Both the position numbers and the translations under genes were made by a program. Shown piece by piece: positions 1 to 64,000 of a stretch of 64,000 nt of DNA. A model generated the notes under the pieces. That model was given only the letters and a program-made list of their open reading frames with translations. It made no database searches and was not told where the DNA came from. This DNA comes from Kosakonia radicincitans DSM 16656 (GTDB taxonomy: Bacteria; Pseudomonadota; Gammaproteobacteria; Enterobacterales; Enterobacteriaceae), in NCBI RefSeq assembly GCF_000280495.2, contig NZ_CP018016.1:4340001-4404000 (forward strand), in the 5' to 3' direction. Numbering within the stretch: position 1 is the stretch's first letter; every line of letters starts with the position of its first letter.

Positions 1-2
1 CG

Positions 3-806
<804 letters not shown>

Positions 807-807
<1 letters not shown>

Positions 808-1133
808 TGAGTCATTCTAACGATCATGGCGCTTCCCACGGCAGCGTAAAAACCTACATGACAGGTTTCATCCTGTCGATCATCCTGACGGTGATCCCGT
901 TCTGGATGGTGATGAACGGTTCTGCTTCTAAGCCGGTAATTCTGGGCGTTGTCCTGGTTACCGCCGTAGTTCAGATTCTGGTGCATCTGGTTTGCTTCCT
1001 GCACATGAACACCAAGTCTGATGAAGGCTGGAACCTTACCGCCTTTATCTTTACCGTGATTATCATCGCTATCCTGGTAGTCGGTTCCATCTGGATTATG
1101 TGGAACCTCAACTACAACATGATGGTTCACTAA
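807..1133 (+). CDS. cyoD: Cytochrome bo3 ubiquinol oxidase subunit IV
   Basis: A 108-residue protein with three hydrophobic segments and the start [13 protein letters not shown], typical of CyoD. The ATG overlapping the cyoC stop was chosen; a longer in-frame reading upstream would lie wholly inside cyoC and has no family support. CyoD is a small inner-membrane subunit needed for copper-site assembly in subunit I. It sits between cyoC and cyoE, with only 11 nt before the cyoE start. Confidence 0.96.
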
Positions 1134-1144
1134 GAGCGGCGAGT

Positions 1145-2032
1145 ATGTTTAAGCAATACCTGCAAGTTACGAAACCGGGCATTATTTTTGGCAATCTGAT
1201 CTCCGTGATTGGGGGGTTCCTGCTGGCTTCCAAAGGCCACATCGACTATCCCCTGTTCCTCTACACGCTGATTGGCGTGTCGTTGGTGGTCGCCTCTGGT
1301 TGTGTATTTAACAACTACATCGATCGTGACATCGATAAAAAGATGGAACGAACGAAAAACCGGGTGCTGGTCAGAGGGCTGATCTCGCCAAAAGTCTCGC
1401 TGGTGTACGCCTCCTTGTTGGGTATTGCTGGCTTTATGCTGCTGTGGTTTGGCGCCAACCCGCTGGCCTGCTGGCTGGGGGTAATGGGGTTCGTGGTTTA
1501 TGTCGGCGTTTACAGCCTGTACATGAAACGCCACTCCGTTTACGGCACGCTGATTGGCTCTCTCTCCGGCGCTGCGCCGCCGGTGATTGGCTATTGCGCG
1601 GTCACCAACGAGTTCGATAGCGGTGCGGCAATTCTGCTGGCGATTTTCAGCCTGTGGCAAATGCCTCACTCCTATGCCATCGCGATTTTCCGCTTTAAGG
1701 ATTATCAGGCAGCGAACATTCCGGTACTGCCGGTGGTGAAAGGCATTTCCGTGGCCAAAAACCATATCACGCTGTACATCCTGGCGTTTGCCATTGCCAC
1801 ACTGATGCTGTCGCTGGGCGGTTATGCCGGGTACAAATACCTGGTCGTTGCCGCCGCGGTAAGCCTCTGGTGGCTGGGCATGGCGCTGCGCGGTTACAAA
1901 GTGGAAGATGACAAAGTGTGGGCGCGCAAACTGTTTGTGTTCTCCATTGTTGCCATCACTTCCCTTTCCGTAATGATGTCCGTGGACTTTATGGTGCCGG
2001 ATTCACACAGCCTGCTGACATACGTCTGGTAA
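1145..2032 (+). CDS. cyoE: Protohaem IX farnesyltransferase (haem O synthase)
   Basis: A 295-residue UbiA-family membrane prenyltransferase that transfers a farnesyl group to haem b, giving the haem O used by cytochrome bo3. The Asp-rich motif [15 protein letters not shown] (around residues 57-71) is the prenyl-diphosphate/Mg site, and about nine hydrophobic helices follow. The ATG 11 nt after cyoD gives the start [13 protein letters not shown], matching the family. It is the last gene of the operon and is followed by a strong terminator. Confidence 0.97.
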
Positions 2033-2051
2033 GTTTGCTGCACCATACTGG

Positions 2052-2078
2052 AAAAACCGGGGAAACCCGGTTTTTTTT
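2052..2078 (+). terminator. Rho-independent terminator of the cyo operon
   Basis: A 10-bp perfect stem (AAAAACCGGG/CCCGGTTTTT) with a GAAA tetraloop is followed by an uninterrupted T run, 20 nt after the cyoE stop. Confidence 0.9.
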
Positions 2079-2227
2079 CGTCTGGAGTAAGCCCTTTGCT
2101 GGCCCTGTTACGGTGAAGCCAATAACAGGATGAAATCCAAGGTTATGTAATATTTGTTAAATAACCGCATGTTTACCCTACCCTGCCTCCGCACTACACT
2201 ATGTCCGGTTTTTAAATTGAGGTGGTA

Positions 2228-3589
2228 ATGAACGATTATAAAATGACGCCAGGCGAGTTGCGCGCCACCTGGGGTTTAGGGACTGTATTTTCACTGCGCA
2301 TGCTCGGCATGTTTATGGTCCTGCCCGTTCTGACCACATACGGTATGGCGTTGCAGGGCGCATCGGAAGCCCTGATTGGGCTGGCGATCGGCATCTACGG
2401 CCTGGCCCAGGCGGTATTTCAGATCCCCTTTGGACTGCTTTCGGATCGCATCGGCCGCAAGCCGCTGATTGTCGGCGGGCTGGCGATCTTCGTGCTGGGC
2501 AGCGTGATTGCCGCGCTCACCGATTCTATCTGGGGCATTATTCTTGGTCGCGCGCTGCAAGGCTCCGGGGCGATTGCCGCCGCCGTGATGGCGCTGCTGT
2601 CGGATCTCACTCGCGAACAAAATCGCACCAAAGCGATGGCATTTATCGGCGTCAGCTTCGGCGTCACGTTCGCCATAGCCATGGTTTTAGGGCCGGTCAT
2701 TACACATCTCTTAGGCCTGCATGCGCTGTTCTGGATGATTGCCGTACTGGCGACTATCGGCATCATCCTGACGCTGTGGGTAGTGCCGGACAGCAAACAC
2801 CACGTGCGCAACCGCGAATCGGGAATGGTCAAAGATTGCTTTAGCATGGTGATCGTCAATCCAAAGCTGCTGAAGCTGAACTTTGGCATTATGTGCCTGC
2901 ATATCCTGCTGATGTCGACGTTTGTGGCGCTGCCCGGTCAGCTTGAATCGGCCGGTTTTCCGGCTTCAGAGCACTGGAAAATCTATCTCGTCACCATGCT
3001 TATCTCTTTTGCTTCGGTGGTGCCGTTTATTATCTACGCCGAAGTGAAACGCCGGATGAAGCGTGTTTTTGTGCTCTGCGTTGCGCTACTGCTGATTGCC
3101 GAAATCGTGCTGTGGGGCGCTGGCGCTTACTTCTGGGAAATTGTGATTGGCGTACAGATCTTCTTCCTCGCCTTTAACCTGATGGAAGCGCTGCTGCCGT
3201 CGCTAATCAGTAAAGAAGCGCCAGCCGGTTATAAAGGGACGGCAATGGGCATTTACTCCACCAGCCAGTTTCTCGGTGTCGCTATTGGCGGCGCGGTCGG
3301 CGGCTGGGTGGATGGTTTATTTGACTCGCAAATGGTGTTCCTGGTTGGCGCATTGCTGGCCGTGGTCTGGCTGCTGGTTGCCAGCAGCATGCAGGAACCG
3401 CCCTATGTCAGCAGCCTGCGCATCGCCATTCCTGATGATGTGGCTATTGATGACGCGCTACAGCAGCGTCTGCGCGCCACGGCGGGCGTCAGTGAAGTAT
3501 TGGTCGTAGCAGAAGAGCGTAGCGCTTACGTGAAGATCGACAGCAAAGTGACAAACCGCTTTGAAGTCGAACAGGCCGTCGCAGGTTAA
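2228..3589 (+). CDS. yajR: Major facilitator superfamily transporter YajR
   Basis: A 453-residue inner-membrane transporter of the MFS with about 12 hydrophobic helices. The MFS motif A is visible as GLLSDRIGRKP (around residues 70-80). After the last helix a soluble domain of about 65 residues (SSLRIAIPDDVAID... to the end) corresponds to the ferredoxin-like YAM domain known in E. coli YajR. The substrate is not established. The ATG at 2228 was preferred over the in-frame GTG two codons earlier because GAGGTG is well placed for it and it matches the E. coli N-terminus MNDYKMTPGE. It is a single-gene unit convergent with yajQ. Confidence 0.95.
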   Translation: MNDYKMTPGELRATWGLGTVFSLRMLGMFMVLPVLTTYGMALQGASEALIGLAIGIYGLAQAVFQIPFGLLSDRIGRKPLIVGGLAIFVLGSVIAALTDSIWGIILGRALQGSGAIAAAVMALLSDLTREQNRTKAMAFIGVSFGVTFAIAMVLGPVITHLLGLHALFWMIAVLATIGIILTLWVVPDSKHHVRNRESGMVKDCFSMVIVNPKLLKLNFGIMCLHILLMSTFVALPGQLESAGFPASEHWKIYLVTMLISFASVVPFIIYAEVKRRMKRVFVLCVALLLIAEIVLWGAGAYFWEIVIGVQIFFLAFNLMEALLPSLISKEAPAGYKGTAMGIYSTSQFLGVAIGGAVGGWVDGLFDSQMVFLVGALLAVVWLLVASSMQEPPYVSSLRIAIPDDVAIDDALQQRLRATAGVSEVLVVAEERSAYVKIDSKVTNRFEVEQAVAG

Positions 3590-3597
3590 GCAGGCCA

Positions 3598-3626
3598 TTT
3601 TCCCCTCCCCTGACGGGAGGGGAAAA
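3598..3626. other. 12-bp perfect inverted repeat between convergent yajR and yajQ
   Basis: TTTTCCCCTCCC, a 5-nt loop, then GGGAGGGGAAAA. It begins 9 nt after yajR ends and lies just before the yajQ stop, where a bidirectional terminator is expected. Neither strand has a T run after the stem, so intrinsic termination is uncertain. Confidence 0.6.
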
Positions 3627-3630
3627 GCGA

Positions 3631-4122
3631 TTAATCGCGGAAGTTTTTGAACTGGAACGGCTGGCCCAGATTGCCGCCGCGCACCAGTGCCATCACCGCT
3701 TGCAGATCGTCACGGGATTTCCCGGTCACGCGGATCTCTTCCCCCTGAATCTGCGCCTGCACTTTCAGTTTACTGTCTTTAATCAGCTTGATGATTTTCT
3801 TCGCCGTCGGCGCATCGATCCCCTGCTTCAGCTTTGCTTCCACAAACCAGTTTTTCCCGCTGTGGACGAATTCTTCCGGCACATCCAGGGATGCCCCTTC
3901 AATGCCGCGTTTCAGCAGCTTGGCACGTAAAATATCCAGCAACTGGTTAACCTGGAAATCAGATTCGCTCAGCACCTTAATGGTCTGTTTTTCTTCGTTC
4001 AGATCAAATGTGGCTTCAACGTTGCGAAAATCGAAGCGTGTTGCGACTTCACGGGTCGCATTCTCAACGCCGTTTTGCACTTCGCGCATTTCAACTTCGG
4101 AAACGATATCGAAAGATGGCAT
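3631..4122 (-). CDS. yajQ: YajQ family nucleotide-binding protein
   Basis: A 163-residue cytosolic protein of the YajQ/UPF0234 family with two ferredoxin-like halves. The start [20 protein letters not shown] is the family signature, so the ATG at 4122 was chosen over an in-frame start 20 codons earlier that adds unrelated residues. Family members bind nucleotides, and some bind c-di-GMP in other genera; the function in enterics is unsettled. It is transcribed alone, divergent from panE. Confidence 0.95.
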
Positions 4123-4261
4123 CTTTTCTTCTCCCTCTCTATTTGTTGCGATGCATAATACCCGCAACGAGGTATAACTCAACTTGTAATACTGGAAGCA
4201 TAGCCGACAGCACTATAATGGTTGAAGTAACACCTGGCGCAGTTGCAGGTGAGGAGGAACA

Positions 4262-5173
4262 ATGAGAATTACCGTACTCGGTTGCGGTGCTTTAGGGCAA
4301 TTGTGGTTAACAGCGCTGTGTAAACAGGGACATGAAGTACAGGGCTGGTTACGCGTGCCTCAGCCTTTTTGCAGTGTGAATGTCGTGGAAGAAGACGGCA
4401 CGGTTTTTAATGAATCCCTGACGGCCAACGATCCTGAATTTTTGGCCGCTAGCGATCTGCTGCTGGTGACGCTGAAAGCCTGGCAAGTTTCTGATGCGGT
4501 AAAAGGCCTTGCACCGGCGCTTTCTCCCGCGACGCCGGTACTGCTGATTCACAACGGTATGGGCACCGTGGAAGAGTTAAAAGCGCTGCCGAATCCCCTG
4601 CTGATTGGTACCACGACTCACGCTGCTCGCCGCGATGGTAACGTGATTGTGCATGTGGCCAGCGGTACTACGCATATTGGCCCGGCGCGGCAGCAGGACG
4701 GTGAATTCAGCGCGCTGGCAGATACCCTGCAAGAAGCGCTGCCGGATGTAGCCTGGCACAATACCATTCGCCCGGCTCTGTGGCGCAAGCTGGCGGTGAA
4801 CTGCGTGATCAATCCTCTGACCGCCCTGCACGACTGCAAAAATGGCGATCTGCGCGAATTTCCCGATGAGGTGGCAAAAATTACCCGCGAAGTCGCTGCC
4901 GTTATCGAACGTGAAGGCCATCATATCTCTGCGGATGATTTGCTGAGCTATGTGAACCAGATTATCGAAAATACAGCGGAAAATATTTCGTCGATGCTCC
5001 AGGATGTGCGCGCCTTGCGGCACACCGAGAGCGATTATATTACTGGCTACCTGCTCAGACGCGCCCGCGCGCACGGTATCGCGGTGCCGGAAAATGCCCG
5101 TCTGTATGAAATGATTAAACGTAAGGAGAGTGAGTATGAGCGCATCAGCTCTGATATGCCTCGCCCCTGGTAG
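4262..5173 (+). CDS. panE: 2-dehydropantoate 2-reductase (ketopantoate reductase)
   Basis: A 303-residue cytosolic enzyme that reduces ketopantoate to pantoate with NADPH for coenzyme A synthesis. The N-terminus [15 protein letters not shown] holds the GxGxxG Rossmann motif. The C-terminal ApbA/PanE helical domain includes [16 protein letters not shown], containing the conserved Lys and Asn of the active site. GAGGAGG sits just upstream of the ATG. Its 3' end overlaps the yajL start by 38 nt, as in E. coli, so the two are probably cotranscribed. Confidence 0.97.
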
Positions 5174-5729
5174 TGAAGAGACCGAAGCGGTCACTACGAT
5201 CGATCTGCTGGTCCGCGGCGGCATTGCTGTCACAACCGCCAGCGTCGCCAGCGACGGCAACCTGGTTATCACCTGCTCGCGCGGGGTTAAACTGCTGGCC
5301 GATGCGCCGCTGGTTGAAGTAGCGGATGGTGATTTCGATGCGATTGTGTTGCCGGGCGGCCTGAAAGGCGCGGAGTGCTTCCGCGACAGCCCGCTGCTGG
5401 TTGAAACCGTTCGCCAGTTCCACCTTTCCGGGCGCATTGTTGCCGCCATTTGTGCCGCCGCCGGTACGGTGCTGGTGCCGCATCAGCTCTTCCCGATTGG
5501 CAATATGACCGGTTTCCCAGGGCTGAAAGAGACGATTCCGCCCGAGCAGTGGCAGGATAAACGTGTGGTGTGGGATCCGCGGGTAAATTTATTGACCAGC
5601 CAGGGGCCAGGCACAGCCATTGATTTTGGCCTGAAGATTATTGACCTGCTGGTCGGGCGCGAAAAAGCCCATGAGGTGGCGTCACAGCTGGTGATGGCGG
5701 CGGGGATTTATAACTACTACGAAGCGTAG
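5136..5729 (+). CDS. yajL: Protein deglycase/chaperone YajL (DJ-1/PfpI family)
   Basis: A 197-residue DJ-1 family protein, close in length to E. coli YajL. The nucleophile is in [11 protein letters not shown] (Cys106), with the family Glu near residue 15 (GSEETEA). YajL is described as protecting proteins and nucleotides from oxidative and glyoxal damage; the deglycase role is debated. The ATG at 5136 with GGAGAG upstream was preferred over a GTG two codons earlier. The residues after the Cys read AAAGT where I recall AAPAT in E. coli. The first codons lie inside the end of panE. Confidence 0.95.
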
Positions 5730-5737
5730 GTATTAAA

Positions 5738-5854
5738 ATGCCGGTGGCGTTGACGCTTATCCGGCCTACAACCGGGCCTTGCCACCGGAACACCACCGGG
5801 TTCAGGCTCGTGCCCTTGCAGGCCGGATGAAAGCGAAGCCATCATCCGGCATTG
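5738..5854. repeat. REP/BIME cluster between yajL and thiI
   Basis: At least two REP-type palindromic units are visible: GCCGGTGGCG...TTATCCGGCCTAC at 5742-5770 and GCAGGCCGGATGA...TCATCCGGCATTG at 5819-5853, in opposite orientation. They lie between the convergent ends of yajL and thiI, the usual site for BIMEs. Confidence 0.8.
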
Positions 5855-5857
5855 TGT

Positions 5858-7306
5858 TTACGGGCGATAAACCTTCACATTCTGGAAGCCCTGCTCGCGC
5901 AGATAGAGCGCCTGCAAGCGGCTCATCACGCCACGCTCGCACCACAGCAGCCAGGTTTTGCTCTGATCCAGATCGCCAAACTTCGTGCTCAGCTTGTAGA
6001 ACGGCAGCGACACAACATCAACGCCTTCCAGCTTCAGCGGCTTATCATCCTGTTCGTCAATCGAACGGATATCCAGCACCACATCGTTCGGGCCGAAACC
6101 GTTAACCGTTTCAACTTCCACTACCTCTTGCTGGGTTTGCTGAGCGATTTCACGGATATCAATATTGCTGGCTTCCGCCACAACCTGGTCGAGGATAGCG
6201 AAATCAAAGTGTGCTTCTTCCGCTTCGATCTTCGCTTTCACCGCCTTCACCGTTGGGCTTTTGGAAATCACGCCGCAATATTCCGGCATCGTGCGGGCAA
6301 AATCCTCGGTACCAATTTCACGCGCCAGATCGATAATGTGCTCTTTATCGTAAGAGATGAGCGGGCGCAGGATCAGCGTATCGGAGACGTTATCAATCAG
6401 ACGCAGGTTGGTCAGCGTCTGGCTGGAAACCTGTCCCAGCGCTTCACCGGTTACCAGCGCCTGCACGCCGTAACGCTCAGCGACTTTCGACGCAGCGCGC
6501 ACCATCATGCGTTTCAGTACCACGCCCATCTGGCCATCATCGACTTTTTCGAGGATCTCGCCGACCACCGGTTCAAAATTGATTGCCACAAAACGCACGC
6601 GGTGCGAACTACCAAAGCGGTTCCACAGATAATGCGCCACCTGGCGAACGCCAATTTCATGGGCTGCGCCGCCGAGATTAAAGAAGCAGTAGTGTACGCG
6701 GCAGCCGCGACGCATCAGCATATAGCTGGAAACGCCGGAGTCGAAGCCGCCGGAAATCAGCGACAAGACATCTTCCTGGGTGCCAATCGGGAAGCCGCCA
6801 ATACCTTCATAACGGCCTTTTACCAGCAGCAGACGGTCATCTTCGATTTCCAGATTCACCGTCACATCCGGGTGCGTCAGCTTCACGCGCGCAGATTCGA
6901 CATGCTGATTCAGCCCGCCGCCCACGTAACGTTCCACTTCAATAGAGCTGAATTCATGTTTACCACGGCGTTTCACGCGCACGCAGAAGGTTTTACCTTC
7001 AATTTGCTCGCGATACTGCACCAGCGCTTTCTCAAAAATATCGTGCAGAGAAGTGAAAGGCACATCTTCCACTTCCAGAATATGGTGGATCCCCGGAATG
7101 CGGGTCAGCGCGTCGCGAATAGCCAGACGCTGGTTTTCATCTTTGGCGCGGACTTCGATATGGTCCCAGTGGCGCACAACGGCCAGGGTTTCGTCGTAGT
7201 GCTTCAGAACGTTACGAATGTTCCCGGTCAGAATTTTAATAAAGCGCAAGCGCACAGATTGGCTTTTGATGGTGATTTCCGGGAACAATTTAATGATAAA
7301 CTTCAT
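5858..7306 (-). CDS. thiI: tRNA 4-thiouridine synthase / thiamine sulfur carrier enzyme
   Basis: A 482-residue cytosolic enzyme, the same length as E. coli ThiI. It makes 4-thiouridine at tRNA position 8 and passes sulfur to ThiS for thiazole synthesis. Domains in order: N-terminal ferredoxin-like and THUMP (about 1-165), PP-loop ATPase with [12 protein letters not shown] (about 180-190), and a C-terminal rhodanese domain with [10 protein letters not shown] carrying the persulfide Cys (about 456). The second catalytic Cys is in [11 protein letters not shown]. The start [14 protein letters not shown] matches the family; an upstream in-frame ATG adds 21 unrelated residues. Divergent from xseB. 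Confidence 0.97.
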
Positions 7307-7520
7307 GGCGGCAATGGTTCGTTGGCAAGCCCGACTGGGCCTGTAAGGGAAAATAATACAGCAGCCCATACCCGCGGCTGCATCCAGGCGCGGAAGTATA
7401 CCACCATCGAATAGACCTTGCGCAATGCATTACCCTTGAGCGTAATTGGCTAAGTGCCACGACTCCGCTACCATAGCTAAATTGAGTCAGGATGAATAAT
7501 AGAAGAGTCAGACATTCACT

Positions 7521-7763
7521 ATGCCAAAGAAAAACGAAGCACCGGCCAGTTTCGAAACAGCGCTGAGCGAGCTGGAACAGATTGTCACTCGTCTTGAAAG
7601 CGGCGATCTTCCGCTCGAAGAGGCACTCAATGAATTCGAACGTGGCGTACAACTGGCGCGCCAGGGTCAGGTAAAGTTACAGCAGGCGGAGCAGCGCGTG
7701 CAGATCCTGCTCTCCGATTCCGAAGAGGCGTCATTAAAGCCTTTCGCACCGGACGCTGAATAA
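7521..7763 (+). CDS. xseB: Exodeoxyribonuclease VII small subunit
   Basis: An 80-residue helical protein with the family pattern [27 protein letters not shown]. Several copies bind each XseA to form ExoVII, which degrades single-stranded DNA. The stop is followed after 2 nt by the ispA ATG, giving the usual xseB-ispA-dxs order; xseA lies elsewhere. Confidence 0.96.
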
Positions 7764-7765
7764 CG

Positions 7766-8665
7766 ATGGATTTTAATCAACAATTGCAGGCCTGCGTCGA
7801 TCGGGCCAATGACGCGCTGCGCCGTTTTATCGCTCCGCTGCCCTTTCAGAACACTCCTCTGGTTGACGCTATCCAGTATGGCGCACTATTGGGCGGTAAA
7901 CGTCTGCGTCCGTTTCTGGTTTACGCAACCGGTTCGATGTTCGGTGTCAGCCTGCAAACGCTGGATGCGCCCGCGGCCGCAGTGGAGTGTATCCATGCTT
8001 ACTCGCTGATCCATGATGATCTGCCAGCGATGGATGACGACGATTTACGCCGTGGCCTGCCGACCTGCCATATTAAATTTGGCGAAGCCAATGCCATTCT
8101 TGCGGGAGATGCATTGCAGACGCTGGCTTTCTCGATCCTCGCCGATGCGCCGATGCCGGAAGTGGCGGCACACGATCGGCTGGCGATGGTATCAACGCTG
8201 GCGATCTCCAGCGGCGTGGCCGGCATGTGCGGCGGCCAGGCGCTGGATCTGGCGGCTGAAGGCGAGCAAATCTCACTGGAAGCGCTGGAGCAGATCCATC
8301 GTCACAAAACCGGCGCGCTGATCCGTGCGGCAGTAAAAATGGGCGCGCTGAGCGCGGGCGACAGAGGGCGGGAAGCCTTGCCTCAGCTCGATCGCTACGC
8401 CCAGAGCATCGGTCTGGCGTTCCAGGTTCAGGATGACATTCTGGATGTGGTCGGCGATACTGCCACCCTTGGGAAACGCCAGGGTGCCGATCAGCACCTG
8501 GGGAAAAGTACCTATCCCGCACTTCTGGGTCTTGAGCAAGCCCGGACAAAAGCCCGCGACCTGATTGACGATGCCCGACAGGCGCTTAGCCTGCTGGCTG
8601 CACAGTCGCTTGATACGACGGCACTGGAAGCACTGGCGAATTATATAATCCAGCGTGATAAATAA
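7766..8665 (+). CDS. ispA: Farnesyl diphosphate synthase (geranyltranstransferase)
   Basis: A 299-residue cytosolic prenyltransferase that condenses IPP with DMAPP and GPP to farnesyl diphosphate. The first Asp-rich motif is in LIHDDLPAMDDDDLRRG (around 80-96) and the second in QDDILDVVGD (around 223-232), the two Mg-diphosphate sites. Length matches E. coli IspA. It lies 2 nt after xseB and 24 nt before dxs, coupling isoprenoid entry and chain elongation in one transcript. Confidence 0.97.
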   Translation: MDFNQQLQACVDRANDALRRFIAPLPFQNTPLVDAIQYGALLGGKRLRPFLVYATGSMFGVSLQTLDAPAAAVECIHAYSLIHDDLPAMDDDDLRRGLPTCHIKFGEANAILAGDALQTLAFSILADAPMPEVAAHDRLAMVSTLAISSGVAGMCGGQALDLAAEGEQISLEALEQIHRHKTGALIRAAVKMGALSAGDRGREALPQLDRYAQSIGLAFQVQDDILDVVGDTATLGKRQGADQHLGKSTYPALLGLEQARTKARDLIDDARQALSLLAAQSLDTTALEALANYIIQRDK

Positions 8666-8689
8666 AACGACACACTAGATGAGTTGCTG

Positions 8690-10552
8690 ATGAGTTTTGA
8701 TATAGCCAAATACCCGACGCTGGCGCTGGTAGATACCACACAAGAGTTGCGTCTGCTGCCGAAAGAGAGTCTGCCGAAGCTGTGCGACGAACTGCGTCGC
8801 TATCTGCTTGACAGCGTAAGCCGCTCCAGCGGGCACTTCGCCTCCGGGCTTGGCACGGTCGAACTGACCGTCGCGTTACATTACGTCTACAACACGCCGT
8901 TCGATCAGTTAATCTGGGACGTCGGCCATCAGGCCTACCCGCATAAAATTCTTACCGGGCGTCGTGACAAAATCGACACTATCCGGCAGAAAAACGGTCT
9001 GCATCCGTTCCCATGGCGCGGCGAAAGCGAATACGACGTTCTCAGCGTGGGTCACTCCTCCACCTCTATCAGCGCGGGAATTGGCGTTGCCGTCGCCGCC
9101 GCCAAAGAGGGCAAACAGCGCCGCACCGTCTGCGTCATTGGCGATGGCGCGATCACCGCAGGCATGGCCTTCGAAGCGATGAATCACGCCGGTGATATCC
9201 GCCCGGATATGCTGGTGGTGCTGAACGACAACGAGATGTCGATTTCCGAGAACGTCGGCGCGCTGAACAATCACCTGGCGCAGTTGCTCTCCGGCAAGCT
9301 CTACTCCACCCTGCGCGAAGGCGGCAAAAAAGTGCTTTCCGGCGTACCGCCGATCAAAGAGTTGATCAAGCGTACCGAAGAACATATCAAAGGCATGGTC
9401 GTGCCAGGCACCCTGTTTGAAGAGCTGGGCTTTAACTACATTGGCCCGGTGGACGGTCACGATGTGCTGGGGCTGGTGCAGACCCTGCGCAATATGCGCG
9501 ATCTGAAAGGTCCGCAGTTCCTGCATATTATGACCAAAAAAGGGCGCGGCTATGAGCCGGCCGAAAAAGATCCGATCACCTTCCACGCGGTGCCGAAATT
9601 CGATCCGACCAGCGGTACGTTGCCGAAAAGCAGCGGCGGCATGCCGAGTTATTCGAAGATTTTCGGCGACTGGCTGTGCGAAACCGCCGCCAAAGACGAC
9701 AAGCTGATGGCGATCACGCCAGCAATGCGTGAAGGTTCCGGCATGGTCGAATTTTCACGCAAATATCCGGATCAATATTTTGATGTTGCGATTGCCGAGC
9801 AGCATGCCGTGACTTTCGCGGCCGGGCTGGCGATTGGCGGCTACAAACCGGTGGTGGCGATCTACTCCACTTTCCTGCAGCGCGCCTATGATCAGGTGAT
9901 CCACGATGTGGCGATCCAGAAACTGCCGGTGCTGTTTGCCATCGATCGCGCCGGGATTGTTGGCGCCGACGGGCAGACGCACCAGGGCGCTTTTGATATC
10001 TCCTACCTGCGCTGTATCCCGGACATGGTCATCATGACGCCAAGCGATGAAAACGAGTGCCGCCAGATGCTGTTTACCGGCTATCACTATGCTGATGGCC
10101 CAAGCGCCGTACGTTACCCGCGCGGCAATGCCGTTGGCGTACCGCTGGAGCCACTGGAGAAACTGCCGATCGGTAAAGGCGTGGTGAAACGCCAGGGCGA
10201 GAAGCTGGCGATTCTGAACTTCGGCACATTATTGCCGGAAGCGCAAAAAGCCGCCGAAGCCCTGAACGCCACGCTTATCGACATGCGTTTTGCCAAACCG
10301 CTGGACGAAGCGCTGATCCTGGAAACCGCTGCGCGTCATGACTCGCTGGTGACACTGGAAGAGAATGCTATCGCAGGCGGCGCAGGCAGCGGCGTCAACG
10401 AAGTGCTGATGGCGCACCGCAAACCGGTGCCGGTGCTCAATCTCGGCCTGCCGGATTTCTTCATACCGCAGGGTACGCAGGATGAAGCCCGCGCCGATCT
10501 GGGGCTGAACGCCGCAGGCATCGAATCCCGCATCCGCAACTGGCTCGACTGA
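8690..10552 (+). CDS. dxs: 1-deoxy-D-xylulose-5-phosphate synthase
   Basis: A 620-residue thiamine-diphosphate enzyme that makes DXP from pyruvate and glyceraldehyde-3-phosphate, the entry to the MEP pathway and to thiazole and pyridoxal synthesis. The ThDP motif runs from [13 protein letters not shown] to LNDNEMSIS (around 150-185). The transketolase pyrimidine domain holds [16 protein letters not shown] with the conserved Glu. The ATG at 8690 gives the E. coli start [13 protein letters not shown]; a TTG two codons earlier is less likely. No strong terminator follows; a loose inverted repeat lies before yajO. Confidence 0.97.
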
Positions 10553-10610
10553 TCCCCCCAGCAGCTCCTGCTATGCTTAAACGTAAGTTTTTAATAGCAG
10601 GAGTGGAACC

Positions 10611-11585
10611 ATGCAATACAACACATTAGGAAAAACAGACCTTAAGGTTTCCCGCCTTTGCCTTGGCTGCATGACGTTTGGCGAACCTGACCGGGGCAAG
10701 CACGCCTGGACGCTACCGGAAGAGAGCAGCCGCCCTATCATTCAGCGCGCGCTGGAAGGCGGCATCAACTTCTTTGATACCGCCAACAGCTATTCCGATG
10801 GCAGCAGCGAAGAGATTGTCGGACGCGCACTACGCGATTTCGCCCGCCGCGACGAGGTGGTTGTCGCCACCAAAGTCTATCACCAGGTGGGCGATCTGGC
10901 GGAAGGCCTCTCCCGCGCGCAGATCCTGCGCTCCATCGACGATAGCCTGCGGCGGCTGGGCATGGAGTATGTCGATCTACTGCAAATCCATCGCTGGGAT
11001 TACCACACGCCCATTGAAGAGACGCTCGAAGCCCTTGATGAAGTGGTGAAAGCGGGCAAAGCGCGCTATATCGGCGCGTCGTCGATGCACGCTCGCCAGT
11101 TCGCTCACGCTCTGGCCTTGCAGCAAGAAAATGGCTGGGCGCGTTTTGTCACCATGCAGGATCACTACAATCTGATCTATCGCGAGGAAGAGCGCGAGAT
11201 GCTGCCACTGTGTTACAAGGAAGGCGTGGCGATTATTCCATGGAGCCCGCTGGCGCGCGGACGTTTAACCCGCCCGTGGGGAGAAACCACAGCGCGTCTG
11301 GTGTCGGACGAATTCGGCAAAACGCTGTACAGCGAAACCGATGAAAATGACAGCCAGATAGCTGAACGCCTGGCCGGCGTGGCAGAAGATGTTGGCGCTT
11401 CCCGCGCCCAGGTGGCGCTGGCCTGGCTGCTGAGTAAACCTGGCGTCGCTGCGCCGATTATTGGCACATCCCGCGAAGAGCAACTGGAAGAGTTATTAGG
11501 CGCGGTGGATTTAACGCTGAAACCGGAACAGATTGCCGAGCTGGAAACGCCGTACAAACAGCACCCGGTGGTCGGATTTAAATAA
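10611..11585 (+). CDS. yajO: Aldo-keto reductase YajO
   Basis: A 324-residue NAD(P)H-dependent aldo-keto reductase with the catalytic Asp and Tyr in FFDTANSYSDGSSEE (about 52-66), a Lys in VVATKVYH and a His in LQIHRWD. E. coli YajO is reported as a 1-deoxyxylulose-5-phosphate synthesis-related reductase acting on ribulose 5-phosphate, which fits its place after dxs, but the in vivo role is not firm. GCAGGAG lies 6-8 nt before the ATG. The 58-nt gap from dxs has a 10-bp inverted repeat (CTCCTGCTAT/ATAGCAGGAG) that includes its ribosome binding site. Confidence 0.94.
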   Translation: MQYNTLGKTDLKVSRLCLGCMTFGEPDRGKHAWTLPEESSRPIIQRALEGGINFFDTANSYSDGSSEEIVGRALRDFARRDEVVVATKVYHQVGDLAEGLSRAQILRSIDDSLRRLGMEYVDLLQIHRWDYHTPIEETLEALDEVVKAGKARYIGASSMHARQFAHALALQQENGWARFVTMQDHYNLIYREEEREMLPLCYKEGVAIIPWSPLARGRLTRPWGETTARLVSDEFGKTLYSETDENDSQIAERLAGVAEDVGASRAQVALAWLLSKPGVAAPIIGTSREEQLEELLGAVDLTLKPEQIAELETPYKQHPVVGFK

Positions 11586-11603
11586 CCCGTAACCCGGGAA
11601 AGT

Positions 11604-11700
11604 AAAATGCCCGGTGGCGCTTACCGGGCCGACTTGTCGTAATCGAATGTCAGAGCAGACCCCACACGCCGGATAAGGCGGCCGCCATCCGGCGCATCAC
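11604..11700. repeat. REP-type elements between yajO and pgpA
   Basis: GCCCGGTGGCGCTTACCGGGC and CGCCGGATAAGGCGGC...CATCCGGCGC are two palindromic REP-like units in the 117-nt gap between the convergent ends of yajO and pgpA. Confidence 0.75.
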
Positions 11701-11702
11701 CC

Positions 11703-12209
11703 TCAGATCAAACCAATCGGCCAGTGGTGACCAATCAGATACAACAGCCCGGCAGCGATGATCCCGGCAATGATATCATCGACCATGATTCCCATACCGC
11801 CGTGGACATTGCGATCGAACCAGCGAATCGGCCACGGTTTCCACATATCCAGAATACGGAACAGCACAAAGCCGACGGCGACCCACTGCCAGTCATTGGT
11901 CGGGAGCGCCATCAGCGTGATCCACATTCCGATGAACTCATCCCAGACAATGCTGCCGTGATCGTGTACGCCCATATCTTTTGCCGTCTGATGGCACAGA
12001 TACACACCGAGACAAATCCCCAGCATGACCACCAGCGAATAGAGCTGCCAGGGCAGGAACGTCATTGCCCACCAGAAGGGGATCGCCGCCAGCGAACCCA
12101 TGGTGCCGGGCACTATCGGGCTTAAGCCGCTACCAAACCCGGTTGCCAGCAAATGCCAGGGGTTTCGCAAGTTCAGTCGGCTTTTGGCTATATCTTTAGC
12201 TCTCGGCAA
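11703..12209 (-). CDS. pgpA: Phosphatidylglycerophosphatase A (start codon uncertain)
   Basis: Inner-membrane lipid phosphatase of the PgpA family that dephosphorylates phosphatidylglycerophosphate. The body is highly conserved: [19 protein letters not shown], the acidic motif [12 protein letters not shown], and [14 protein letters not shown]. In E. coli the protein starts MTILPR with an ATG inside the thiL 3' end. Here the equivalent codon reads ACG (GGATACGACCATTTTGCC), so no ATG or GTG exists at that place. The TTG at 12209 (168 residues) is annotated; ATT at 12212, 7 nt after AGGA, is an equally plausible start. Overlaps thiL by 14 nt. Confidence 0.85.
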
Positions 12210-13173
12210 AATGGTCGTATCCTTTCCAGTCAAGGGCGACAGCCTTGCCGCCACGGGTAAAATGCAGCCCCTCCACATCGGCGCTAATCTGCCCGATGCA
12301 GGTAAAAGGCACGCCGAGCTGACCGATGGCGACATCCAGCGCCCCACGGTTCAGCTCCGGCACGGTAAAACACAATTCATAATCTTCACCGCCGGAAAGC
12401 GCCCAGCGCAGCGCCTGCTCAGGCTCTACGTGACGACTGAACGCGTCGGAGAAAGGTAATGCATCCAAATCGATACGCGCGCCGCACTGGCTGGCTTTCA
12501 GTATGTGCGCCAAATCGGAGATCAGGCCGTCGGAGAGATCGATTGCCGAGCTTGCCAGGTTGCGCAGCGCCTGACCATGCAACACGCGCGGAGTTGGCCG
12601 CAAATGACGCTTAAGCAGATACTCCGCATCGGTTTTATCGCCGACGGCTAAACGCTGCTGCAAAATCGCCAGGCCAGCAGCGCTGTCGCCCGGCGTTCCG
12701 GTAACATAAATCCAGTCGCCCGGTTTAGCGCCAGAGCGCTTCATTGCCCGCCCTGGCGGTACATAACCATGAATGCCGATGGTCATCGACAGCGGGCCGC
12801 GGGTGGTATCGCCGCCAATCAACTGCATATCGTAGTAACTAAGCTGCTCAAACAGGCTGTCGCTGAATTTTTCCAGCCAGCTTTCATCTACCTCCGGCAA
12901 CGTAAGCGCCAGCGTCATCCACGCCGGATCCGCGCCCACGGCAGCCAGATCGCTTAAATTCACCGCCAGTGCTTTGCAAGCCAAATCCGCAGGATCAATA
13001 TCCGGCAGAAAATGGTTGCCCGCCACCAGCGTATCGACGCTGATCGCCAGCGTCTGTTTTTCAACGACGTTCAGCAGAGCACAGTCGTCGCCAATGCCGG
13101 TTTCTACATCGCGACGGGAATTTCGTACACGGTCAAAGTAACGGGCAATCAGGGAAAATTCGCCGCATGCCAT
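12196..13173 (-). CDS. thiL: Thiamine-monophosphate kinase
   Basis: A 325-residue ATP-dependent kinase that converts thiamine monophosphate to thiamine diphosphate. The N-terminal Mg/ATP motif is in [11 protein letters not shown] (around 22-32), with further metal ligands in [12 protein letters not shown] and GDTTRGP; the C-terminal AIRS-like domain has [11 protein letters not shown]. It lies 74 nt after nusB on the same strand and overlaps pgpA at its 3' end. This is the usual ribD-ribH-nusB-thiL-pgpA order. Confidence 0.97.
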
Positions 13174-13247
13174 ACGTTAATGCCTCGGTAGAAAAAAGAA
13201 AAAGCCGGGACAGGCGCGCAGAGCATCGCTTATCACCGGCTTACGGA

Positions 13248-13667
13248 TCATTTTTTGTGGGGGCGGATCGCAGGGGCGGCTTTATCCAGCACGCCGTTAA
13301 CAAACTTGTGGCTGTCTTCAGCGCCAAAGGTTTTTGCCAGTTCGATAGCTTCGTTGATCGCCACTTTATAGGGCACATCATCACGTTTAGACAGTTCGAA
13401 CAGTGCGATACGCAATACCGCTTTCTCAACCTGACCCAGCTCTTCCAACTGACGGGACAGGTACGGCTGCATTAAGCCATCGAGATATGCGCTATTAGTC
13501 GCCACCCCGGTCAACAGCTCACGGAAGTACAGAACGTCGACATCTTTTACGTCCTGTTCCGCCAGGAACTGGTATTCAACATCAGCGATGTCGTTCTGGG
13601 ACAACTGCCAGGAGTAGAGCGCCTGGACGGCACACTCACGGGCGCGGCGACGAGCAGCAGGTTTCAC
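13248..13667 (-). CDS. nusB: Transcription antitermination factor NusB
   Basis: A 139-residue all-helical RNA-binding protein, the same length as E. coli NusB. The Arg-rich start [19 protein letters not shown] binds boxA RNA with NusE (S10) in rRNA antitermination. It is 19 nt downstream of ribH on the same strand, matching the conserved riboflavin-nusB arrangement. Confidence 0.97.
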
Positions 13668-13686
13668 GGAATTCCCCTTACTAAAA

Positions 13687-14157
13687 TCAGGCCTTGATGG
13701 CTTTCAATACATTAATCATTTCAAGCGCGGTCAGTGCGGCTTCCGCACCTTTATTACCGGCTTTAGTGCCAGCGCGTTCGATAGCTTGCTCGATACTTTC
13801 AGTAGTCAGCACGCCGAAAGCGACCGGGATTTCGCTGTCCTGGGCAACATGTGCCAGGCCATTGCTTGCACCGCCAGCAACATATTCGAAGTGCGCAGTA
13901 CCGCCACGAATCACCGTGCCGAGCGCGATCACCGCGTCGTATTTGCCGGTTTTCGCCAGTGCGCCAGCCGCCAGCGGCAGTTCGTAAGCACCTGGTACCC
14001 ACACGACAGTGATATTTTCATCTTTCGTCTGACCGATGCGTTTCAGCGCATCAATCGCGCCTTCGAGCAGGCTGTCGTTGATAAAGTTGTTGAAACGCGC
14101 AATGGTGATGGCGACGCGAGCGTCCGGAGCAGCAACGTTGGCTTCAATAATGTTCAT
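13687..14157 (-). CDS. ribH: 6,7-dimethyl-8-ribityllumazine synthase
   Basis: A 156-residue lumazine synthase (ribE in E. coli naming). It condenses 5-amino-6-ribitylaminouracil with 3,4-dihydroxybutanone phosphate and assembles as an icosahedral 60-mer. Visible motifs are [25 protein letters not shown] and [15 protein letters not shown], which hold the substrate and phosphate sites and the catalytic His. It lies 89 nt after ribD. Confidence 0.97.
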
Positions 14158-14246
14158 ATACTTCCTTTACAGGTTCAGTTCGGACCCCGCAGGGGGGCGG
14201 ATTTTAGCATAATATTTTACGCGCTGCTTCCCTTTTACAGCAGGCA

Positions 14247-15350
14247 TCACGCGTGGGTAAGATGCAGGCAGACATCCGGGCCAACCTGCCGTATCTCATT
14301 GAATTTAAAATGCGGTGCATCGGCAAGCGCCGACAGCCCCGGCAATACGCACAGGCCGCGCGCATCCGTGCCTAACAGCTTCGGCGCAAGATAAACCACC
14401 AGCTCATCCACCAGCCCGGCCTGCAACAACGCACCGGCAAGCGTTGCGCCCGCTTCCACCCAAATACTGTTAATTTGCTGTTTTCCCAGCAACATCATCA
14501 GCATCACCAAATCGACATGGCCGTGATGTTCCGGCACGATAATCTCGCGCACGCCCGCAGGCCAACTGCGCTCATCCGCTTTCGTGCGGGCAAACCAGGT
14601 TTCACCCGGCAGTCCGATCAGTTTGTGCGCTGGAGTAACCCGATTCTGGCTGTCGATCACAATGCGCACCGGCTGGCGCACATTTTCTTGCGGATAGAGC
14701 GCCTGGCTGTCGGCATCCAGCTCTTCCCAGCGCACCGTCAGAGAGGGATCGTCCGCCAGCACGGTAGCGCTGCTGGTGAGAATAGCATGGCTTTGCGCCC
14801 GCAGACGCTGCACGTCCCGGCGCGCCTGCGCGGAGGTGATCCACTGGCTTTCGCCGCTGGCCATCGCCGTTCGGCCGTCCAGCGATGCGCCGAGCTTAAG
14901 CTGCACATACGGAAACCCGGTACGCATCCGTTTGAGGAAACCTTTGTTCAGCGCTTCGGCTTCACTCATCATCAGCCCGTGGCTGACATCAATGCCTTCC
15001 TGCTGCAAACGATAAAGGCCACGTCCGGCCACCTGCGGATTGGGATCCTGCATCGCCGCGACAACGCGTGCGACGCCAGCCGCAATCAGCGCTTCACAGC
15101 AAGGCGGCGTACGCCCGTGATGGCTGCACGGCTCCAGCGTCACATACGCCGTTGCGCCGCGCGCGCGCTCACCCGCCATACGCAGCGCATGCACTTCGGC
15201 ATGCGGCTCGCCAGCGCGATAGTGAAAACCTTCGCCAACGATCTCGCCATTGTTGACGATCACACAGCCGACGCGTGGGTTCGGATGGGTGGTAAAACGC
15301 CCGCGTTGCGCCAGTTTCAGCGCCCGCGCCATGTACATTTCGTCCTGCAT
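14247..15350 (-). CDS. ribD: Bifunctional riboflavin deaminase/reductase
   Basis: A 367-residue bifunctional enzyme of riboflavin synthesis. The N-terminal zinc deaminase domain (1-about 145) has HAEVHAL and the PCSHHGRTPPC zinc motif. The C-terminal NADPH-dependent reductase domain (about 147-367) includes KLGASLDGRTA and ITSAQARRDVQRLR. The ATG is 2 nt after the nrdR stop, so nrdR-ribD are read together. Confidence 0.97.
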   Translation of the reverse strand: MQDEMYMARALKLAQRGRFTTHPNPRVGCVIVNNGEIVGEGFHYRAGEPHAEVHALRMAGERARGATAYVTLEPCSHHGRTPPCCEALIAAGVARVVAAMQDPNPQVAGRGLYRLQQEGIDVSHGLMMSEAEALNKGFLKRMRTGFPYVQLKLGASLDGRTAMASGESQWITSAQARRDVQRLRAQSHAILTSSATVLADDPSLTVRWEELDADSQALYPQENVRQPVRIVIDSQNRVTPAHKLIGLPGETWFARTKADERSWPAGVREIIVPEHHGHVDLVMLMMLLGKQQINSIWVEAGATLAGALLQAGLVDELVVYLAPKLLGTDARGLCVLPGLSALADAPHFKFNEIRQVGPDVCLHLTHA

Positions 15351-15352
15351 GA

Positions 15353-15838
<486 letters not shown>

Positions 15839-15955
15839 TTACCCTGAACTGGCATGACAACAAAGGCAGACCGTTTTTGAGATAATGGATCGATGGCAAC
15901 GCAGCCGTTGCGATCTACCATTACAACACTCTTTCTTTTCACGGAAACAGACATA

Positions 15956-16498
15956 ATGACAAGACGTTACCTAAGAACACTCTTACTGGGAAGCCTTTTT
16001 GCCCTCAGTGCCTGCGCCCAGCAAAGCGAAGTCCGTCAGTTGCATCAAAGCGTCAGCACGCTGAATAGCGAGATGAGCAAACTGAACAAAGAAACGGTGA
16101 AAATCACCCAGCAGAACGCGCTGAATGCGAAATCCGGCAGTGGTGTCTATCTGCTGCCCGGCGCAAACACGCCAGCTCGTCTGAACAGCCAGATTGGTAT
16201 GTTGCGTATGTCTTTGCAAAACGTCGCGCCAAATGCCGCCGGAACCCGCGTTCTGCTGCGCATTCAGGGCGAATCGAACGATCCGTTACCGGCGTTTAGC
16301 GGTACGGTTGAGTGGGGACAGATTCAGGGCACCACGCAGAATTACCAGGAAGTTAACGTACAGAATCAGCTCATCAACGCACCGGCCAGCACGCTTGCGC
16401 CAAGCGACGTCGATATTCCGTTGCAGTTAAACGGCATTACGCCAGAGCAATTAGGTTTCGTCCGTATCCACGATATTCAGCCCGCCAGCGCGCAGTAA
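15956..16498 (+). CDS. yajI: Lipoprotein YajI (DUF3251)
   Basis: A 180-residue predicted lipoprotein. The signal peptide is TRRYLRTLLLGSLFALSA followed by the lipobox Cys (LSA-C, residue 20). A short coiled-coil-like stretch follows (residues about 30-65: LHQSVSTLNSEMSKLNKETV), then a beta-rich DUF3251 domain. The ATG at 15956 was chosen because it puts the signal peptide at the N-terminus; an upstream in-frame start adds 21 residues with no signal features. The function is unknown. It lies between nrdR and tsx, as in E. coli. Confidence 0.92.
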   Translation: MTRRYLRTLLLGSLFALSACAQQSEVRQLHQSVSTLNSEMSKLNKETVKITQQNALNAKSGSGVYLLPGANTPARLNSQIGMLRMSLQNVAPNAAGTRVLLRIQGESNDPLPAFSGTVEWGQIQGTTQNYQEVNVQNQLINAPASTLAPSDVDIPLQLNGITPEQLGFVRIHDIQPASAQ

Positions 16499-16625
16499 TT
16501 CCCCGGGCGACGATGTCGCCCTTTATTGCGTTTTGTAACGCTTTTTCTTCTTTTTCCACGTTCGGTCATCACATTCACGAATTTGCAATATTGGTAAATG
16601 CCAGTACAATCGCCCCGTTTATTGC

Positions 16626-16653
16626 ACGCAAACGTGAACGCAATCGATTACGT
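16626..16653. promoter_or_regulatory. PurR/CytR-like LacI-family operator candidates upstream of tsx
   Basis: ACGCAATCGATTACGT at 16638-16653 matches 13 of 16 positions of the PurR consensus ACGCAAACGTTTGCGT, and ACGCAAACGT at 16626-16635 matches one complete half site plus the centre. Tsx expression in E. coli is controlled by LacI-family CytR and by CRP and DeoR, so a LacI-family operator is plausible. Which protein binds is inference. Confidence 0.5.
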
Positions 16654-16663
16654 ATGTGTCAAT

Positions 16664-16707
16664 AATGTGAAACAACACATATTTTTGTGAGCGCTGATAC
16701 TTATAAT
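16664..16707 (+). promoter_or_regulatory. tsx promoter with CRP-like site
   Basis: A perfect -10 TATAAT is at 16702-16707. TGTGAAACAACACATA at 16666-16681 is a partial CRP palindrome centred about 41 nt upstream of the expected start near 16714, a class II position. E. coli tsx has a CRP/CytR-dependent promoter of this kind. Confidence 0.6.
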
Positions 16708-16789
16708 AGGCGCACAGAAATATGAAACATTTAATTGCAATGCGTGCTTTCTTTCACTCCCTTCTGGGATATCAATCAGTGGCGAAAAG

Positions 16790-17674
16790 ATGAAAAAAAC
16801 AATCCTCGCAGCCGGTGCTGCTCTGGCGCTTTCTGCGTCTTTTACTGCAAACGCAGCGGATAACGCTAAACCTGAATACGTTTCCGACTGGTGGCACCAG
16901 AGCGTCAACGTGGTGGGCAGCTATCACACCCGTTTCGGACCGCAGATCCGCAACGATACCTACCTTGAGTACGAAGCGTTCGCCAAAAAAGACTGGTTTG
17001 ACTTCTACGGTTATGCGGATGCGCCGGTATTCTTCGGTGGTAATACGGATGCGAAAGGTATCTGGAACCACGGTTCTCCACTGTTTATGGAAATCGAACC
17101 GCGTTTCTCCATCGATAAGCTGACGGGTGCCGATCTGAGCTTCGGTCCGTTCAAAGAGTGGTACTTCGCGAACAACTACATCTACGACATGGGCCGCAAT
17201 GCCTCTGGTCGTCAGAGCACCTGGTATATGGGTCTTGGTACCGACATCGACACCGGCCTGCCGATGAGCCTCTCCCTGAACGTGTATGCGAAATACCAGT
17301 GGCAGAACTACGGCGCCGCTAACCAGAACGAATGGGACGGCTACCGTTTCAAAGTGAAATACTTTGTACCGATCACCACCCTGTGGGGCGGCCAGTTAAG
17401 CTACATCGGCTTTACCAACTTCGACTGGGGCTCCGATCTGGGTGATGAGAGCGGTAACGCGAACAACGGCATCAGAACCCGTACTAATGATTCCATCGCG
17501 TCCAGCCACATCCTCTCTCTGGGTTACGATCACTGGCACTACTCTGTTGTTGCCCGTTACTGGCACCACGGCGGCCAGTGGAACGACGACGCCAGCCTGA
17601 ACTTCGGCAACGGCGACTTCAGCGTACATTCGACCGGCTGGGGTGGTTACCTGGTTGTGGGTTACAATTTCTAA
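16790..17674 (+). CDS. tsx: Nucleoside-specific channel-forming outer-membrane porin Tsx
   Basis: A 294-residue outer-membrane beta-barrel, the same length as E. coli Tsx. It has a 22-residue signal peptide ending TANA before [16 protein letters not shown] and a C-terminal Phe (VVGYNF) as the barrel assembly signal. It carries nucleosides and deoxynucleosides across the outer membrane and is a phage and colicin receptor. It has its own regulated promoter and a terminator 16 nt downstream. It marks the left boundary of the accessory block. Confidence 0.97.
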
Positions 17675-17690
17675 GCCCGCGCGTAATGAC

Positions 17691-17720
17691 AAAAAAGCCG
17701 ATCGCACGATCGGCTTTTTT
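17691..17720. terminator. Bidirectional terminator between tsx and the prepilin peptidase gene
   Basis: AAAAAAGCCGATCG and CGATCGGCTTTTTT form a perfect 14-bp inverted repeat with T runs on both strands, placed between two convergent genes. Confidence 0.92.
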
Positions 17721-17727
17721 ATTCCTG

Positions 17728-18483
17728 TCACGCAGCCAGCATTGCCCGGAACAGCCAGGCAACGGCTGCAATAATGATCGCCGGGCCGAAGGGAAAAGCT
17801 TCCGAACGGTTGGCTTTAATAATGAAATAGCCATATACCAGACCTAAAAGCGACGCGATAAGCATGATGTGAAATAGCGCTTCGCAGCCCTGCCAGGCAC
17901 CGATACCGGCAAACAGCTTCATATCGCCAACGCCGATCCCGGCTTGTCCGCAGCGCCACAGAAACAGGCGATTCAGCGCCCAGGGAATGAGAAAGCCCAC
18001 CGCAGCACCCGCAACAATACCGCTCATTGCTGCACTGTCAGGCTGTTTCGACCATGCCGATAACATCGCCAGCCCCAGAAAGGGCAACGTCAATTTATCG
18101 GGCAGCAACAGGTAGTCATAATCAATAAACAACATGACGACCAACAAGAACAGCAGCGACAAATCGAGCAAGCTGGCCGCATTGACGCCCTGCCAGCCGA
18201 TCAGCAGTGCAAACAGCAGCGCCATGGTGAATTCAACGCCAGGATAGCGCCAGCTAATGGGTTGACGACAGCACTGGCTGCGCCCCTTCAACCAGAGCCA
18301 GCCAAGCAGAGGAATGTTGTAACGCATCCTGATACGCTGCCGGCAATGCGGGCAAAACGAAGGCGGCCAGCTCAGATTGATCGCCTCCCCCAGCATCATG
18401 CGCGGCAAGCGATAAATGACGACGTTGGCAAAGCTGCCGAGGATCGCACCTAATAACGCAAAGAGCAGCGTATTACCGATCAT
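17728..18483 (-). CDS. gspO: Prepilin peptidase (GspO/PilD family, type A24)
   Basis: A 251-residue inner-membrane aspartic protease and N-methylase that processes prepilin leaders. The N-terminal zinc-binding tetra-Cys set is visible (CPHC about 44-47 and CC about 71-72). The two catalytic Asp are in FIDYDYLLLPDKL and in the GVGDMKLF (GxGD) motif. About seven hydrophobic helices. It overlaps the upstream pseudopilin gene by 11 nt and is the last gene of the secretion cluster, so it probably serves the four prepilin-like proteins encoded there. Confidence 0.93.
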   Translation of the reverse strand: MIGNTLLFALLGAILGSFANVVIYRLPRMMLGEAINLSWPPSFCPHCRQRIRMRYNIPLLGWLWLKGRSQCCRQPISWRYPGVEFTMALLFALLIGWQGVNAASLLDLSLLFLLVVMLFIDYDYLLLPDKLTLPFLGLAMLSAWSKQPDSAAMSGIVAGAAVGFLIPWALNRLFLWRCGQAGIGVGDMKLFAGIGAWQGCEALFHIMLIASLLGLVYGYFIIKANRSEAFPFGPAIIIAAVAWLFRAMLAA

Positions 18484-19009
18484 CTTGCTTCACCGTTATG
18501 CCATGCGTTGTGCCGTCGGCAGAGCGACAAGCAGACGGGAGCGGCGCGTTTGCCACATCATCCACTTTAAAAATCCACTTCGGATAGGTGTCTGCTTTTT
18601 TAAAATTCACCAGCGCTTTCGGAAATGCCGCCGTGCGAAGCGGCCGCCCTTTCCCTTTACTGAAGACGCCCACCCAGCGGCCTTGCTTGTCGTAGCTCAT
18701 CCCCCACTGCCGCGAGCCGGTCAACGGATCGGTAAACCAGCGGCGCAGGTGATAAACCACTTTTTTACCGCGAGGATCGCGCAGCAGATCGTCAAAACTC
18801 AGCGGGAGACAGCCATTCCCCGCTTTCTGATACTGCTGAATGGCATTACGGATCTGCACGCCGCGGAAAAATAGCTCCTCTTCCTGCTGCTGCCGATAAA
18901 CCGCCTGCCGGTAACTGCTCTCTTTCAGCAGTGCCAGCGAGAGCATTGTCAGCATCAGTAACACCCACAGATAGGTGAATCCCCCCTGCCGCTGGCTACT
19001 CCTCATCAT
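18473..19009 (-). CDS. Atypical pseudopilin lacking Glu5
   Basis: About 178 residues from the ATG at 19009 (an upstream ATG at 19048 would add 13 residues and overlap the previous gene more). The leader MMRSSQRQGG precedes FTYLWVLLMLTMLSLALL, a prepilin-type hydrophobic helix, but residue 5 of the mature form is Trp instead of the usual Glu. Lack of Glu5 is typical of tip pseudopilins such as GspK, so a tip role is inferred. The body shares with the three neighbouring pilins a short TDPLTGSRQWGM stretch like the GspG DPWG motif. The exact family is not recognised. Confidence 0.75.
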   Translation of the reverse strand: MMRSSQRQGGFTYLWVLLMLTMLSLALLKESSYRQAVYRQQQEEELFFRGVQIRNAIQQYQKAGNGCLPLSFDDLLRDPRGKKVVYHLRRWFTDPLTGSRQWGMSYDKQGRWVGVFSKGKGRPLRTAAFPKALVNFKKADTYPKWIFKVDDVANAPLPSACRSADGTTHGITVKQDDR

Positions 19010-19370
19010 CTGACGGGCTCTTTTCTTCCAGAGAGGGAGAGGTGACATCCGTTATCTGGCCGTCATCATCGCGTTTTACGTCCCAGTTATCGCGGGTATT
19101 GGCAACAGGATCCATCGGAATTTCAAACAGATAACCATTGTTCACCAGATCTTCCAGCTCTTCCGGGCCGAGCAGGCGATCGTGACGATACGCCGCAATT
19201 GCCGAGCGCAGCGCATTACGGTTGTGTTTTAGCACCACGACTTTCGCGTATTCGGTCTGGCCGAAAAAACGCGGTGCCACCAGCGTCATTAAGGTGGCGA
19301 TGATCGCCATAACAACCAGTAACTCGATGAGCGTAAAACCTTTTTCACCATTGCGCATAGGGTATTCCAT
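18996..19370 (-). CDS. GspG-like pseudopilin
   Basis: 124 residues (120 if the ATG at 19358 is used). A short leader ending EKG precedes FTLIELLVVMAIIATLMTLV, a canonical class III prepilin signal with Glu5. The globular part keeps a GspG-like EIPMDPVANTRDNW stretch. The C-terminus is a strongly acidic tail (EEKSPSDDEE). It overlaps its neighbours on both sides, which points to coupled translation. Processing by the adjacent GspO is expected. Confidence 0.82.
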   Translation of the reverse strand: MEYPMRNGEKGFTLIELLVVMAIIATLMTLVAPRFFGQTEYAKVVVLKHNRNALRSAIAAYRHDRLLGPEELEDLVNNGYLFEIPMDPVANTRDNWDVKRDDDGQITDVTSPSLEEKSPSDDEE

Positions 19371-19818
19371 TCAATCCTGGCTGGCTGCTGGTGGAACTGA
19401 CATCCCAGACATCCTTACCACCTGTCGTCTCTCCCGGCGCCTGGGTGGATGCGCGCACCCGCCAGGTTTCGGTGTTCTTCCTGCCGTCGCAGTCACAAAA
19501 GGGATCGCGCGGGATCCGGCGCAACAGATAGATTTTTTCTTTGTTCGGGGACTTTTTATTCACCACGCCATCAACCAACAGATCGAGCCAAGCAGGCCAG
19601 TTGGTCATATCGGCATCTTTCTCAATGATCCCCTCCTCAACCAACTGCCCGTAACGATCGATTGCGCTGCGAATGTCACGCAGCGCGACGCGCAACTCCT
19701 CTTCATTACGCTGCTGCTCCTGTCGCTGATAGATGGGAATGGCGGCACTGGCAAGCGTCGCCAGCAGCGCCAGAGAGATCATCATCTCGATCAGCGTAAA
19801 GCCACGCTGAAACTTCAC
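19345..19818 (-). CDS. GspG-like pseudopilin with GTG start
   Basis: 157 residues. The leader is only VKFQRG, followed by FTLIEMMISLALLATLA with Glu5. The middle has LLRRIPRDPFCDCDG, again the position of the GspG DP motif but with a Cys pair. The start is the GTG whose last two bases form part of the secretin stop (GTGA), so the genes are coupled. It belongs to a run of three pseudopilins between secretin and prepilin peptidase. Confidence 0.82.
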   Translation of the reverse strand: MKFQRGFTLIEMMISLALLATLASAAIPIYQRQEQQRNEEELRVALRDIRSAIDRYGQLVEEGIIEKDADMTNWPAWLDLLVDGVVNKKSPNKEKIYLLRRIPRDPFCDCDGRKNTETWRVRASTQAPGETTGGKDVWDVSSTSSQPGLNGIPYAQW

Positions 19819-21686
19819 CGCGCATCCCCCTCGCTTTTCGCCAGCGTCGGCGCAGGCAGTTTACCGGCTGGCGGGAAGTCCGCTGGCGGCATCAGTGGCG
19901 GTGGGGTAAAGGTCTCTTTTTTATCATTCGCTTGTTGGGCGGAAGGCAGATAACCGCTCTCTCCCTGCGACTCTTCGCTGCCCATCTCAATGGTATTGAT
20001 ATGGGTTCCCGGCAGATCGATGTTACGTTCAATGGTTGGCGTAATCAGCAACACCACTTCCGTACGCTCTGTGCTGTTATCGTTGCTGCCAAAAAGTTTA
20101 CCCAGCAGCGGAAGATCGGATAATCCGGGCAAACCGGTCAGCTCATCGCTGTCGCTCTCTTTGATCAGACCAGCCAGCACTTGTGTTTCGCCATTCTGGC
20201 TGCTCAACACGGTCGTGGCTTCACGGTTGTTGGTGCGGTAATAAGCCACGCCGTCTTTCGAATGCTCAGCGCCGCCAATAGTGCTGAGATTGAATTTCAC
20301 ATCCATGGAGATGGTGCTATCAACGCTGATATCCGGTGTCACTTCGAGTTTCAGCCCGACATCCTGATACTCAACCTGCTCCTGAGAAAAACTCTCTGAA
20401 ATACTGCTTGTCAGTACCGGAATACGCTCGCCAATATCGATCACCGCTTTTTTATTGTTCTTCACACGGATTCGCGGATTGGCGAGAACCCGCGCATGAG
20501 AACGCACTTTTTGCAGATTGGCGGAAATCCCCTGGCTGGCGCCAAGATTGATAAACATATTGCCCTGGTTAAACCCATTCAGCGGAATATTGGTGCTCTC
20601 TTCGCTGGCGTTAAAGCCAACGCCCACCTGTCCTGGGAAGTTGATGCCAAGAATCTCTTCGTCTTTGGCGTTAATCTCCAACACTTCCACACCGAGCGTT
20701 ACTTCCGCTTCCGGGCGATCGAGGGTCATCAGCAATTGTTCAGCCTTCTCTACGCTTTCGCGCGGCCCACGAAACGTGATCGAGTTGGTCCGCTCATCAA
20801 CATGAACATCACGGATCTTAATCAGGTTACGCAGCGCAACATTGAGATCCTTCGCTTTGGCATAGCCCAGGAACACCGTTTTCACTAAGGTGTCGCGATA
20901 GGTTTTCTCTTTTTGCGCCGTCGCGGGATAAATCAGCAAGGTATTGCTGTTGAGTATCTTTTTACGTAACTGATTAGAGAGCAGCAGCAAATTCAGGGCG
21001 TTTTCTGCCGTTGTATCGTTAGCAATCAGGCTGGCAGTGGCTGTTTCCGGAACGTCTTTATCGTAAATAATATTAATACCGGTGATCTTGCTAATCGAAG
21101 AGAAAATATCCATCAACTTATGTTTCTGGAAATTAAAACTCACCGGCTTACGCAGCTCACGATTCATTTTTGTTTCTGGTTGATTCTGCAATGCAATTTC
21201 ACGCATCAGATGATCGCGCATTTCAGCAGCCTGCGGCCAGTTAGGATCTTCCTCAAGAACCTGCTGAATTTTTTGCAGCGCCAGTTCCGGCTCGGTCTTA
21301 TACTGAACAATAGCCTGTTGATATAATTTATCGAGAGCACGAGAGCCTTCGATCTTTTTTAGCCCCTGTTGCGCACTAAAATTTCCTGGCTGGTATGACA
21401 ATGCTGAACGCCAGAATTTCGTCGCAGAGAGGTAATCATTCCGCGCAACAGCCTGGTTAGCGGCTAACAGATAATAATTAACCAATTGTGTAACCATTGA
21501 CTGACGTTCAGTACGCAGTTCAATATCACCCGGTTTGGTCTTAATCGAGTTATCAATCTGCTGTATTTCACTGACCAGGGTGTCAATATTTCCAATATTC
21601 ACTTTTTCAGGCTCTGGAAGCCTGTCGCTTGCGCAGCCTGTTAACAGAATTAACGAGCAGGCAACGCTGAGGATATTTTTTTTCAT
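19815..21686 (-). CDS. gspD: Outer-membrane secretin lipoprotein (GspD/MshL/PilQ superfamily) with helical N-terminal domain
   Basis: 623 residues. The signal peptide MKKNILSVACSLILLTG ends at a lipobox Cys. Residues about 25-175 are helical and TPR-like (YYLLAANQAVARNDYLSA...). An STN/N0-like domain follows (KPVSFNFQKHKLMDIFSSIS), then N1-type repeats, then the secretin core with VEVLEINAKDEEILG, VLANPRIRVKNNKKA and the closing VLAGLIKESD...LPLLGKLFG. It forms the outer-membrane gate. ATG 21686 was chosen over GTG 21695 because it starts the signal peptide cleanly. No pilotin gene is present; the lipobox may make it self-targeting (inference). Canonical GspD lacks a helical N-terminus like this one. 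Confidence 0.88.
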   Translation of the reverse strand: MKKNILSVACSLILLTGCASDRLPEPEKVNIGNIDTLVSEIQQIDNSIKTKPGDIELRTERQSMVTQLVNYYLLAANQAVARNDYLSATKFWRSALSYQPGNFSAQQGLKKIEGSRALDKLYQQAIVQYKTEPELALQKIQQVLEEDPNWPQAAEMRDHLMREIALQNQPETKMNRELRKPVSFNFQKHKLMDIFSSISKITGINIIYDKDVPETATASLIANDTTAENALNLLLLSNQLRKKILNSNTLLIYPATAQKEKTYRDTLVKTVFLGYAKAKDLNVALRNLIKIRDVHVDERTNSITFRGPRESVEKAEQLLMTLDRPEAEVTLGVEVLEINAKDEEILGINFPGQVGVGFNASEESTNIPLNGFNQGNMFINLGASQGISANLQKVRSHARVLANPRIRVKNNKKAVIDIGERIPVLTSSISESFSQEQVEYQDVGLKLEVTPDISVDSTISMDVKFNLSTIGGAEHSKDGVAYYRTNNREATTVLSSQNGETQVLAGLIKESDSDELTGLPGLSDLPLLGKLFGSNDNSTERTEVVLLITPTIERNIDLPGTHINTIEMGSEESQGESGYLPSAQQANDKKETFTPPPLMPPADFPPAGKLPAPTLAKSEGDAR

Positions 21687-21697
21687 CTGCTTCACGG

Positions 21698-22192
21698 TTA
21701 TTTAATTTTCAGAGAATTAAGATCGATACGTTTTTCAACCTGGCCGGACATCGCTTTAATTGTCACGTGGTCAGGTTCTATTGCCTGCACTTTCCAGTCC
21801 GGGGTGAGTAAATCGCCGGGTTGAATAAAGTCTTTCTTTCCGCAATTGCTACAAAGCAACCAGTTTTGCATGCCATCCGTAATAATGATGATTTTCTGGT
21901 TATCGCTTATCCAGAGTCCTGCCAACTGAAAAGGAAAAGCAACTTCCTGTACCACCGGAGTCGTAGAGGGTTTCTCTTTTACGGGTAGGGTGTACACAGG
22001 AAATAAATCCGCCAGTTCATCACTTTCATTGCGCACAACGGGCTTTTTACTCTCCTTCGCTTTTTGCGCGACGGCGGGTTTCGTCTGCGTGCCGGATAAT
22101 GCCCCGGCTGAATCATCACCAAAGAATTGCGCCCATACCACCAGACCCAATGTGAGTGCCAGGCATACTTTCAGATATAACGGGATTTTCAT
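21698..22192 (-). CDS. PilP/GspC-like inner-membrane linker protein
   Basis: 164 residues: an N-terminal membrane anchor (YLKVCLALTLGLVVWAQFF), a Lys/Pro-rich linker, then a beta-rich C-terminal domain (about 85-164) with the pattern FQLAGLWISDNQKIIIITDG ... GDLLTPDWKVQAIEPDHVTI. That is the layout of the HR domain of GspC and of PilP/MshK, which contact the secretin N0 domain. A Cys pair (CSNC) is present. It overlaps the previous gene by ATGA and ends 11 nt before the secretin ATG. There is no PDZ domain, so it is closer to PilP than GspC. Confidence 0.75.
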   Translation of the reverse strand: MKIPLYLKVCLALTLGLVVWAQFFGDDSAGALSGTQTKPAVAQKAKESKKPVVRNESDELADLFPVYTLPVKEKPSTTPVVQEVAFPFQLAGLWISDNQKIIIITDGMQNWLLCSNCGKKDFIQPGDLLTPDWKVQAIEPDHVTIKAMSGQVEKRIDLNSLKIK

Positions 22193-22722
22193 GATGGCTC
22201 CAGACGTGATGTCAGCGTAAGCGTCAGCTGCAGGTTGATTTGCAGGCGCTCACTATCCGGGTTCGCACGCGTAACCGATACCCTGTCGACATTAAAGATC
22301 AGGCTGCTTCTCATCTTGCTCAGCGAACGTGTTAATCCGGCCCACTTCCCCTGCAGCGGAATATCGAGCGAAAGCTTGCGTTGGCGGTTTTTTTCTTCTT
22401 TGCTGAACTGATAATGACTGCCATCAACCTGTAAATGATTCTGCTGGAGAATATCAAACAGGGTTTTAACTTGCTGATATTCGGTTTCGTTCAGCGCGCT
22501 TTGCAATTGCCCTTTATCGTTAGCTAATACCGGCAGCGGTTTCTTTAATTGTTGCTGTAAAAGCGTGTTGTCATCACGTAACCGGGTAATATCGGGCAGC
22601 ATATAAATATGCTGATAGCACAATAAAGCGACAGGCACTAACAGCGCAAGTAGCGTTTTTTTCCCCGTTTTCTCCAGAAGGCAAGAGAGCCTCCAATGAA
22701 TATTAGATAAGGAAAGTCTCAT
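22189..22722 (-). CDS. PilO/GspM-like inner-membrane platform protein
   Basis: 177 residues from the ATG at 22722; the in-frame TTG five codons upstream is less likely. Short cytosolic N-terminus, one membrane helix (LLALLVPVALLCYQHIYML), a coiled-coil stretch (LRDDNTLLQQQL), then a ferredoxin-like periplasmic domain with LDIPLQGKWAGLTRSLSKM, the pattern seen in PilO/MshJ/GspM. It lies between the PilN-like and PilP-like genes, which supports the assignment. Divergent, so no gene symbol is given. Confidence 0.72.
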   Translation of the reverse strand: MRLSLSNIHWRLSCLLEKTGKKTLLALLVPVALLCYQHIYMLPDITRLRDDNTLLQQQLKKPLPVLANDKGQLQSALNETEYQQVKTLFDILQQNHLQVDGSHYQFSKEEKNRQRKLSLDIPLQGKWAGLTRSLSKMRSSLIFNVDRVSVTRANPDSERLQINLQLTLTLTSRLEPS

Positions 22723-22726
22723 ATGA

Positions 22727-23239
22727 TTAACCTGCAAAAATGATCATCAGAGTCGAATTCACGGCCCATTTATCGGTAGCGTTCTTTGCTGGAGTATGAT
22801 TTTTTAACTCTACCCGGGCAGGAATTTGCTCAAGTTGCGCGCTAAAATCCATCAGTGCCGATAACGATGTCGCACTGACATCCAGTGTGACGATTTTCTT
22901 ATTTGGGTTAGCATCCAGAGAAACAATCGCAATATCAGAAGTGAGTAACTGCGCAACAGGATTGAGCATCGAAATAATAGAAACCGATGCTTTTTCATTT
23001 GGTAGACTTTGTTGTGCTTTGACTTTTAGCGCCCGGATAATCTCATTTTGTCTGTTGACTGCCGCAGTTATATGCTGATTTTGTTGAGCAAGAACCTGAT
23101 GTTCCTGATATTGCTCAAACATCGTTACACATAAATACAGCGTCAGGATCAGCGCAATAATAATAACAGGACACGCATAAACGGAACGTGAATAGTTACA
23201 AAGGAACGGCATTCCTTTTAGACGGAGTTCAAAAGACAT
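22727..23239 (-). CDS. PilN-like inner-membrane platform protein
   Basis: 170 residues from the ATG at 23239. N-terminal segment, one membrane helix (CPVIIIALILTLYLCVTMF), a coiled coil (EQYQEHQVLAQQNQHITAA), then a ferredoxin-like domain with IVTLDVSATSLSALMDFSAQ. This is the PilN (or GspL C-terminal half) layout. The gene starts after a 152-nt gap downstream of the PilM-like gene, whereas the following genes are tightly packed. Confidence 0.72.
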   Translation of the reverse strand: MSFELRLKGMPFLCNYSRSVYACPVIIIALILTLYLCVTMFEQYQEHQVLAQQNQHITAAVNRQNEIIRALKVKAQQSLPNEKASVSIISMLNPVAQLLTSDIAIVSLDANPNKKIVTLDVSATSLSALMDFSAQLEQIPARVELKNHTPAKNATDKWAVNSTLMIIFAG

Positions 23240-23391
23240 AATTCTTCCCATGAATGACAGTCTTGATAAATGACGTTCTGAATACAGACCATCAAAATAA
23301 AACTAACGGCATACTACGGATATAGTACTAGTCAGAAAAATGGTCTGCGGAGCCAAAAGAGATGTTTTCAGTTCACTTTATTATCAGCGTA
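23240..23391 (-). other. Non-coding gap inside the secretion operon
   Basis: 152 nt separate the PilM-like stop from the PilN-like start, in an operon whose other genes overlap or nearly touch. All three minus-strand frames close within about 25 nt of the stop, so it does not continue the PilM-like protein. It is AT-rich and could hold an internal promoter or processing site; I see no clear terminator. Confidence 0.6.
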
Positions 23392-24066
23392 CTAACAGGC
23401 ATTAAGGAAATGACGCGGCGCATTATTATCAAGCCCCATTAATCGCGCCACCAGCGCCAGTTGCCGCTGTGCATCTCCATCACTGTCATTATTCAGCCGC
23501 CAGACCTGATGCCACTCGCCCTGCTGGCGCGCTGCGTAAATGCTGGAATGCGCGCCGCGCAGACAAAACAGCGCCTCCTGGGGCAGCTGCCGCAACCAGG
23601 GATGCAGTTGCACCTGAAATTCAATCGCAATGCCCTCCACGCGTAGTTTTCGCTGTTTGCCGATGCGCAGCAATATTTGCCACAGGCGATCGTCAATGGT
23701 GGCGGCGAGTGCCGTTGATGCGTAGTTGACCGAGATAAAATCGGTCTTTAGCGACTGCTCTTGCCCGCCAGGCCACTGCTTTATCGCCTGGGACGCCGCG
23801 TAACCGCGAAAATCTTCCGGGTTGGTGATCCCCTCCTGCCACGGCACCGTAAAGTGGTGAACCCGGCTACTTTCCAGCCAGAATCCCAGCGTGTCGCGCC
23901 ACGGCACACGACCAATATGTGGCGCAATCAGGCCATCCACAGCCTCTTCCAGCGTGGCATCATCGGTGATTTCGCACTCGCCGATGCGGTTGCTCGCGCA
24001 GCGTAGCACCAGATGATGTTCATAGATTTCGCACAAAAATTTACGCGGGCGCAGTGATAACACGGT
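23392..24066 (-). CDS. Short PilM/GspL-N-like protein
   Basis: 224 residues, soluble, no membrane helix. Its place between GspE and the PilN-like gene and its strand pattern (FLCEIYEHHLVLRCAS, TLGFWLESSRVHHFTVPW, GYAASQAIKQWPG) suggest the actin-like PilM/GspL cytoplasmic domain, which docks the ATPase. It is much shorter than typical PilM (about 350) and no ATP-binding motif is obvious. The GTG at 24066 was chosen because AGGAG lies 7 nt upstream; an ATG at 24096 would lie deeper inside gspE without such a site. Assignment rests partly on context. Confidence 0.62.
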   Translation of the reverse strand, partial: TVLSLRPRKFLCEIYEHHLVLRCASNRIGECEITDDATLEEAVDGLIAPHIGRVPWRDTLGFWLESSRVHHFTVPWQEGITNPEDFRGYAASQAIKQWPGGQEQSLKTDFISVNYASTALAATIDDRLWQILLRIGKQRKLRVEGIAIEFQVQLHPWLRQLPQEALFCLRGAHSSIYAARQQGEWHQVWRLNNDSDGDAQRQLALVARLMGLDNNAPRHFLNAC

Positions 24067-25681
24067 TAATCTCCTGAAATGTGGTTTTCCCTTCAAGAAC
24101 GGCGCGAATGGCTACGTTATGCAGAGGGACGAACCCTTGCGCTAATGCAATTTCTCGCAGTTGCCGTACCGGCATCCGCGACTGCAATGCTTCTTTCATC
24201 ACATCGTTAAAAGGCAGTATCTCCGCCAGCGCCAGCCGTCCGCGATAACCGCTCTGCCGACAGGACGAACAGCCGCGCCCCTTGCGCCACAACGGTTGCA
24301 GATGGTTGAGATCGCTCTGCTGCCACTGCGCCAGATCCTGTTCAGTCGGCGCAACCTCCTCCTGACAATCCGGGCACACGCTACGCACCAGCCGCTGGGC
24401 AAGTACACCCTGCAAGGCGGTCAGTAAGCTTTCTGTTTCCACATTCATATAGAGAAAACGTTCAAGCACACTAAACACATCGTTGGCATGCACCGTGGAT
24501 AACACCAGATGCCCGGTCAACGCCGCCTGTACGGCAATACCTGCGGTTTCGCTGTCACGAATTTCCCCGACCAGAATGGTGTCCGGATCGTGACGCAGAA
24601 TGGCGCGCAGGCCACGGGCAAAAGTCAGCCCTTTTTTGTCATTCACCGGGATCTGCAGAACGTCATTGAGCTGGTACTCAACCGGATCCTCAATGGTGAT
24701 GATTTTGCTCTCACCGTTATTCAGTTCGCTCAGCGCCGCATACAGCGTGGTGGATTTGCCGCTTCCCGTCGGGCCTGTCACCAGCACCATGCCATGCGGC
24801 CGGTTGGTCAATTGGCGGATTTCCCGCAGGGTATGATCGTCAAAGCCGAGAATTTCCAGGCTAAGCGTACTGCTGTGCGACTTATCCAGTACACGCAGAA
24901 CCGCATCTTCACCATGAATGCCGGGCACAATAGACACGCGAAAATCAACGGGGCGCTGGTGAATAATCGCTTTAAAACGCCCATCCTGCGGAACCCGCCG
25001 TTCAGAGATATCCATATTACTGAGCACTTTCAGACGTGAAATCACCTGTTCGGAATAGTGAATTCCCTGGCAATGGCGGATAGCGTGAATCACCCCATCG
25101 ACGCGGTATTTCACCGCAAGGCCATCGGGAACGGCCGAAAGGTGAATATCGCTGGCGCGGCTCTGCATCGCATCGTACAACGTGGCGTTGAGTAGCTTGA
25201 TAATAGGATTCGCTTCGTTGGCGATAATGGCGGGCGTGATCTCAAGGATCATCTCATCTTCCGCACCTTCATTGACCTGCTGTTCAAGCTGATCCATGGT
25301 GCGCTGCTGACCGGCCAGCGCCTGCAACTGCTCCTGAAGCCAGAGCGGAGGCGCAATAGCCAGCGTGACCGGCAAACGCTGCGCCCACTGGCGAAGATCC
25401 AGTGAAAAGGGATCGCTCAGCAACAGCCACTCCTGCTGCTGCCAGCGCACCGGTAGCACCTTCCATCCCACTACGTCGTTGAGCGAGACATGTTCAAAAT
25501 GGATCTCTGCCGCATGCAGCTCTTCTGCTGTCAGCGCTTTCAGCCCCAGTTCCGCCGCCATCCATGTTAAAGCATCCGGCTGTTCCAGCAGAACCTGCTG
25601 CAACGTCTCTCCGCGCTGGGGTTCGCTGAGCGCCAGCAGACGATCGATTACGGTAGAAATCTCATTCGGCATTACATTCAT
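24041..25681 (-). CDS. gspE: Type II secretion/type IV filament assembly ATPase GspE
   Basis: 546 residues. The N-terminal MshEN/GspE-N-like domain (about 1-140) precedes the hexameric ATPase core. Walker A is GPTGSGKS (303-310), the Asp box is ITIEDPVEYQL, Walker B is DTILVGEIRDSETA, and the His box is GHLVLSTVHAND. A zinc tetra-Cys module follows (CPDC ... CSSC, about 433-480), as in GspE and PilB. It powers pseudopilus extension at the cytoplasmic face. Its ATG shares one base with the gspF stop. Confidence 0.95.
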   Translation of the reverse strand: MNVMPNEISTVIDRLLALSEPQRGETLQQVLLEQPDALTWMAAELGLKALTAEELHAAEIHFEHVSLNDVVGWKVLPVRWQQQEWLLLSDPFSLDLRQWAQRLPVTLAIAPPLWLQEQLQALAGQQRTMDQLEQQVNEGAEDEMILEITPAIIANEANPIIKLLNATLYDAMQSRASDIHLSAVPDGLAVKYRVDGVIHAIRHCQGIHYSEQVISRLKVLSNMDISERRVPQDGRFKAIIHQRPVDFRVSIVPGIHGEDAVLRVLDKSHSSTLSLEILGFDDHTLREIRQLTNRPHGMVLVTGPTGSGKSTTLYAALSELNNGESKIITIEDPVEYQLNDVLQIPVNDKKGLTFARGLRAILRHDPDTILVGEIRDSETAGIAVQAALTGHLVLSTVHANDVFSVLERFLYMNVETESLLTALQGVLAQRLVRSVCPDCQEEVAPTEQDLAQWQQSDLNHLQPLWRKGRGCSSCRQSGYRGRLALAEILPFNDVMKEALQSRMPVRQLREIALAQGFVPLHNVAIRAVLEGKTTFQEINRVITAPA

Positions 25682-26859
25682 CAGGACATGCTCCCTGCCA
25701 TTTCGAAAATCGGCATATAGAGTAAAAACACCACTAACCCGACAATCCCGCCGACAATCATCATCAATACGGGTTCAAAGATGCGGGTAAATGAATCAAT
25801 GGCACGTTCCAGCGCCTCATCATAAAAAGCCGCAATACGCTCGCACATTCCCGCCAGCTCGCCGCTGCGCTCGCCCACCTGGATCAGGCGCATGGCAACC
25901 GGCGTTGTCAGTTGCTGGCTTTCAAGAGATTCCGATAACGTATTGCCCGCCAGCACGTGTTCCAGCACTCTGTTGAGGCGCTGATGGTGGCTGGCTGGCA
26001 GAACGGCTTTTGCCAGGCGCAGCGCATGCGGCACGGGGACACCGCCCTCAATCAACAGACCTAACGTGCGGTAAAAACGCACCAGAATGCCCAGAAATTG
26101 TTGCTGCCGGAGCTGAGGAATTTTCAGCACCAGGCTGAACAAGGTTTGTTTCACCACTGGCTGTCGGAAAAGCAAAAAGAAAAACGCCAGACAGGCGGCA
26201 AGCGCCAGCAACAGTTCCTGCCCCGAGTGCTTGACCAGATTTCCCCACCACAAAATAAGCCGGGCGCTGTCAGTCAGCGTGTTCATCCCTTCAAATACTT
26301 GTGAAAAGCTGGGGACGATAAACCCCAAAAGAAAACAGATAATTAATCCGCCTACCGACAGCACAATCACCGGGTAGGTAAGCGTTCCGCGAATGCGTTT
26401 ACGCAGTTGCTCAATCCGTTGTTCGTAATAGTGATAACGCTTCAGCGCGTTGGCCAGATGCCCGGTTTGCTCCGATGAAGCCACCGTATTCACCAGTAAA
26501 GGCGGGAAGATTTCCGGTTGTGCGCTCATCGCCTGCGAAAGTTGGCAACCGGCATAGAGTTTTTCCAGCAACCTTTCGAGCATTTCAAGAACCTGCTCAT
26601 CGGTAGAGCAGGCGCGCAGCGTTTCGATGGCTTCAGTGACCACCAGGCCCGCTTCAAGCAGCGCCACCAGTTCCTGAAGAAATAAACCAAGGGCGAAGCG
26701 TTTAATCTGCTGTTGTTTTTGCGGAATAACCCGCACAACGGCATGACCCGCTTGCTGTAATTGATGACGGGCAGCAATCGCGCTTTCTGCCTGAGTACGC
26801 ATTTTTTTACGCTTGCCATTATCTAAATAAGTGACTTCCCAGCTATGCGTTTTGCTCAT
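25681..26859 (-). CDS. gspF: Type II secretion/type IV filament platform protein GspF
   Basis: 392 residues with two repeated T2SSF domains (about 60-180 and 265-385). Each contains the family pattern of helices around LVALLEAGLVVTEAIETL and LGLLIEGGVPVPHALRLA, with three membrane helices ending VLMMIVGGIVGLVVFLLYMP. It forms the inner-membrane core to which GspE and the pilins bind. ATG 26859 was used; an in-frame TTG three codons earlier is weaker. It overlaps the end of the transglycosylase frame region closely and is followed by gspE. Confidence 0.94.
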   Translation of the reverse strand: MSKTHSWEVTYLDNGKRKKMRTQAESAIAARHQLQQAGHAVVRVIPQKQQQIKRFALGLFLQELVALLEAGLVVTEAIETLRACSTDEQVLEMLERLLEKLYAGCQLSQAMSAQPEIFPPLLVNTVASSEQTGHLANALKRYHYYEQRIEQLRKRIRGTLTYPVIVLSVGGLIICFLLGFIVPSFSQVFEGMNTLTDSARLILWWGNLVKHSGQELLLALAACLAFFFLLFRQPVVKQTLFSLVLKIPQLRQQQFLGILVRFYRTLGLLIEGGVPVPHALRLAKAVLPASHHQRLNRVLEHVLAGNTLSESLESQQLTTPVAMRLIQVGERSGELAGMCERIAAFYDEALERAIDSFTRIFEPVLMMIVGGIVGLVVFLLYMPIFEMAGSMS

Positions 26860-26864
26860 AAAGC

Positions 26865-27314
26865 TCAATCCTTATGCTTATTTTTCAACCGCAGATAAAC
26901 GGGAGCAACTTTCTTTATGTAGCGCTTGCGCCACATTTTAGTTTTACTGTCACGGCCATTGCCGGCGTTATATGCGCCGACCGCTTCCCAGCTATAGCCA
27001 AATAAACGCATCTGTCCTGCTAAAATCCAGGCTCCCACCATAACGTTCTGGCAAGGATCATTCATTAATGCGTGTTGTGTAATGTTATATTTTTTTAATT
27101 GGCTGAAATGCTGACTATTAATCTGCATAAGACCAATATCCGTGGAGCCATTTTTATTTCCATTGATTGCCGATGGCAATAATCCTGACTCCACGATACC
27201 AATCGCTTGCAACAATTCAGGTTCGATACCATAACGTTCGCCAGCGCTACGCCAGCAATTTGCCATCGCTGGCTGCACGGAGAGCAGAACTAACACGATG
27301 AGCAGCCTGATCAT
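26865..27314 (-). CDS. Lytic transglycosylase (SLT/IagB-like)
   Basis: 149 residues with a signal peptide IRLLIVLVLLSVQPAMA before NCW. The SLT domain has the catalytic Glu in AIGIVESGLLPSAIN (Glu42), the GLMQIN motif and a closing WEAVGAYNAGNGRD stretch. Such small enzymes (IagB, PilT, VirB1 type) cut peptidoglycan locally to let trans-envelope machines through. It lies between gspG and gspF, a position not seen in classical gsp operons as I know them, so it probably helps this machine cross the wall. Confidence 0.9.
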   Translation of the reverse strand: MIRLLIVLVLLSVQPAMANCWRSAGERYGIEPELLQAIGIVESGLLPSAINGNKNGSTDIGLMQINSQHFSQLKKYNITQHALMNDPCQNVMVGAWILAGQMRLFGYSWEAVGAYNAGNGRDSKTKMWRKRYIKKVAPVYLRLKNKHKD

Positions 27315-27316
27315 AA

Positions 27317-27736
27317 TTAAAATCCGTAAGTGATATCCTTCCCGTTTTTATCTGCGGTGGAAATTTCAACTTCATAGACTTTTTGTTCTGCTCGCGCAGG
27401 GTTATGCCATTGGTATTCGTGGCCCCACGGATCTTGCGGAATTTGCTGCGCCAGATAAGGGCCATTCCAGTTGGTGGCATCCGACGGTTTTTCAACCAGA
27501 ACACTTAACCCTTGCTGCTCTGTCGGATAGCTTCCGGTATCCAGTCGGTACTGGATTAATGCATCTGCAAAGGAATGCATCTGACGCATTGCGGTTTTCT
27601 CTTTTGCCTGATCGACATTCGAAAAAAGTTTTGGCCCAACAAACCCGGCCAGCAACGCAATAATCATTAATACCACCAGCAGTTCAAGGAGCGTAAATCC
27701 CTGCTGAGCTTTAAACTTAACATCTATTTTTTTCAT
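27317..27736 (-). CDS. gspG: Major pseudopilin GspG
   Basis: 139 residues. The leader MKKIDVKFKAQQG is followed by FTLLELLVVLMIIALLAGFV with Glu5. The globular domain carries the canonical GspG features: YPTEQQGLSVLVEKP, NGPYLAQQIPQDPWGHEYQW (the calcium-site loop), and a C-terminal strand ending DITYGF. ATG 27736 with CAGG 5 nt upstream was preferred over GTG 27748. It is the first gene of the secretion cluster and is divergent from the LuxR-type regulator. Confidence 0.93.
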   Translation of the reverse strand: MKKIDVKFKAQQGFTLLELLVVLMIIALLAGFVGPKLFSNVDQAKEKTAMRQMHSFADALIQYRLDTGSYPTEQQGLSVLVEKPSDATNWNGPYLAQQIPQDPWGHEYQWHNPARAEQKVYEVEISTADKNGKDITYGF

Positions 27737-28011
27737 AATAGCCTGCACACTCTAATTTGCTGTTCACCTCTGTTATTGTCCCGGACTTTCAATTTAAGGA
27801 AAGATGATTGCTCCCGCGCGTACAACGAATATTCTTTAAGCCGCCAGAAACGTCGCTATATATACAGTAAGAACTCGATTTATTGCCTGCAATGCTAAAT
27901 CAAACCGCTTAGAGGTCATGTCGATTTTTCTTACTGGTCAGATAGAAAAAACCCGATAATCTCCGTATCTTTTCTGGTAAACATTCATGGAGATAGCAAT
28001 GAGGTTTAAGG
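27737..28011. promoter_or_regulatory. Divergent AT-rich regulatory region between gspG and the RcsB-like regulator
   Basis: 275 nt, AT-rich relative to the flanking core genes, holding the promoters of the secretion cluster (minus) and of the regulator (plus). GAGG lies 7 nt before the regulator ATG. A short reading frame ATGGAGATAGCAATGAGG... at 27987 overlaps the regulator start and might be a leader peptide, without further support. The base composition would suit H-NS silencing, known for the E. coli chitinase secretion genes, but no site is proven. Confidence 0.55.
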
Positions 28012-28695
28012 ATGTCAATTAATATATTAATTGCAGATGAACACACTATTATTCGTCGGGGGATGACCTCGATGATAAATTCATTAAAAACCAGCAATAT
28101 AAATACTGACAAACTAGACATCGATGTCGTTGGCGATACCAGTGAGCAAGCAGAATTACTTAACATTCTCGCCACACAAAAAGTCGATCTTCTTTTCCTT
28201 GGCTATGGACTTACCACGGTTAAAACCGGTAACCCGGTATCGGAATTAGATGGTATTGCGTTAGTTAAGTGGATCTCCAGCCGTTATCTCAAGACGAAAA
28301 TTATTGTCTTATCACCCTATAACAATACCAATCTTGTACGCATCGTTCTTGAAGCGGGCGCAAAAGGCTATATCAGCAGAAATACCAGCGAACGCACGTT
28401 GTGGCGCGCAATCACTAACGTAATGATGGATGAAGTTTATATTGAACGCGGTTTAATGGATTCGCTGTTCCGCCGCGAAGCCATTACCCCGCAGGAGCTG
28501 TCAACGCGCGAAAGTGAAGTCTTACGCTTATTATGCCGGGGGCTCTCTCTGACTACGATATCGACACGTATGAACATCAGTATCAAAACGGTGAGCGCAC
28601 ATAAGCTACGCGCGATGGGAAAACTGAATGTAAGAACAGACTGCCAGCTTTATTGTCTTTTATTCCAGACCCGGATGTTCGATATTGCGATGTAA
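28012..28695 (+). CDS. RcsB/LuxR-family regulator with degenerate receiver
   Basis: 227 residues. The N-terminal receiver (1-about 135) keeps the acidic pair (IADEHTIIR) but the phospho-acceptor position reads LLFLGYGL, with Gly64 where RcsB-type receivers have Asp, and the late conserved Lys is Arg (GAKGYISRN). The C-terminal LuxR HTH (about 160-225) is intact: LSTRESEVLRLLCRGLSLTTI and MNISIKTVSAHKLRAMGKL. It is therefore probably phosphorylation-independent or a heterodimer partner. It is divergent from gspG and followed by a good terminator. Confidence 0.88.
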   Translation: MSINILIADEHTIIRRGMTSMINSLKTSNINTDKLDIDVVGDTSEQAELLNILATQKVDLLFLGYGLTTVKTGNPVSELDGIALVKWISSRYLKTKIIVLSPYNNTNLVRIVLEAGAKGYISRNTSERTLWRAITNVMMDEVYIERGLMDSLFRREAITPQELSTRESEVLRLLCRGLSLTTISTRMNISIKTVSAHKLRAMGKLNVRTDCQLYCLLFQTRMFDIAM

Positions 28696-29063
28696 GTCCG
28701 AACGCAGGATCATGACAGCCAGCGGAGAATTTCGCTGGTTCTGTTGCTCTCCCTCGTTTTGAAACCCACTCGCTGTACACTCTTTTTCGTCGATAAAACG
28801 CCGCTTTATTTCACAAAGCGGTTTTTTATTGCCTTCCCTATCCGCGTTTCTGCAGCATACACCTGCAAAACCGCACCTGAATCACCTCCACCGCGCCTTC
28901 TTTTGCATACGCAATCGCGCTCAAAATCAGCAGGTCAGGGGTAATGTCGGGGCACAAGTGTCTTAGCAAGAGAGGAAGCAGCGGACAGGATGATAACGGG
29001 GTTCTGAGGAGCGAGCGCCCCTCAGAATGCCGGCGCCACAAAGGGCGCCGGAGAAAAGCAGGC
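28696..29063. other. Intergenic region between converging regulator and LPMO genes
   Basis: 368 nt without a supported gene. It contains the regulator terminator (28801-28827) and, on the minus strand after the LPMO stop, two tandem stem-loops: CCGGCGCC/GGCGCCGG at 29030-29051 and TCTGAGG/CCTCAGA at 29003-29026. Neither has a T run. A short open minus-strand stretch (28838-28950) has no start or recognisable product. Confidence 0.6.
28801..28827 (+). terminator. Rho-independent terminator after the RcsB-like regulator
   Basis: CCGCTTT, a 7-nt loop and AAAGCGG followed by six T, about 105 nt after the regulator stop. Confidence 0.85.
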
Positions 29064-30020
29064 TTATTTACAGGCAGTGTGCGCAGAAGCAGAGCCAGGC
29101 TCACGCCATACGCCCCACTGGTTAGCGCTGGACGGCGCTTCACCGCGAGTCCACCAGCCGTTGACCCAGACTTTGCCCTGATAAGAAACTTTCTGGCAAG
29201 GTGCAGAGTAAACCGTGGTAGCGTTCCATGCTGCAACAGTATCATCGCCCGGAGCCGGAGTATCGCCCTCGTCGCCCGGAGCCGGAGTATCACCTTCATC
29301 GCCCGGTGCCGGAGTATCGCCCTCGTCGCCCGGTGCCGGAGTATCACCTTCATCGCCCGGTGCCGGAGTATCACCCTCATCGCCCGGTGCCGGGTTTTCT
29401 TCTTCATCGCCCGGTGCCGGGGCCGGGTTGTTGCCGCCGAAATCAACGTCAATCACGTTGTAGAAAGTAGCGCCGGTATCAGAGACGTCCCAGGCAGCCA
29501 TAATTACCTGATAACCGTCACGTTCCGGTACGTCACATTCGTGCTTCGGATTGGTATTCGCAATCGCGCCGTTACCTGTAACCTCGCAGAAAGGCTGGGC
29601 TTCAAAAGAGTTGCGAGTCAGCGGCTGATTCGGGTTCCAGTTTGCTTTAGTGATGTAGTATTTCCAGGAGCCAGTTTTATGCGCAGCGGTAAATTTCCAG
29701 GTAAAGGAGTTCTTGCCCGCTTTCATTGGATGCTTAGTCCAGCGAGAAGCGCTCTGCTGATCCAGATTAACCATTGATGCCACGCCAGCACTCGCCAGGC
29801 GTCCATCAGCCGGACCCGCGTTTAAAGCAGGGAAGCCATCCGGCCCTTCAACGCTCTGCGGTTCATACTGCGGGCCTGCGCCACAATCTTTGTTCTGGTT
29901 TCCCTGAGCAGCAGTACATAACGCTGCGCGGGAAGCGGGTTCGGTAACATAACCATGTGCTAAAGCGCCACCGGCCATGCAAAGGGTTGTGACTGCGAGA
30001 AAAACTTTTGATAATTTCAT
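29064..30020 (-). CDS. AA10 lytic polysaccharide monooxygenase (CBP21-like) with CBM5/12
   Basis: 318 residues, secreted. The 21-residue signal peptide ends AGGALA before HGYVTEP, so mature His1 (residue 22) and His114 (FTAAHKTGSWKY) form the copper histidine brace. The AA10 domain runs to about 200. A linker of six (T/N)PAPGDEGD-type 9-residue repeats follows, then a CBM5/12 chitin-binding domain (AWNATTVYSAPCQK to the end) with the Trp cluster NGWWTRGEAP. AA10 enzymes oxidatively cut crystalline chitin. ATG 30020 with GGAG 7 nt upstream was preferred over an ATG four codons earlier. Likely cargo of the adjacent secretion machine (inference). Confidence 0.94.
   Translation of the reverse strand: MKLSKVFLAVTTLCMAGGALAHGYVTEPASRAALCTAAQGNQNKDCGAGPQYEPQSVEGPDGFPALNAGPADGRLASAGVASMVNLDQQSASRWTKHPMKAGKNSFTWKFTAAHKTGSWKYYITKANWNPNQPLTRNSFEAQPFCEVTGNGAIANTNPKHECDVPERDGYQVIMAAWDVSDTGATFYNVIDVDFGGNNPAPAPGDEEENPAPGDEGDTPAPGDEGDTPAPGDEGDTPAPGDEGDTPAPGDEGDTPAPGDDTVAAWNATTVYSAPCQKVSYQGKVWVNGWWTRGEAPSSANQWGVWREPGSASAHTACK
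29239..29430. repeat. 27-bp coding tandem repeat in the LPMO linker
   Basis: About six to seven copies of a 27-bp unit (core GGTGCCGGAGTATCACC on this strand) encode (T/N)PAPGDEGD. Copies differ at a few third positions (for example GGAGCC vs GGTGCC). Copy number could vary by slippage without a frameshift. Confidence 0.92.
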
Positions 30021-30162
30021 TAATAACTCCATCCATGTGTAGTATTTACTGCCCGGTTAAAGTAATGAATTATCGTTGTAATAATAATATCAACATTCCA
30101 TTAATTTATAAGATCCCCTCCGCTGCCACGGGAATATTCTGCCATGAATATGTAATAACAAA

Positions 30163-30192
30163 ATAAAAAAGCCATACCCCGAAGGATATGGC
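30163..30192 (-). terminator. Rho-independent terminator after the chitinase gene
   Basis: On the minus strand GCCATATCC, TTCG tetraloop, GGGTATGGC, then a T run. It separates the chitinase transcript from the LPMO gene about 140 nt downstream. Confidence 0.9.
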
Positions 30193-30279
30193 CTGGATAT
30201 ATTTTTTCCCGAACAGACAAATATTTTATTAATATCTGATCTTTTTCGGCGTCACAACGGGCGCCGAAGGGCGAAAATA

Positions 30280-31974
30280 TTATTTACACTGGGTGTGCAT
30301 GGTTGCAGAACCCTCTGGACGCCATGCGCCCCACGGGTTAGCGTCGGACGGCGCTTCGCCCTGAACATACCAGCCGTTCATCCAGACTTTGCCCTGATAA
30401 GTTACTTTCTGGCAAGGCTGAGCATAGATGGTAGAAGCGTTCCATGCTGTGACGGCACCGTTGCCTGGGTTATCGCCAGGCTCTTCACCCGGGTTATCGC
30501 CTGGGTTTTCGCCCGGTTCTTCACCCGGCTCTTCGCCTGGTTCTTCACCTGGTTCTTCAGGCTCTTCTGCAACATCGTCAGCCAGGTGCTTGATGGAGAA
30601 CGCCAGCGGCAGAGAATCATCTTTGCCATCATTAACCGTCAGTTTAAAGCCCAGAGTGGCATCCACATCGGTGCTGTTCAGCGTGAAAGTCGCTTTCTGC
30701 TGACTCGCATTGTTCAGCGTAACCTGCGGCCCGGAAACCTGGGTCCAGGTGTAAGTCAGTGTGTCGCCATCCGCATCATAAGAGCTGGAAGCATCCAGCG
30801 TTACCGTCGCTGCACCCTGCACTTCTTTCTGATAAGTCGCACGAGCAACCGGAACGGTGTTGCCGGTTTCCGGCACGCCGCCGCTGGCGGCATTCTTCAT
30901 ATCGTTGATGTAATCGATCTGGTCAGCAAAGCTCAGGCCGGTATCGTTAGAGCCCATCGCCCAGACGAATACACCGCCGTAACCATTTGCAGCCTGCCAT
31001 GCGGCACGCGCGATGTTGTTTTCGCGGGTTTCAGCATAGCGACCTTCCGGGCCCCACTGGGTGGTCAGGGTGTTACCGAGGATGATTTTCTTCGCATCGC
31101 CAACCGCTTTCGCGTAGTTAGCCATTGCAACGTCATACTTGAAGCGCGGACCCGCATCGTATGCCATTACATTGTAGAAATCAAACAGATCGCGACTGTT
31201 TTGCAGCAGATCCAGTACTTCACCATGGTGAGTGGAACGATCGTTTTCAACAAAGGAGCAACCGTCGGTCACAGAAGAATCAGAGCACTCAAGCGGGTCA
31301 GCACCCACGTGGTAAGTCGTCAGGCTGATCAGCTTGCCGCTGTTCGGGCCCAGTAGTTCACGTACGCGTTTAACCAGTTTGATCAGGTTGTTGTTCTCTT
31401 CCGGACTCAGACGAGCGGTTTTCTCGAAGTCAAAGTCGATACCGTCGATCTGCACGGTGCCCGCCTTCTGGTAGTTCGCCAGGTTACAGGAACCATCCCA
31501 GTTAGCGCTGGAGCATGGACCCTGAACCTGATCCGCCTGCAGGCCTTTTTGATAAACCGGGAAATCCTTACGCAGCAGTTTTACCAGACCCTGAGCAATA
31601 TTTTCACGGCTGGTTTCATTCGCCAGATGCGCCCAAATACTTTCGTATGTTGCGCCACCGAATGCCACCATCATTTTTTTGTAGGGTGCAGCCAGTTTAA
31701 CTTGAGTCCAGGAAGTATAAGCTGGCGGTAACCAGTAATCGTTATAAGCAACATCACCAACGATATTATCAGAAGTATAAATTGCACCGTCCTGATCCCA
31801 GCCACCGAACGAAAGCAAATAAGTATCAACTTCTGCATTCATCATTTGAGTAGCTGCATCCTGAGGTAAACCCCAGGAAGTCAGATAACTCATCATATGG
31901 TTATTTGATTCAGCCAGTGCAGACTGAGAGAGTAACGCCGTAGTAATTAATGCAGCCAATGATAACTTTTTCAA
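30280..31974 (-). CDS. Family 18 chitinase with PKD-like domain and CBM5/12
   Basis: 564 residues, secreted. Signal peptide KKLSLAALITTALLSQSALA before ESNN. The GH18 barrel (about 25-375) has the catalytic DGIDFDFE motif with acid Glu184, and VMAYDAGP and GGVFVWAMGSND near the end. A PKD-like beta-sandwich follows (about 380-475: VTLDASSSYDADGDTLTYTW), then a Pro/Glu linker of EEPG repeats and a C-terminal CBM5/12 (AWNASTIYAQPCQK). The start codon is TTG, fixed by a perfect AGGAGG 6 nt upstream and by the signal peptide. Likely cargo of the adjacent secretion system, as ChiA is for the E. coli T2SS. Confidence 0.95.
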   Translation of the reverse strand: MKKLSLAALITTALLSQSALAESNNHMMSYLTSWGLPQDAATQMMNAEVDTYLLSFGGWDQDGAIYTSDNIVGDVAYNDYWLPPAYTSWTQVKLAAPYKKMMVAFGGATYESIWAHLANETSRENIAQGLVKLLRKDFPVYQKGLQADQVQGPCSSANWDGSCNLANYQKAGTVQIDGIDFDFEKTARLSPEENNNLIKLVKRVRELLGPNSGKLISLTTYHVGADPLECSDSSVTDGCSFVENDRSTHHGEVLDLLQNSRDLFDFYNVMAYDAGPRFKYDVAMANYAKAVGDAKKIILGNTLTTQWGPEGRYAETRENNIARAAWQAANGYGGVFVWAMGSNDTGLSFADQIDYINDMKNAASGGVPETGNTVPVARATYQKEVQGAATVTLDASSSYDADGDTLTYTWTQVSGPQVTLNNASQQKATFTLNSTDVDATLGFKLTVNDGKDDSLPLAFSIKHLADDVAEEPEEPGEEPGEEPGEEPGENPGDNPGEEPGDNPGNGAVTAWNASTIYAQPCQKVTYQGKVWMNGWYVQGEAPSDANPWGAWRPEGSATMHTQCK

Positions 31975-32103
31975 AAGTAACCTCCTGTTACAAGAGTTAA
32001 TTAAAAATGCGTCATCAATAATAGGGGCTGCGAATTTTATTCCAATGCGTTACATCTCGTAATGGTTGAGAATAACCGAGGTCCGTTTTGAATATTCTCG
32101 ATA

Positions 32104-34611
32104 TTATTTAATCCATTTCGCTATTTCTTCCTGAGAACAAGGTTTAAATAAACAACCATCCATTCCCGCGGCCAGACATTGCTCAATAACCTCTTCCTGC
32201 GCAATCGCCGTAAAGCCAAGCAAGGTTGCCCGCTCGCGGTCATTTTCCCGCTCCTCTGCGCGTAACCGCTGCGCCAGCGTGAAGCCATCCATCACCGGCA
32301 TATTGCAATCAATTAAGGCGTAATCGAAATTGTCATACATCCGCCACAGTGTCAGCGCCTCCTCACCATTCTGCGCTTCGCTCACCCGGTGGCCCAAAAA
32401 TTCAAGCTGATGTCGTAACAACATGAGATTGGGGGGGTAATCATCCACAATTAATACCCGCTTAACGGTGGTCAGCGATTTGCTCCTGGGTGTTTTATCC
32501 AGCGGCTTCGCCACGCTGGCAATAGCCGCGGGCAAACAAAGCTGTAGCGCGACCGTTGTCCCTTCACCTGGCGCGCTGGTTAACGAGAGCGTGCCTTTCA
32601 TCAAGTCACAGAGTGTACGGCAAATAAACAACCCCAGCCCGGTTCCCAGCCGGGAGTTTTCTCCTTCCATGCCTAACTGCGTAAACGGTTTGAAAAGGCG
32701 CTGTTGATCTTCCGGAGTGATGCCAATGCCGGTGTCTTTCACAGTGAGCGCAACCTCAACCCTGCCATCAGAAGTGGGCTGATGCTGCAAAATGACCTCA
32801 ATTCCCCCTTCGTGAGTAAATTTAATCGCATTACTCAGCAGATTAGAGAGGATCTGTTTATAGCGGCAGGGATCGATCTTCAACAGACAGGTATTGCCGC
32901 CAATTATCCGCAAATCAATGCTGATTTGCTTCTGATCGGTCGCTTCCTGAAAGAGCAACACCACCGAACGGGTTAAGGCGATCAGATCTTCTTTTTGTGG
33001 CTCAATGGCCATGCGACCCGATTCGATGCGCGCAATATCGAGAATATCGCCCACGACCGTCAGCAAATTTTTTGCCGCATCATGCGCGACTTCAAGCATC
33101 GGCTGAGAGTGGTGCTCTTTCACGTTCTGCTTAATTTGCAGTTCGAGGATGCCGAGAATCGCATTCAGCGGCGTGCGGATTTCATGGCTCATCACCGAAA
33201 GGAAATTGCTCTTTGCCCGGCTCGATGCCAGCGCTTCATCCCGGGCATCATTAAGCTGTTGCACCAGCTCTTCGCGTTCCGTGACATCCATCCAGCCGCT
33301 GCAGACCCCGCCGATCGCCCCGTCGCTATCATGGAAAGGAATGATCCAGTGGAAAACGGTGCGCGGTTTGGTGCTGTGATCCAGCGCCAGCACCCGATCG
33401 CCCATCTGCGGTCGCCCCGTCTCGATAACATCCACATAGTCGTGCCGGAATCCGCGTTTCAGGTATTCAGGCAACGGCAGAACGTCGATGGTTTCACCAA
33501 GCACATCGCCGCGCGCAACCTTCATTTCAGCCAGGAAGCGGGCATTGCAATCAATCATCTTGCCTTCAAGGTTACGCACCACCATCGGCCAGGGAACGGC
33601 ATGCATGATGTTATACATATACGTAAGCTGCTCTTTGAGCCGCAACTGCATGCGCGTGCGCTGTTTAACCTGGCGTCGCAATGAAAGGCCCCACAGCAGC
33701 GAGAGAATCAACACCATCGTTGTGGGAACGCCGATTTGCCAAAGATGTTGCCGCCAGCGCTGCCAGAATGCGCCGCCTTCGTAGCGCCAGCCGCTACCAA
33801 GCCGCTGATAATCATTATCCGGAATGGTATCCAGCACTTTATCGAGGATCGAGAGCAGTTCCGGCGCGGCCGCTGAAACACCGAAAGCAACATGCAGGGG
33901 ATTAACCCCTTGCAGGCTGGAAATGTCAATTTTATCGCGGCCAATCCGTCTGATTTGATAATCCGTATTCGCCTCAATGCCGATCGCCGCATCCACCTGG
34001 CCTGCGGAGAGCATATCCACAGCCTCTGTCAGACTGCGGGTGCCGATCATCTTGATCTGCGGATATTGCGCAGCGAGATAGCGTGCGATCAACGAGTCTT
34101 CACGCACGGCAACGAAACGATCAGAAAGCCCATCAAGCGTCCTTACCGCTGGCGTTTTGCTTCGCGTCAACAGAACATATTTACTGGTCAACCAGACGCG
34201 CGAATAGCGTAATTCCGGCAGGTGACCGGTGGGGATACCGGCCACCATGTCGGCCTCTCCGGCGGCGATCTTTTCGCTCAGCGCCTCGAAACTGCTGACA
34301 TCGGAGACCACAAAATTGAGGCCGGTACGGATACGCACCATGGTCAGCAGATCGGCGCTGATACCACTGAAATTCAGTTTCTTATCGATAAAACTCATCG
34401 GCGCGCTGGCATCAAAAGCCAGTACGCGGATGACCGGATGCTCGCGAATCCACTGTTTTTCGCTGGGCGAGAAAAAAGGGCTCCCGGCGTCCTTCACCTC
34501 ATCGGCACCCTGTGCCGCCATAACAAACGTACAGAGAAGACACAGCACAGCCCCTGTGCGCCTGAGGAAAGGAAAAATCGGGTATTTTGCTATCCTGCCT
34601 GATCTATTCAT
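32104..34611 (-). CDS. BvgS/EvgS-like hybrid sensor histidine kinase without HPt
   Basis: 835 residues. Signal anchor (about 15-35), one periplasmic Venus-flytrap SBP-type domain (about 50-270), membrane helix (VLILSLLWGLSL, about 300-312), PAS domain (about 335-450), HisKA with MSHEIRTPLN (His476), HATPase with NLLSNAIKFT, DTGIGI and GTGLGL, and a C-terminal receiver with LIDCNMPVMDG (Asp768). BvgS/EvgS usually have two sensor domains and a fused HPt; here there is one and the HPt is a separate gene upstream. ATG 34611 overlaps the HPt stop by 8 nt; a start 31 codons earlier would lie inside the HPt gene. Confidence 0.93.
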   Translation of the reverse strand: MNRSGRIAKYPIFPFLRRTGAVLCLLCTFVMAAQGADEVKDAGSPFFSPSEKQWIREHPVIRVLAFDASAPMSFIDKKLNFSGISADLLTMVRIRTGLNFVVSDVSSFEALSEKIAAGEADMVAGIPTGHLPELRYSRVWLTSKYVLLTRSKTPAVRTLDGLSDRFVAVREDSLIARYLAAQYPQIKMIGTRSLTEAVDMLSAGQVDAAIGIEANTDYQIRRIGRDKIDISSLQGVNPLHVAFGVSAAAPELLSILDKVLDTIPDNDYQRLGSGWRYEGGAFWQRWRQHLWQIGVPTTMVLILSLLWGLSLRRQVKQRTRMQLRLKEQLTYMYNIMHAVPWPMVVRNLEGKMIDCNARFLAEMKVARGDVLGETIDVLPLPEYLKRGFRHDYVDVIETGRPQMGDRVLALDHSTKPRTVFHWIIPFHDSDGAIGGVCSGWMDVTEREELVQQLNDARDEALASSRAKSNFLSVMSHEIRTPLNAILGILELQIKQNVKEHHSQPMLEVAHDAAKNLLTVVGDILDIARIESGRMAIEPQKEDLIALTRSVVLLFQEATDQKQISIDLRIIGGNTCLLKIDPCRYKQILSNLLSNAIKFTHEGGIEVILQHQPTSDGRVEVALTVKDTGIGITPEDQQRLFKPFTQLGMEGENSRLGTGLGLFICRTLCDLMKGTLSLTSAPGEGTTVALQLCLPAAIASVAKPLDKTPRSKSLTTVKRVLIVDDYPPNLMLLRHQLEFLGHRVSEAQNGEEALTLWRMYDNFDYALIDCNMPVMDGFTLAQRLRAEERENDRERATLLGFTAIAQEEVIEQCLAAGMDGCLFKPCSQEEIAKWIK

Positions 34612-35320
34612 TCGCGGTAACGCCCAACGCTCTCTGCAAAAATTGATAACTTTCATGCACCGCGATACCAAAGCGATGGCGCATCTTCGTGGCTTGCGCT
34701 TCATTTACCCGCTGTTCGTGGAGCAGTGCAGGCAATCTTTCCATGGTGATGCAACGGCGCCGGGCATAGCGCATGCCCAACAGGTGAAAAGAGGATTTCA
34801 TGCGGTGTGCCAAATCAGCTATCTGTATCAGCGATCCATCATGTTGCAGGTTTTCCAGTTGGCGGAGATCGCTGCTTAACGTTCGCAGCAGCGTCGGGAT
34901 CATCGCCTCTATAACTGGCTGTTGGTGGCCGGCCAGCGCACAAAGTTCGTGCAGATCCGGCTCTGGCCTGAGTGGAATAGCCCTGACCTGCTCATCAGAA
35001 AACATCAGCGGCAGCAGTCGATCAAAACCTTTGAGCCGCAGCCGATTCTCCTGCTGCTCCCGCGACCAATCACCACAGCCCAGCAGCAGCGGCGTTGTCG
35101 CCACATCGCCCGCCAGTTCTGCGGCAAGAATGTTTTCCAGGGCGTCACAACCCGCCTTTTCCTGCTCGTCGAGCTCGAAAACTATGGCGTGGTACCGGTG
35201 TTGCTTAAGCAGGCCGGGCGCGTCGTTGAAGCCAGCAATACGCTTTTGCGGGTGCGCATGCTGTAATCTGTACTGTTGCTCGCAACGGTGAGTAATAACA
35301 AGAAGTGGCAATCCCTGCAT
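34604..35320 (-). CDS. Stand-alone HPt phosphotransfer protein with degenerate receiver-like N-terminus
   Basis: 238 residues. The C-terminal half (about 125-235) is an HPt helical bundle with IADLAHRMKSSFHLLG (phospho-accepting His172). The N-terminal 115 residues look like a receiver without the acidic pair (LLVITHRCE) and with YHAIVFELDE, Glu49 at the expected phospho-Asp strand end; this is inference from pattern. It lies 11 nt after the regulator gene and overlaps the kinase gene. It would pass phosphate from the kinase receiver (Asp768) to the regulator (Asp58). Confidence 0.82.
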   Translation of the reverse strand: MQGLPLLVITHRCEQQYRLQHAHPQKRIAGFNDAPGLLKQHRYHAIVFELDEQEKAGCDALENILAAELAGDVATTPLLLGCGDWSREQQENRLRLKGFDRLLPLMFSDEQVRAIPLRPEPDLHELCALAGHQQPVIEAMIPTLLRTLSSDLRQLENLQHDGSLIQIADLAHRMKSSFHLLGMRYARRRCITMERLPALLHEQRVNEAQATKMRHRFGIAVHESYQFLQRALGVTANE

Positions 35321-35331
35321 AACGACCTGAC

Positions 35332-35964
35332 TTAACTGATTAATCCGAGCTGCTGTACGGACTGATAAAGCTCATACTCCGACGTGGCGCCTAATTTACG
35401 CATCGCGCTCTTCTTTTGTGCGCTAACGGTCTGCTTGGTACGGCTCAGCCTGACGCTGATTTCATTCACCGTCATTCCGCGCAGCAACAGACGCAGAACT
35501 TCATTCTCTTTTGGTGTTAGGTGAACCGCTGTTTTCGTCGTTGTTCGCTCTTTGATGCTACCGATCCGGCCTGCCGCCATGGTGGACGTCAGACTTTTCA
35601 TCGTATGCAACAATTCGGTAGAGAGGCTGGCTTTATTCAGCACGCGGTGTACGCCAAGACGCATTAGCGAACGCTGGAGACCAGGATTGCTCACCATGGT
35701 AACGACGATAATTAATAGCTCAGGCCAGCGTCTTTTCAGCAGTTGTATCAACGCCAGTCCGTCATTGTACCGGGTACCCGGCATGCTGAAGTCGGTGATT
35801 AAAATATCCGCAGGTTGCTGCTCAAGCTTCACCACTAGCTCGTCGGTAGTCATGGCTTCATCAACAATGTGGTACTGACGGGAAAGTGGGTTAAGCAGTG
35901 CCCGTAATCCCATCAGATAAATAGGATGATCGTCAGCAATCAGCACCTTTTTTGGCTTCAGCAC
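35332..35964 (-). CDS. EvgA/BvgA-type NarL-family response regulator
   Basis: 210 residues. Receiver with acidic pair LIADDHPIYLMG, phospho-acceptor ILITDFSMPG (Asp58), a Thr in VVTMVSN and a Lys in RVLNKASL. LuxR HTH at about 147-205: LTPKENEVLRLLLRGMTVNEI and LSRTKQTVSAQKKSAMRKL. This receiver is intact, unlike the regulator at 28012. First gene of the regulator-HPt-kinase string, which sits directly upstream of the chitinase, so control of chitinase, LPMO and secretion genes is likely (inference). Confidence 0.93.
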   Translation of the reverse strand: MLKPKKVLIADDHPIYLMGLRALLNPLSRQYHIVDEAMTTDELVVKLEQQPADILITDFSMPGTRYNDGLALIQLLKRRWPELLIIVVTMVSNPGLQRSLMRLGVHRVLNKASLSTELLHTMKSLTSTMAAGRIGSIKERTTTKTAVHLTPKENEVLRLLLRGMTVNEISVRLSRTKQTVSAQKKSAMRKLGATSEYELYQSVQQLGLIS

Positions 35965-36132
35965 ATCTGGATTCTCGCGGGCAAAATGAAAGTGCCGCAG
36001 ACTCTAGCAAAAAAATAAAAACAGGCAGAATGAATATTGCGGATAAAACAGAAATGCGCGCTTATAGCTTTGTTAATTGCAGGGCTAATTTAAACCAGGG
36101 ATAAAAATGGAGTTTTTATAATCAGCAGATAT

Positions 36133-36163
36133 AAAAAAACCGCAGCACCGGCTGCGGTTTTTT
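36133..36163. terminator. Bidirectional-type terminator downstream of secF
   Basis: AAAAAAACCGCAGC, ACCG loop, GCTGCGGTTTTTT. On the minus strand it follows the secF stop by 17 nt with a seven-T run. It marks the right edge of the accessory block. Confidence 0.9.
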
Positions 36164-36179
36164 AGCGTTGAGAGCAAGC

Positions 36180-37151
36180 TTACGGCAGAATTGACGGCTG
36201 ATCCGCCCCTTCTTTCTCTACTTTCTGCTGCAACAGATGTTCGCGCTTCATCCCCAGCTTCAGCGCCAGCGCCGATGCAACGTAGATGGAAGACGCCGTA
36301 CCGATGGAAACCCCGATCAGCATGGTCAGCGAGAAGCCTTTCAGCATCGCTCCGCCAAAGAGATACAGCATCAGGATCACAACCAGCGTGGTGCCGGAGG
36401 TGATCAAGGTACGATGCAGGGTCTGCGTCAGCGAGATATTGAAGATCTCATACGGCGTACCGCGACGGATCTTGCGGAAGTTCTCACGAATACGGTCCGA
36501 TACCACGATACTGTCGTTGAGCGAGTAGCCGATCACCGACATCAACGATGCCACGATAGTCAGGTCAATCTCGATATGGAACAGCGACAGCACGCCCATG
36601 GTAATGATCACGTCGTGCGCCAGAGCGATAACCACACCCGCCGCCAGACGCCATTCGAAGCGGAACCCAACGTAAATCAGGATACAGATCAGCGCAACCA
36701 GCAGCGCCATACCGCCGGTTTGCGCCAAATCCGCCCCGACGCTCGGGCCGACGAACTCGATGCGTTTCACCGCAGCGTTCTGACTGGTCGCTTCGTTAAT
36801 CACGCTGACAACTTTGCTGCCCAGTACCTGCCCGCCGGTTTCACCCTGCGCAGGCGGCATACGCACCATGATGTCACGGCTGCTGCCGAAGTTCTGCAAC
36901 AGCGGTTCCGCAAAGCCCGCTTTCTCCAGCGCGTCACGCATTAAATCCATGTCCGCTGGTTTTTCCAGCGAAATTTCAATAACCGTACCGCCAGTAAAGT
37001 CCAGGCCCCAGTTAAAGCCGCGAACACCCATCACAACGATGGAGAGGATCAGCAGCCCGCCGGAAATGATGAAAGCCCAGTTGTCCCAGCGCATAAAGTC
37101 CCAGACTTTACGGCCGTGGTTCAATTGTTCAACAGTATAATCCTGTGCCAC
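36180..37151 (-). CDS. secF: Protein translocase subunit SecF
   Basis: 323 residues, the same as E. coli SecF, with six membrane helices. Conserved motifs are [12 protein letters not shown] in the N-terminal part, and [14 protein letters not shown] and ALAHDVIIT in the RND-like membrane domain. With SecD it uses the proton gradient to complete protein export. It starts at the GTG ([13 protein letters not shown]) at 37151, as in E. coli; the open frame extends upstream without family similarity. It lies 10 nt after secD. Confidence 0.97.
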
Positions 37152-37161
37152 AACGCACTCC

Positions 37162-39009
37162 TCAGATAGACAGCTTGTTAATGCGTTTGCCGCCGTACAA
37201 CAGGTTGACGATGGCACGGGTACCGACGATAGCGGTAAACATGGAGGTCGCCACACCGATACCGGTGGTAATTGCGAACCCTTTAATCGAGCCAGTGCCT
37301 ACTGCGTACAGAATAAGCACTTTAATCAACGTGGTGACGTTCGCATCGAAAATCGATGAAAATGCGCCCTGATAACCTTCGTGAATCGCCTGCTGGACGG
37401 AACGTCCGTTGCTCAGCTCTTCCTTAATACGTTCGTTTATCAGTACGTTCGCATCCACCGCAACCGCAAGGGTTAACACGATACCCGCAATCCCCGGCAT
37501 GGTCAGCGTTGCGCCAGGCAACAGCGACATGATACCGACGATAAGCACCAGGTTCGCCACCAGCGCAGACGTTGCGATCAGACCAAACTTCTTATAGAAG
37601 AAGATCATGAAGATGATCGACACCACCAGACCCGCCAGACAGGCTTCCAGACCCTGAGTGATGTTCTGCGCACCCAGCGTTGGACCAATAGTACGTTCTT
37701 CAACAATCTGAATCGGCGCAATCAGCGCACCGGCACGCAGCAGCAGCGAGAGCTGACGCGCTTCGGTCGGGTTGCTGATGCCGGTAATGCGGAAGCTGTT
37801 ACCGAGGCGAGACTGGATGTTGGCGATGTTAATCACCTCTTCCTGTTTCACCAGCACCGCACGGCCATTGGCATCTTTCTTACCGCTGTCTTTGTACTCC
37901 ACAAACAGGGTCGCCATCGGCTTACCGATATTGTCCTTGGTGAAGTTCGACATAATGTTGCCACCCGCGCTGTCCAGTGAAATGTTCACCTGCGGCTGGT
38001 TGTACTCATCCTGGCTGGATGTGGAATCGGTAATGTGGTCACCGGTCAGAATCACGCGTTTGTACAGCACAACCGGCTGACCTTCACGCGTCAGTTTCAC
38101 CTCAGAATCACCCGGTACACGACCGGCAGCTGCGGCAGAAGCGTCCACGCTGCTGTTTACCAGACGGAATTCCAGCGTTGCAGTCGCACCCAGGATCTCT
38201 TTAGCACGCGCAGTATCCTGAATCCCCGGCAGTTCAACCACGATGCGATCAGCGCCCTGGCGCTGCACCAGCGGTTCGGCAACGCCGAGCTGGTTCACAC
38301 GGTTACGCAGAATATTGATGTTCTGCTGAACAGCATATTCACGCGCTTCACTCAGACGCGCATCGCTCATCACCGCACGCAGAACGTTGTCGCCCTGGTT
38401 GGTGATCACCAGATCGCGGTGGCGGCTGGTCAGGTAAGTATTCGCCTGATCGCGCGCCGCGCTGTCGCGGAACTGGATGCTCAGGCCATAATTATCTTCC
38501 TTACGCACGGTGGTGTAAGGAATCCCTTTATCGCGCAGATCGCTGCGCAGGCTGTCCATATTCTGTTCCTGCAGCTTGGTCAGCGCTGTTTGCATGTCCA
38601 CTTCCATCAGGAAGTGCACGCCGCCGCGTAAATCGAGACCGAGTTTCATCGGTTCGGCTTTGATGGCGGTCAGCCAGCGAGGCGTTGCAGGAGCAAGGTT
38701 AAGAGCTACGACGTATTGATCGCCTAACGCGCTGACCAGCACCTCGCGGGCGCGCAGCTGTGTGTCAGTCGAATCAAAGCGAGCGAGAATAGCGCCATCT
38801 TCCAGTGCCACGGACTTCGCGTTGATTTTTTCTTCTTGTAAATTTTTCTGGACCTGGATCAGCGTTTGCTCACTGGCGGCGACGCCGCGCGCGCCAGTGA
38901 TCTGAACAGCCGGATCCTCACCATACAGGTTGGGAAGTGCGTAAAGCAGGCCGACGATAATCACGACGACCAGCATGATGTACTTCCACAAAGGATAACG
39001 GTTTAACAC
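37162..39009 (-). CDS. secD: Protein translocase subunit SecD
   Basis: 615 residues, the same as E. coli SecD. One N-terminal helix ([19 protein letters not shown]), a large periplasmic P1 domain (about 35-440), then five helices of the RND-like domain with [22 protein letters not shown], which carries the proton-path Asp. It works with SecF at the periplasmic side of SecYEG. It follows yajC by 28 nt and precedes secF, the standard yajC-secD-secF operon. Confidence 0.97.
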
Positions 39010-39037
39010 GGCAGTTCCCTTTGGGAAAACGAAATGA

Positions 39038-39370
39038 TTACAGCGCCTTCATAGTGCCTTTCGGCAGAACGGCAGCTACGAAGTCACGTTTGATTACTAC
39101 TTCAGTGGTGTCGTTCAGCGCAATCGCAATGTAGCCGGTTTCAGCTACTTTGGTTACGCGACCAACCAGACCACCGTTAGTCAGCACTTCATCACCTTTG
39201 GCGATGGAGTCCATCAGCTTTTTATGCTCTTTCGTGCGTTTTTGCTACGGACGCAGGATCATGAAGTAGAAAATCAGACCAAACACCACCAGCATCAGGA
39301 TCAGAGATATCGGGCTACCCTGTGCCGGCGCGCCAGCTGCCGCTACCGCATCAGAAATAAAAAAGCTCAT
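39038..39370 (-). pseudogene. yajC: YajC, Sec translocon accessory protein, interrupted by an in-frame amber codon
   Basis: The full frame from ATG 39370 to TAA 39038 is 110 codons, exactly the E. coli YajC length. It reads MSFFISDAVAA..., the membrane helix LILMLVVFGLIFYFMILRP, then TAG at codon 42 (39245-39247), then QKRTKEHKKLMDSIAKG... to PKGTMKAL. E. coli has Gln there, and CAG to TAG is one transition. Everything after the stop is intact and conserved. The truncated product would keep the helix but lose the cytosolic domain. YajC is not essential in E. coli. A sequencing error is the main alternative. Confidence 0.9.
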
Positions 39371-39392
39371 TCAAATTCCCTCATTTATTTAA

Positions 39393-40556
<1,164 letters not shown>

Positions 40557-40725
40557 CTATCTGCTGTGAAATCACTCCACAACATCGAATTCATCAACAA
40601 GCAAAAAAGGCGTAATTGACGCCGCCAGTTTGGACGCGGACAGCGCACAGCAACCGGAGCGTACACATAGTACGTGAGGATTGCGAGCACTGCCCAAGTG
40701 CAAAATGGCAAGTAAAATAGCCTTT

Positions 40726-41790
40726 TTATGGGCGTTCAGTAATGGCCTGCGGATTGTACGTGATAAACATCGCATCGCCATAACTAAAGAAGCGATATTC
40801 CTGCGCAACGGCGGCGCGGTACGCGTTCATGGTGTGCTGATATCCGGCAAACGCGGAAACCAGCATGATCAGCGTCGATTCCGGCAGATGGAAGTTGGTC
40901 ACCAGCGCATCGATCACCTGATATTGATAACCCGGATAAATGAAGATCTGCGTATCGCCAAAGAACGGCGCAATCAGCGCATCGTTGGCGGCCTGCGCGG
41001 CGCTCTCCAGCGAGCGTACGGACGTGGTTCCCACAGCGACAACACGGTTGCCGCGCGCTTTCGCCGCCAGCACCGCGTCCACAACCTCCTGCGGCACTTC
41101 GGCATATTCGGAGTGCATGATGTGATCTTCAATGCTGTCGACGCGTACCGGCTGGAAAGTCCCGGCACCGACATGCAGGGTAACGAAAGCCATTTCAATG
41201 CCTTTATTACGCAGACGTTCCAGCAGCGGCTCATCAAAATGCAGGCCCGCCGTCGGTGCAGCAACCGCGCCCGGCTTCTGGCTGTAGACCGTCTGATAGA
41301 GCTCGCGATCGGCATCTTCATCCGGACGATCGATATACGGCGGCAGCGGCATATGGCCAATGGCGTTAAGAATATCCAGCACCGGGCGCTCATCATGGAA
41401 CTCAACTTCAAACAGCGCATCGTGGCGCGCAACCATAGTTGCCCGAACATCTTCGGCATCGCCCAGCAGCAGCTCAGCGCCGGGTTTTGGCGCTTTAGAC
41501 GCGCGAATATGTGCCAGAATACGTTTATCATCGAGCATGCGCTCAACCAGCACTTCAATCTTACCGCCGCTCGCTTTACGGCCGAACAAGCGTGCAGGGA
41601 TCACGCGGGTATTATTGAACACCAGCAGATCGCCAGGGTTGAGCTTATCCAGTAAATCGGTGAAAGTACCGTGCGTCAGCGCGCCTGTTGGGCCATCCAG
41701 CGAAAGTAAGCGGCAACTGCTGCGCTCGGGCTGTGGGTAGTGGGCAATCAGGGATTCGGGTAATTCAAAGGAAAAATCGGCAACGCGCAT
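40726..41790 (-). CDS. queA: S-adenosylmethionine:tRNA ribosyltransferase-isomerase
   Basis: 354 residues. It transfers and isomerises the ribosyl part of SAM onto preQ1 in tRNA to give epoxyqueuosine. Family motifs include [30 protein letters not shown] and [13 protein letters not shown]. The ATG at 41790 gives the standard start [17 protein letters not shown] 205-nt gap separates it from tgt; the pair probably forms the start of the queA-tgt-yajC-secDF transcript. Confidence 0.97.
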
Positions 41791-41967
41791 GACACTAACT
41801 CAAGACAAAATAAGAGGCGGGTAGTCTAGTGCCCGCGCCCTTTCGCTGCAACCGTTAGCCGCTTTTGGTTCAAAAAATAACCTAAAAGACAAAGCGGCAT
41901 AACAGCGCCAGTGCTGGCGCCACCGGGCGCTGGCGAAACACCTGCAATCGACAATGATGGACATAGA

Positions 41968-42549
41968 ATGAATTTTTTAGCACACCTGCATCTTGCACAC
42001 CTGGCGGACAGCTCGCTGCCCGGCAACCTGCTGGCGGACTTCGTTCGCGGCAACCCGGAAAATCTCTACGCGCCAGCAGTGGTGGATGGCATTTATATGC
42101 ACCGCCGTATCGACGTGATGACCGACAACCTGCCAGAAGTCAAAATCGCCCGTGAAGGATTCCGCGCGCAAACGCGCCGGGTCGCGCCCATCACGCTGGA
42201 CGTGATGTGGGATCACTTTCTCTCCCGCCACTGGGCGCAGCTCTCCCCCGATTTTTCGCTGGAGGATTTCGTGCGTTATGCCCATTCGCAGGTGGCCACC
42301 ATTTTGCCGGAGTCCCCGCCGCGTTTTGTGAATTTGAATAACTACCTGTGGTCGGAACGCTGGCTGGAGCGCTACCGGGAGATGTCCTTTATTCAGAATG
42401 TACTCAACGGCATGGCGAACCGCCGCCCGCGGCTTGATGCGCTGCGCGACTCCTGGCAGGATCTCGACGCTAACTACGCCGAACTGGAAAGCCTGTTCTG
42501 GCAGTTCTACCCGCGCATGATGGAGCAGGCAATTTCTCGCACGCTTTAA
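41968..42549 (+). CDS. acpH: Acyl carrier protein phosphodiesterase
   Basis: 193 residues, the same as E. coli AcpH, an HD-like phosphodiesterase that removes 4'-phosphopantetheine from holo-ACP. Conserved HRRIDVMTD and WDHFLSRHW carry metal ligands. The ATG at 41968 gives the start [16 protein letters not shown]; an in-frame ATG 19 codons upstream adds Pro/Gly-rich residues from a hairpin-containing leader (GCGCCAGTGCTGGCGCC). Divergent from queA. Confidence 0.94.
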
Positions 42550-42589
42550 TTGATAGGCAAAACCTGTCTCAACGATTGTCAATGGCGCT

Positions 42590-42618
42590 TTGAGCCACTT
42601 CCGCCCTCTCCCTATACT
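42590..42618 (+). promoter_or_regulatory. Promoter of the peroxiredoxin gene
   Basis: -35 TTGAGC (42590-42595), 17-nt spacer, -10 TATACT (42613-42618), about 45 nt before the ATG, with CAGGAG as the ribosome site. No clear OxyR half-site array was identified by eye. Confidence 0.65.
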
Positions 42619-42664
42619 GGCCCGCGTTGCGTTCTAATTAACCTTGTAAATCACAGGAGTACAC

Positions 42665-43267
42665 ATGGTACTGGTCACTCGTCAGGCACCGGATTTTACA
42701 GCAGCAGCCGTACTGGGCAGCGGTGAAATCGTTGAAAACTTTAATTTCAAACAGCACACCAACGGCAAAGCCACCGTGCTGTTTTTCTGGCCGATGGATT
42801 TCACCTTCGTTTGCCCGTCTGAACTGATCGCTTTCGACAAACGCTACGAAGAGTTCCAGAAGCGCGGCGTTGAAGTGGTTGGCGTCTCCTTCGACTCCGA
42901 GTTTGTTCACAACGCATGGCGTAACACGCCGGTTGAGAAAGGCGGTATCGGTGCGGTGAAATACGCAATGGTTGCGGATATCAAACGTGAAATCCAGCAG
43001 GCTTACGGTATCGAACACCCGGACGCAGGCGTTGCGCTGCGCGGTTCTTTCCTGATCGACAAAGACGGTATCGTGCGTCATCAGGTAGTTAACGACCTGC
43101 CGCTGGGGCGTAACATCGACGAAATGCTGCGTATGGTTGATGCGCTGCAATTCCACGAAGAGCACGGCGAAGTTTGCCCGGCGCAGTGGGAAAAAGGTAA
43201 AGAAGGGATGAGCGCTTCTCCGGACGGCGTTGCGAAATACCTGAGCGAAAACGTCTCCAGCCTGTAA
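42665..43267 (+). CDS. Typical 2-Cys peroxiredoxin (Prx1/AhpC family)
   Basis: 200 residues. The peroxidatic Cys50 is in FWPMDFTFVCPSEL and the resolving Cys171 is in EEHGEVCPAQWEKG, so it is a typical 2-Cys enzyme that reduces peroxides and cycles with thioredoxin or AhpF. Closest by pattern to the Prx1/Tsa branch of AhpC-type proteins. E. coli K-12 has no such gene next to acpH as I know it. It is a single-gene unit with its own promoter and terminator. Confidence 0.94.
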   Translation: MVLVTRQAPDFTAAAVLGSGEIVENFNFKQHTNGKATVLFFWPMDFTFVCPSELIAFDKRYEEFQKRGVEVVGVSFDSEFVHNAWRNTPVEKGGIGAVKYAMVADIKREIQQAYGIEHPDAGVALRGSFLIDKDGIVRHQVVNDLPLGRNIDEMLRMVDALQFHEEHGEVCPAQWEKGKEGMSASPDGVAKYLSENVSSL

Positions 43268-43282
43268 TCGGCAGCGTTTGAC

Positions 43283-43308
43283 AAAAGGCCCGCACTGCGG
43301 GCCTTTTT
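43283..43308 (+). terminator. Terminator between the peroxiredoxin and DUF3999 genes
   Basis: AAAAGGCCCGC, ACT loop, GCGGGCCTTTTT. The T run on the plus strand serves the peroxiredoxin gene; the A run gives the reverse strand a T run too, just after the convergent DUF3999 stop. Confidence 0.9.
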
Positions 43309-43309
43309 G

Positions 43310-44686
43310 TTAGCGTGTTTTCACTTCACGCCAGATACGCAGCGCCATCCAAACCAGCACCACAACCCCCAGCAGCAGCACGCCCCACACCAGCCACGTT
43401 TTCCACATTCCCTGCCGTTCAGCAGGCGACGTCGCCGTCAGCCGTTCCTGCCCGCCAGGTGTCACTCGCTCTGCCACTTGTACTTCCGGGATCGCGTCAA
43501 GATCGAGCTGTTTACGTAAGGCCTCCGGGATTAGCGCATCCAGGGCCACGGCGGCAGGCTGCGCCGCCCGGTTACCCCAGGCCAGCATAAATGGCCCTTT
43601 GCCCTGGGCGTTAAACAGCAGCGATTGCCGCGAGCGACTGCCGCTCATCTGCGGTAATTCACCCGGTAAACGCGCATCCAGCGTGGTAATGCGCACCGCC
43701 TGCACGACTCCTTCCGGTAACGCGATCGGCGCAGAAGCCTGTTCATTACGCTGCCACAACACAGTTTTACTGAGCGGTTGCCACTCGGCGCTGGCGCTAC
43801 TGCGGAACGCGATCTCCACCGGCAGAACGCTCCCTTCCGCCAGTTTTACCGACAATGAACTTAACGGCTGCGGTTGCGCCCACAGGTATTGCGCCTCGGT
43901 GGAAGAAACCCGCTGTCCGTGGCTCGCTATCTGTACCTGCTCCAGCGGCGTTGGCTCGCTGCCCAGCGTCGCCGTGACCTGCGTAATCGTCACCGGCAGA
44001 TTTGGCGTATCAAACACCATCAGCAAATAACGCACGCCATCCGCGGACATGGTTTGATTGACATTTATCTGATCGAGTTTCAACCGGTCGTTACCGCTCG
44101 CCAGCTCCATCACCGGCGCATTTTCCTGCAATGTTGCCCAGCTACGCATATCATCACTGAAAAAGAGCGTTACTTTGCTACGCCATTTCGCTACTGCTTC
44201 CGGCCATGTCAGCTTCAACTGCGCCAGCGTAAAGGTCTCCGGCATATTTTCCGGCAGCGCCAGCAAATAACTCTGTCCAACCACCTCTGCTGGCTCGCCT
44301 TCAATACGAATATCGACGCCGGATGAGGAGTGCAAACGCACCACATTTTGCCCTTGCGCGCTGGTTTCAACCGGTGAGGAGTCGAGCGGGAAGACGCGCA
44401 GCGGAATGGCGGCAGGCGCGTGGGTTGCCGCACTTTGTGTTTCCAGCGTGAACGGCACTCGCTCTCCGTCGCGATTAAACACCCGTACGTCACGCAAATC
44501 TGGCCATGTACTTTGCGTGTAAACATCCAGCGGCAGATCCACGCGATACCAGGAAGCCGCTTGCGGCAAATCAAGCGAGGCGCCAAACGCATAATCCTGC
44601 GGCGAATCCGGGAGCGGTTCACTGCTTATCGCCGCGCCCGTTGCCATTATCAGCGCAGCCAACACTACTCCATGCCATGTTGTCAT
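43310..44686 (-). CDS. DUF3999 family periplasmic membrane-anchored protein
   Basis: 458 residues. A cleavable signal peptide (VVLAALIMATGAAIS), a long beta-rich periplasmic region with repeated carbohydrate-binding-like sandwich patterns (WYRVDLPLDVYTQS, LFFSDDMRSWATLQ), and one C-terminal membrane helix (TWLVWGVLLLGVVVLVWMAL). The function is unknown. It overlaps the DUF2339 gene by ATGA, so the two are translated together and probably form one envelope complex. Confidence 0.85.
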   Translation of the reverse strand: MTTWHGVVLAALIMATGAAISSEPLPDSPQDYAFGASLDLPQAASWYRVDLPLDVYTQSTWPDLRDVRVFNRDGERVPFTLETQSAATHAPAAIPLRVFPLDSSPVETSAQGQNVVRLHSSSGVDIRIEGEPAEVVGQSYLLALPENMPETFTLAQLKLTWPEAVAKWRSKVTLFFSDDMRSWATLQENAPVMELASGNDRLKLDQINVNQTMSADGVRYLLMVFDTPNLPVTITQVTATLGSEPTPLEQVQIASHGQRVSSTEAQYLWAQPQPLSSLSVKLAEGSVLPVEIAFRSSASAEWQPLSKTVLWQRNEQASAPIALPEGVVQAVRITTLDARLPGELPQMSGSRSRQSLLFNAQGKGPFMLAWGNRAAQPAAVALDALIPEALRKQLDLDAIPEVQVAERVTPGGQERLTATSPAERQGMWKTWLVWGVLLLGVVVLVWMALRIWREVKTR

Positions 44687-47331
44687 TGTTCTTCTCCCTT
44701 ATTTTGTTCCCGCACAGCCTTTGGTGGCAGGGGTGAAAAATAGCCCACAATCAGCACCAGTACGGCCACGCCAATAAAGGCGATCGCCCGCGATAAGCCA
44801 CCGCCTCCGGCGCTGTCTACCAGCATCAACTTAAGCAATACAACGCCCAGCAGCACACCGCCGCACAGCCACTGATGGCGAGCATGCTGACGCGTCGCGC
44901 GAATCATCACCACCAGCGCAATCAACATCCAGAACAGCGCCAGGCTGGTCTGGATCAACCGCGATTGCCACAAACTGCCCACATCCCACTCCACTTCGCC
45001 GTAATACGCCAGCAACCGCAGCAACGCACCGTTAAGCCACCAGAAACCAAGCGCCGCCAGGACCCATGGCCGTACACGCCACATTTGTGGCGCTATCGTC
45101 GGGTAGTGGGTTTCAGCAAAACGGCTATACAACCAGACGCCAGCCAGTGCGAAAGCCGCCCCCTCTTCCAGCGGGTTAACCAGCGGGAGATAACGCATCT
45201 CCGTCACCACTCCGTCGCCGAGGTTAGCGAATACCAGCCAGCCCAACAGCACAGGTACTACCGGCAACAGCGCCAGCGCGCCATATAGCGCAGGCCAGAT
45301 GCGAAACGGCCAGAACGCATGGCGGATTGCCGCCAGCACCAGCGCGATCGCAAGGCCACCCGCCGCCATCGGCAACCCGCTCTGCCAGGGCTCCGATCCC
45401 CACGGCAGTCCCTCAACAAACCACCACACTTCACTACCAGCCGCCAGCAACAGCATCCAGAACAGGGAGATATGTAACCCTTGCGACACGCGCGCAGGCA
45501 CAGTGCCATTATCCTTGTAGAGCAGCAGCAAAGCGGAAGGCAGAGCAATACACCAGGCGAGATTCGACCATCCCGCCGCCAGAGCATGCCCTTGCGATGT
45601 TATCTGCCAGCCCAGCATCAGCGCCATACCCAGCCACAACAACCACCGGGCGTAGCCCAGCTCCGGCCATGATGCGCGCAGGCTGCCCGCACGCCACAGC
45701 CACACCGAAAGCGCCAACAGCGCCAGTACGCCAAACCCGGCATGCACCGCAACCGGTAAAACCAGCTGTGTCGCGCCGCCCAGCGCAACCACCCAGAACG
45801 CTACCGCGCCCGCCAGCAGCAACCCGCTGCCTTCACGCCGGATCCCACGCCACAGCCATGCGCCCGCCAGCCAACAACCGCTCAGCACGGCAAAGATCAA
45901 CAAGGTCGACAAGGCATTAAGCCCATCGGCTGACGCCCAGAGCGCGCTACACAGCGCCAGCAACAACAAGGCGCTGCCGCTGTAGCTCATACGCCGCAGG
46001 TTTTGCTGCACGCCGAGCCACAAGATTCCCAGCCCTTCCAGCGCCCAGGCCATTGCCGTCCAGCGCGCTGAAAGCGCCAGTGGGATTGCCAGTGTGGCAA
46101 ACGCGCCGCCCAGCGCCAGCGCTGCCAGTACCAGCGGTTTTGCCGCCGTCGGGTAGCGCTTCAGCGCCAGGGTCGCTAATGCCAGATAGAAAAGACCAAA
46201 ACCCAGAGCGCTAAACGCCGGTCCGTAGTGCCAGTGCCAGGTAATAGCGTACTGCATACCAAATCCCACCAGCGGCGGCGCGAACAGCAGCACGCCATCA
46301 ATAATGCGCTCTCCCCGACGCTGCGCGCGCAGTGACAACGCTACGCTCAATACGCCGAAGATCAGGATGTTGACAATCAGGAAGAGCTGGCAGCTCAGAT
46401 AAAATTCCGGACGGTAGCTCTCCATGCCCCACAGCCCGGCAACGCCGAAAGTGAAGAACATCCCCAGAAGATTCAGTTCGCGCCAGTGCTGCCAGAGGCT
46501 GATGGCGAGAATGCCTGCCGAGAGCAGTAAGTAAAACGAGAACAGTGCGATATGGCTGCCGCCACCGGTGGAGAGCAGTATCGGTGCCAGATAGCCGCCA
46601 AGGCTGGCCAGCAGTGCCAGGCTCAGCGCCTGTTGCAGCACCGCCAGCCCGACGCTTGCCGCGCAAATAACAATGAGCAGCCCAAAGGCCAGCGTCATCG
46701 GCAACATCTGCCACAAGCGAAATGCGCCGAACACGGTTAAGTAGAGCGCGCCAACCGCGCCGCCTTGCAGTATCAAAGCAAAAACGGTTTGCTTATGCCG
46801 CAATCGCCACCCCAGCCCCAGCAGAACCAGGGCGACCAACGCCACGGCAGCCAGCCGTAATTCCAGCGGGAACAAGGCGTATTCCACGGTGTAACGTAGT
46901 AAGAAGGAGAGTCCGATAAATAGCAGCACAATGCCCAGTTTCGCCAGCGGATTGCCCTGCATAAACCAGCGCGCCAGCGAAGTGACCATGCCCCAGGAGG
47001 CGGTTTCCGGCTTCGTTGTTTTTATAGCAGGCGCGTCAACAGCGGCCGCTGGCGATTCGGCCTTACGTTCCCACGGATTAACCGCTGATACAGGCGTTTG
47101 AGGAATTTCAATTACTTCGCGAGCAGGTGCCGGGACAGCCCCGGCCGACGTCGCTTCACGGCTTTCCGGCATTTCCATCAGGCGCTGTTCAAGTACGCTC
47201 AGCCGCTGCTGCAATTGCAGAAGTTCACTCTGCGTGGCGACGCTGCGCCGCCAGGCGGTTATCGCCACAATGGGCACCACTACCAGCGCCAGAAACAGCA
47301 CTACCACGCCGAATACTAAAAGACCATCCAT
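44683..47331 (-). CDS. DUF2339 family polytopic membrane protein
   Basis: 882 residues. A short N-terminal helix and coiled coil (about 30-60: LLQLQQRLSVLEQRLM), a Pro/Ala-rich linker, then over 20 hydrophobic helices spread from about 110 to the end. The sequence has the DUF2339 pattern (PLAKLGIVLLFIGLSFLLRY). The function is not established. Upstream partner of the DUF3999 gene. The pair is absent from E. coli K-12 at this locus. Confidence 0.88.
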   Translation of the reverse strand: MDGLLVFGVVVLFLALVVVPIVAITAWRRSVATQSELLQLQQRLSVLEQRLMEMPESREATSAGAVPAPAREVIEIPQTPVSAVNPWERKAESPAAAVDAPAIKTTKPETASWGMVTSLARWFMQGNPLAKLGIVLLFIGLSFLLRYTVEYALFPLELRLAAVALVALVLLGLGWRLRHKQTVFALILQGGAVGALYLTVFGAFRLWQMLPMTLAFGLLIVICAASVGLAVLQQALSLALLASLGGYLAPILLSTGGGSHIALFSFYLLLSAGILAISLWQHWRELNLLGMFFTFGVAGLWGMESYRPEFYLSCQLFLIVNILIFGVLSVALSLRAQRRGERIIDGVLLFAPPLVGFGMQYAITWHWHYGPAFSALGFGLFYLALATLALKRYPTAAKPLVLAALALGGAFATLAIPLALSARWTAMAWALEGLGILWLGVQQNLRRMSYSGSALLLLALCSALWASADGLNALSTLLIFAVLSGCWLAGAWLWRGIRREGSGLLLAGAVAFWVVALGGATQLVLPVAVHAGFGVLALLALSVWLWRAGSLRASWPELGYARWLLWLGMALMLGWQITSQGHALAAGWSNLAWCIALPSALLLLYKDNGTVPARVSQGLHISLFWMLLLAAGSEVWWFVEGLPWGSEPWQSGLPMAAGGLAIALVLAAIRHAFWPFRIWPALYGALALLPVVPVLLGWLVFANLGDGVVTEMRYLPLVNPLEEGAAFALAGVWLYSRFAETHYPTIAPQMWRVRPWVLAALGFWWLNGALLRLLAYYGEVEWDVGSLWQSRLIQTSLALFWMLIALVVMIRATRQHARHQWLCGGVLLGVVLLKLMLVDSAGGGGLSRAIAFIGVAVLVLIVGYFSPLPPKAVREQNKGEEQ

Positions 47332-47388
47332 GTACTATCGCCTTCGCTAAAGGGGAGACGTAACGACCGCCCCTCGTCGCGTGGCGAT

Positions 47389-49206
47389 TCAGGCGGCAGA
47401 CCAGACAGATGCGCTGGTAGCTGAAAGCGTCAGCACATCATCCAGTAGCGTACCTGTACCTTCCTGAAGCCGCCAGTTTTTCGCCTCTAACAGCGGCGAG
47501 CCCTCCAGCACCACCTCGCAGGCTTCGCCGCGGTTGATCGCCACCAGTACGCGCTGTTGCTGCCAGACACGAACAAAAACCAGCACGTTATCCTGGGCGT
47601 ATATCACCTGGCAGCCGCCGCGCCGCAAAGCCTGGCTACGCGCGCGCAGTTTCGCCATACGCTGGTAGAGCGCCAGCAGTTGCGTATCCTGGCGCTTTTT
47701 ATCCCACGGGAAGGTCTTACGACAAAAGGGATCGTTCGCCCCGTCGAGTCCCACTTCATCGCCATAATAGATGCAAGGCGTTCCCGGCCAGCTAAACAGC
47801 CAGACCACCGCCAGCGGCAGCCGGGCAAAATCTTTGCCGAGCACGGTTTTAAAGCGCGGCGTATCGTGGCTGTTGAGCTGGTTAAACATACGCAACTGCT
47901 GCTGGTGCGACAGTCCGGCCCGGTAGTTATCCATCCATGCTGCGCAAGTTTGCGCATCGATCTGCTGGGGATCGTAGGCAATATCTGTATTCGCCAGAAA
48001 GGCCCACACCGGCAGCGTAAAACCGCGATAATTCATGGCCGCGTCTTCAGCATCCGCCTGTAGCCACTGGCGCGCATCGCCAAAATGTTCGCCGAAAACA
48101 TAGGCCTGCGGCAGCGTCTCTTTCGCCGCGCGGGTGATCCCCGAAATATGGTGCAGATTGTTACGCGCCCCGCCGTCTTCGCCCAGCATATGCACCACGT
48201 CCAGCCGCCAGCCGTCCATGTTCCACGGCGCTTTCAGCCAGTGGCGCACAATGCTCTCCTCCCCCTGATAAATCTCTTCAACCAGCGTCGGTGACTGATA
48301 ATCGAGTTTCGGCAGGCTGGCATACCCCAGCCAGTCGCGGGCGCGGCCCTGCTCGTCAAAACTGTACCAGCTACGCCAGCGGGAATCGGGGTTATGACAG
48401 GCTCCACCGGTGCCACGGTTGTGGCGATCGAACCACGCGTGGGAATCACCGCTATGGTTAAAAACACCATCAAGGATCAAACGCATATTCAGTTGCTGCG
48501 TATTGCGCCGCAGGCGTAACAGGGCTTCGTCACCGCCAAACTGCGGATCGACATGGCGGTAATCTTCAGTGTCATATTTATGTACGCTGGGAGCGACAAA
48601 AACCGGGTTGAGATAGAGCGCGGTAACGCCCAGCTTTTTCAGGTAGGGCAACTTTTCGCTGATCCCGTCGAGATCGCCACCATAAAAGGTTGATCCCCCG
48701 GCTTGTGCCGTTAACGGATCGTCCCAGTCGCGCAGCACAATGGGGTGACCAGCGGCATGATGATGGTAAACCTTATCCTGCTGCTCACCGCGCGGCTGGC
48801 TGCGCGCAAAACGGTCCGGGAAAATCTGGTAAAACACCTGATCGGCCACCCACTGCGGCCCATCATCCGGCGCATCAACCGCGAACTGTTCGAGACGGGC
48901 GGGTGGAAAACGGCTAAACCCCTGCGGCGTAAACCACAGTTGCCGGTTCTCCCACAGGAGCTTAAAGCTGTAGCGGCGGCGCGGTTGCCCACTGCTGATG
49001 TCCAGCGCAACTTGCCAGGCACTGACGCCGTTCGCCGCGGTTTTCCGCCGTCGGTGCATAGCCAGCGGCGTCTCTTCATTGTCGATTTCGGTGCGCAGCA
49101 TCACCCGCTCCGGCAAACCGATCCCACTCAGCCAGAGCGTGATAATTAACTGATCTTTATTTTGTTTCACAAACGGCGCGACGGGCAGGTGCCATGCATT
49201 TAACAT
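47389..49206 (-). CDS. malZ: Maltodextrin glucosidase
   Basis: 605 residues, a GH13 enzyme that releases glucose from the reducing end of maltodextrins in the cytosol. N-terminal beta domain (1-about 120), then the barrel with [22 protein letters not shown] (nucleophile Asp), VFGEHFGD (acid Glu) and LNSHDTPR. The start [15 protein letters not shown] matches E. coli MalZ, so ATG 49206 was chosen over one 13 codons earlier. It lies next to the accessory DUF2339/DUF3999 pair. Confidence 0.96.
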
Positions 49207-49434
49207 CAAAAATCCCCTGTGCTCAAAATGACGCCACTCTTCCACACCCGCACGTCTGCCGCCTCCTTCTTTCGCTTTTTTTACAGGGCTGAGAGACGGG
49301 GCGCAGATGTGATCCGGCAGAGCTACCGCCGGGCAAATGCGTGAGTTTTTGCAGGCCTGCTTCGTGCCGATGCCCGAAGTCTCCGGACAGGCTGCTTTTT
49401 ATACTGTTAAAAATGATAACCGCCAGGAATAAGT

Positions 49435-50376
49435 ATGAAAAATAAACCCGAAATCCTTGTCATTACTGAAATTCCCCAACCGATGATAACCACCCTCGAA
49501 CAGCATTTTGTGGTGCATAAATACTGGCAGCAGGATGAGCAAACCCTGCTGCGCGACCATGCGCATGCCATTCGCGGTGCGTTAACCCGTGCAGCCAGGG
49601 GGATCAGTACCTCGCTGATTGAGCAGCTTCCGGCGCTGGAGGCGATCAGCGGTTTTGGCGTGGGTGTTGATGCGACCGATCTCGAAACCTGCCGTCGCCG
49701 GGGGATCACCGTCAGCAACACGCCAAACGTGCTCAATGAGTGCGTCGCCGACACCGGGCTGGCGCTGATGCTGGCGGTGACGCGCAAAATTTGCGAAGCC
49801 GACCGCTTCGCCCGCGCGGGGCAATGGGAGCATGCCGCATTTCCTGGTGCCTGGAAAATGAGCGGGAAACGCTGCGGGATTGTCGGCATGGGCAATATCG
49901 GCCACGATGTTGCCCGGCGTGCGGCGGCGTTCAATATGCCGATCCACTATTTCAGCCCCCGGGAAGCCCGTAACAGCCGCTGGCAACGCCATCAGAGCAT
50001 CGTTGACCTGGCGCGGGCGGTGGATTTTCTGGTACTGACGTTACCCGGAGGGGCGAAAACGCATCATGTCATTAATCGTGAAGTGCTGGAAGCGCTGGGG
50101 CCTGAAGGGATTCTGGTGAATATTGCGCGTGGCAGCGTGGTGGATACCGACGCGCTGATCGCGGTGCTGCAGGAAGGAAAGTTACGCGGCGCAGGACTGG
50201 ATGTGTTTGAGAACGAACCCCATATTCCCCTGCCGCTGCGCGAGCTGCCAAATGTCGTGCTGCTACCGCATATTGCCAGCAATACGGCGGAAACCCGCCA
50301 GGCGATGGCGGATCTGACCATCAATAACCTGGTGAGTTATTTCAATGACGGGAAAATGCTGACCCCGGTGGTGTGA
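49435..50376 (+). CDS. D-isomer specific 2-hydroxyacid dehydrogenase
   Basis: 313 residues, NAD(P)H-dependent. The nucleotide site is CGIVGMGNIGHDVARR (about 147-162); the catalytic Arg, Glu and His are in NIARGSVVD, FENEPHIP and LLPHIASNT. The family includes glyoxylate/hydroxypyruvate reductases (GhrB-like) and others; the substrate cannot be told from sequence. A -10 TATACT (49400-49405) and AGGA before the ATG are visible. It is divergent from malZ and convergent with proY, and looks like an accessory gene at this place. Confidence 0.9.
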   Translation: MKNKPEILVITEIPQPMITTLEQHFVVHKYWQQDEQTLLRDHAHAIRGALTRAARGISTSLIEQLPALEAISGFGVGVDATDLETCRRRGITVSNTPNVLNECVADTGLALMLAVTRKICEADRFARAGQWEHAAFPGAWKMSGKRCGIVGMGNIGHDVARRAAAFNMPIHYFSPREARNSRWQRHQSIVDLARAVDFLVLTLPGGAKTHHVINREVLEALGPEGILVNIARGSVVDTDALIAVLQEGKLRGAGLDVFENEPHIPLPLRELPNVVLLPHIASNTAETRQAMADLTINNLVSYFNDGKMLTPVV

Positions 50377-50395
50377 TTTTTTGCCGGGTTACTGC

Positions 50396-50445
50396 ACTTA
50401 TCAGGCCCTGCAGGCCTGATAAGGCGTCGCCGCCATCAGGCGGAT
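50396..50445. repeat. REP-like palindrome between the dehydrogenase and proY
   Basis: TTATCAGGCC, CTGCA, GGCCTGATAA is a near-perfect palindrome, followed by GGCGTCGCCGCCATCAGGCGG, a second REP-like unit. It lies between convergent genes. Confidence 0.7.
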
Positions 50446-51785
50446 TTTTTAAACATCCAGCCAATCAGCAACAGCACAATCCACGCCAGACCCACGTACA
50501 GCGAAATGCGGGTTTCCGGGTGCCAGCCAATCAGCGCGATGATAAACACAAGGAACAGCAGTCCCACGACGGTAGTTGTCACACCGCCAGGCACTTTGAA
50601 TTTCAGCGCCTTCACTTCATCGGCAGAAAGGCGGCGGCGGAAACCGATTTGCGACAGCAAAATCATGATCCACACCCATACCGTGGCAAAGGTCGCCAGC
50701 GACGCAATCACCAGGAAAACATTCTCCGGCATGATGTAGTTCAACCAGACCGCCAGCAGCAGCGCAACGGTCATCACCATGACCGTCACCCACGGGATGC
50801 CGCGACGAGAGGTTTTGGCAAACATCTTCGGTGCACTGCCCTGCTCCGCCATGCCGTGCAGCATGCGCCCCACGCCAAAAACATCGCTATTGATCGCCGA
50901 AAGCGAAGCGGTCAGTACCACAAAGTTAAGAATGCTGGCGGCAAAGGTAATGCCCATATGCTGGAAGGTCAGGACAAACGGGCTGCCGTCAGTACCGACC
51001 TGGTTCCACGGGTAGATGGACATGATGACGAACAGCGTCCCGACATAAAACACCAGAATGCGCATCGGTACGGAGTTAATGGCGCGCGGGATCGATTTTT
51101 CCGGATCTTTCGCTTCACCGGCGGTGATGCCGATGATTTCGATACCGCCGTAGGCGAACATCACCATTTGCAGCGCCATCACCGTGCCCAGCCAGCCATT
51201 ACTGAAGAAACCGCCGTGGCTCCACAAATTGCTGATCCCGGTCGGCTGCCCGCCGTTACCGATGCCCCAGATGATGATGCCAAAACCGGCGAGAATCATG
51301 ATGATAATGGTGGCGACTTTAAAGAACGAGAACCAGAACTCCAGTTCGCCGAAGACTTTTACGCTCATCAGGTTAATGGCGCAGATGATCATCACCACGC
51401 TCAGCACCCAGATCCAGTGCGGCACCGTCGGGAACCAGACGCCCATATAGATGCCGAAAGCCGTCACATCGGCAATCGCCACGATCAGGATTTCAAAACA
51501 GTAGGTCCAGCCAGTGATATAGCCCGCAAGCGGGCCGAGGTTTTCCTGTGCGTAACGAGAGAACGAGCTGGCGGAAGGGTTATGTACCGACATTTCACCC
51601 AGCGCACGCATAATGATATACGCGGCGACGCCACCAATAATGTAGGCCAGCAACACGCTCGGCCCGGCCATTTTGATGGCATCGGCAGAGCCGTAAAACA
51701 GCCCGGTGCCGATTGCCGATCCCAGCGCCATAAAGCGGATGTGGCGGGTGCTTAACCCACGCTTCAGCTTATTCGTACTTTCCAT
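50436..51785 (-). CDS. proY: Amino-acid permease ProY (APC family)
   Basis: 449 residues with 12 hydrophobic helices of the amino acid-polyamine-organocation family. The start [21 protein letters not shown] and [16 protein letters not shown] match E. coli ProY, called a cryptic proline transporter. ATG 51785 was preferred over one five codons upstream because of that match. It ends with a shorter C-terminus (GWMFKKSA) than the E. coli protein. It follows brnQ on the same strand after a terminator. Confidence 0.94.
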
Positions 51786-51810
51786 CGTTTCCACTGCCAT
51801 TATTCAACAC

Positions 51811-51847
51811 AAAAATAAAAAACCACGGGGCGCCAAACCCCGTGGTT
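51811..51847 (-). terminator. Terminator between brnQ and proY
   Basis: On the minus strand AACCACGGGG, loop, CCCCGTGGTT followed by a T-rich run (TTTTATTTTT), 22 nt after the brnQ stop. Confidence 0.88.
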
Positions 51848-51869
51848 AAACAAACCGTATCCGCAACTG

Positions 51870-53189
51870 TTAATGCGCGCTGGAAGTCACCTGACGCCCG
51901 GCGGTGCGATCCCAGACTGCCGCCAGAACCACCATCACCAGGCTCGGCATCAGCCAGGCCAGCCCCTGTTCCGCCAGCGGCAAACGCTGCGTCCAGGCCG
52001 GTAAATACTCAGCAAAGGCGGATGCTTTCACGCCGTCAAGGATACCAAAAAGCAGGCTGATAAACATGGCTGGCGCAATTACGCGGGTGGAGTTGTTCCA
52101 CCACGAACGGCTGAAGCTCAGCACCACCAGCACGATGCACGGCGGGTAGATCATCGTCAGCACGGGGATGGAGATCTGAATCAGATGACTCAGCCCCAGG
52201 TTGGAAACCGCCATTGAGAAGATGCCAAGAATAAACACCAGCGAACGGTAAGAGAGCGGCAGATATTGCGCGAAAAACTCGGCGCAGGCGCAGGTCAGGC
52301 CAACCGCCGTCACCAGGCAAGCGATGAAGATCAACGCCGCCAGCAGGAAGCTGCCCGCGCCACCAAAGGTGTGCTGAACATAAGCATGCAGAATCGCTGC
52401 GCCGTTAGCGGATTGATCCACCAGCGTCGCGCTGTCTGAACCCAGGCGGAACAGCGCCAGATAGAGCAGCGTTAGCCCCACGCCCGCCATCAGCCCGGCC
52501 CAGACGGTGTAGCGGGTCAGCAGACGCGCTTCGGTCACACCGCGCGAACGGGCGGCATTCACGATCACGATACCGAACACCATTGCACCCAGCGTATCCA
52601 TCGTCAGATAGCCATTAACAAAACCGTTAGAGAACGGTGCAGTCTGATAAGCTTCCAGCGCATGGCTGATAGGACCAGCCGGCCAGACGATCGCGGCAAT
52701 CGAAAGAATGGTCAGCGCGATAATTTTCAGCGGAGCAAGGAAGTTGCCCACAGTATCCAGCAGCTTGCCCGGATAGAGCGACACCAGGATCACCAGCGCA
52801 AAATAAACGATGCTGTAGACCAGCAGCGGCATTGCGCCATCGCCAGTCAGCGGCGCAATCCCCACCTCAAACGAGACGGTCGCCGTACGCGGCGTGGCGA
52901 ACAACGGCCCTACCGCCAGATAACAAACGGTTGCCAGCAGCACGCCAGCGACTTTACCGATCGGCGTGCTCAGGCTATCCACACCGCCACCCACTTTGGC
53001 CAGCGCAACAACTGTCAGCACCGGCAGGCCTACGGCGGTAATCAGAAAACCAAACGCCGCCATCCAGACGTGTTCACCCGCCTGCAAGCCGACCATTGGC
53101 GGGAAAATGATGTTCCCTGCGCCAACGAACAAGGCGAAGGTCATAAAGCCCAGAGCAACAATGTCTCGTGGTTTTAAGTGATAGGTCAT
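51870..53189 (-). CDS. brnQ: Branched-chain amino acid transporter BrnQ (LIV-II)
   Basis: 439 residues, the same as E. coli BrnQ. A cation-coupled symporter for Leu, Ile and Val with about 12 helices. Conserved start [20 protein letters not shown] and [14 protein letters not shown] 53189 was chosen; the open frame extends 22 codons upstream through the leader without family similarity. It lies between phoBR and proY as in E. coli. Confidence 0.97.
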
Positions 53190-53594
53190 AAGTTTACTGC
53201 CTGTGGATGTGGTGTCGTAAATAATGGTGAATTTTTCGCCTTCCCTGCCGAACAATAACGCGTATAAACCGTGAAAAATCAGCTGGAAATGCTTAATACG
53301 TAACGTGGCGGAGTATAGTTTTTCGATTTACCACGTAAACATAGTCGGTCTGACAATGTCAGGGGCGCAATTTAAACGCTTATAACGTTTAAAGGCAAGA
53401 TGGGATCGCAAAACCAGATGGATATGCTGGATCAAGATAAACATCCAGTCCAATACTCTATTTATAAGAAAAACACATGGCTGATCATGCGAACAAAAAA
53501 GCATCATGCGTACAAAATAGGTTTTATCGCGGGGAATCAGCAGGAAATGCGGCCTGTTTTTACAGGCCGCTGGAAAGATAAGCTGACAGGAGCG
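53190..53594. other. Intergenic region between brnQ and phoR
   Basis: 405 nt without a supported gene. It contains the brnQ promoter and leader (about 53190-53340), an AAACG/CGTTT-rich inverted stretch near 53370-53395, and a 9-bp hairpin GCGGCCTGT/ACAGGCCGC at 53549-53570 just after phoR, which lacks a strong T run but may end the phoBR transcript. Confidence 0.6.
53312..53339 (-). promoter_or_regulatory. Promoter of brnQ
   Basis: On the minus strand TTTACG (53339-53334), 16-nt spacer, TATACT (53317-53312). This gives a leader of about 115 nt before the brnQ ATG. Confidence 0.6.
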
Positions 53595-54893
53595 TCAGGC
53601 AGCAGGAGTTTTGGCAACCAGACGTTCCGGCAGAATAAAGCTAAAACTCGTCCCTTTGCCGGGCGTACTCGCAATATCAAGGCGGCTTTCGTGATGGTTG
53701 AGAGCATGTTTAACAATCGCCAGCCCAAGCCCGCTCCCGCCGGTTTGCCGGGAACGGGCCTTATCGACGCGGTAAAAACGCTCGGTCAGACGCGGAATAT
53801 GTTCGGCGGCAATGCCCGGACCATTATCCTCAACGCTGAATTCCGCCCCTTGCGGCACATGCTGCCAGCGCACAATAATGTGCGTTCCGGCGGGCGTATG
53901 ATTCACCGCGTTATACACCAGGTTGGAGATGGCGCTGCGCAATTGCTCCTCATTACCGAGCACTTTTAAGGCGTTATCGACCTCAAACTCCAGGTTGTGC
54001 TTTTTTTGGCTGAGCGTCTGCGCTTCCCGTTCAACCAGGCGCAGCATCATCGGCACATCGATGGTTTCATTTGGCGGCAGCGTCGGCGCCGCTTCAATCT
54101 TCGACAGCGTCAGCAGCTGGCGCACCAGCCCTTCCATCCGCGATGTTTGCTCACGCATGGTATGCAGCGCTTTTTCGCGCGGCGCGCCTTCCAGCGCCTG
54201 CTCCTGCATCATCTCCAGGTAACCTTGCAGCACCGTCAACGGCGTGCGCAATTCATGGCTGACGTTAGCGAAAAAGTTACGCCGCGCGCCTTCCAGTTGG
54301 TGCATCTGCGTAACATCGCGCGCCACCAGCAGCAGTTGCTGCTCGCTGTAAGGCATCACGCGGATCTCCAGATGGCGCCCGCTGTTCAGCACCAGATTCA
54401 GTGGCCGGGTAAATTCTTGTTTTTTAAGATACTGCGTGAATTCAGGGTAGCGCAGCAGGTTCAGGATGTTCTGCCCGTTATCATCCGGCCAGCGCAGCCC
54501 CAGCAGCTGTTGTGCCAGGCCGTTACACCAGAAAATAGACCCTTCTTCGGTGGTGAGGATCACCGCATCCGGCAGAGATTCCGCACCGCTGCGAAAGCGT
54601 TTGATGAGATTACCCAGCTCGCGCCGCCGCTTTTTATTACGCATCTGCATCTGGTGCAGCCCGTATAACAGCGGCTCCCAGCTTCCCGTGCCGGGCGGTG
54701 GAGTCATACTTTTATCGACCCACAACCACCAGGAGAGGCGCAGTAAATTCCAGAAATGCCAGATCAGCAGCCCGGTTACCGCGGCAAATAAAAACCAGGG
54801 CAGGTAACCGAAAATCGCGCCGAGTATAAAAGCAGGTAGACAACAAAGGAGGAGCTCCAGCACCAGCCTTTTCCATGACAGCCGTTCCAGCAC
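53595..54893 (-). CDS. phoR: Phosphate regulon sensor kinase PhoR
   Basis: 432 residues. Two N-terminal membrane helices ([15 protein letters not shown] and [16 protein letters not shown]), a PAS domain (about 95-200), HisKA with [16 protein letters not shown] (phospho-His about 213), and HATPase with [19 protein letters not shown] and [10 protein letters not shown]. It phosphorylates PhoB under phosphate limitation and is restrained by PstSCAB-PhoU. It starts at GTG, as in E. coli, 21 nt after phoB. Confidence 0.97.
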
Positions 54894-54914
54894 GCGTCAC
54901 ACTCCTGTCAAATT

Positions 54915-55604
54915 TCAGAAACGGGTCGAAAAACGATATCCCGTGCCGCGCACTGTTTGCACCATACGATCGTGACCGCTGTGTTCCAGCGCTTTGCGCA
55001 GGCGACGAATATGGACATCAACCGTTCTGTCTTCGACGTAAACATTGGTTCCCCAGACATGGTTCAGCAGTTGTTCACGACTGTACACGCGTTCCGGGTG
55101 GGTCATAAAGAAGTGTAAGAGTTTAAACTCCGTCGGCCCCATATCCAGCGGATTTTCGCCGGTCATCACGCGATGCGAAGAGGGATCGAGGCTAAGTCCC
55201 TGCATTTCAATCACTTCTTCCACCGCCATCGGCGAAATACGGCGCATAACCGCTTTAATACGGGCAACCAGCTCTTTCGGTGAGAAGGGCTTGGTAATGT
55301 AATCGTCCGCACCGGTTTCCAGACCGCGTACACGATCTTCCTCTTCGCCACGCGCCGTCAGCATCATCACCGGAATATCGCGGGTCATGGCCTCGCGTTT
55401 CAGGTGCTTAATAAACTGAATACCGGAACCGCCAGGCAACATCCAGTCCAGTAAAACCAAGTCTGGCCAGGGTTCGTTAAGTTGGTTCACCGCACTGTCA
55501 TAATCTTCAGCTTCTACCGGTTGAAAACCATTTTGCTCGAGCACAAAGCACACCATTTCACGGATCGGTGCTTCATCTTCAACGACCAGAATTCGTCTCG
55601 CCAT
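54915..55604 (-). CDS. phoB: Phosphate regulon response regulator PhoB
   Basis: 229 residues, the same as E. coli PhoB. OmpR-type receiver with [10 protein letters not shown], phospho-acceptor [11 protein letters not shown] (Asp53), TARGEE and TKPFSPKEL; winged-helix domain with [24 protein letters not shown] 55604 gives the start [13 protein letters not shown]; the open frame extends far upstream through the promoter. A Pho box lies about 55 nt upstream, giving autoregulation. Confidence 0.97.
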
Positions 55605-55657
55605 AATTCGCCCTGTTTTCTCGTATAAGTCGTCAGTTTGTATAGCGGCGCCATTAT

Positions 55658-55675
55658 GCGTCAGTTTTATGACAG
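55658..55675 (-). promoter_or_regulatory. Pho box upstream of phoB
   Basis: On the minus strand CTGTCATAAAACTGACGC, a close match to the CTGTCATA-A-A-CTGTCA consensus, preceded by a second CATAAAT half. Same position as in E. coli phoB. It faces away from sbcD. Confidence 0.88.
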
Positions 55676-55805
55676 ATTTATGAATAACATGACCACCAGA
55701 TGACCCTGCCCGCAGCATTATGACAGCGCGAATATTCACGCAGTTAATGTCTCTAACACCCTGAATGTTATAATCGCGTTTATCCATTTTCGCCACGGAA
55801 TCGCT

Positions 55806-57008
55806 ATGCGCATTATTCACACTTCAGACTGGCATTTGGGTCAGAACTTTTACAGCAAAAGCCGCGCTGCAGAACATGACGCCTTTCTCGACTGGCTGCT
55901 GAATGCCGCAGAGCAGCACCAGGTGGACGCCATTATTGTTGCAGGTGATATCTTTGATACCGGTTCTCCGCCCAGTTATGCCCGCGAGTTATATAACCGC
56001 TTTGTGGTGAAACTCCAGCAAACCGGCTGCCAGTTAGTGGTGCTGGCGGGCAACCATGATTCCGTGGCAACGCTGAACGAATCAAAAGAGATCCTCGCTT
56101 ACCTGAAAACCACCGTGGTCGCCAGTGCCGGCGCCGCACCATTCTGGCTCAATCGCCGTGATGGCACGCCCGGCGCCGTTTTCTGTCCGGTACCGTTTTT
56201 ACGCCCGCGTGACATGGTCATCAGCCAGGCCGGATTATCAGGGCAGGAAAAACAGCAACATCTGCTGGCGGCTATTACCGATTACTACCAGAAGCAGTAT
56301 GACGCCGCCTGCATTCTGCGCGGCGAGCAGGCGCTGCCGATTATCGCCAGCGGCCATTTGACCACCGTCGGTGCCAGCAAAAGTGACGCCGTACGTGACA
56401 TCTATATCGGCACCCTGGATGCCTTCCCGGCGGAGAATTTCCCGCCAGCCGACTATATTGCGCTTGGACATATTCACCGCGCGCAGAAAATTGGCGGCCT
56501 GCAGCATATTCGCTACTGCGGTTCACCGATCCCACTGAGTTTTGATGAAACCGGAAAGCGTAAAAGCGTCAATCTGGTCACGTTCAGCGATGGCAAGCTG
56601 GCGGAAGTTACCGCGCTCGACATTCCGGCCACGCAGCCGCTGGCCGTAATCAAGGGTGATTTCGCCGAGATTTGCCGCCAGCTTGAGCAGTGGCGCGATG
56701 CGTCCACCGACACGCCAGTCTGGCTGGATATTGAAATTGAAAGCCGCGAATATCTGGCTGATATGCAACGTAAAATCCAGCAAGTTACCGAAGATTTGCC
56801 CGTCGAAGTGTTGCTGGTGCGCCGCAGCCGCGAACAGCGGGAGCGGATCCTCGCCGGAGAGCTGCGGGAAACGCTCAGTGAATTGAAAGTTGAAGAGGTC
56901 TTCGCCCGCCGCCTGGCGCAGGAAGAGATCGACGAGATGCAAACGGCGCGCCTGCAAGCCTTGTTCAGTGAAGCGCGCCAGGCGCTGGATGCGGAGAAAG
57001 AGGCATGA
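55806..57008 (+). CDS. sbcD: Nuclease SbcCD subunit D
   Basis: 400 residues, Mre11-family nuclease. Metallophosphoesterase motifs are [32 protein letters not shown] and GHIHRAQ. With SbcC it cuts DNA hairpins and protein-blocked ends with ATP-dependent double-strand exonuclease activity. Its stop overlaps the sbcC start by ATGA. Divergent from phoB. Confidence 0.97.
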
Positions 57009-60000
57009 AGATCCTCAGTTTGCGGTTAAAAAACCTCAACTCGCTGAAAGGCGAATGGAAAATCGACTTTACCGAAGAGCCGTTCGCCAGCAACGGTTTG
57101 TTCGCCATTACCGGCGCGACGGGCGCAGGGAAAACCACCCTGCTCGATGCTATTTGTCTGGCGCTGTACCACGAAACACCGCGCCTTAGCACCCTGTCAC
57201 AATCGCAAAACGATCTGATGACCCGCGATACTGCCGAGTGCCTGGCGGAAGTGGAATTTGAAGTAAAAGGCATTGCTTACCGCGCTTTCTGGAGCCAGAG
57301 CCGCGCGCGCGGTCAGGCAGATGGCAATCTGCAAGCACCGCGCGTCGAGCTCGCGACCTGCGCCGACGGCAAAATCCTCGCCGATAAAGTCAAAGATAAA
57401 CTCGATCTCACCGCCTCATTAACCGGGCTGGACTACGGCCGCTTTACCCGCTCAATGCTGCTGTCGCAGGGGCAATTTGCCGCGTTTCTCAATGCCAAAC
57501 CGCGCGAGCGCGCCGAGCTGCTGGAAGAGCTGACGGGCACGGAAATCTATGGCCAGATTTCGGCCATGGTGTTTGAGAAACATAAAGCGGCCAAAACCCG
57601 GCTGGAACAGCTACAGGCGCAGGCGGAAGGCGTGGTGCTGCTCAACGATGAACAGCGCCAGCAACTGAGTACAGGTTTGCAGGCGCTTACTGACGAAGAA
57701 AAAACGCTGCTGGCCGGGCAACAAACCACGCAGGCACAGGCGCAATGGCTAAACCGAGAAGCCGAACTTCGTGCCGCGCTCGGACGGGCGCAAGCCGCGC
57801 AGGTGCAGGCGCAGCAGGCGCTGGCTGCCGCGCAGCCGCAACTGGCGCGGCTTGCCCTGGCGCAACCGGCTTTGCAGTTACGTCCGCTGTGGGAACGTCT
57901 TGAAGAGCAACATAAAGCGCTGGCCCGTACCCGCAGCCAAAGTGAAGAAGTAAATACTCGCTTACATGCCAGCCTGTTGCAGCGCGCGCGTATCCGCGCA
58001 ACCGCCGTCGAGAAGCATGCCGTTCTGCTGGGCAGTCAAAAAACGGTTGCCGGCTGGCTGGCCGAACATGCCCGCTTCCAGCGCTGGCACAGCGAACTGA
58101 CCGGCTGGCGCGTGCTGTTTAACCAGTTGGAAGAGGAGAAAAAGCAGTGGCAAAGCCTGCAACAGCGCGTGCTGACCCATCAGCAGAAACTGCAAACGCT
58201 GCCGGAAGCCACGCTGGAACTGACGGCGGAAGAGACGGCTGCGGCGATGGCGCAGTGCGCACAGCATCGCCCGCTACGCCAACAGCTTGCCGCCCTGCAC
58301 GCCCGCTTCGCTCCGCTGCGCAAGCAACTGAGCCTGCGTCAGCAAAGCCTGCGGGATCTGCAAGCCGAGCAGGAAAAGCTCAACGCCGAGCGGGAACAAA
58401 AACGCGCGTTGTATAAAGAAAAAAACCAGTTGCTGACAGAAGTCACCACCATCTGCGAGCTGGAAAACACCATCAAAAGTCTGGAGAGCGAGCGCGCGCG
58501 CCTGCAGGCGGGTCAGCCCTGTCCGCTGTGTGGCGCCACGGAACATCCGGCGGTTGCGCACTACCAGACGATCGAGCCAGGCGTGAACCAGTCTCGCCGT
58601 CAGTTGCTGTTTGACGAAGTGCAGAAGGTAAAAGAAGAAGGCGTGGCGCTGGGCGAGCGGCTGAAAGGCATAGCTGAACGTTATGAAAAAGACGAGCGCG
58701 AAGTCCGCTCGCTTCAACAGGATGAACAAACGGGATTGCAGGAGTGGGTTACGCTGTGCGAGCAGTTGAATGTCTCGCTGGATCCGCACCGTGAATTGAC
58801 CAGTTGGCAAAGCGCGCAGGATGCGTATGAACACCAGCTCTATCTGCACAACCAGCGCCAGACATTACTTTTTCAAATCAACGAACTGCAACAGCAGAGC
58901 GAACAATACCAGCAGGCAGTCACCACCCGTCGCGACACGCTGGCTGCGGCGCTGCAACAACTGGATCTGACTCTGCCACCGGAAGGCGAAGAAGCCGCAT
59001 GGCTGGCGGCGCGCGCGCAGGAAGCGGAGCAATGGCAACAGCAGCAGCAACAGCAGATCGCGCTGCAAGAGCAAATCACCCAACTTACGCCCATTCTCGA
59101 TACGCTGCCCACCGACGAAACGCCCGCCGAAGCGCAAAACGTGGCGCTGGAAGGCTGGCGCCAGGTGCATGACGACTGCGTGTCGCTGCGAAGCCAATGG
59201 CAAACCCTGCATCAGCAACTGGCGCAGGAGAGCGAAACGGCTGAAGCGCTGGAGAAACAGTTCCTTGCGGCGCTGGAAAACAGCGTCTTTGCCGATAAAC
59301 ACGCGTTTCTCAGCGCACTGCTTTCCGATGACGAACACCAGCGGCTGGAGCAGTTGCGTCAGAAGCTCGACGCCGATTGCCAGCAGAAACAGGCGCTGGC
59401 CGCCAGCGCCGAACAAGCCGTTGCCGCCCATCGGGCGCAGCCGCCTGCCGGGCTGGAGGAAAATGCCACAGCCGACAGCATCGCGCAGGCGCTGGAACAG
59501 GTTTCGCGTCAACTGCGTGAAAACACCACCCGTCAGGGGGAACTTCGCCAGCAGTTAAAACAGGATGCCGATAACCGTACGCGCCAGCAGGCAGTGTTGC
59601 AGGAGATCGGGCGGGCCAGCGTGCTGTATGACGACTGGGGTCATCTCAATGCGCTTATCGGCTCGAAAGAGGGAGATAAATTCCGCAAATTCGCGCAGGG
59701 TCTGACGCTGGATAATCTTGTCTGGCTGGCGAACAACCAGCTCGCGCGTCTGCATGGTCGTTACCTGCTGAAACGCAAAGCCAGCGAAGCACTGGAACTG
59801 GAAGTGGTGGATACCTGGCAGGCGGATGCGGTGCGCGATACGCGTACGCTCTCCGGCGGTGAAAGCTTCCTTGTCAGCCTTGCGCTGGCGCTGGCGCTGT
59901 CGGATTTGGTCAGCCATAAAACGCGCATCGATTCGCTATTCCTTGATGAAGGCTTTGGCACACTGGATAGCGAAACGCTGGATACCGCGCTCGACGCCCT

Positions 60001-60145
60001 CGATGCGCTGAATGCCAGTGGCAAAACCATCGGCGTGATCAGCCACGTAGAAGCGATGAAAGAGCGGATCCCGGTGCAGATCAAGGTGAAGAAAATCAAC
60101 GGGCTGGGTTACAGCAAGCTCGACAGAAAATATGCGGTTTCGTAG
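57005..60145 (+). CDS. sbcC: Nuclease SbcCD subunit C (Rad50-like ATPase)
   Basis: 1046 residues. N-terminal ATPase lobe with Walker [15 protein letters not shown], two long coiled-coil arms rich in Gln/Ala/Leu, an apical zinc hook CPLC (Cys506 and Cys509), and a C-terminal lobe with signature [14 protein letters not shown] and Walker [15 protein letters not shown]-type partner of SbcD. Length is within two residues of E. coli SbcC by memory. Confidence 0.97.
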
Positions 60146-60154
60146 ATATTACGC

Positions 60155-60206
60155 CGTTGCGCAGGCCGGATAGTGCTGACGCTTATCCGGCCTGCGAAGC
60201 CACTAT
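60155..60206. repeat. REP element between sbcC and mak
   Basis: GCAGGCCGGATAGTG...GCTTATCCGGCCTGCG forms a REP-type palindrome between convergent genes. Confidence 0.8.
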
Positions 60207-60219
60207 TCCATCTGCGGTT

Positions 60220-61128
60220 TTACTCGCCCTGCGGCCACAGCCAGGCCGCGCCGCGCACGCCGCTGGAATCGCCGTGCAGCGCTTTACGGATCGGCGTTTC
60301 GCATTCGCCGCCAAACACCCAGTTGCGCACCAGTACAGGAACGGTCTGGTACAGCCTGTCGACATTGCTCATGCCGCCGCCGAGGACAATCACATCCGGA
60401 TCGAGAATATTGACTACGTGCGCCAGCGACTTCGCCAGCCGCAACTCGTAGCGGCTGAGCGCCAGTTCAGCCACCGCATCCTGCTCGCCGACCAGACGCA
60501 TAATCTCATTACCTTTTAGCGCATTACCGCTTAAGCGCTGGTAATCCGTGGCAAAGCCGGTGCCGGAGATAAAGGTTTCGATACAGCCTTGCTTGCCGCA
60601 GTAACAGGGCACTTCGGCGCGATATCGCAACTCATCATCATCCATCCACGGCAGCGGATTATGCCCCCACTCGCCCGCCGTGCCGTTGCCACCGGTGTGC
60701 ACATGCCCGTTGATCGCCACGCCGGAACCGCAACCGGTGCCAATGATCACCGCGAACACCGTTTGCGCCCCGGCCGCTGCGCCATCCACCGCTTCGGACA
60801 CCGCCAGGCAGTTGGCATCGTTCGCCAGCCGCACTTCCCGCTGCAGCCGCTGGCTTAAATCTTTGTCGAACGGTTTACCGTTCAGCCAGGTGGAGTTGGC
60901 GTTTTTCACCACCCCGGTATAGGGCGAAATGGAACCGGGGATCCCCATGCCGACGGTTCCCCGCTGGCCGGTCTCTTTTTCCGCCAGATCCACCAGCGTC
61001 GCAATCAACTCTATGGTTTGCAGATAGTCGCGCGGCGTGGCCTGCCGATGGCGGAAAAGCTCTTCGCCGCCATCGCCCAGCGCAATAATCTCTGTTTTTG
61101 TACCACCTAAATCGATACCGATACGCAC
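60220..61128 (-). CDS. mak: Fructokinase Mak (ROK family)
   Basis: 302 residues, the same as E. coli Mak. ATP-dependent sugar kinase of the ROK family with phosphate motif [11 protein letters not shown], the substrate-binding AGEWGHNPL, and a zinc site CYCGKQGC. It starts at GTG 61128, which has GAGGAG 7 nt upstream and gives the E. coli start (M)RIGIDLGG. Divergent from rdgC. Confidence 0.95.
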
Positions 61129-61228
61129 ATCAAACTCCTCATGGTGGACCACGCATTAGCAATGCAAGGCGGACAACAATTCGCTATCATGCCCGCTGCA
61201 TTTAACGACAAGGCCGTGGAAAAAAATC

Positions 61229-62140
61229 ATGCTGTGGTTCAAAAATTTAATGGTATACCGTCTCAGCCGCGATGTGGCGCTGCGAGCGGAAGAGATGGAA
61301 AAACAGCTTGCCCCACTATCGTTTACTCCATGCGGTAGTCAGGATATGGCGAAAACCGGATGGGTTCCACCGATGGGTTCACACAGCGACGCGCTGACCC
61401 ATACCGCCAATGGTCAGATTATTATCTGCGCCCGTAAAGAAGAAAAAATTCTGCCGACGCCGGTGGTTAAACAGGCGCTGGAAGCGAAAATCTCCCGCCT
61501 TGAAGCCGAACAGGGCCGCAAGCTGAAGAAAACGGAAAAAGATTCGCTGAAGGATGAAGTACTGCATTCGCTGCTGCCGCGCGCGTTTAGTCGTTTCAGC
61601 CAGACCATGATGTGGATCGACACCGTTAACGGTTTAATTATGGTTGACTGCGCCAGCGCCAAAAAAGCGGAAGATACGCTGGCGCTGCTGCGTAAAAGCC
61701 TCGGTTCGCTGCCGGTTGTGCCACTGGCGCTGGAAAACCCGATTGAACTGACGCTGACCGAGTGGGTACGTTCCGGCAACGTGGCGCAGGGCTTCCAGCT
61801 GCTGGATGAAGCAGAACTGAAAGCGATGCTGGAAGATGGCGGCGTGATCCGCGCGAAAAAGCAGGATCTGGTGAGCGACGAAATCGCGGTACATATTGAA
61901 GCCGGGAAAGTGGTGACCAAGCTGGCGCTCGACTGGCAGCAGCGCATCCAGTTTATGATTTGCGACGACGGTTCAGTAAAACGCCTGAAGTTTTGCGACG
62001 AGATCCGCGATCAGAACGAAGATATCGACCGTGAAGATTACGCCCAGCGCTTTGATGCCGATTTTATTCTGATGACCGGCGAGCTGGCGGCATTGATTCA
62101 AAATCTGGTGGAAGGTTTGGGCGGCGAAGCTCAGCGCTGA
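61229..62140 (+). CDS. rdgC: Recombination-associated protein RdgC
   Basis: 303 residues, the same as E. coli RdgC, a ring-shaped non-specific DNA-binding protein that limits RecA activity. Matches along the full length from [16 protein letters not shown] to the C-terminal [14 protein letters not shown]. It is a single-gene unit followed by a strong terminator. Confidence 0.97.
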
Positions 62141-62156
62141 GTGTTCAGCAAAAGAG

Positions 62157-62183
62157 AAACGCCCGGGTTTTCCGGGCGTTTTG
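62157..62183. terminator. Bidirectional terminator between rdgC and ppnP
   Basis: AAACGCCCGG, loop, CCGGGCGTTTT on the plus strand; the minus strand also ends in a T-rich run. It lies between converging genes. Confidence 0.9.
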
Positions 62184-62185
62184 CA

Positions 62186-62479
<294 letters not shown>

Positions 62480-62556
62480 TTATAAAGAAAATGTATGAAA
62501 AGCCACTATAGGGGCCGGGATTCACTTCTGTCACGCAAAATTGCACAGCGCTGCGA

Positions 62557-63234
62557 CTAGACAAGCAGTTCAGATGCGAGGCGCGCCACCAGTACGTTAG
62601 ACAATAATACCGGGACATCCAGCGCCTTCTGGAGCAAATCACGGTGCTGCTGATGGAAGCCAAGACAATCCAGCATCAACACATCCGCACCGCGCTCCAG
62701 CAACGCTCGCCCGGCATCAATAAATTCTCTTTCTGTCGCGAGGAAAGGATGCGCCAGTTCGTAATAAGGCTCTTTTTCCAGAACCGTCCACTTTTTCTTC
62801 TGCTGCGCCATCAGTTCCGGTACCGGAACAATTACCCCCACCTGATGCCCGTCGACAATTGACGCCACCAGCGGCGGAATAATGCGCTGCGGTTCGACTA
62901 AAATCGCATTGCGCGTTACAAATCCCCGGATATCGGCGGTGCTCATTAGCAGAATGACATCGTAGCCCTGGTTATCCAGCACTTCGATAACGCTCTGCAA
63001 ATCACGCTCCACCCTGGCACGGGAGACCATGCCGAGGCTGTCATCGCGCAACTGCGTCGGAATCGCGAACTCGCCAGCTTCTGCGCCGTACTCCTCACGC
63101 ACCTCTTGTGGGTCCATCTTCCCCAGCAGGCTGATATGCGTGATCTGCTGCTCTGAAATATGCTCCGTCAGGAGCGGTAAAATTGCTTGCACCGGCACTA
63201 CACCAATGGTCAGGATCGCCAAAGTTGCACTCAT
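62557..63234 (-). CDS. aroM: AroM family protein
   Basis: 225 residues, the same as E. coli AroM. A Rossmann-like protein of the AroM family with unknown activity, co-regulated with aroL by TyrR in E. coli. Conserved start [13 protein letters not shown] and the late motif [14 protein letters not shown] resemble the Asp/Glu racemase fold. Third gene of the aroL-yaiA-aroM string, separated from yaiA by 219 nt with a strong inverted repeat. Confidence 0.93.
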
Positions 63235-63274
63235 TTCTACTTCCCGCCTTTCAATACTACTCGTTCTTATTTGC

Positions 63275-63314
63275 TCTCTTTACACGGCAGTACAGCTTAT
63301 GCCGTGTAAAGAGA
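63275..63314. repeat. 15-bp perfect inverted repeat between yaiA and aroM
   Basis: TCTCTTTACACGGCA, a 10-nt loop, TGCCGTGTAAAGAGA. No T run follows on either strand, so it is not a plain terminator. It lies about 40 nt upstream of the aroM ATG and would form a stable RNA stem in the operon mRNA. Confidence 0.85.
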
Positions 63315-63453
63315 ACATCACACTCCCGCGTTCAAATAAATTCCAGCAACCATGCAATAGTAACCGTTGAGCGAGGTTAAGCCAGTCAAAAAATGTGATG
63401 TAAGTCCGTTTCTGTAATGTTCAGGCGTTCAGTCAGAATAATCGTCGCCCGAC

Positions 63454-63645
63454 TTAGCTTTTGTCAGGATCTTCATAACGCCTTTTGGCGTCGAGCGCTT
63501 CCTGCTCGGTGGGATGTTCGCTGATCAAGGAATCCGGTTTCGGATGATCGGCGCGTAGTTGATACCAGGTAACGGTCTGGTTTCCCGTGCCTTTTTCAAT
63601 CGCAACAATGCGGGCTTCACGCGGATAAGGCGGTTTTGTCGGCAT
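63454..63645 (-). CDS. yaiA: Small protein YaiA
   Basis: 63 residues, the same as E. coli YaiA ([19 protein letters not shown]...). The function is unknown. It lies in the aroL-yaiA-aroM transcript, 49 nt after the aroL stop, and shares its TyrR/TrpR regulation in E. coli. Confidence 0.93.
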
Positions 63646-63694
63646 AGCTCTTCCTCATTTTCCGGTCGAGCTATAAGTATAGACAAACGTTTCG

Positions 63695-64000
63695 CTAACT
63701 GGCGCGCGCCAGCTGTAATGCCGCCTCAATATCAGACACCACCTGGTCGGGCGACTGCGCCGCATTCACCATGTGGTGCGCCGCTTCGCGATAGAGTGCA
63801 TCGCGCAGCGCCAGCACTTCGCTAACCTCTTCGCTAATCGGCTTGCCGGTCAGCGTCGGTCGCTGTCCCTCTTCCGGAAAGGCTTCCAGCCTGTCCGCCA
63901 GCACCGCGACAGGCGCGCAAAGGTAAACGACGATGCCTTTTTCGCGCATAAAGTGCCGATTATATTCACTTAAAATAATACCGCCGCCAGTGGCAATCAC
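63695..64000 (-). CDS. aroL: Shikimate kinase II, C-terminal part (partial)
   Basis: The last 101 codons are present; the P-loop half lies beyond the window. Visible are [18 protein letters not shown] (substrate-binding GGG motif), [15 protein letters not shown], and the LID region RPTLTGK with the conserved Arg. It phosphorylates shikimate in aromatic amino acid synthesis. Its promoter with TyrR/TrpR sites would be outside the window. Confidence 0.95.

Follow-up and report, generated by a model that had tools for sequence, protein, structure and literature searches.

A little-studied type IV filament machine of Kosakonia, part secretion system and part pilus, with chitin-degrading enzymes as candidate cargo

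A minus-strand run of 13 genes (27736-17728) in a 64-kb window of the Kosakonia radicincitans DSM 16656 genome, the whole stretch of DNA analysed here, encodes an entire type IV filament machine that is intact and whose make-up is part secretion system, part pilus. We consider it probable that this machine is a dedicated secretion system for chitin-degrading exoenzymes, namely a GH18 chitinase and an LPMO encoded beside it. The machine is not of a new kind: it is little studied, and its gene order is known from the Ralstonia “unorthodox T2SS”. Platform parts previously taken as missing are remodelled rather than absent.

Results

The locus and its parts

All 13 genes announced by the original prediction were confirmed in place and strand (Table 1), with profile matches far beyond chance for GspG (E 4e-39), GspE (1e-140), GspF (2.7e-70) and the secretin (7.2e-50). 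Their ends overlap or lie 2 bases apart, as had been described, with the sole exception of the PilM-like and PilN-like genes, which stand 140 bases apart. The ATG of GspG lies at position 27736, and a GTG 12 bases further upstream opens the same frame.

Table 1. Genes of the filament machine and of the adjoining island (window coordinates)
Feature	Coordinates	Strand	Evidence
GspG major pseudopilin, 139 aa, mature start FTLLE	27317..27736	-	TIGR01710 133.7 bits, cut-off 88.85
Lytic transglycosylase, SLT family, IagB-like	26865..27314	-	Pfam SLT 9.9e-28; IagB model 172.7 bits, below cut-off 208
GspF/PilC platform protein	25681..26868	-	Two T2SSF stretches; GspF model 237.6 bits, below cut-off 424
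GspE/PilB assembly ATPase	24041..25681	-	T2SSE 2.1e-123; GspE model 469.7 bits, below cut-off 630.25
PilM / GspL-cytoplasmic-domain counterpart, 223 aa	23392..24063	-	Actin-like fold
PilN / GspL-periplasmic-domain counterpart, 174 aa	22727..23251	-	GspL_C 1.1e-4 (below cut-off); PilN profile matches 3/11 homologues
PilO / GspM counterpart, 182 aa	22189..22737	-	T2SSM_b 0.0031 (below cut-off); 7/14 homologues match at 0.01
PilP / GspC-HR counterpart, 164 aa	21698..22192	-	Predicted N-terminal helix, conserved CxxC
Lipoprotein secretin	19815..21695	-	Lipobox LTGC; N-terminal region TPR-like in homologues; STN, one Secretin_N, secretin
Minor pseudopilin 1, Glu5 present	19345..19818	-	N_methyl 3.1e-9
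Minor pseudopilin 2, Glu5 present	18996..19370	-	N_methyl 2.9e-9
Minor pseudopilin 3, GspK-like in lacking Glu5	18473..19048	-	Residue 5 not E in 18/18 Enterobacterales loci
Prepilin peptidase GspO/PilD	17728..18483	-	A24_N_bact 6.2e-30, Peptidase_A24 2.4e-18
LuxR-type response regulator, divergent from gspG	28012..28695	+	GerE, Response_reg; in window and 6/6 Kosakonia stretches with machine
AA10 LPMO, C-terminal CBM5/12-like module, likely substrate	29064..30032	-	LPMO_10 3.5e-47; CBM_5_12 3.5e-4 (below cut-off)
GH18 chitinase, PKD and C-terminal module, likely substrate	30280..31974	-	Glyco_hydro_18 5.6e-15
EvgS-like hybrid histidine kinase, SBP_bac_3 sensor	32104..34704	-	
Hpt-domain protein	34604..35320	-	Hpt 3.8e-6
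LuxR-type response regulator	35332..35964	-	

The split platform and the T2SS-type major pseudopilin that had been noted in this compact machine are both supported by our data. GspG exceeds the curated T2SS pseudopilin cut-off, and GspE and GspF stay below their equivalog cut-offs (Table 1), as does the secretin with respect to GspD (170.1/351.35 bits). Cut-offs for PilQ (157.1/284.35 bits), PilB (441.4/675.65 bits) and, for the secretin, MshL (107.8/250.2 bits) were not reached either, and Pfam revealed no AAA gene other than GspE among the 13 genes, hence none that is mshM-like. For reference, gspC is mandatory for T2SS in published detection models, mshM is mandatory in the MSH model of Denise et al. 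2019, and MSH loci are described as lacking a prepilin peptidase.

The claim that GspC, GspL, GspM and GspH-K are absent needs qualification: fold or weak profile matches identify counterparts of GspL, GspM and GspC, and three minor pseudopilins exist; what stands is that the counterparts occur in split or shortened form or score under their curated cut-offs. A single-chain GspL is absent, its counterparts being two genes (23392-24063 and 22727-23251), and the predicted structure of the PilM-like protein matches GspL/PilM folds. The AF2 model of the PilP-like protein (mean pLDDT 70.2) consists of a helix (residues 5-24) and a beta domain (89-157) whose best folds, none below a Foldseek E of 0.001, are GspC-HR 3oss and PilP; its CxxC is kept in 18/18 Enterobacterales loci. 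The secretin carries STN and a single Secretin_N repeat, with GspD_N0 at 0.07 only, versus three Secretin_N repeats plus GspD_N0 in the control, E. coli K-12 GspD-alpha; the lipobox pattern was found in 17 of the 18 loci. Minor pseudopilin 3, which has zero Pfam matches, shares with GspK the lack of Glu5. Some secretins bear a cohesin-like tail.

Phylogenetic position

GspE, secretin and concatenated trees all group the machine with mostly betaproteobacterial relatives in a clade of its own (100/100), outside a sampled T2SS clade in which E. coli K-12 (alpha) is the only row with a name and neither Pul nor beta systems appear by name. Grouping of GspE and the secretin outside the T2SS clade is the outcome that the original prediction had proposed as its test. 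The T2SS rows exclude the machine in the secretin tree (99/97) and in the concatenation (96/96); in the GspE tree alone they fall in two groups, not one. The predicted position next to MSH is recovered in the best GspE (89/83) and concatenated (92/81) trees, below the star threshold, the MSH rows themselves forming a separate 100/100 clade without the machine (concatenation), while AU tests do not reject placement as sister to T2SS (p 0.411 and 0.511). MSH kinship is weakly favoured, and a T2SS-sister placement is also compatible with the trees. The enteric rows make up a single clade next to the betaproteobacterial ones and not visibly within them, which leaves a betaproteobacterial origin, one of the two sources suggested, unsupported as written.

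These results bear on two other identities for the machine. An MSH or type IV surface pilus for adhesion to chitin or fungi, with the neighbouring enzymes exiting otherwise, would agree with the split PilMNOP-like platform genes, the single Secretin_N repeat and the best GspE and concatenated trees, and the PilT gene present elsewhere in the genome leaves room for a retractable pilus. We nevertheless judge this unlikely given the T2SS-type GspG, the absence of a retraction ATPase from the 13 genes, a pseudopilin 3 without Glu5, the shortfall of the secretin against MshL and the modest support for MSH. Less probable still is an ordinary Gsp-type T2SS that merely evolves fast: the homology of GspG, the peptidase, GspE/F and the secretin, the HR-like and actin-like folds and the surviving sister placement are in keeping with it, but the exclusion by T2SS rows, the division of these rows in the GspE tree, the curated cut-offs for GspE, GspD and GspF, the split GspL and the repeat count of the secretin all argue against it.

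Conservation and distribution

The 12 genes from GspG to minor pseudopilin 3 have matching open frames in 18/18 Enterobacterales loci examined, the prepilin peptidase lies inside the fetched stretch at 15/18, and enteric secretins are 52-64% identical to that of the window. A decaying remnant, which the patchy distribution (6/246 genomes in the family, counting that of the window) might suggest, is very improbable in the face of these open frames and identities. At E 1e-60, the machine occurs in 8/398 genomes of the window's phylum, own included, and GspD was not found in the window's own genome. Among the matches listed, 577 of 597 pattern matches (at least 597 exist) sit in named genomes. 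Public names of the secretin vary between GspD, PilQ precursor and “secretin N-terminal domain”. The machine is recurrent, yet hardly studied.

Linkage to chitin-degrading enzymes

The island beside the machine (GH18 chitinase, AA10 LPMO and phosphorelay) lies beyond what the original prediction covered. Both enzymes start with Sec-type signal peptides as read from the sequence, that of the LPMO ending in ALA before HGYV. The C-terminal 62 aa of GH18 are 66% identical to those of the LPMO, and no third copy of this module was found in the genome at E 0.01. In 7/7 Kosakonia genomes found with the machine, GH18, LPMO, the kinase and both LuxR regulators adjoin it, and the Hpt gene is listed in five of the seven; these islands are of one descent and hence not independent. 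Across six machine-bearing enterobacterial genomes (7 machines), 7/14 GH18 genes lie within ~21 kb of the machine (expected, 0.16), a limit chosen after the distances were seen, the count being 4/14 at 10 kb; 5/7 machines have such a neighbour within ~21 kb. A nearby GH18 is absent at 3/18 Enterobacterales machines, one of which has its contig end shortly after the operon. GH18 genes also occur (3 and 1) in the two Kosakonia genomes of this comparison that lack the machine.

Outside the enterics, 0/80 loci joined the GH18 cluster in a loose blastp test, and some adjoin RHS/FG-GAP proteins instead, which argues against chitin enzymes as the family's general cargo. The T2SS of B. rhizoxinica and Yersinia are reported to export chitinase or chitin-binding proteins (PMC4166002; PMC3521999).

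Discussion

From gene content, predicted folds, clade and conserved linkage we infer how a dedicated chitinase/LPMO secretion system could operate. Sec would carry GH18 and LPMO across the inner membrane, and both would then fold in the periplasm. The peptidase would process pseudopilins 1-3, which would prime a short GspG pseudopilus driven by GspE through GspF, with the split M-N-O platform linking the ATPase to the periplasm. P may dock onto the secretin base via its HR-like domain, the transglycosylase would open the peptidoglycan, and the pseudopilus would push the substrates through a secretin that would need no pilotin because of its own lipid anchor. Enzymes and machine are probably activated together by the phosphorelay and the divergent LuxR regulator.

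More speculatively, and less likely than not, the machine could belong to a fourth lineage of diderms alongside T2SS, MSH and T4aP, nearer MSH, whose secretion function had an origin independent of the Gsp T2SS; the enterobacterial branch would have specialised in exporting chitinase and LPMO through a self-piloting secretin, and other branches would export RHS-like giants, perhaps recruited via the cohesin-like tail. With a clear candidate cargo and a plant-associated host genus, the machine is a compact natural case in which to test which T2SS parts serve secretion and which serve pilus building.

Comparison with known systems

The classical T2SS (E. coli K-12 gsp control) shares GspG, GspE/F, the secretin, the peptidase, GspL/M/C-like counterparts and chitin-related exoenzymes, here the likely cargo; it differs from the machine, which has GspL in two, a short GspC-like protein with an HR-like domain only, a lipidated secretin with one repeat, and a clade of its own. 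MSH (MshE/MshL) is likewise a single locus and a weakly supported neighbour, whereas the machine misses the MshL cut-off, has no MshM-like AAA gene among its 13, includes a peptidase and forms a separate 100/100 clade. T4aP (PilMNOPQ-PilBC) also has separate PilM-, PilN-, PilO- and PilP-like proteins followed by a secretin; here the PilQ and PilB cut-offs are unmet, the PilP-like protein has no lipobox by inspection of its residues, and the major pseudopilin is of T2SS type.

The machine had been called distinct from Gsp/Pul and from the E. coli alpha and beta types, which agrees with its place outside the sampled T2SS clade, its only named row being K-12 alpha, but it has a precedent. One of two clusters of the R. 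solanacearum “unorthodox T2SS” (Li et al. 2016, PMC5080846; PMC6428702) is described as seven core genes, gspE and gspD being separated by four hypothetical genes, and adjoins rhsB. Likened by this described gene order, the seven core genes fit GspG, F, E, the secretin and three pseudopilins here, and here too four genes lie between gspE and the secretin gene; no named Ralstonia record occurs among the matches listed. In B. ambifaria, a cluster of this layout likewise neighbours an RHS gene. What sets the Kosakonia machine apart from the Ralstonia cluster is its added transglycosylase, its linked peptidase, its chitinase/LPMO neighbours and the CxxC of its PilP-like protein.

Phylogenetic position of the machine

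From its sequence, the 13-gene operon is predicted to encode a conserved filament machine of secretion type that is intact and falls outside the type II secretion system (T2SS) clade sampled. In the GspE tree (72 rows), the machine and its relatives formed a group of 31 rows (100/100), separate from T2SS, which fell into two groups (15 rows, 100/100; 3 rows, 100/100), MSH (8 rows, 100/100) and PilB (14 rows, 98/98). The secretin tree (70 rows) resolved the group (30 rows, 100/100), T2SS (21 rows, 99/97), MSH (12 rows, 100/100) and T4aP (7 rows, 100/100), and a concatenation of 44 rows and 1407 columns resolved the group (16 rows, 100/100), T2SS (13 rows, 96/96) and MSH (7 rows, 100/100). The original prediction that GspE and secretin would group outside the T2SS Gsp clade is thus borne out among the T2SS rows sampled, the sole named one being E. 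coli K-12. A position next to MSH, one of the two placements proposed, was weakly favored by the GspE tree (89/83) and the concatenation (92/81), but the former node was not starred, the secretin tree gave the nearest neighbour of the group 51/0, and a constraint placing the group with T2SS was not rejected by AU tests (p 0.411 and p 0.511). Since the enteric rows form a single clade (100/100 in both the GspE and secretin trees), the direction of transfer from betaproteobacteria, if any, is not readable from these trees.

Conservation and architecture of the components

Matching frames for 12 core parts were present in all 18 Enterobacterales loci, and for the peptidase in 15. Domain searches of the secretin revealed a lipobox, an STN domain, a single Secretin_N and the channel domain, whereas E. 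coli GspD-alpha has three Secretin_N and a GspD N0. The lipobox pattern was found in 17 of the 18 loci, the exception being L032, where the stop-to-stop frame begins further upstream. Secretins that carry a lipid anchor can arrive at the outer membrane with no pilotin to guide them. Glu5 is present in GspG and minor pseudopilins 1 and 2 and absent from minor pseudopilin 3 in 18/18 loci, GspK being the T2SS pseudopilin that lacks this residue. The PilP-like protein carries a CxxC in 18/18 loci; this hairpin, possibly a disulfide or metal site, was not found in the six or seven betaproteobacterial PilP-like rows aligned.

Among 15 aligned secretin homologues, TPR families matched up to 8 and a C-terminal cohesin domain 4; the count table does not name its members, and loci L012, L013, L020 and L021 were picked by an extra tail in alignment rows or annotation. 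Cargo docking via such a cohesin-like tail is conceivable. RHS/FG-GAP/Ig giants adjoin some systems, a cluster containing annotated RHS proteins occurring in 15 of 93 loci.

GspD was not found in the source genome at E 1e-60; other GspE-like matches there are a putative HofB, a further filament ATPase and a PilT. A type IV filament ATPase of this genome (retrieved locus L003, 1336-3105) scores well under every curated cut-off and appears to mark a second, unclassified filament system.

The island and its candidate cargo

The genome comprises 6.12 Mb, its largest contig carrying the window, and the island is flanked by secF and tsx (table). GC content in 2-kb blocks ranges from 47 to 55% across the operon and from 49 to 52% at 28-32 kb, most other blocks having 53-60%. 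Among the matches listed, Kosakonia sacchari SP1 has the named secretin closest to the window's (99%), and Kosakonia radicincitans the closest named M protein (97%), which places the genome, at genus level, in Kosakonia. In G193, a Kosakonia genome without the machine, tsx, one gene and secF are consecutive and the island is absent; in G072, also without it, the contig stops just past tsx. The island adjoins secF in all five machine-bearing Kosakonia stretches long enough to include this gene.

Features of the island and its flanks, minus-strand island genes in 5'→3' order
Feature	Position	Strand	Remark
secF	36180-37256		flank
Response regulator		-	
Hpt protein	34604-35320	-	
Hybrid kinase	32104-34704	-	EvgS-like
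GH18 chitinase	30280-31974	-	
GH18 tandem repeat	30463-30559		acidic Pro/Gly-rich linker preceding shared C-terminal module
AA10 LPMO	29064-30032	-	
LPMO tandem repeat	29242-29420		acidic Pro/Gly-rich linker preceding shared C-terminal module
LuxR regulator	28012-28695	+	divergent, ahead of gspG
13-gene machine	27736-17728	-	
PilP-like protein	21698-22192	-	within machine
tsx	16790-17674		flank

GH18 and the LPMO are strong candidates for cargo of the machine. Each has a Sec-type signal peptide, read from its N-terminus, and a common C-terminal module of 62 residues (66% identity between the two), of which no third copy was found in the source genome at E 0.01. All seven Kosakonia (six relatives and the window) have these two genes, the kinase and both LuxR regulators next to the machine; Hpt was listed in 5/7, a count by a script that discards ORFs overlapping a neighbour by >90 bases, as the window's Hpt overlaps the kinase. 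GH18 lay within the fetched stretch in 13 of the 18 Enterobacterales loci, seven of them Kosakonia of common descent, and in 15 counting genes at 12-21 kb. Eight genomes contained 18 GH18 genes, 4 in two genomes that lack the machine and 14 in the six that have it; 7 of the latter were no more than about 21 kb from any of 7 machines and 4 within 10 kb. Against 0.16 expected, the 7 observed give a binomial value of 9e-11 assuming independence, which neighbouring duplicates break, with a 21-kb limit chosen after the fact. A putative TonB-dependent receptor of ~650 aa adjoins several enteric machines (L014, L016, L019 and L031; cluster of 5 loci).

Distribution of related systems

At E 1e-60, secretin searches scored 7 of 15 genomes as positive in the genus, 6 of 246 in the family (7 places) and 8 of 398 in the phylum, the source genome being one of the positives each time. 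A scan of named records confirmed at least 577 of at least 597 pattern matches, and 80 loci were retained. Among the matches listed, eight of these are Enterobacterales (Izhakiella, Pantoea, two Winslowiella, Serratia, Rouxiella, Enterobacter and Kosakonia) and the other 72 mostly Betaproteobacteria, judged by record title. On annotated plasmids or megaplasmids of Burkholderia, Paraburkholderia, Eleftheria and Aquabacterium the gene order is identical or almost so, and on one of Janthinobacterium it is rearranged. The two Eleftheria copies differ: in one, gspE and the secretin gene are separated by three genes, and in the other gspF is not preceded by gspG. One compared genome, G032, holds two divergent copies (L015 and L018), with secretins 65% and 54% identical to the window's.

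Comparison with known systems

A literature search, with most subscription papers outside its coverage, found neither the clade nor its platform or link to chitin described. Denise et al. 2019 cover T2SS, MSH and T4aP, and their final T2SS model requires gspC. One “unorthodox T2SS” of R. solanacearum is reported to consist of seven core genes, its gspE and gspD being separated by four hypothetical genes (PMC5080846); the available portion of this description assigns it no function. One such cluster is reported to be missing, along with an adjacent rhsB, from some strains. Compared by description, its core order fits that of the window machine, and the B. ambifaria copy of the machine adjoins an RHS gene as the R. 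solanacearum cluster adjoins rhsB. Judged by gene order, this kind of system has therefore been reported already in R. solanacearum.
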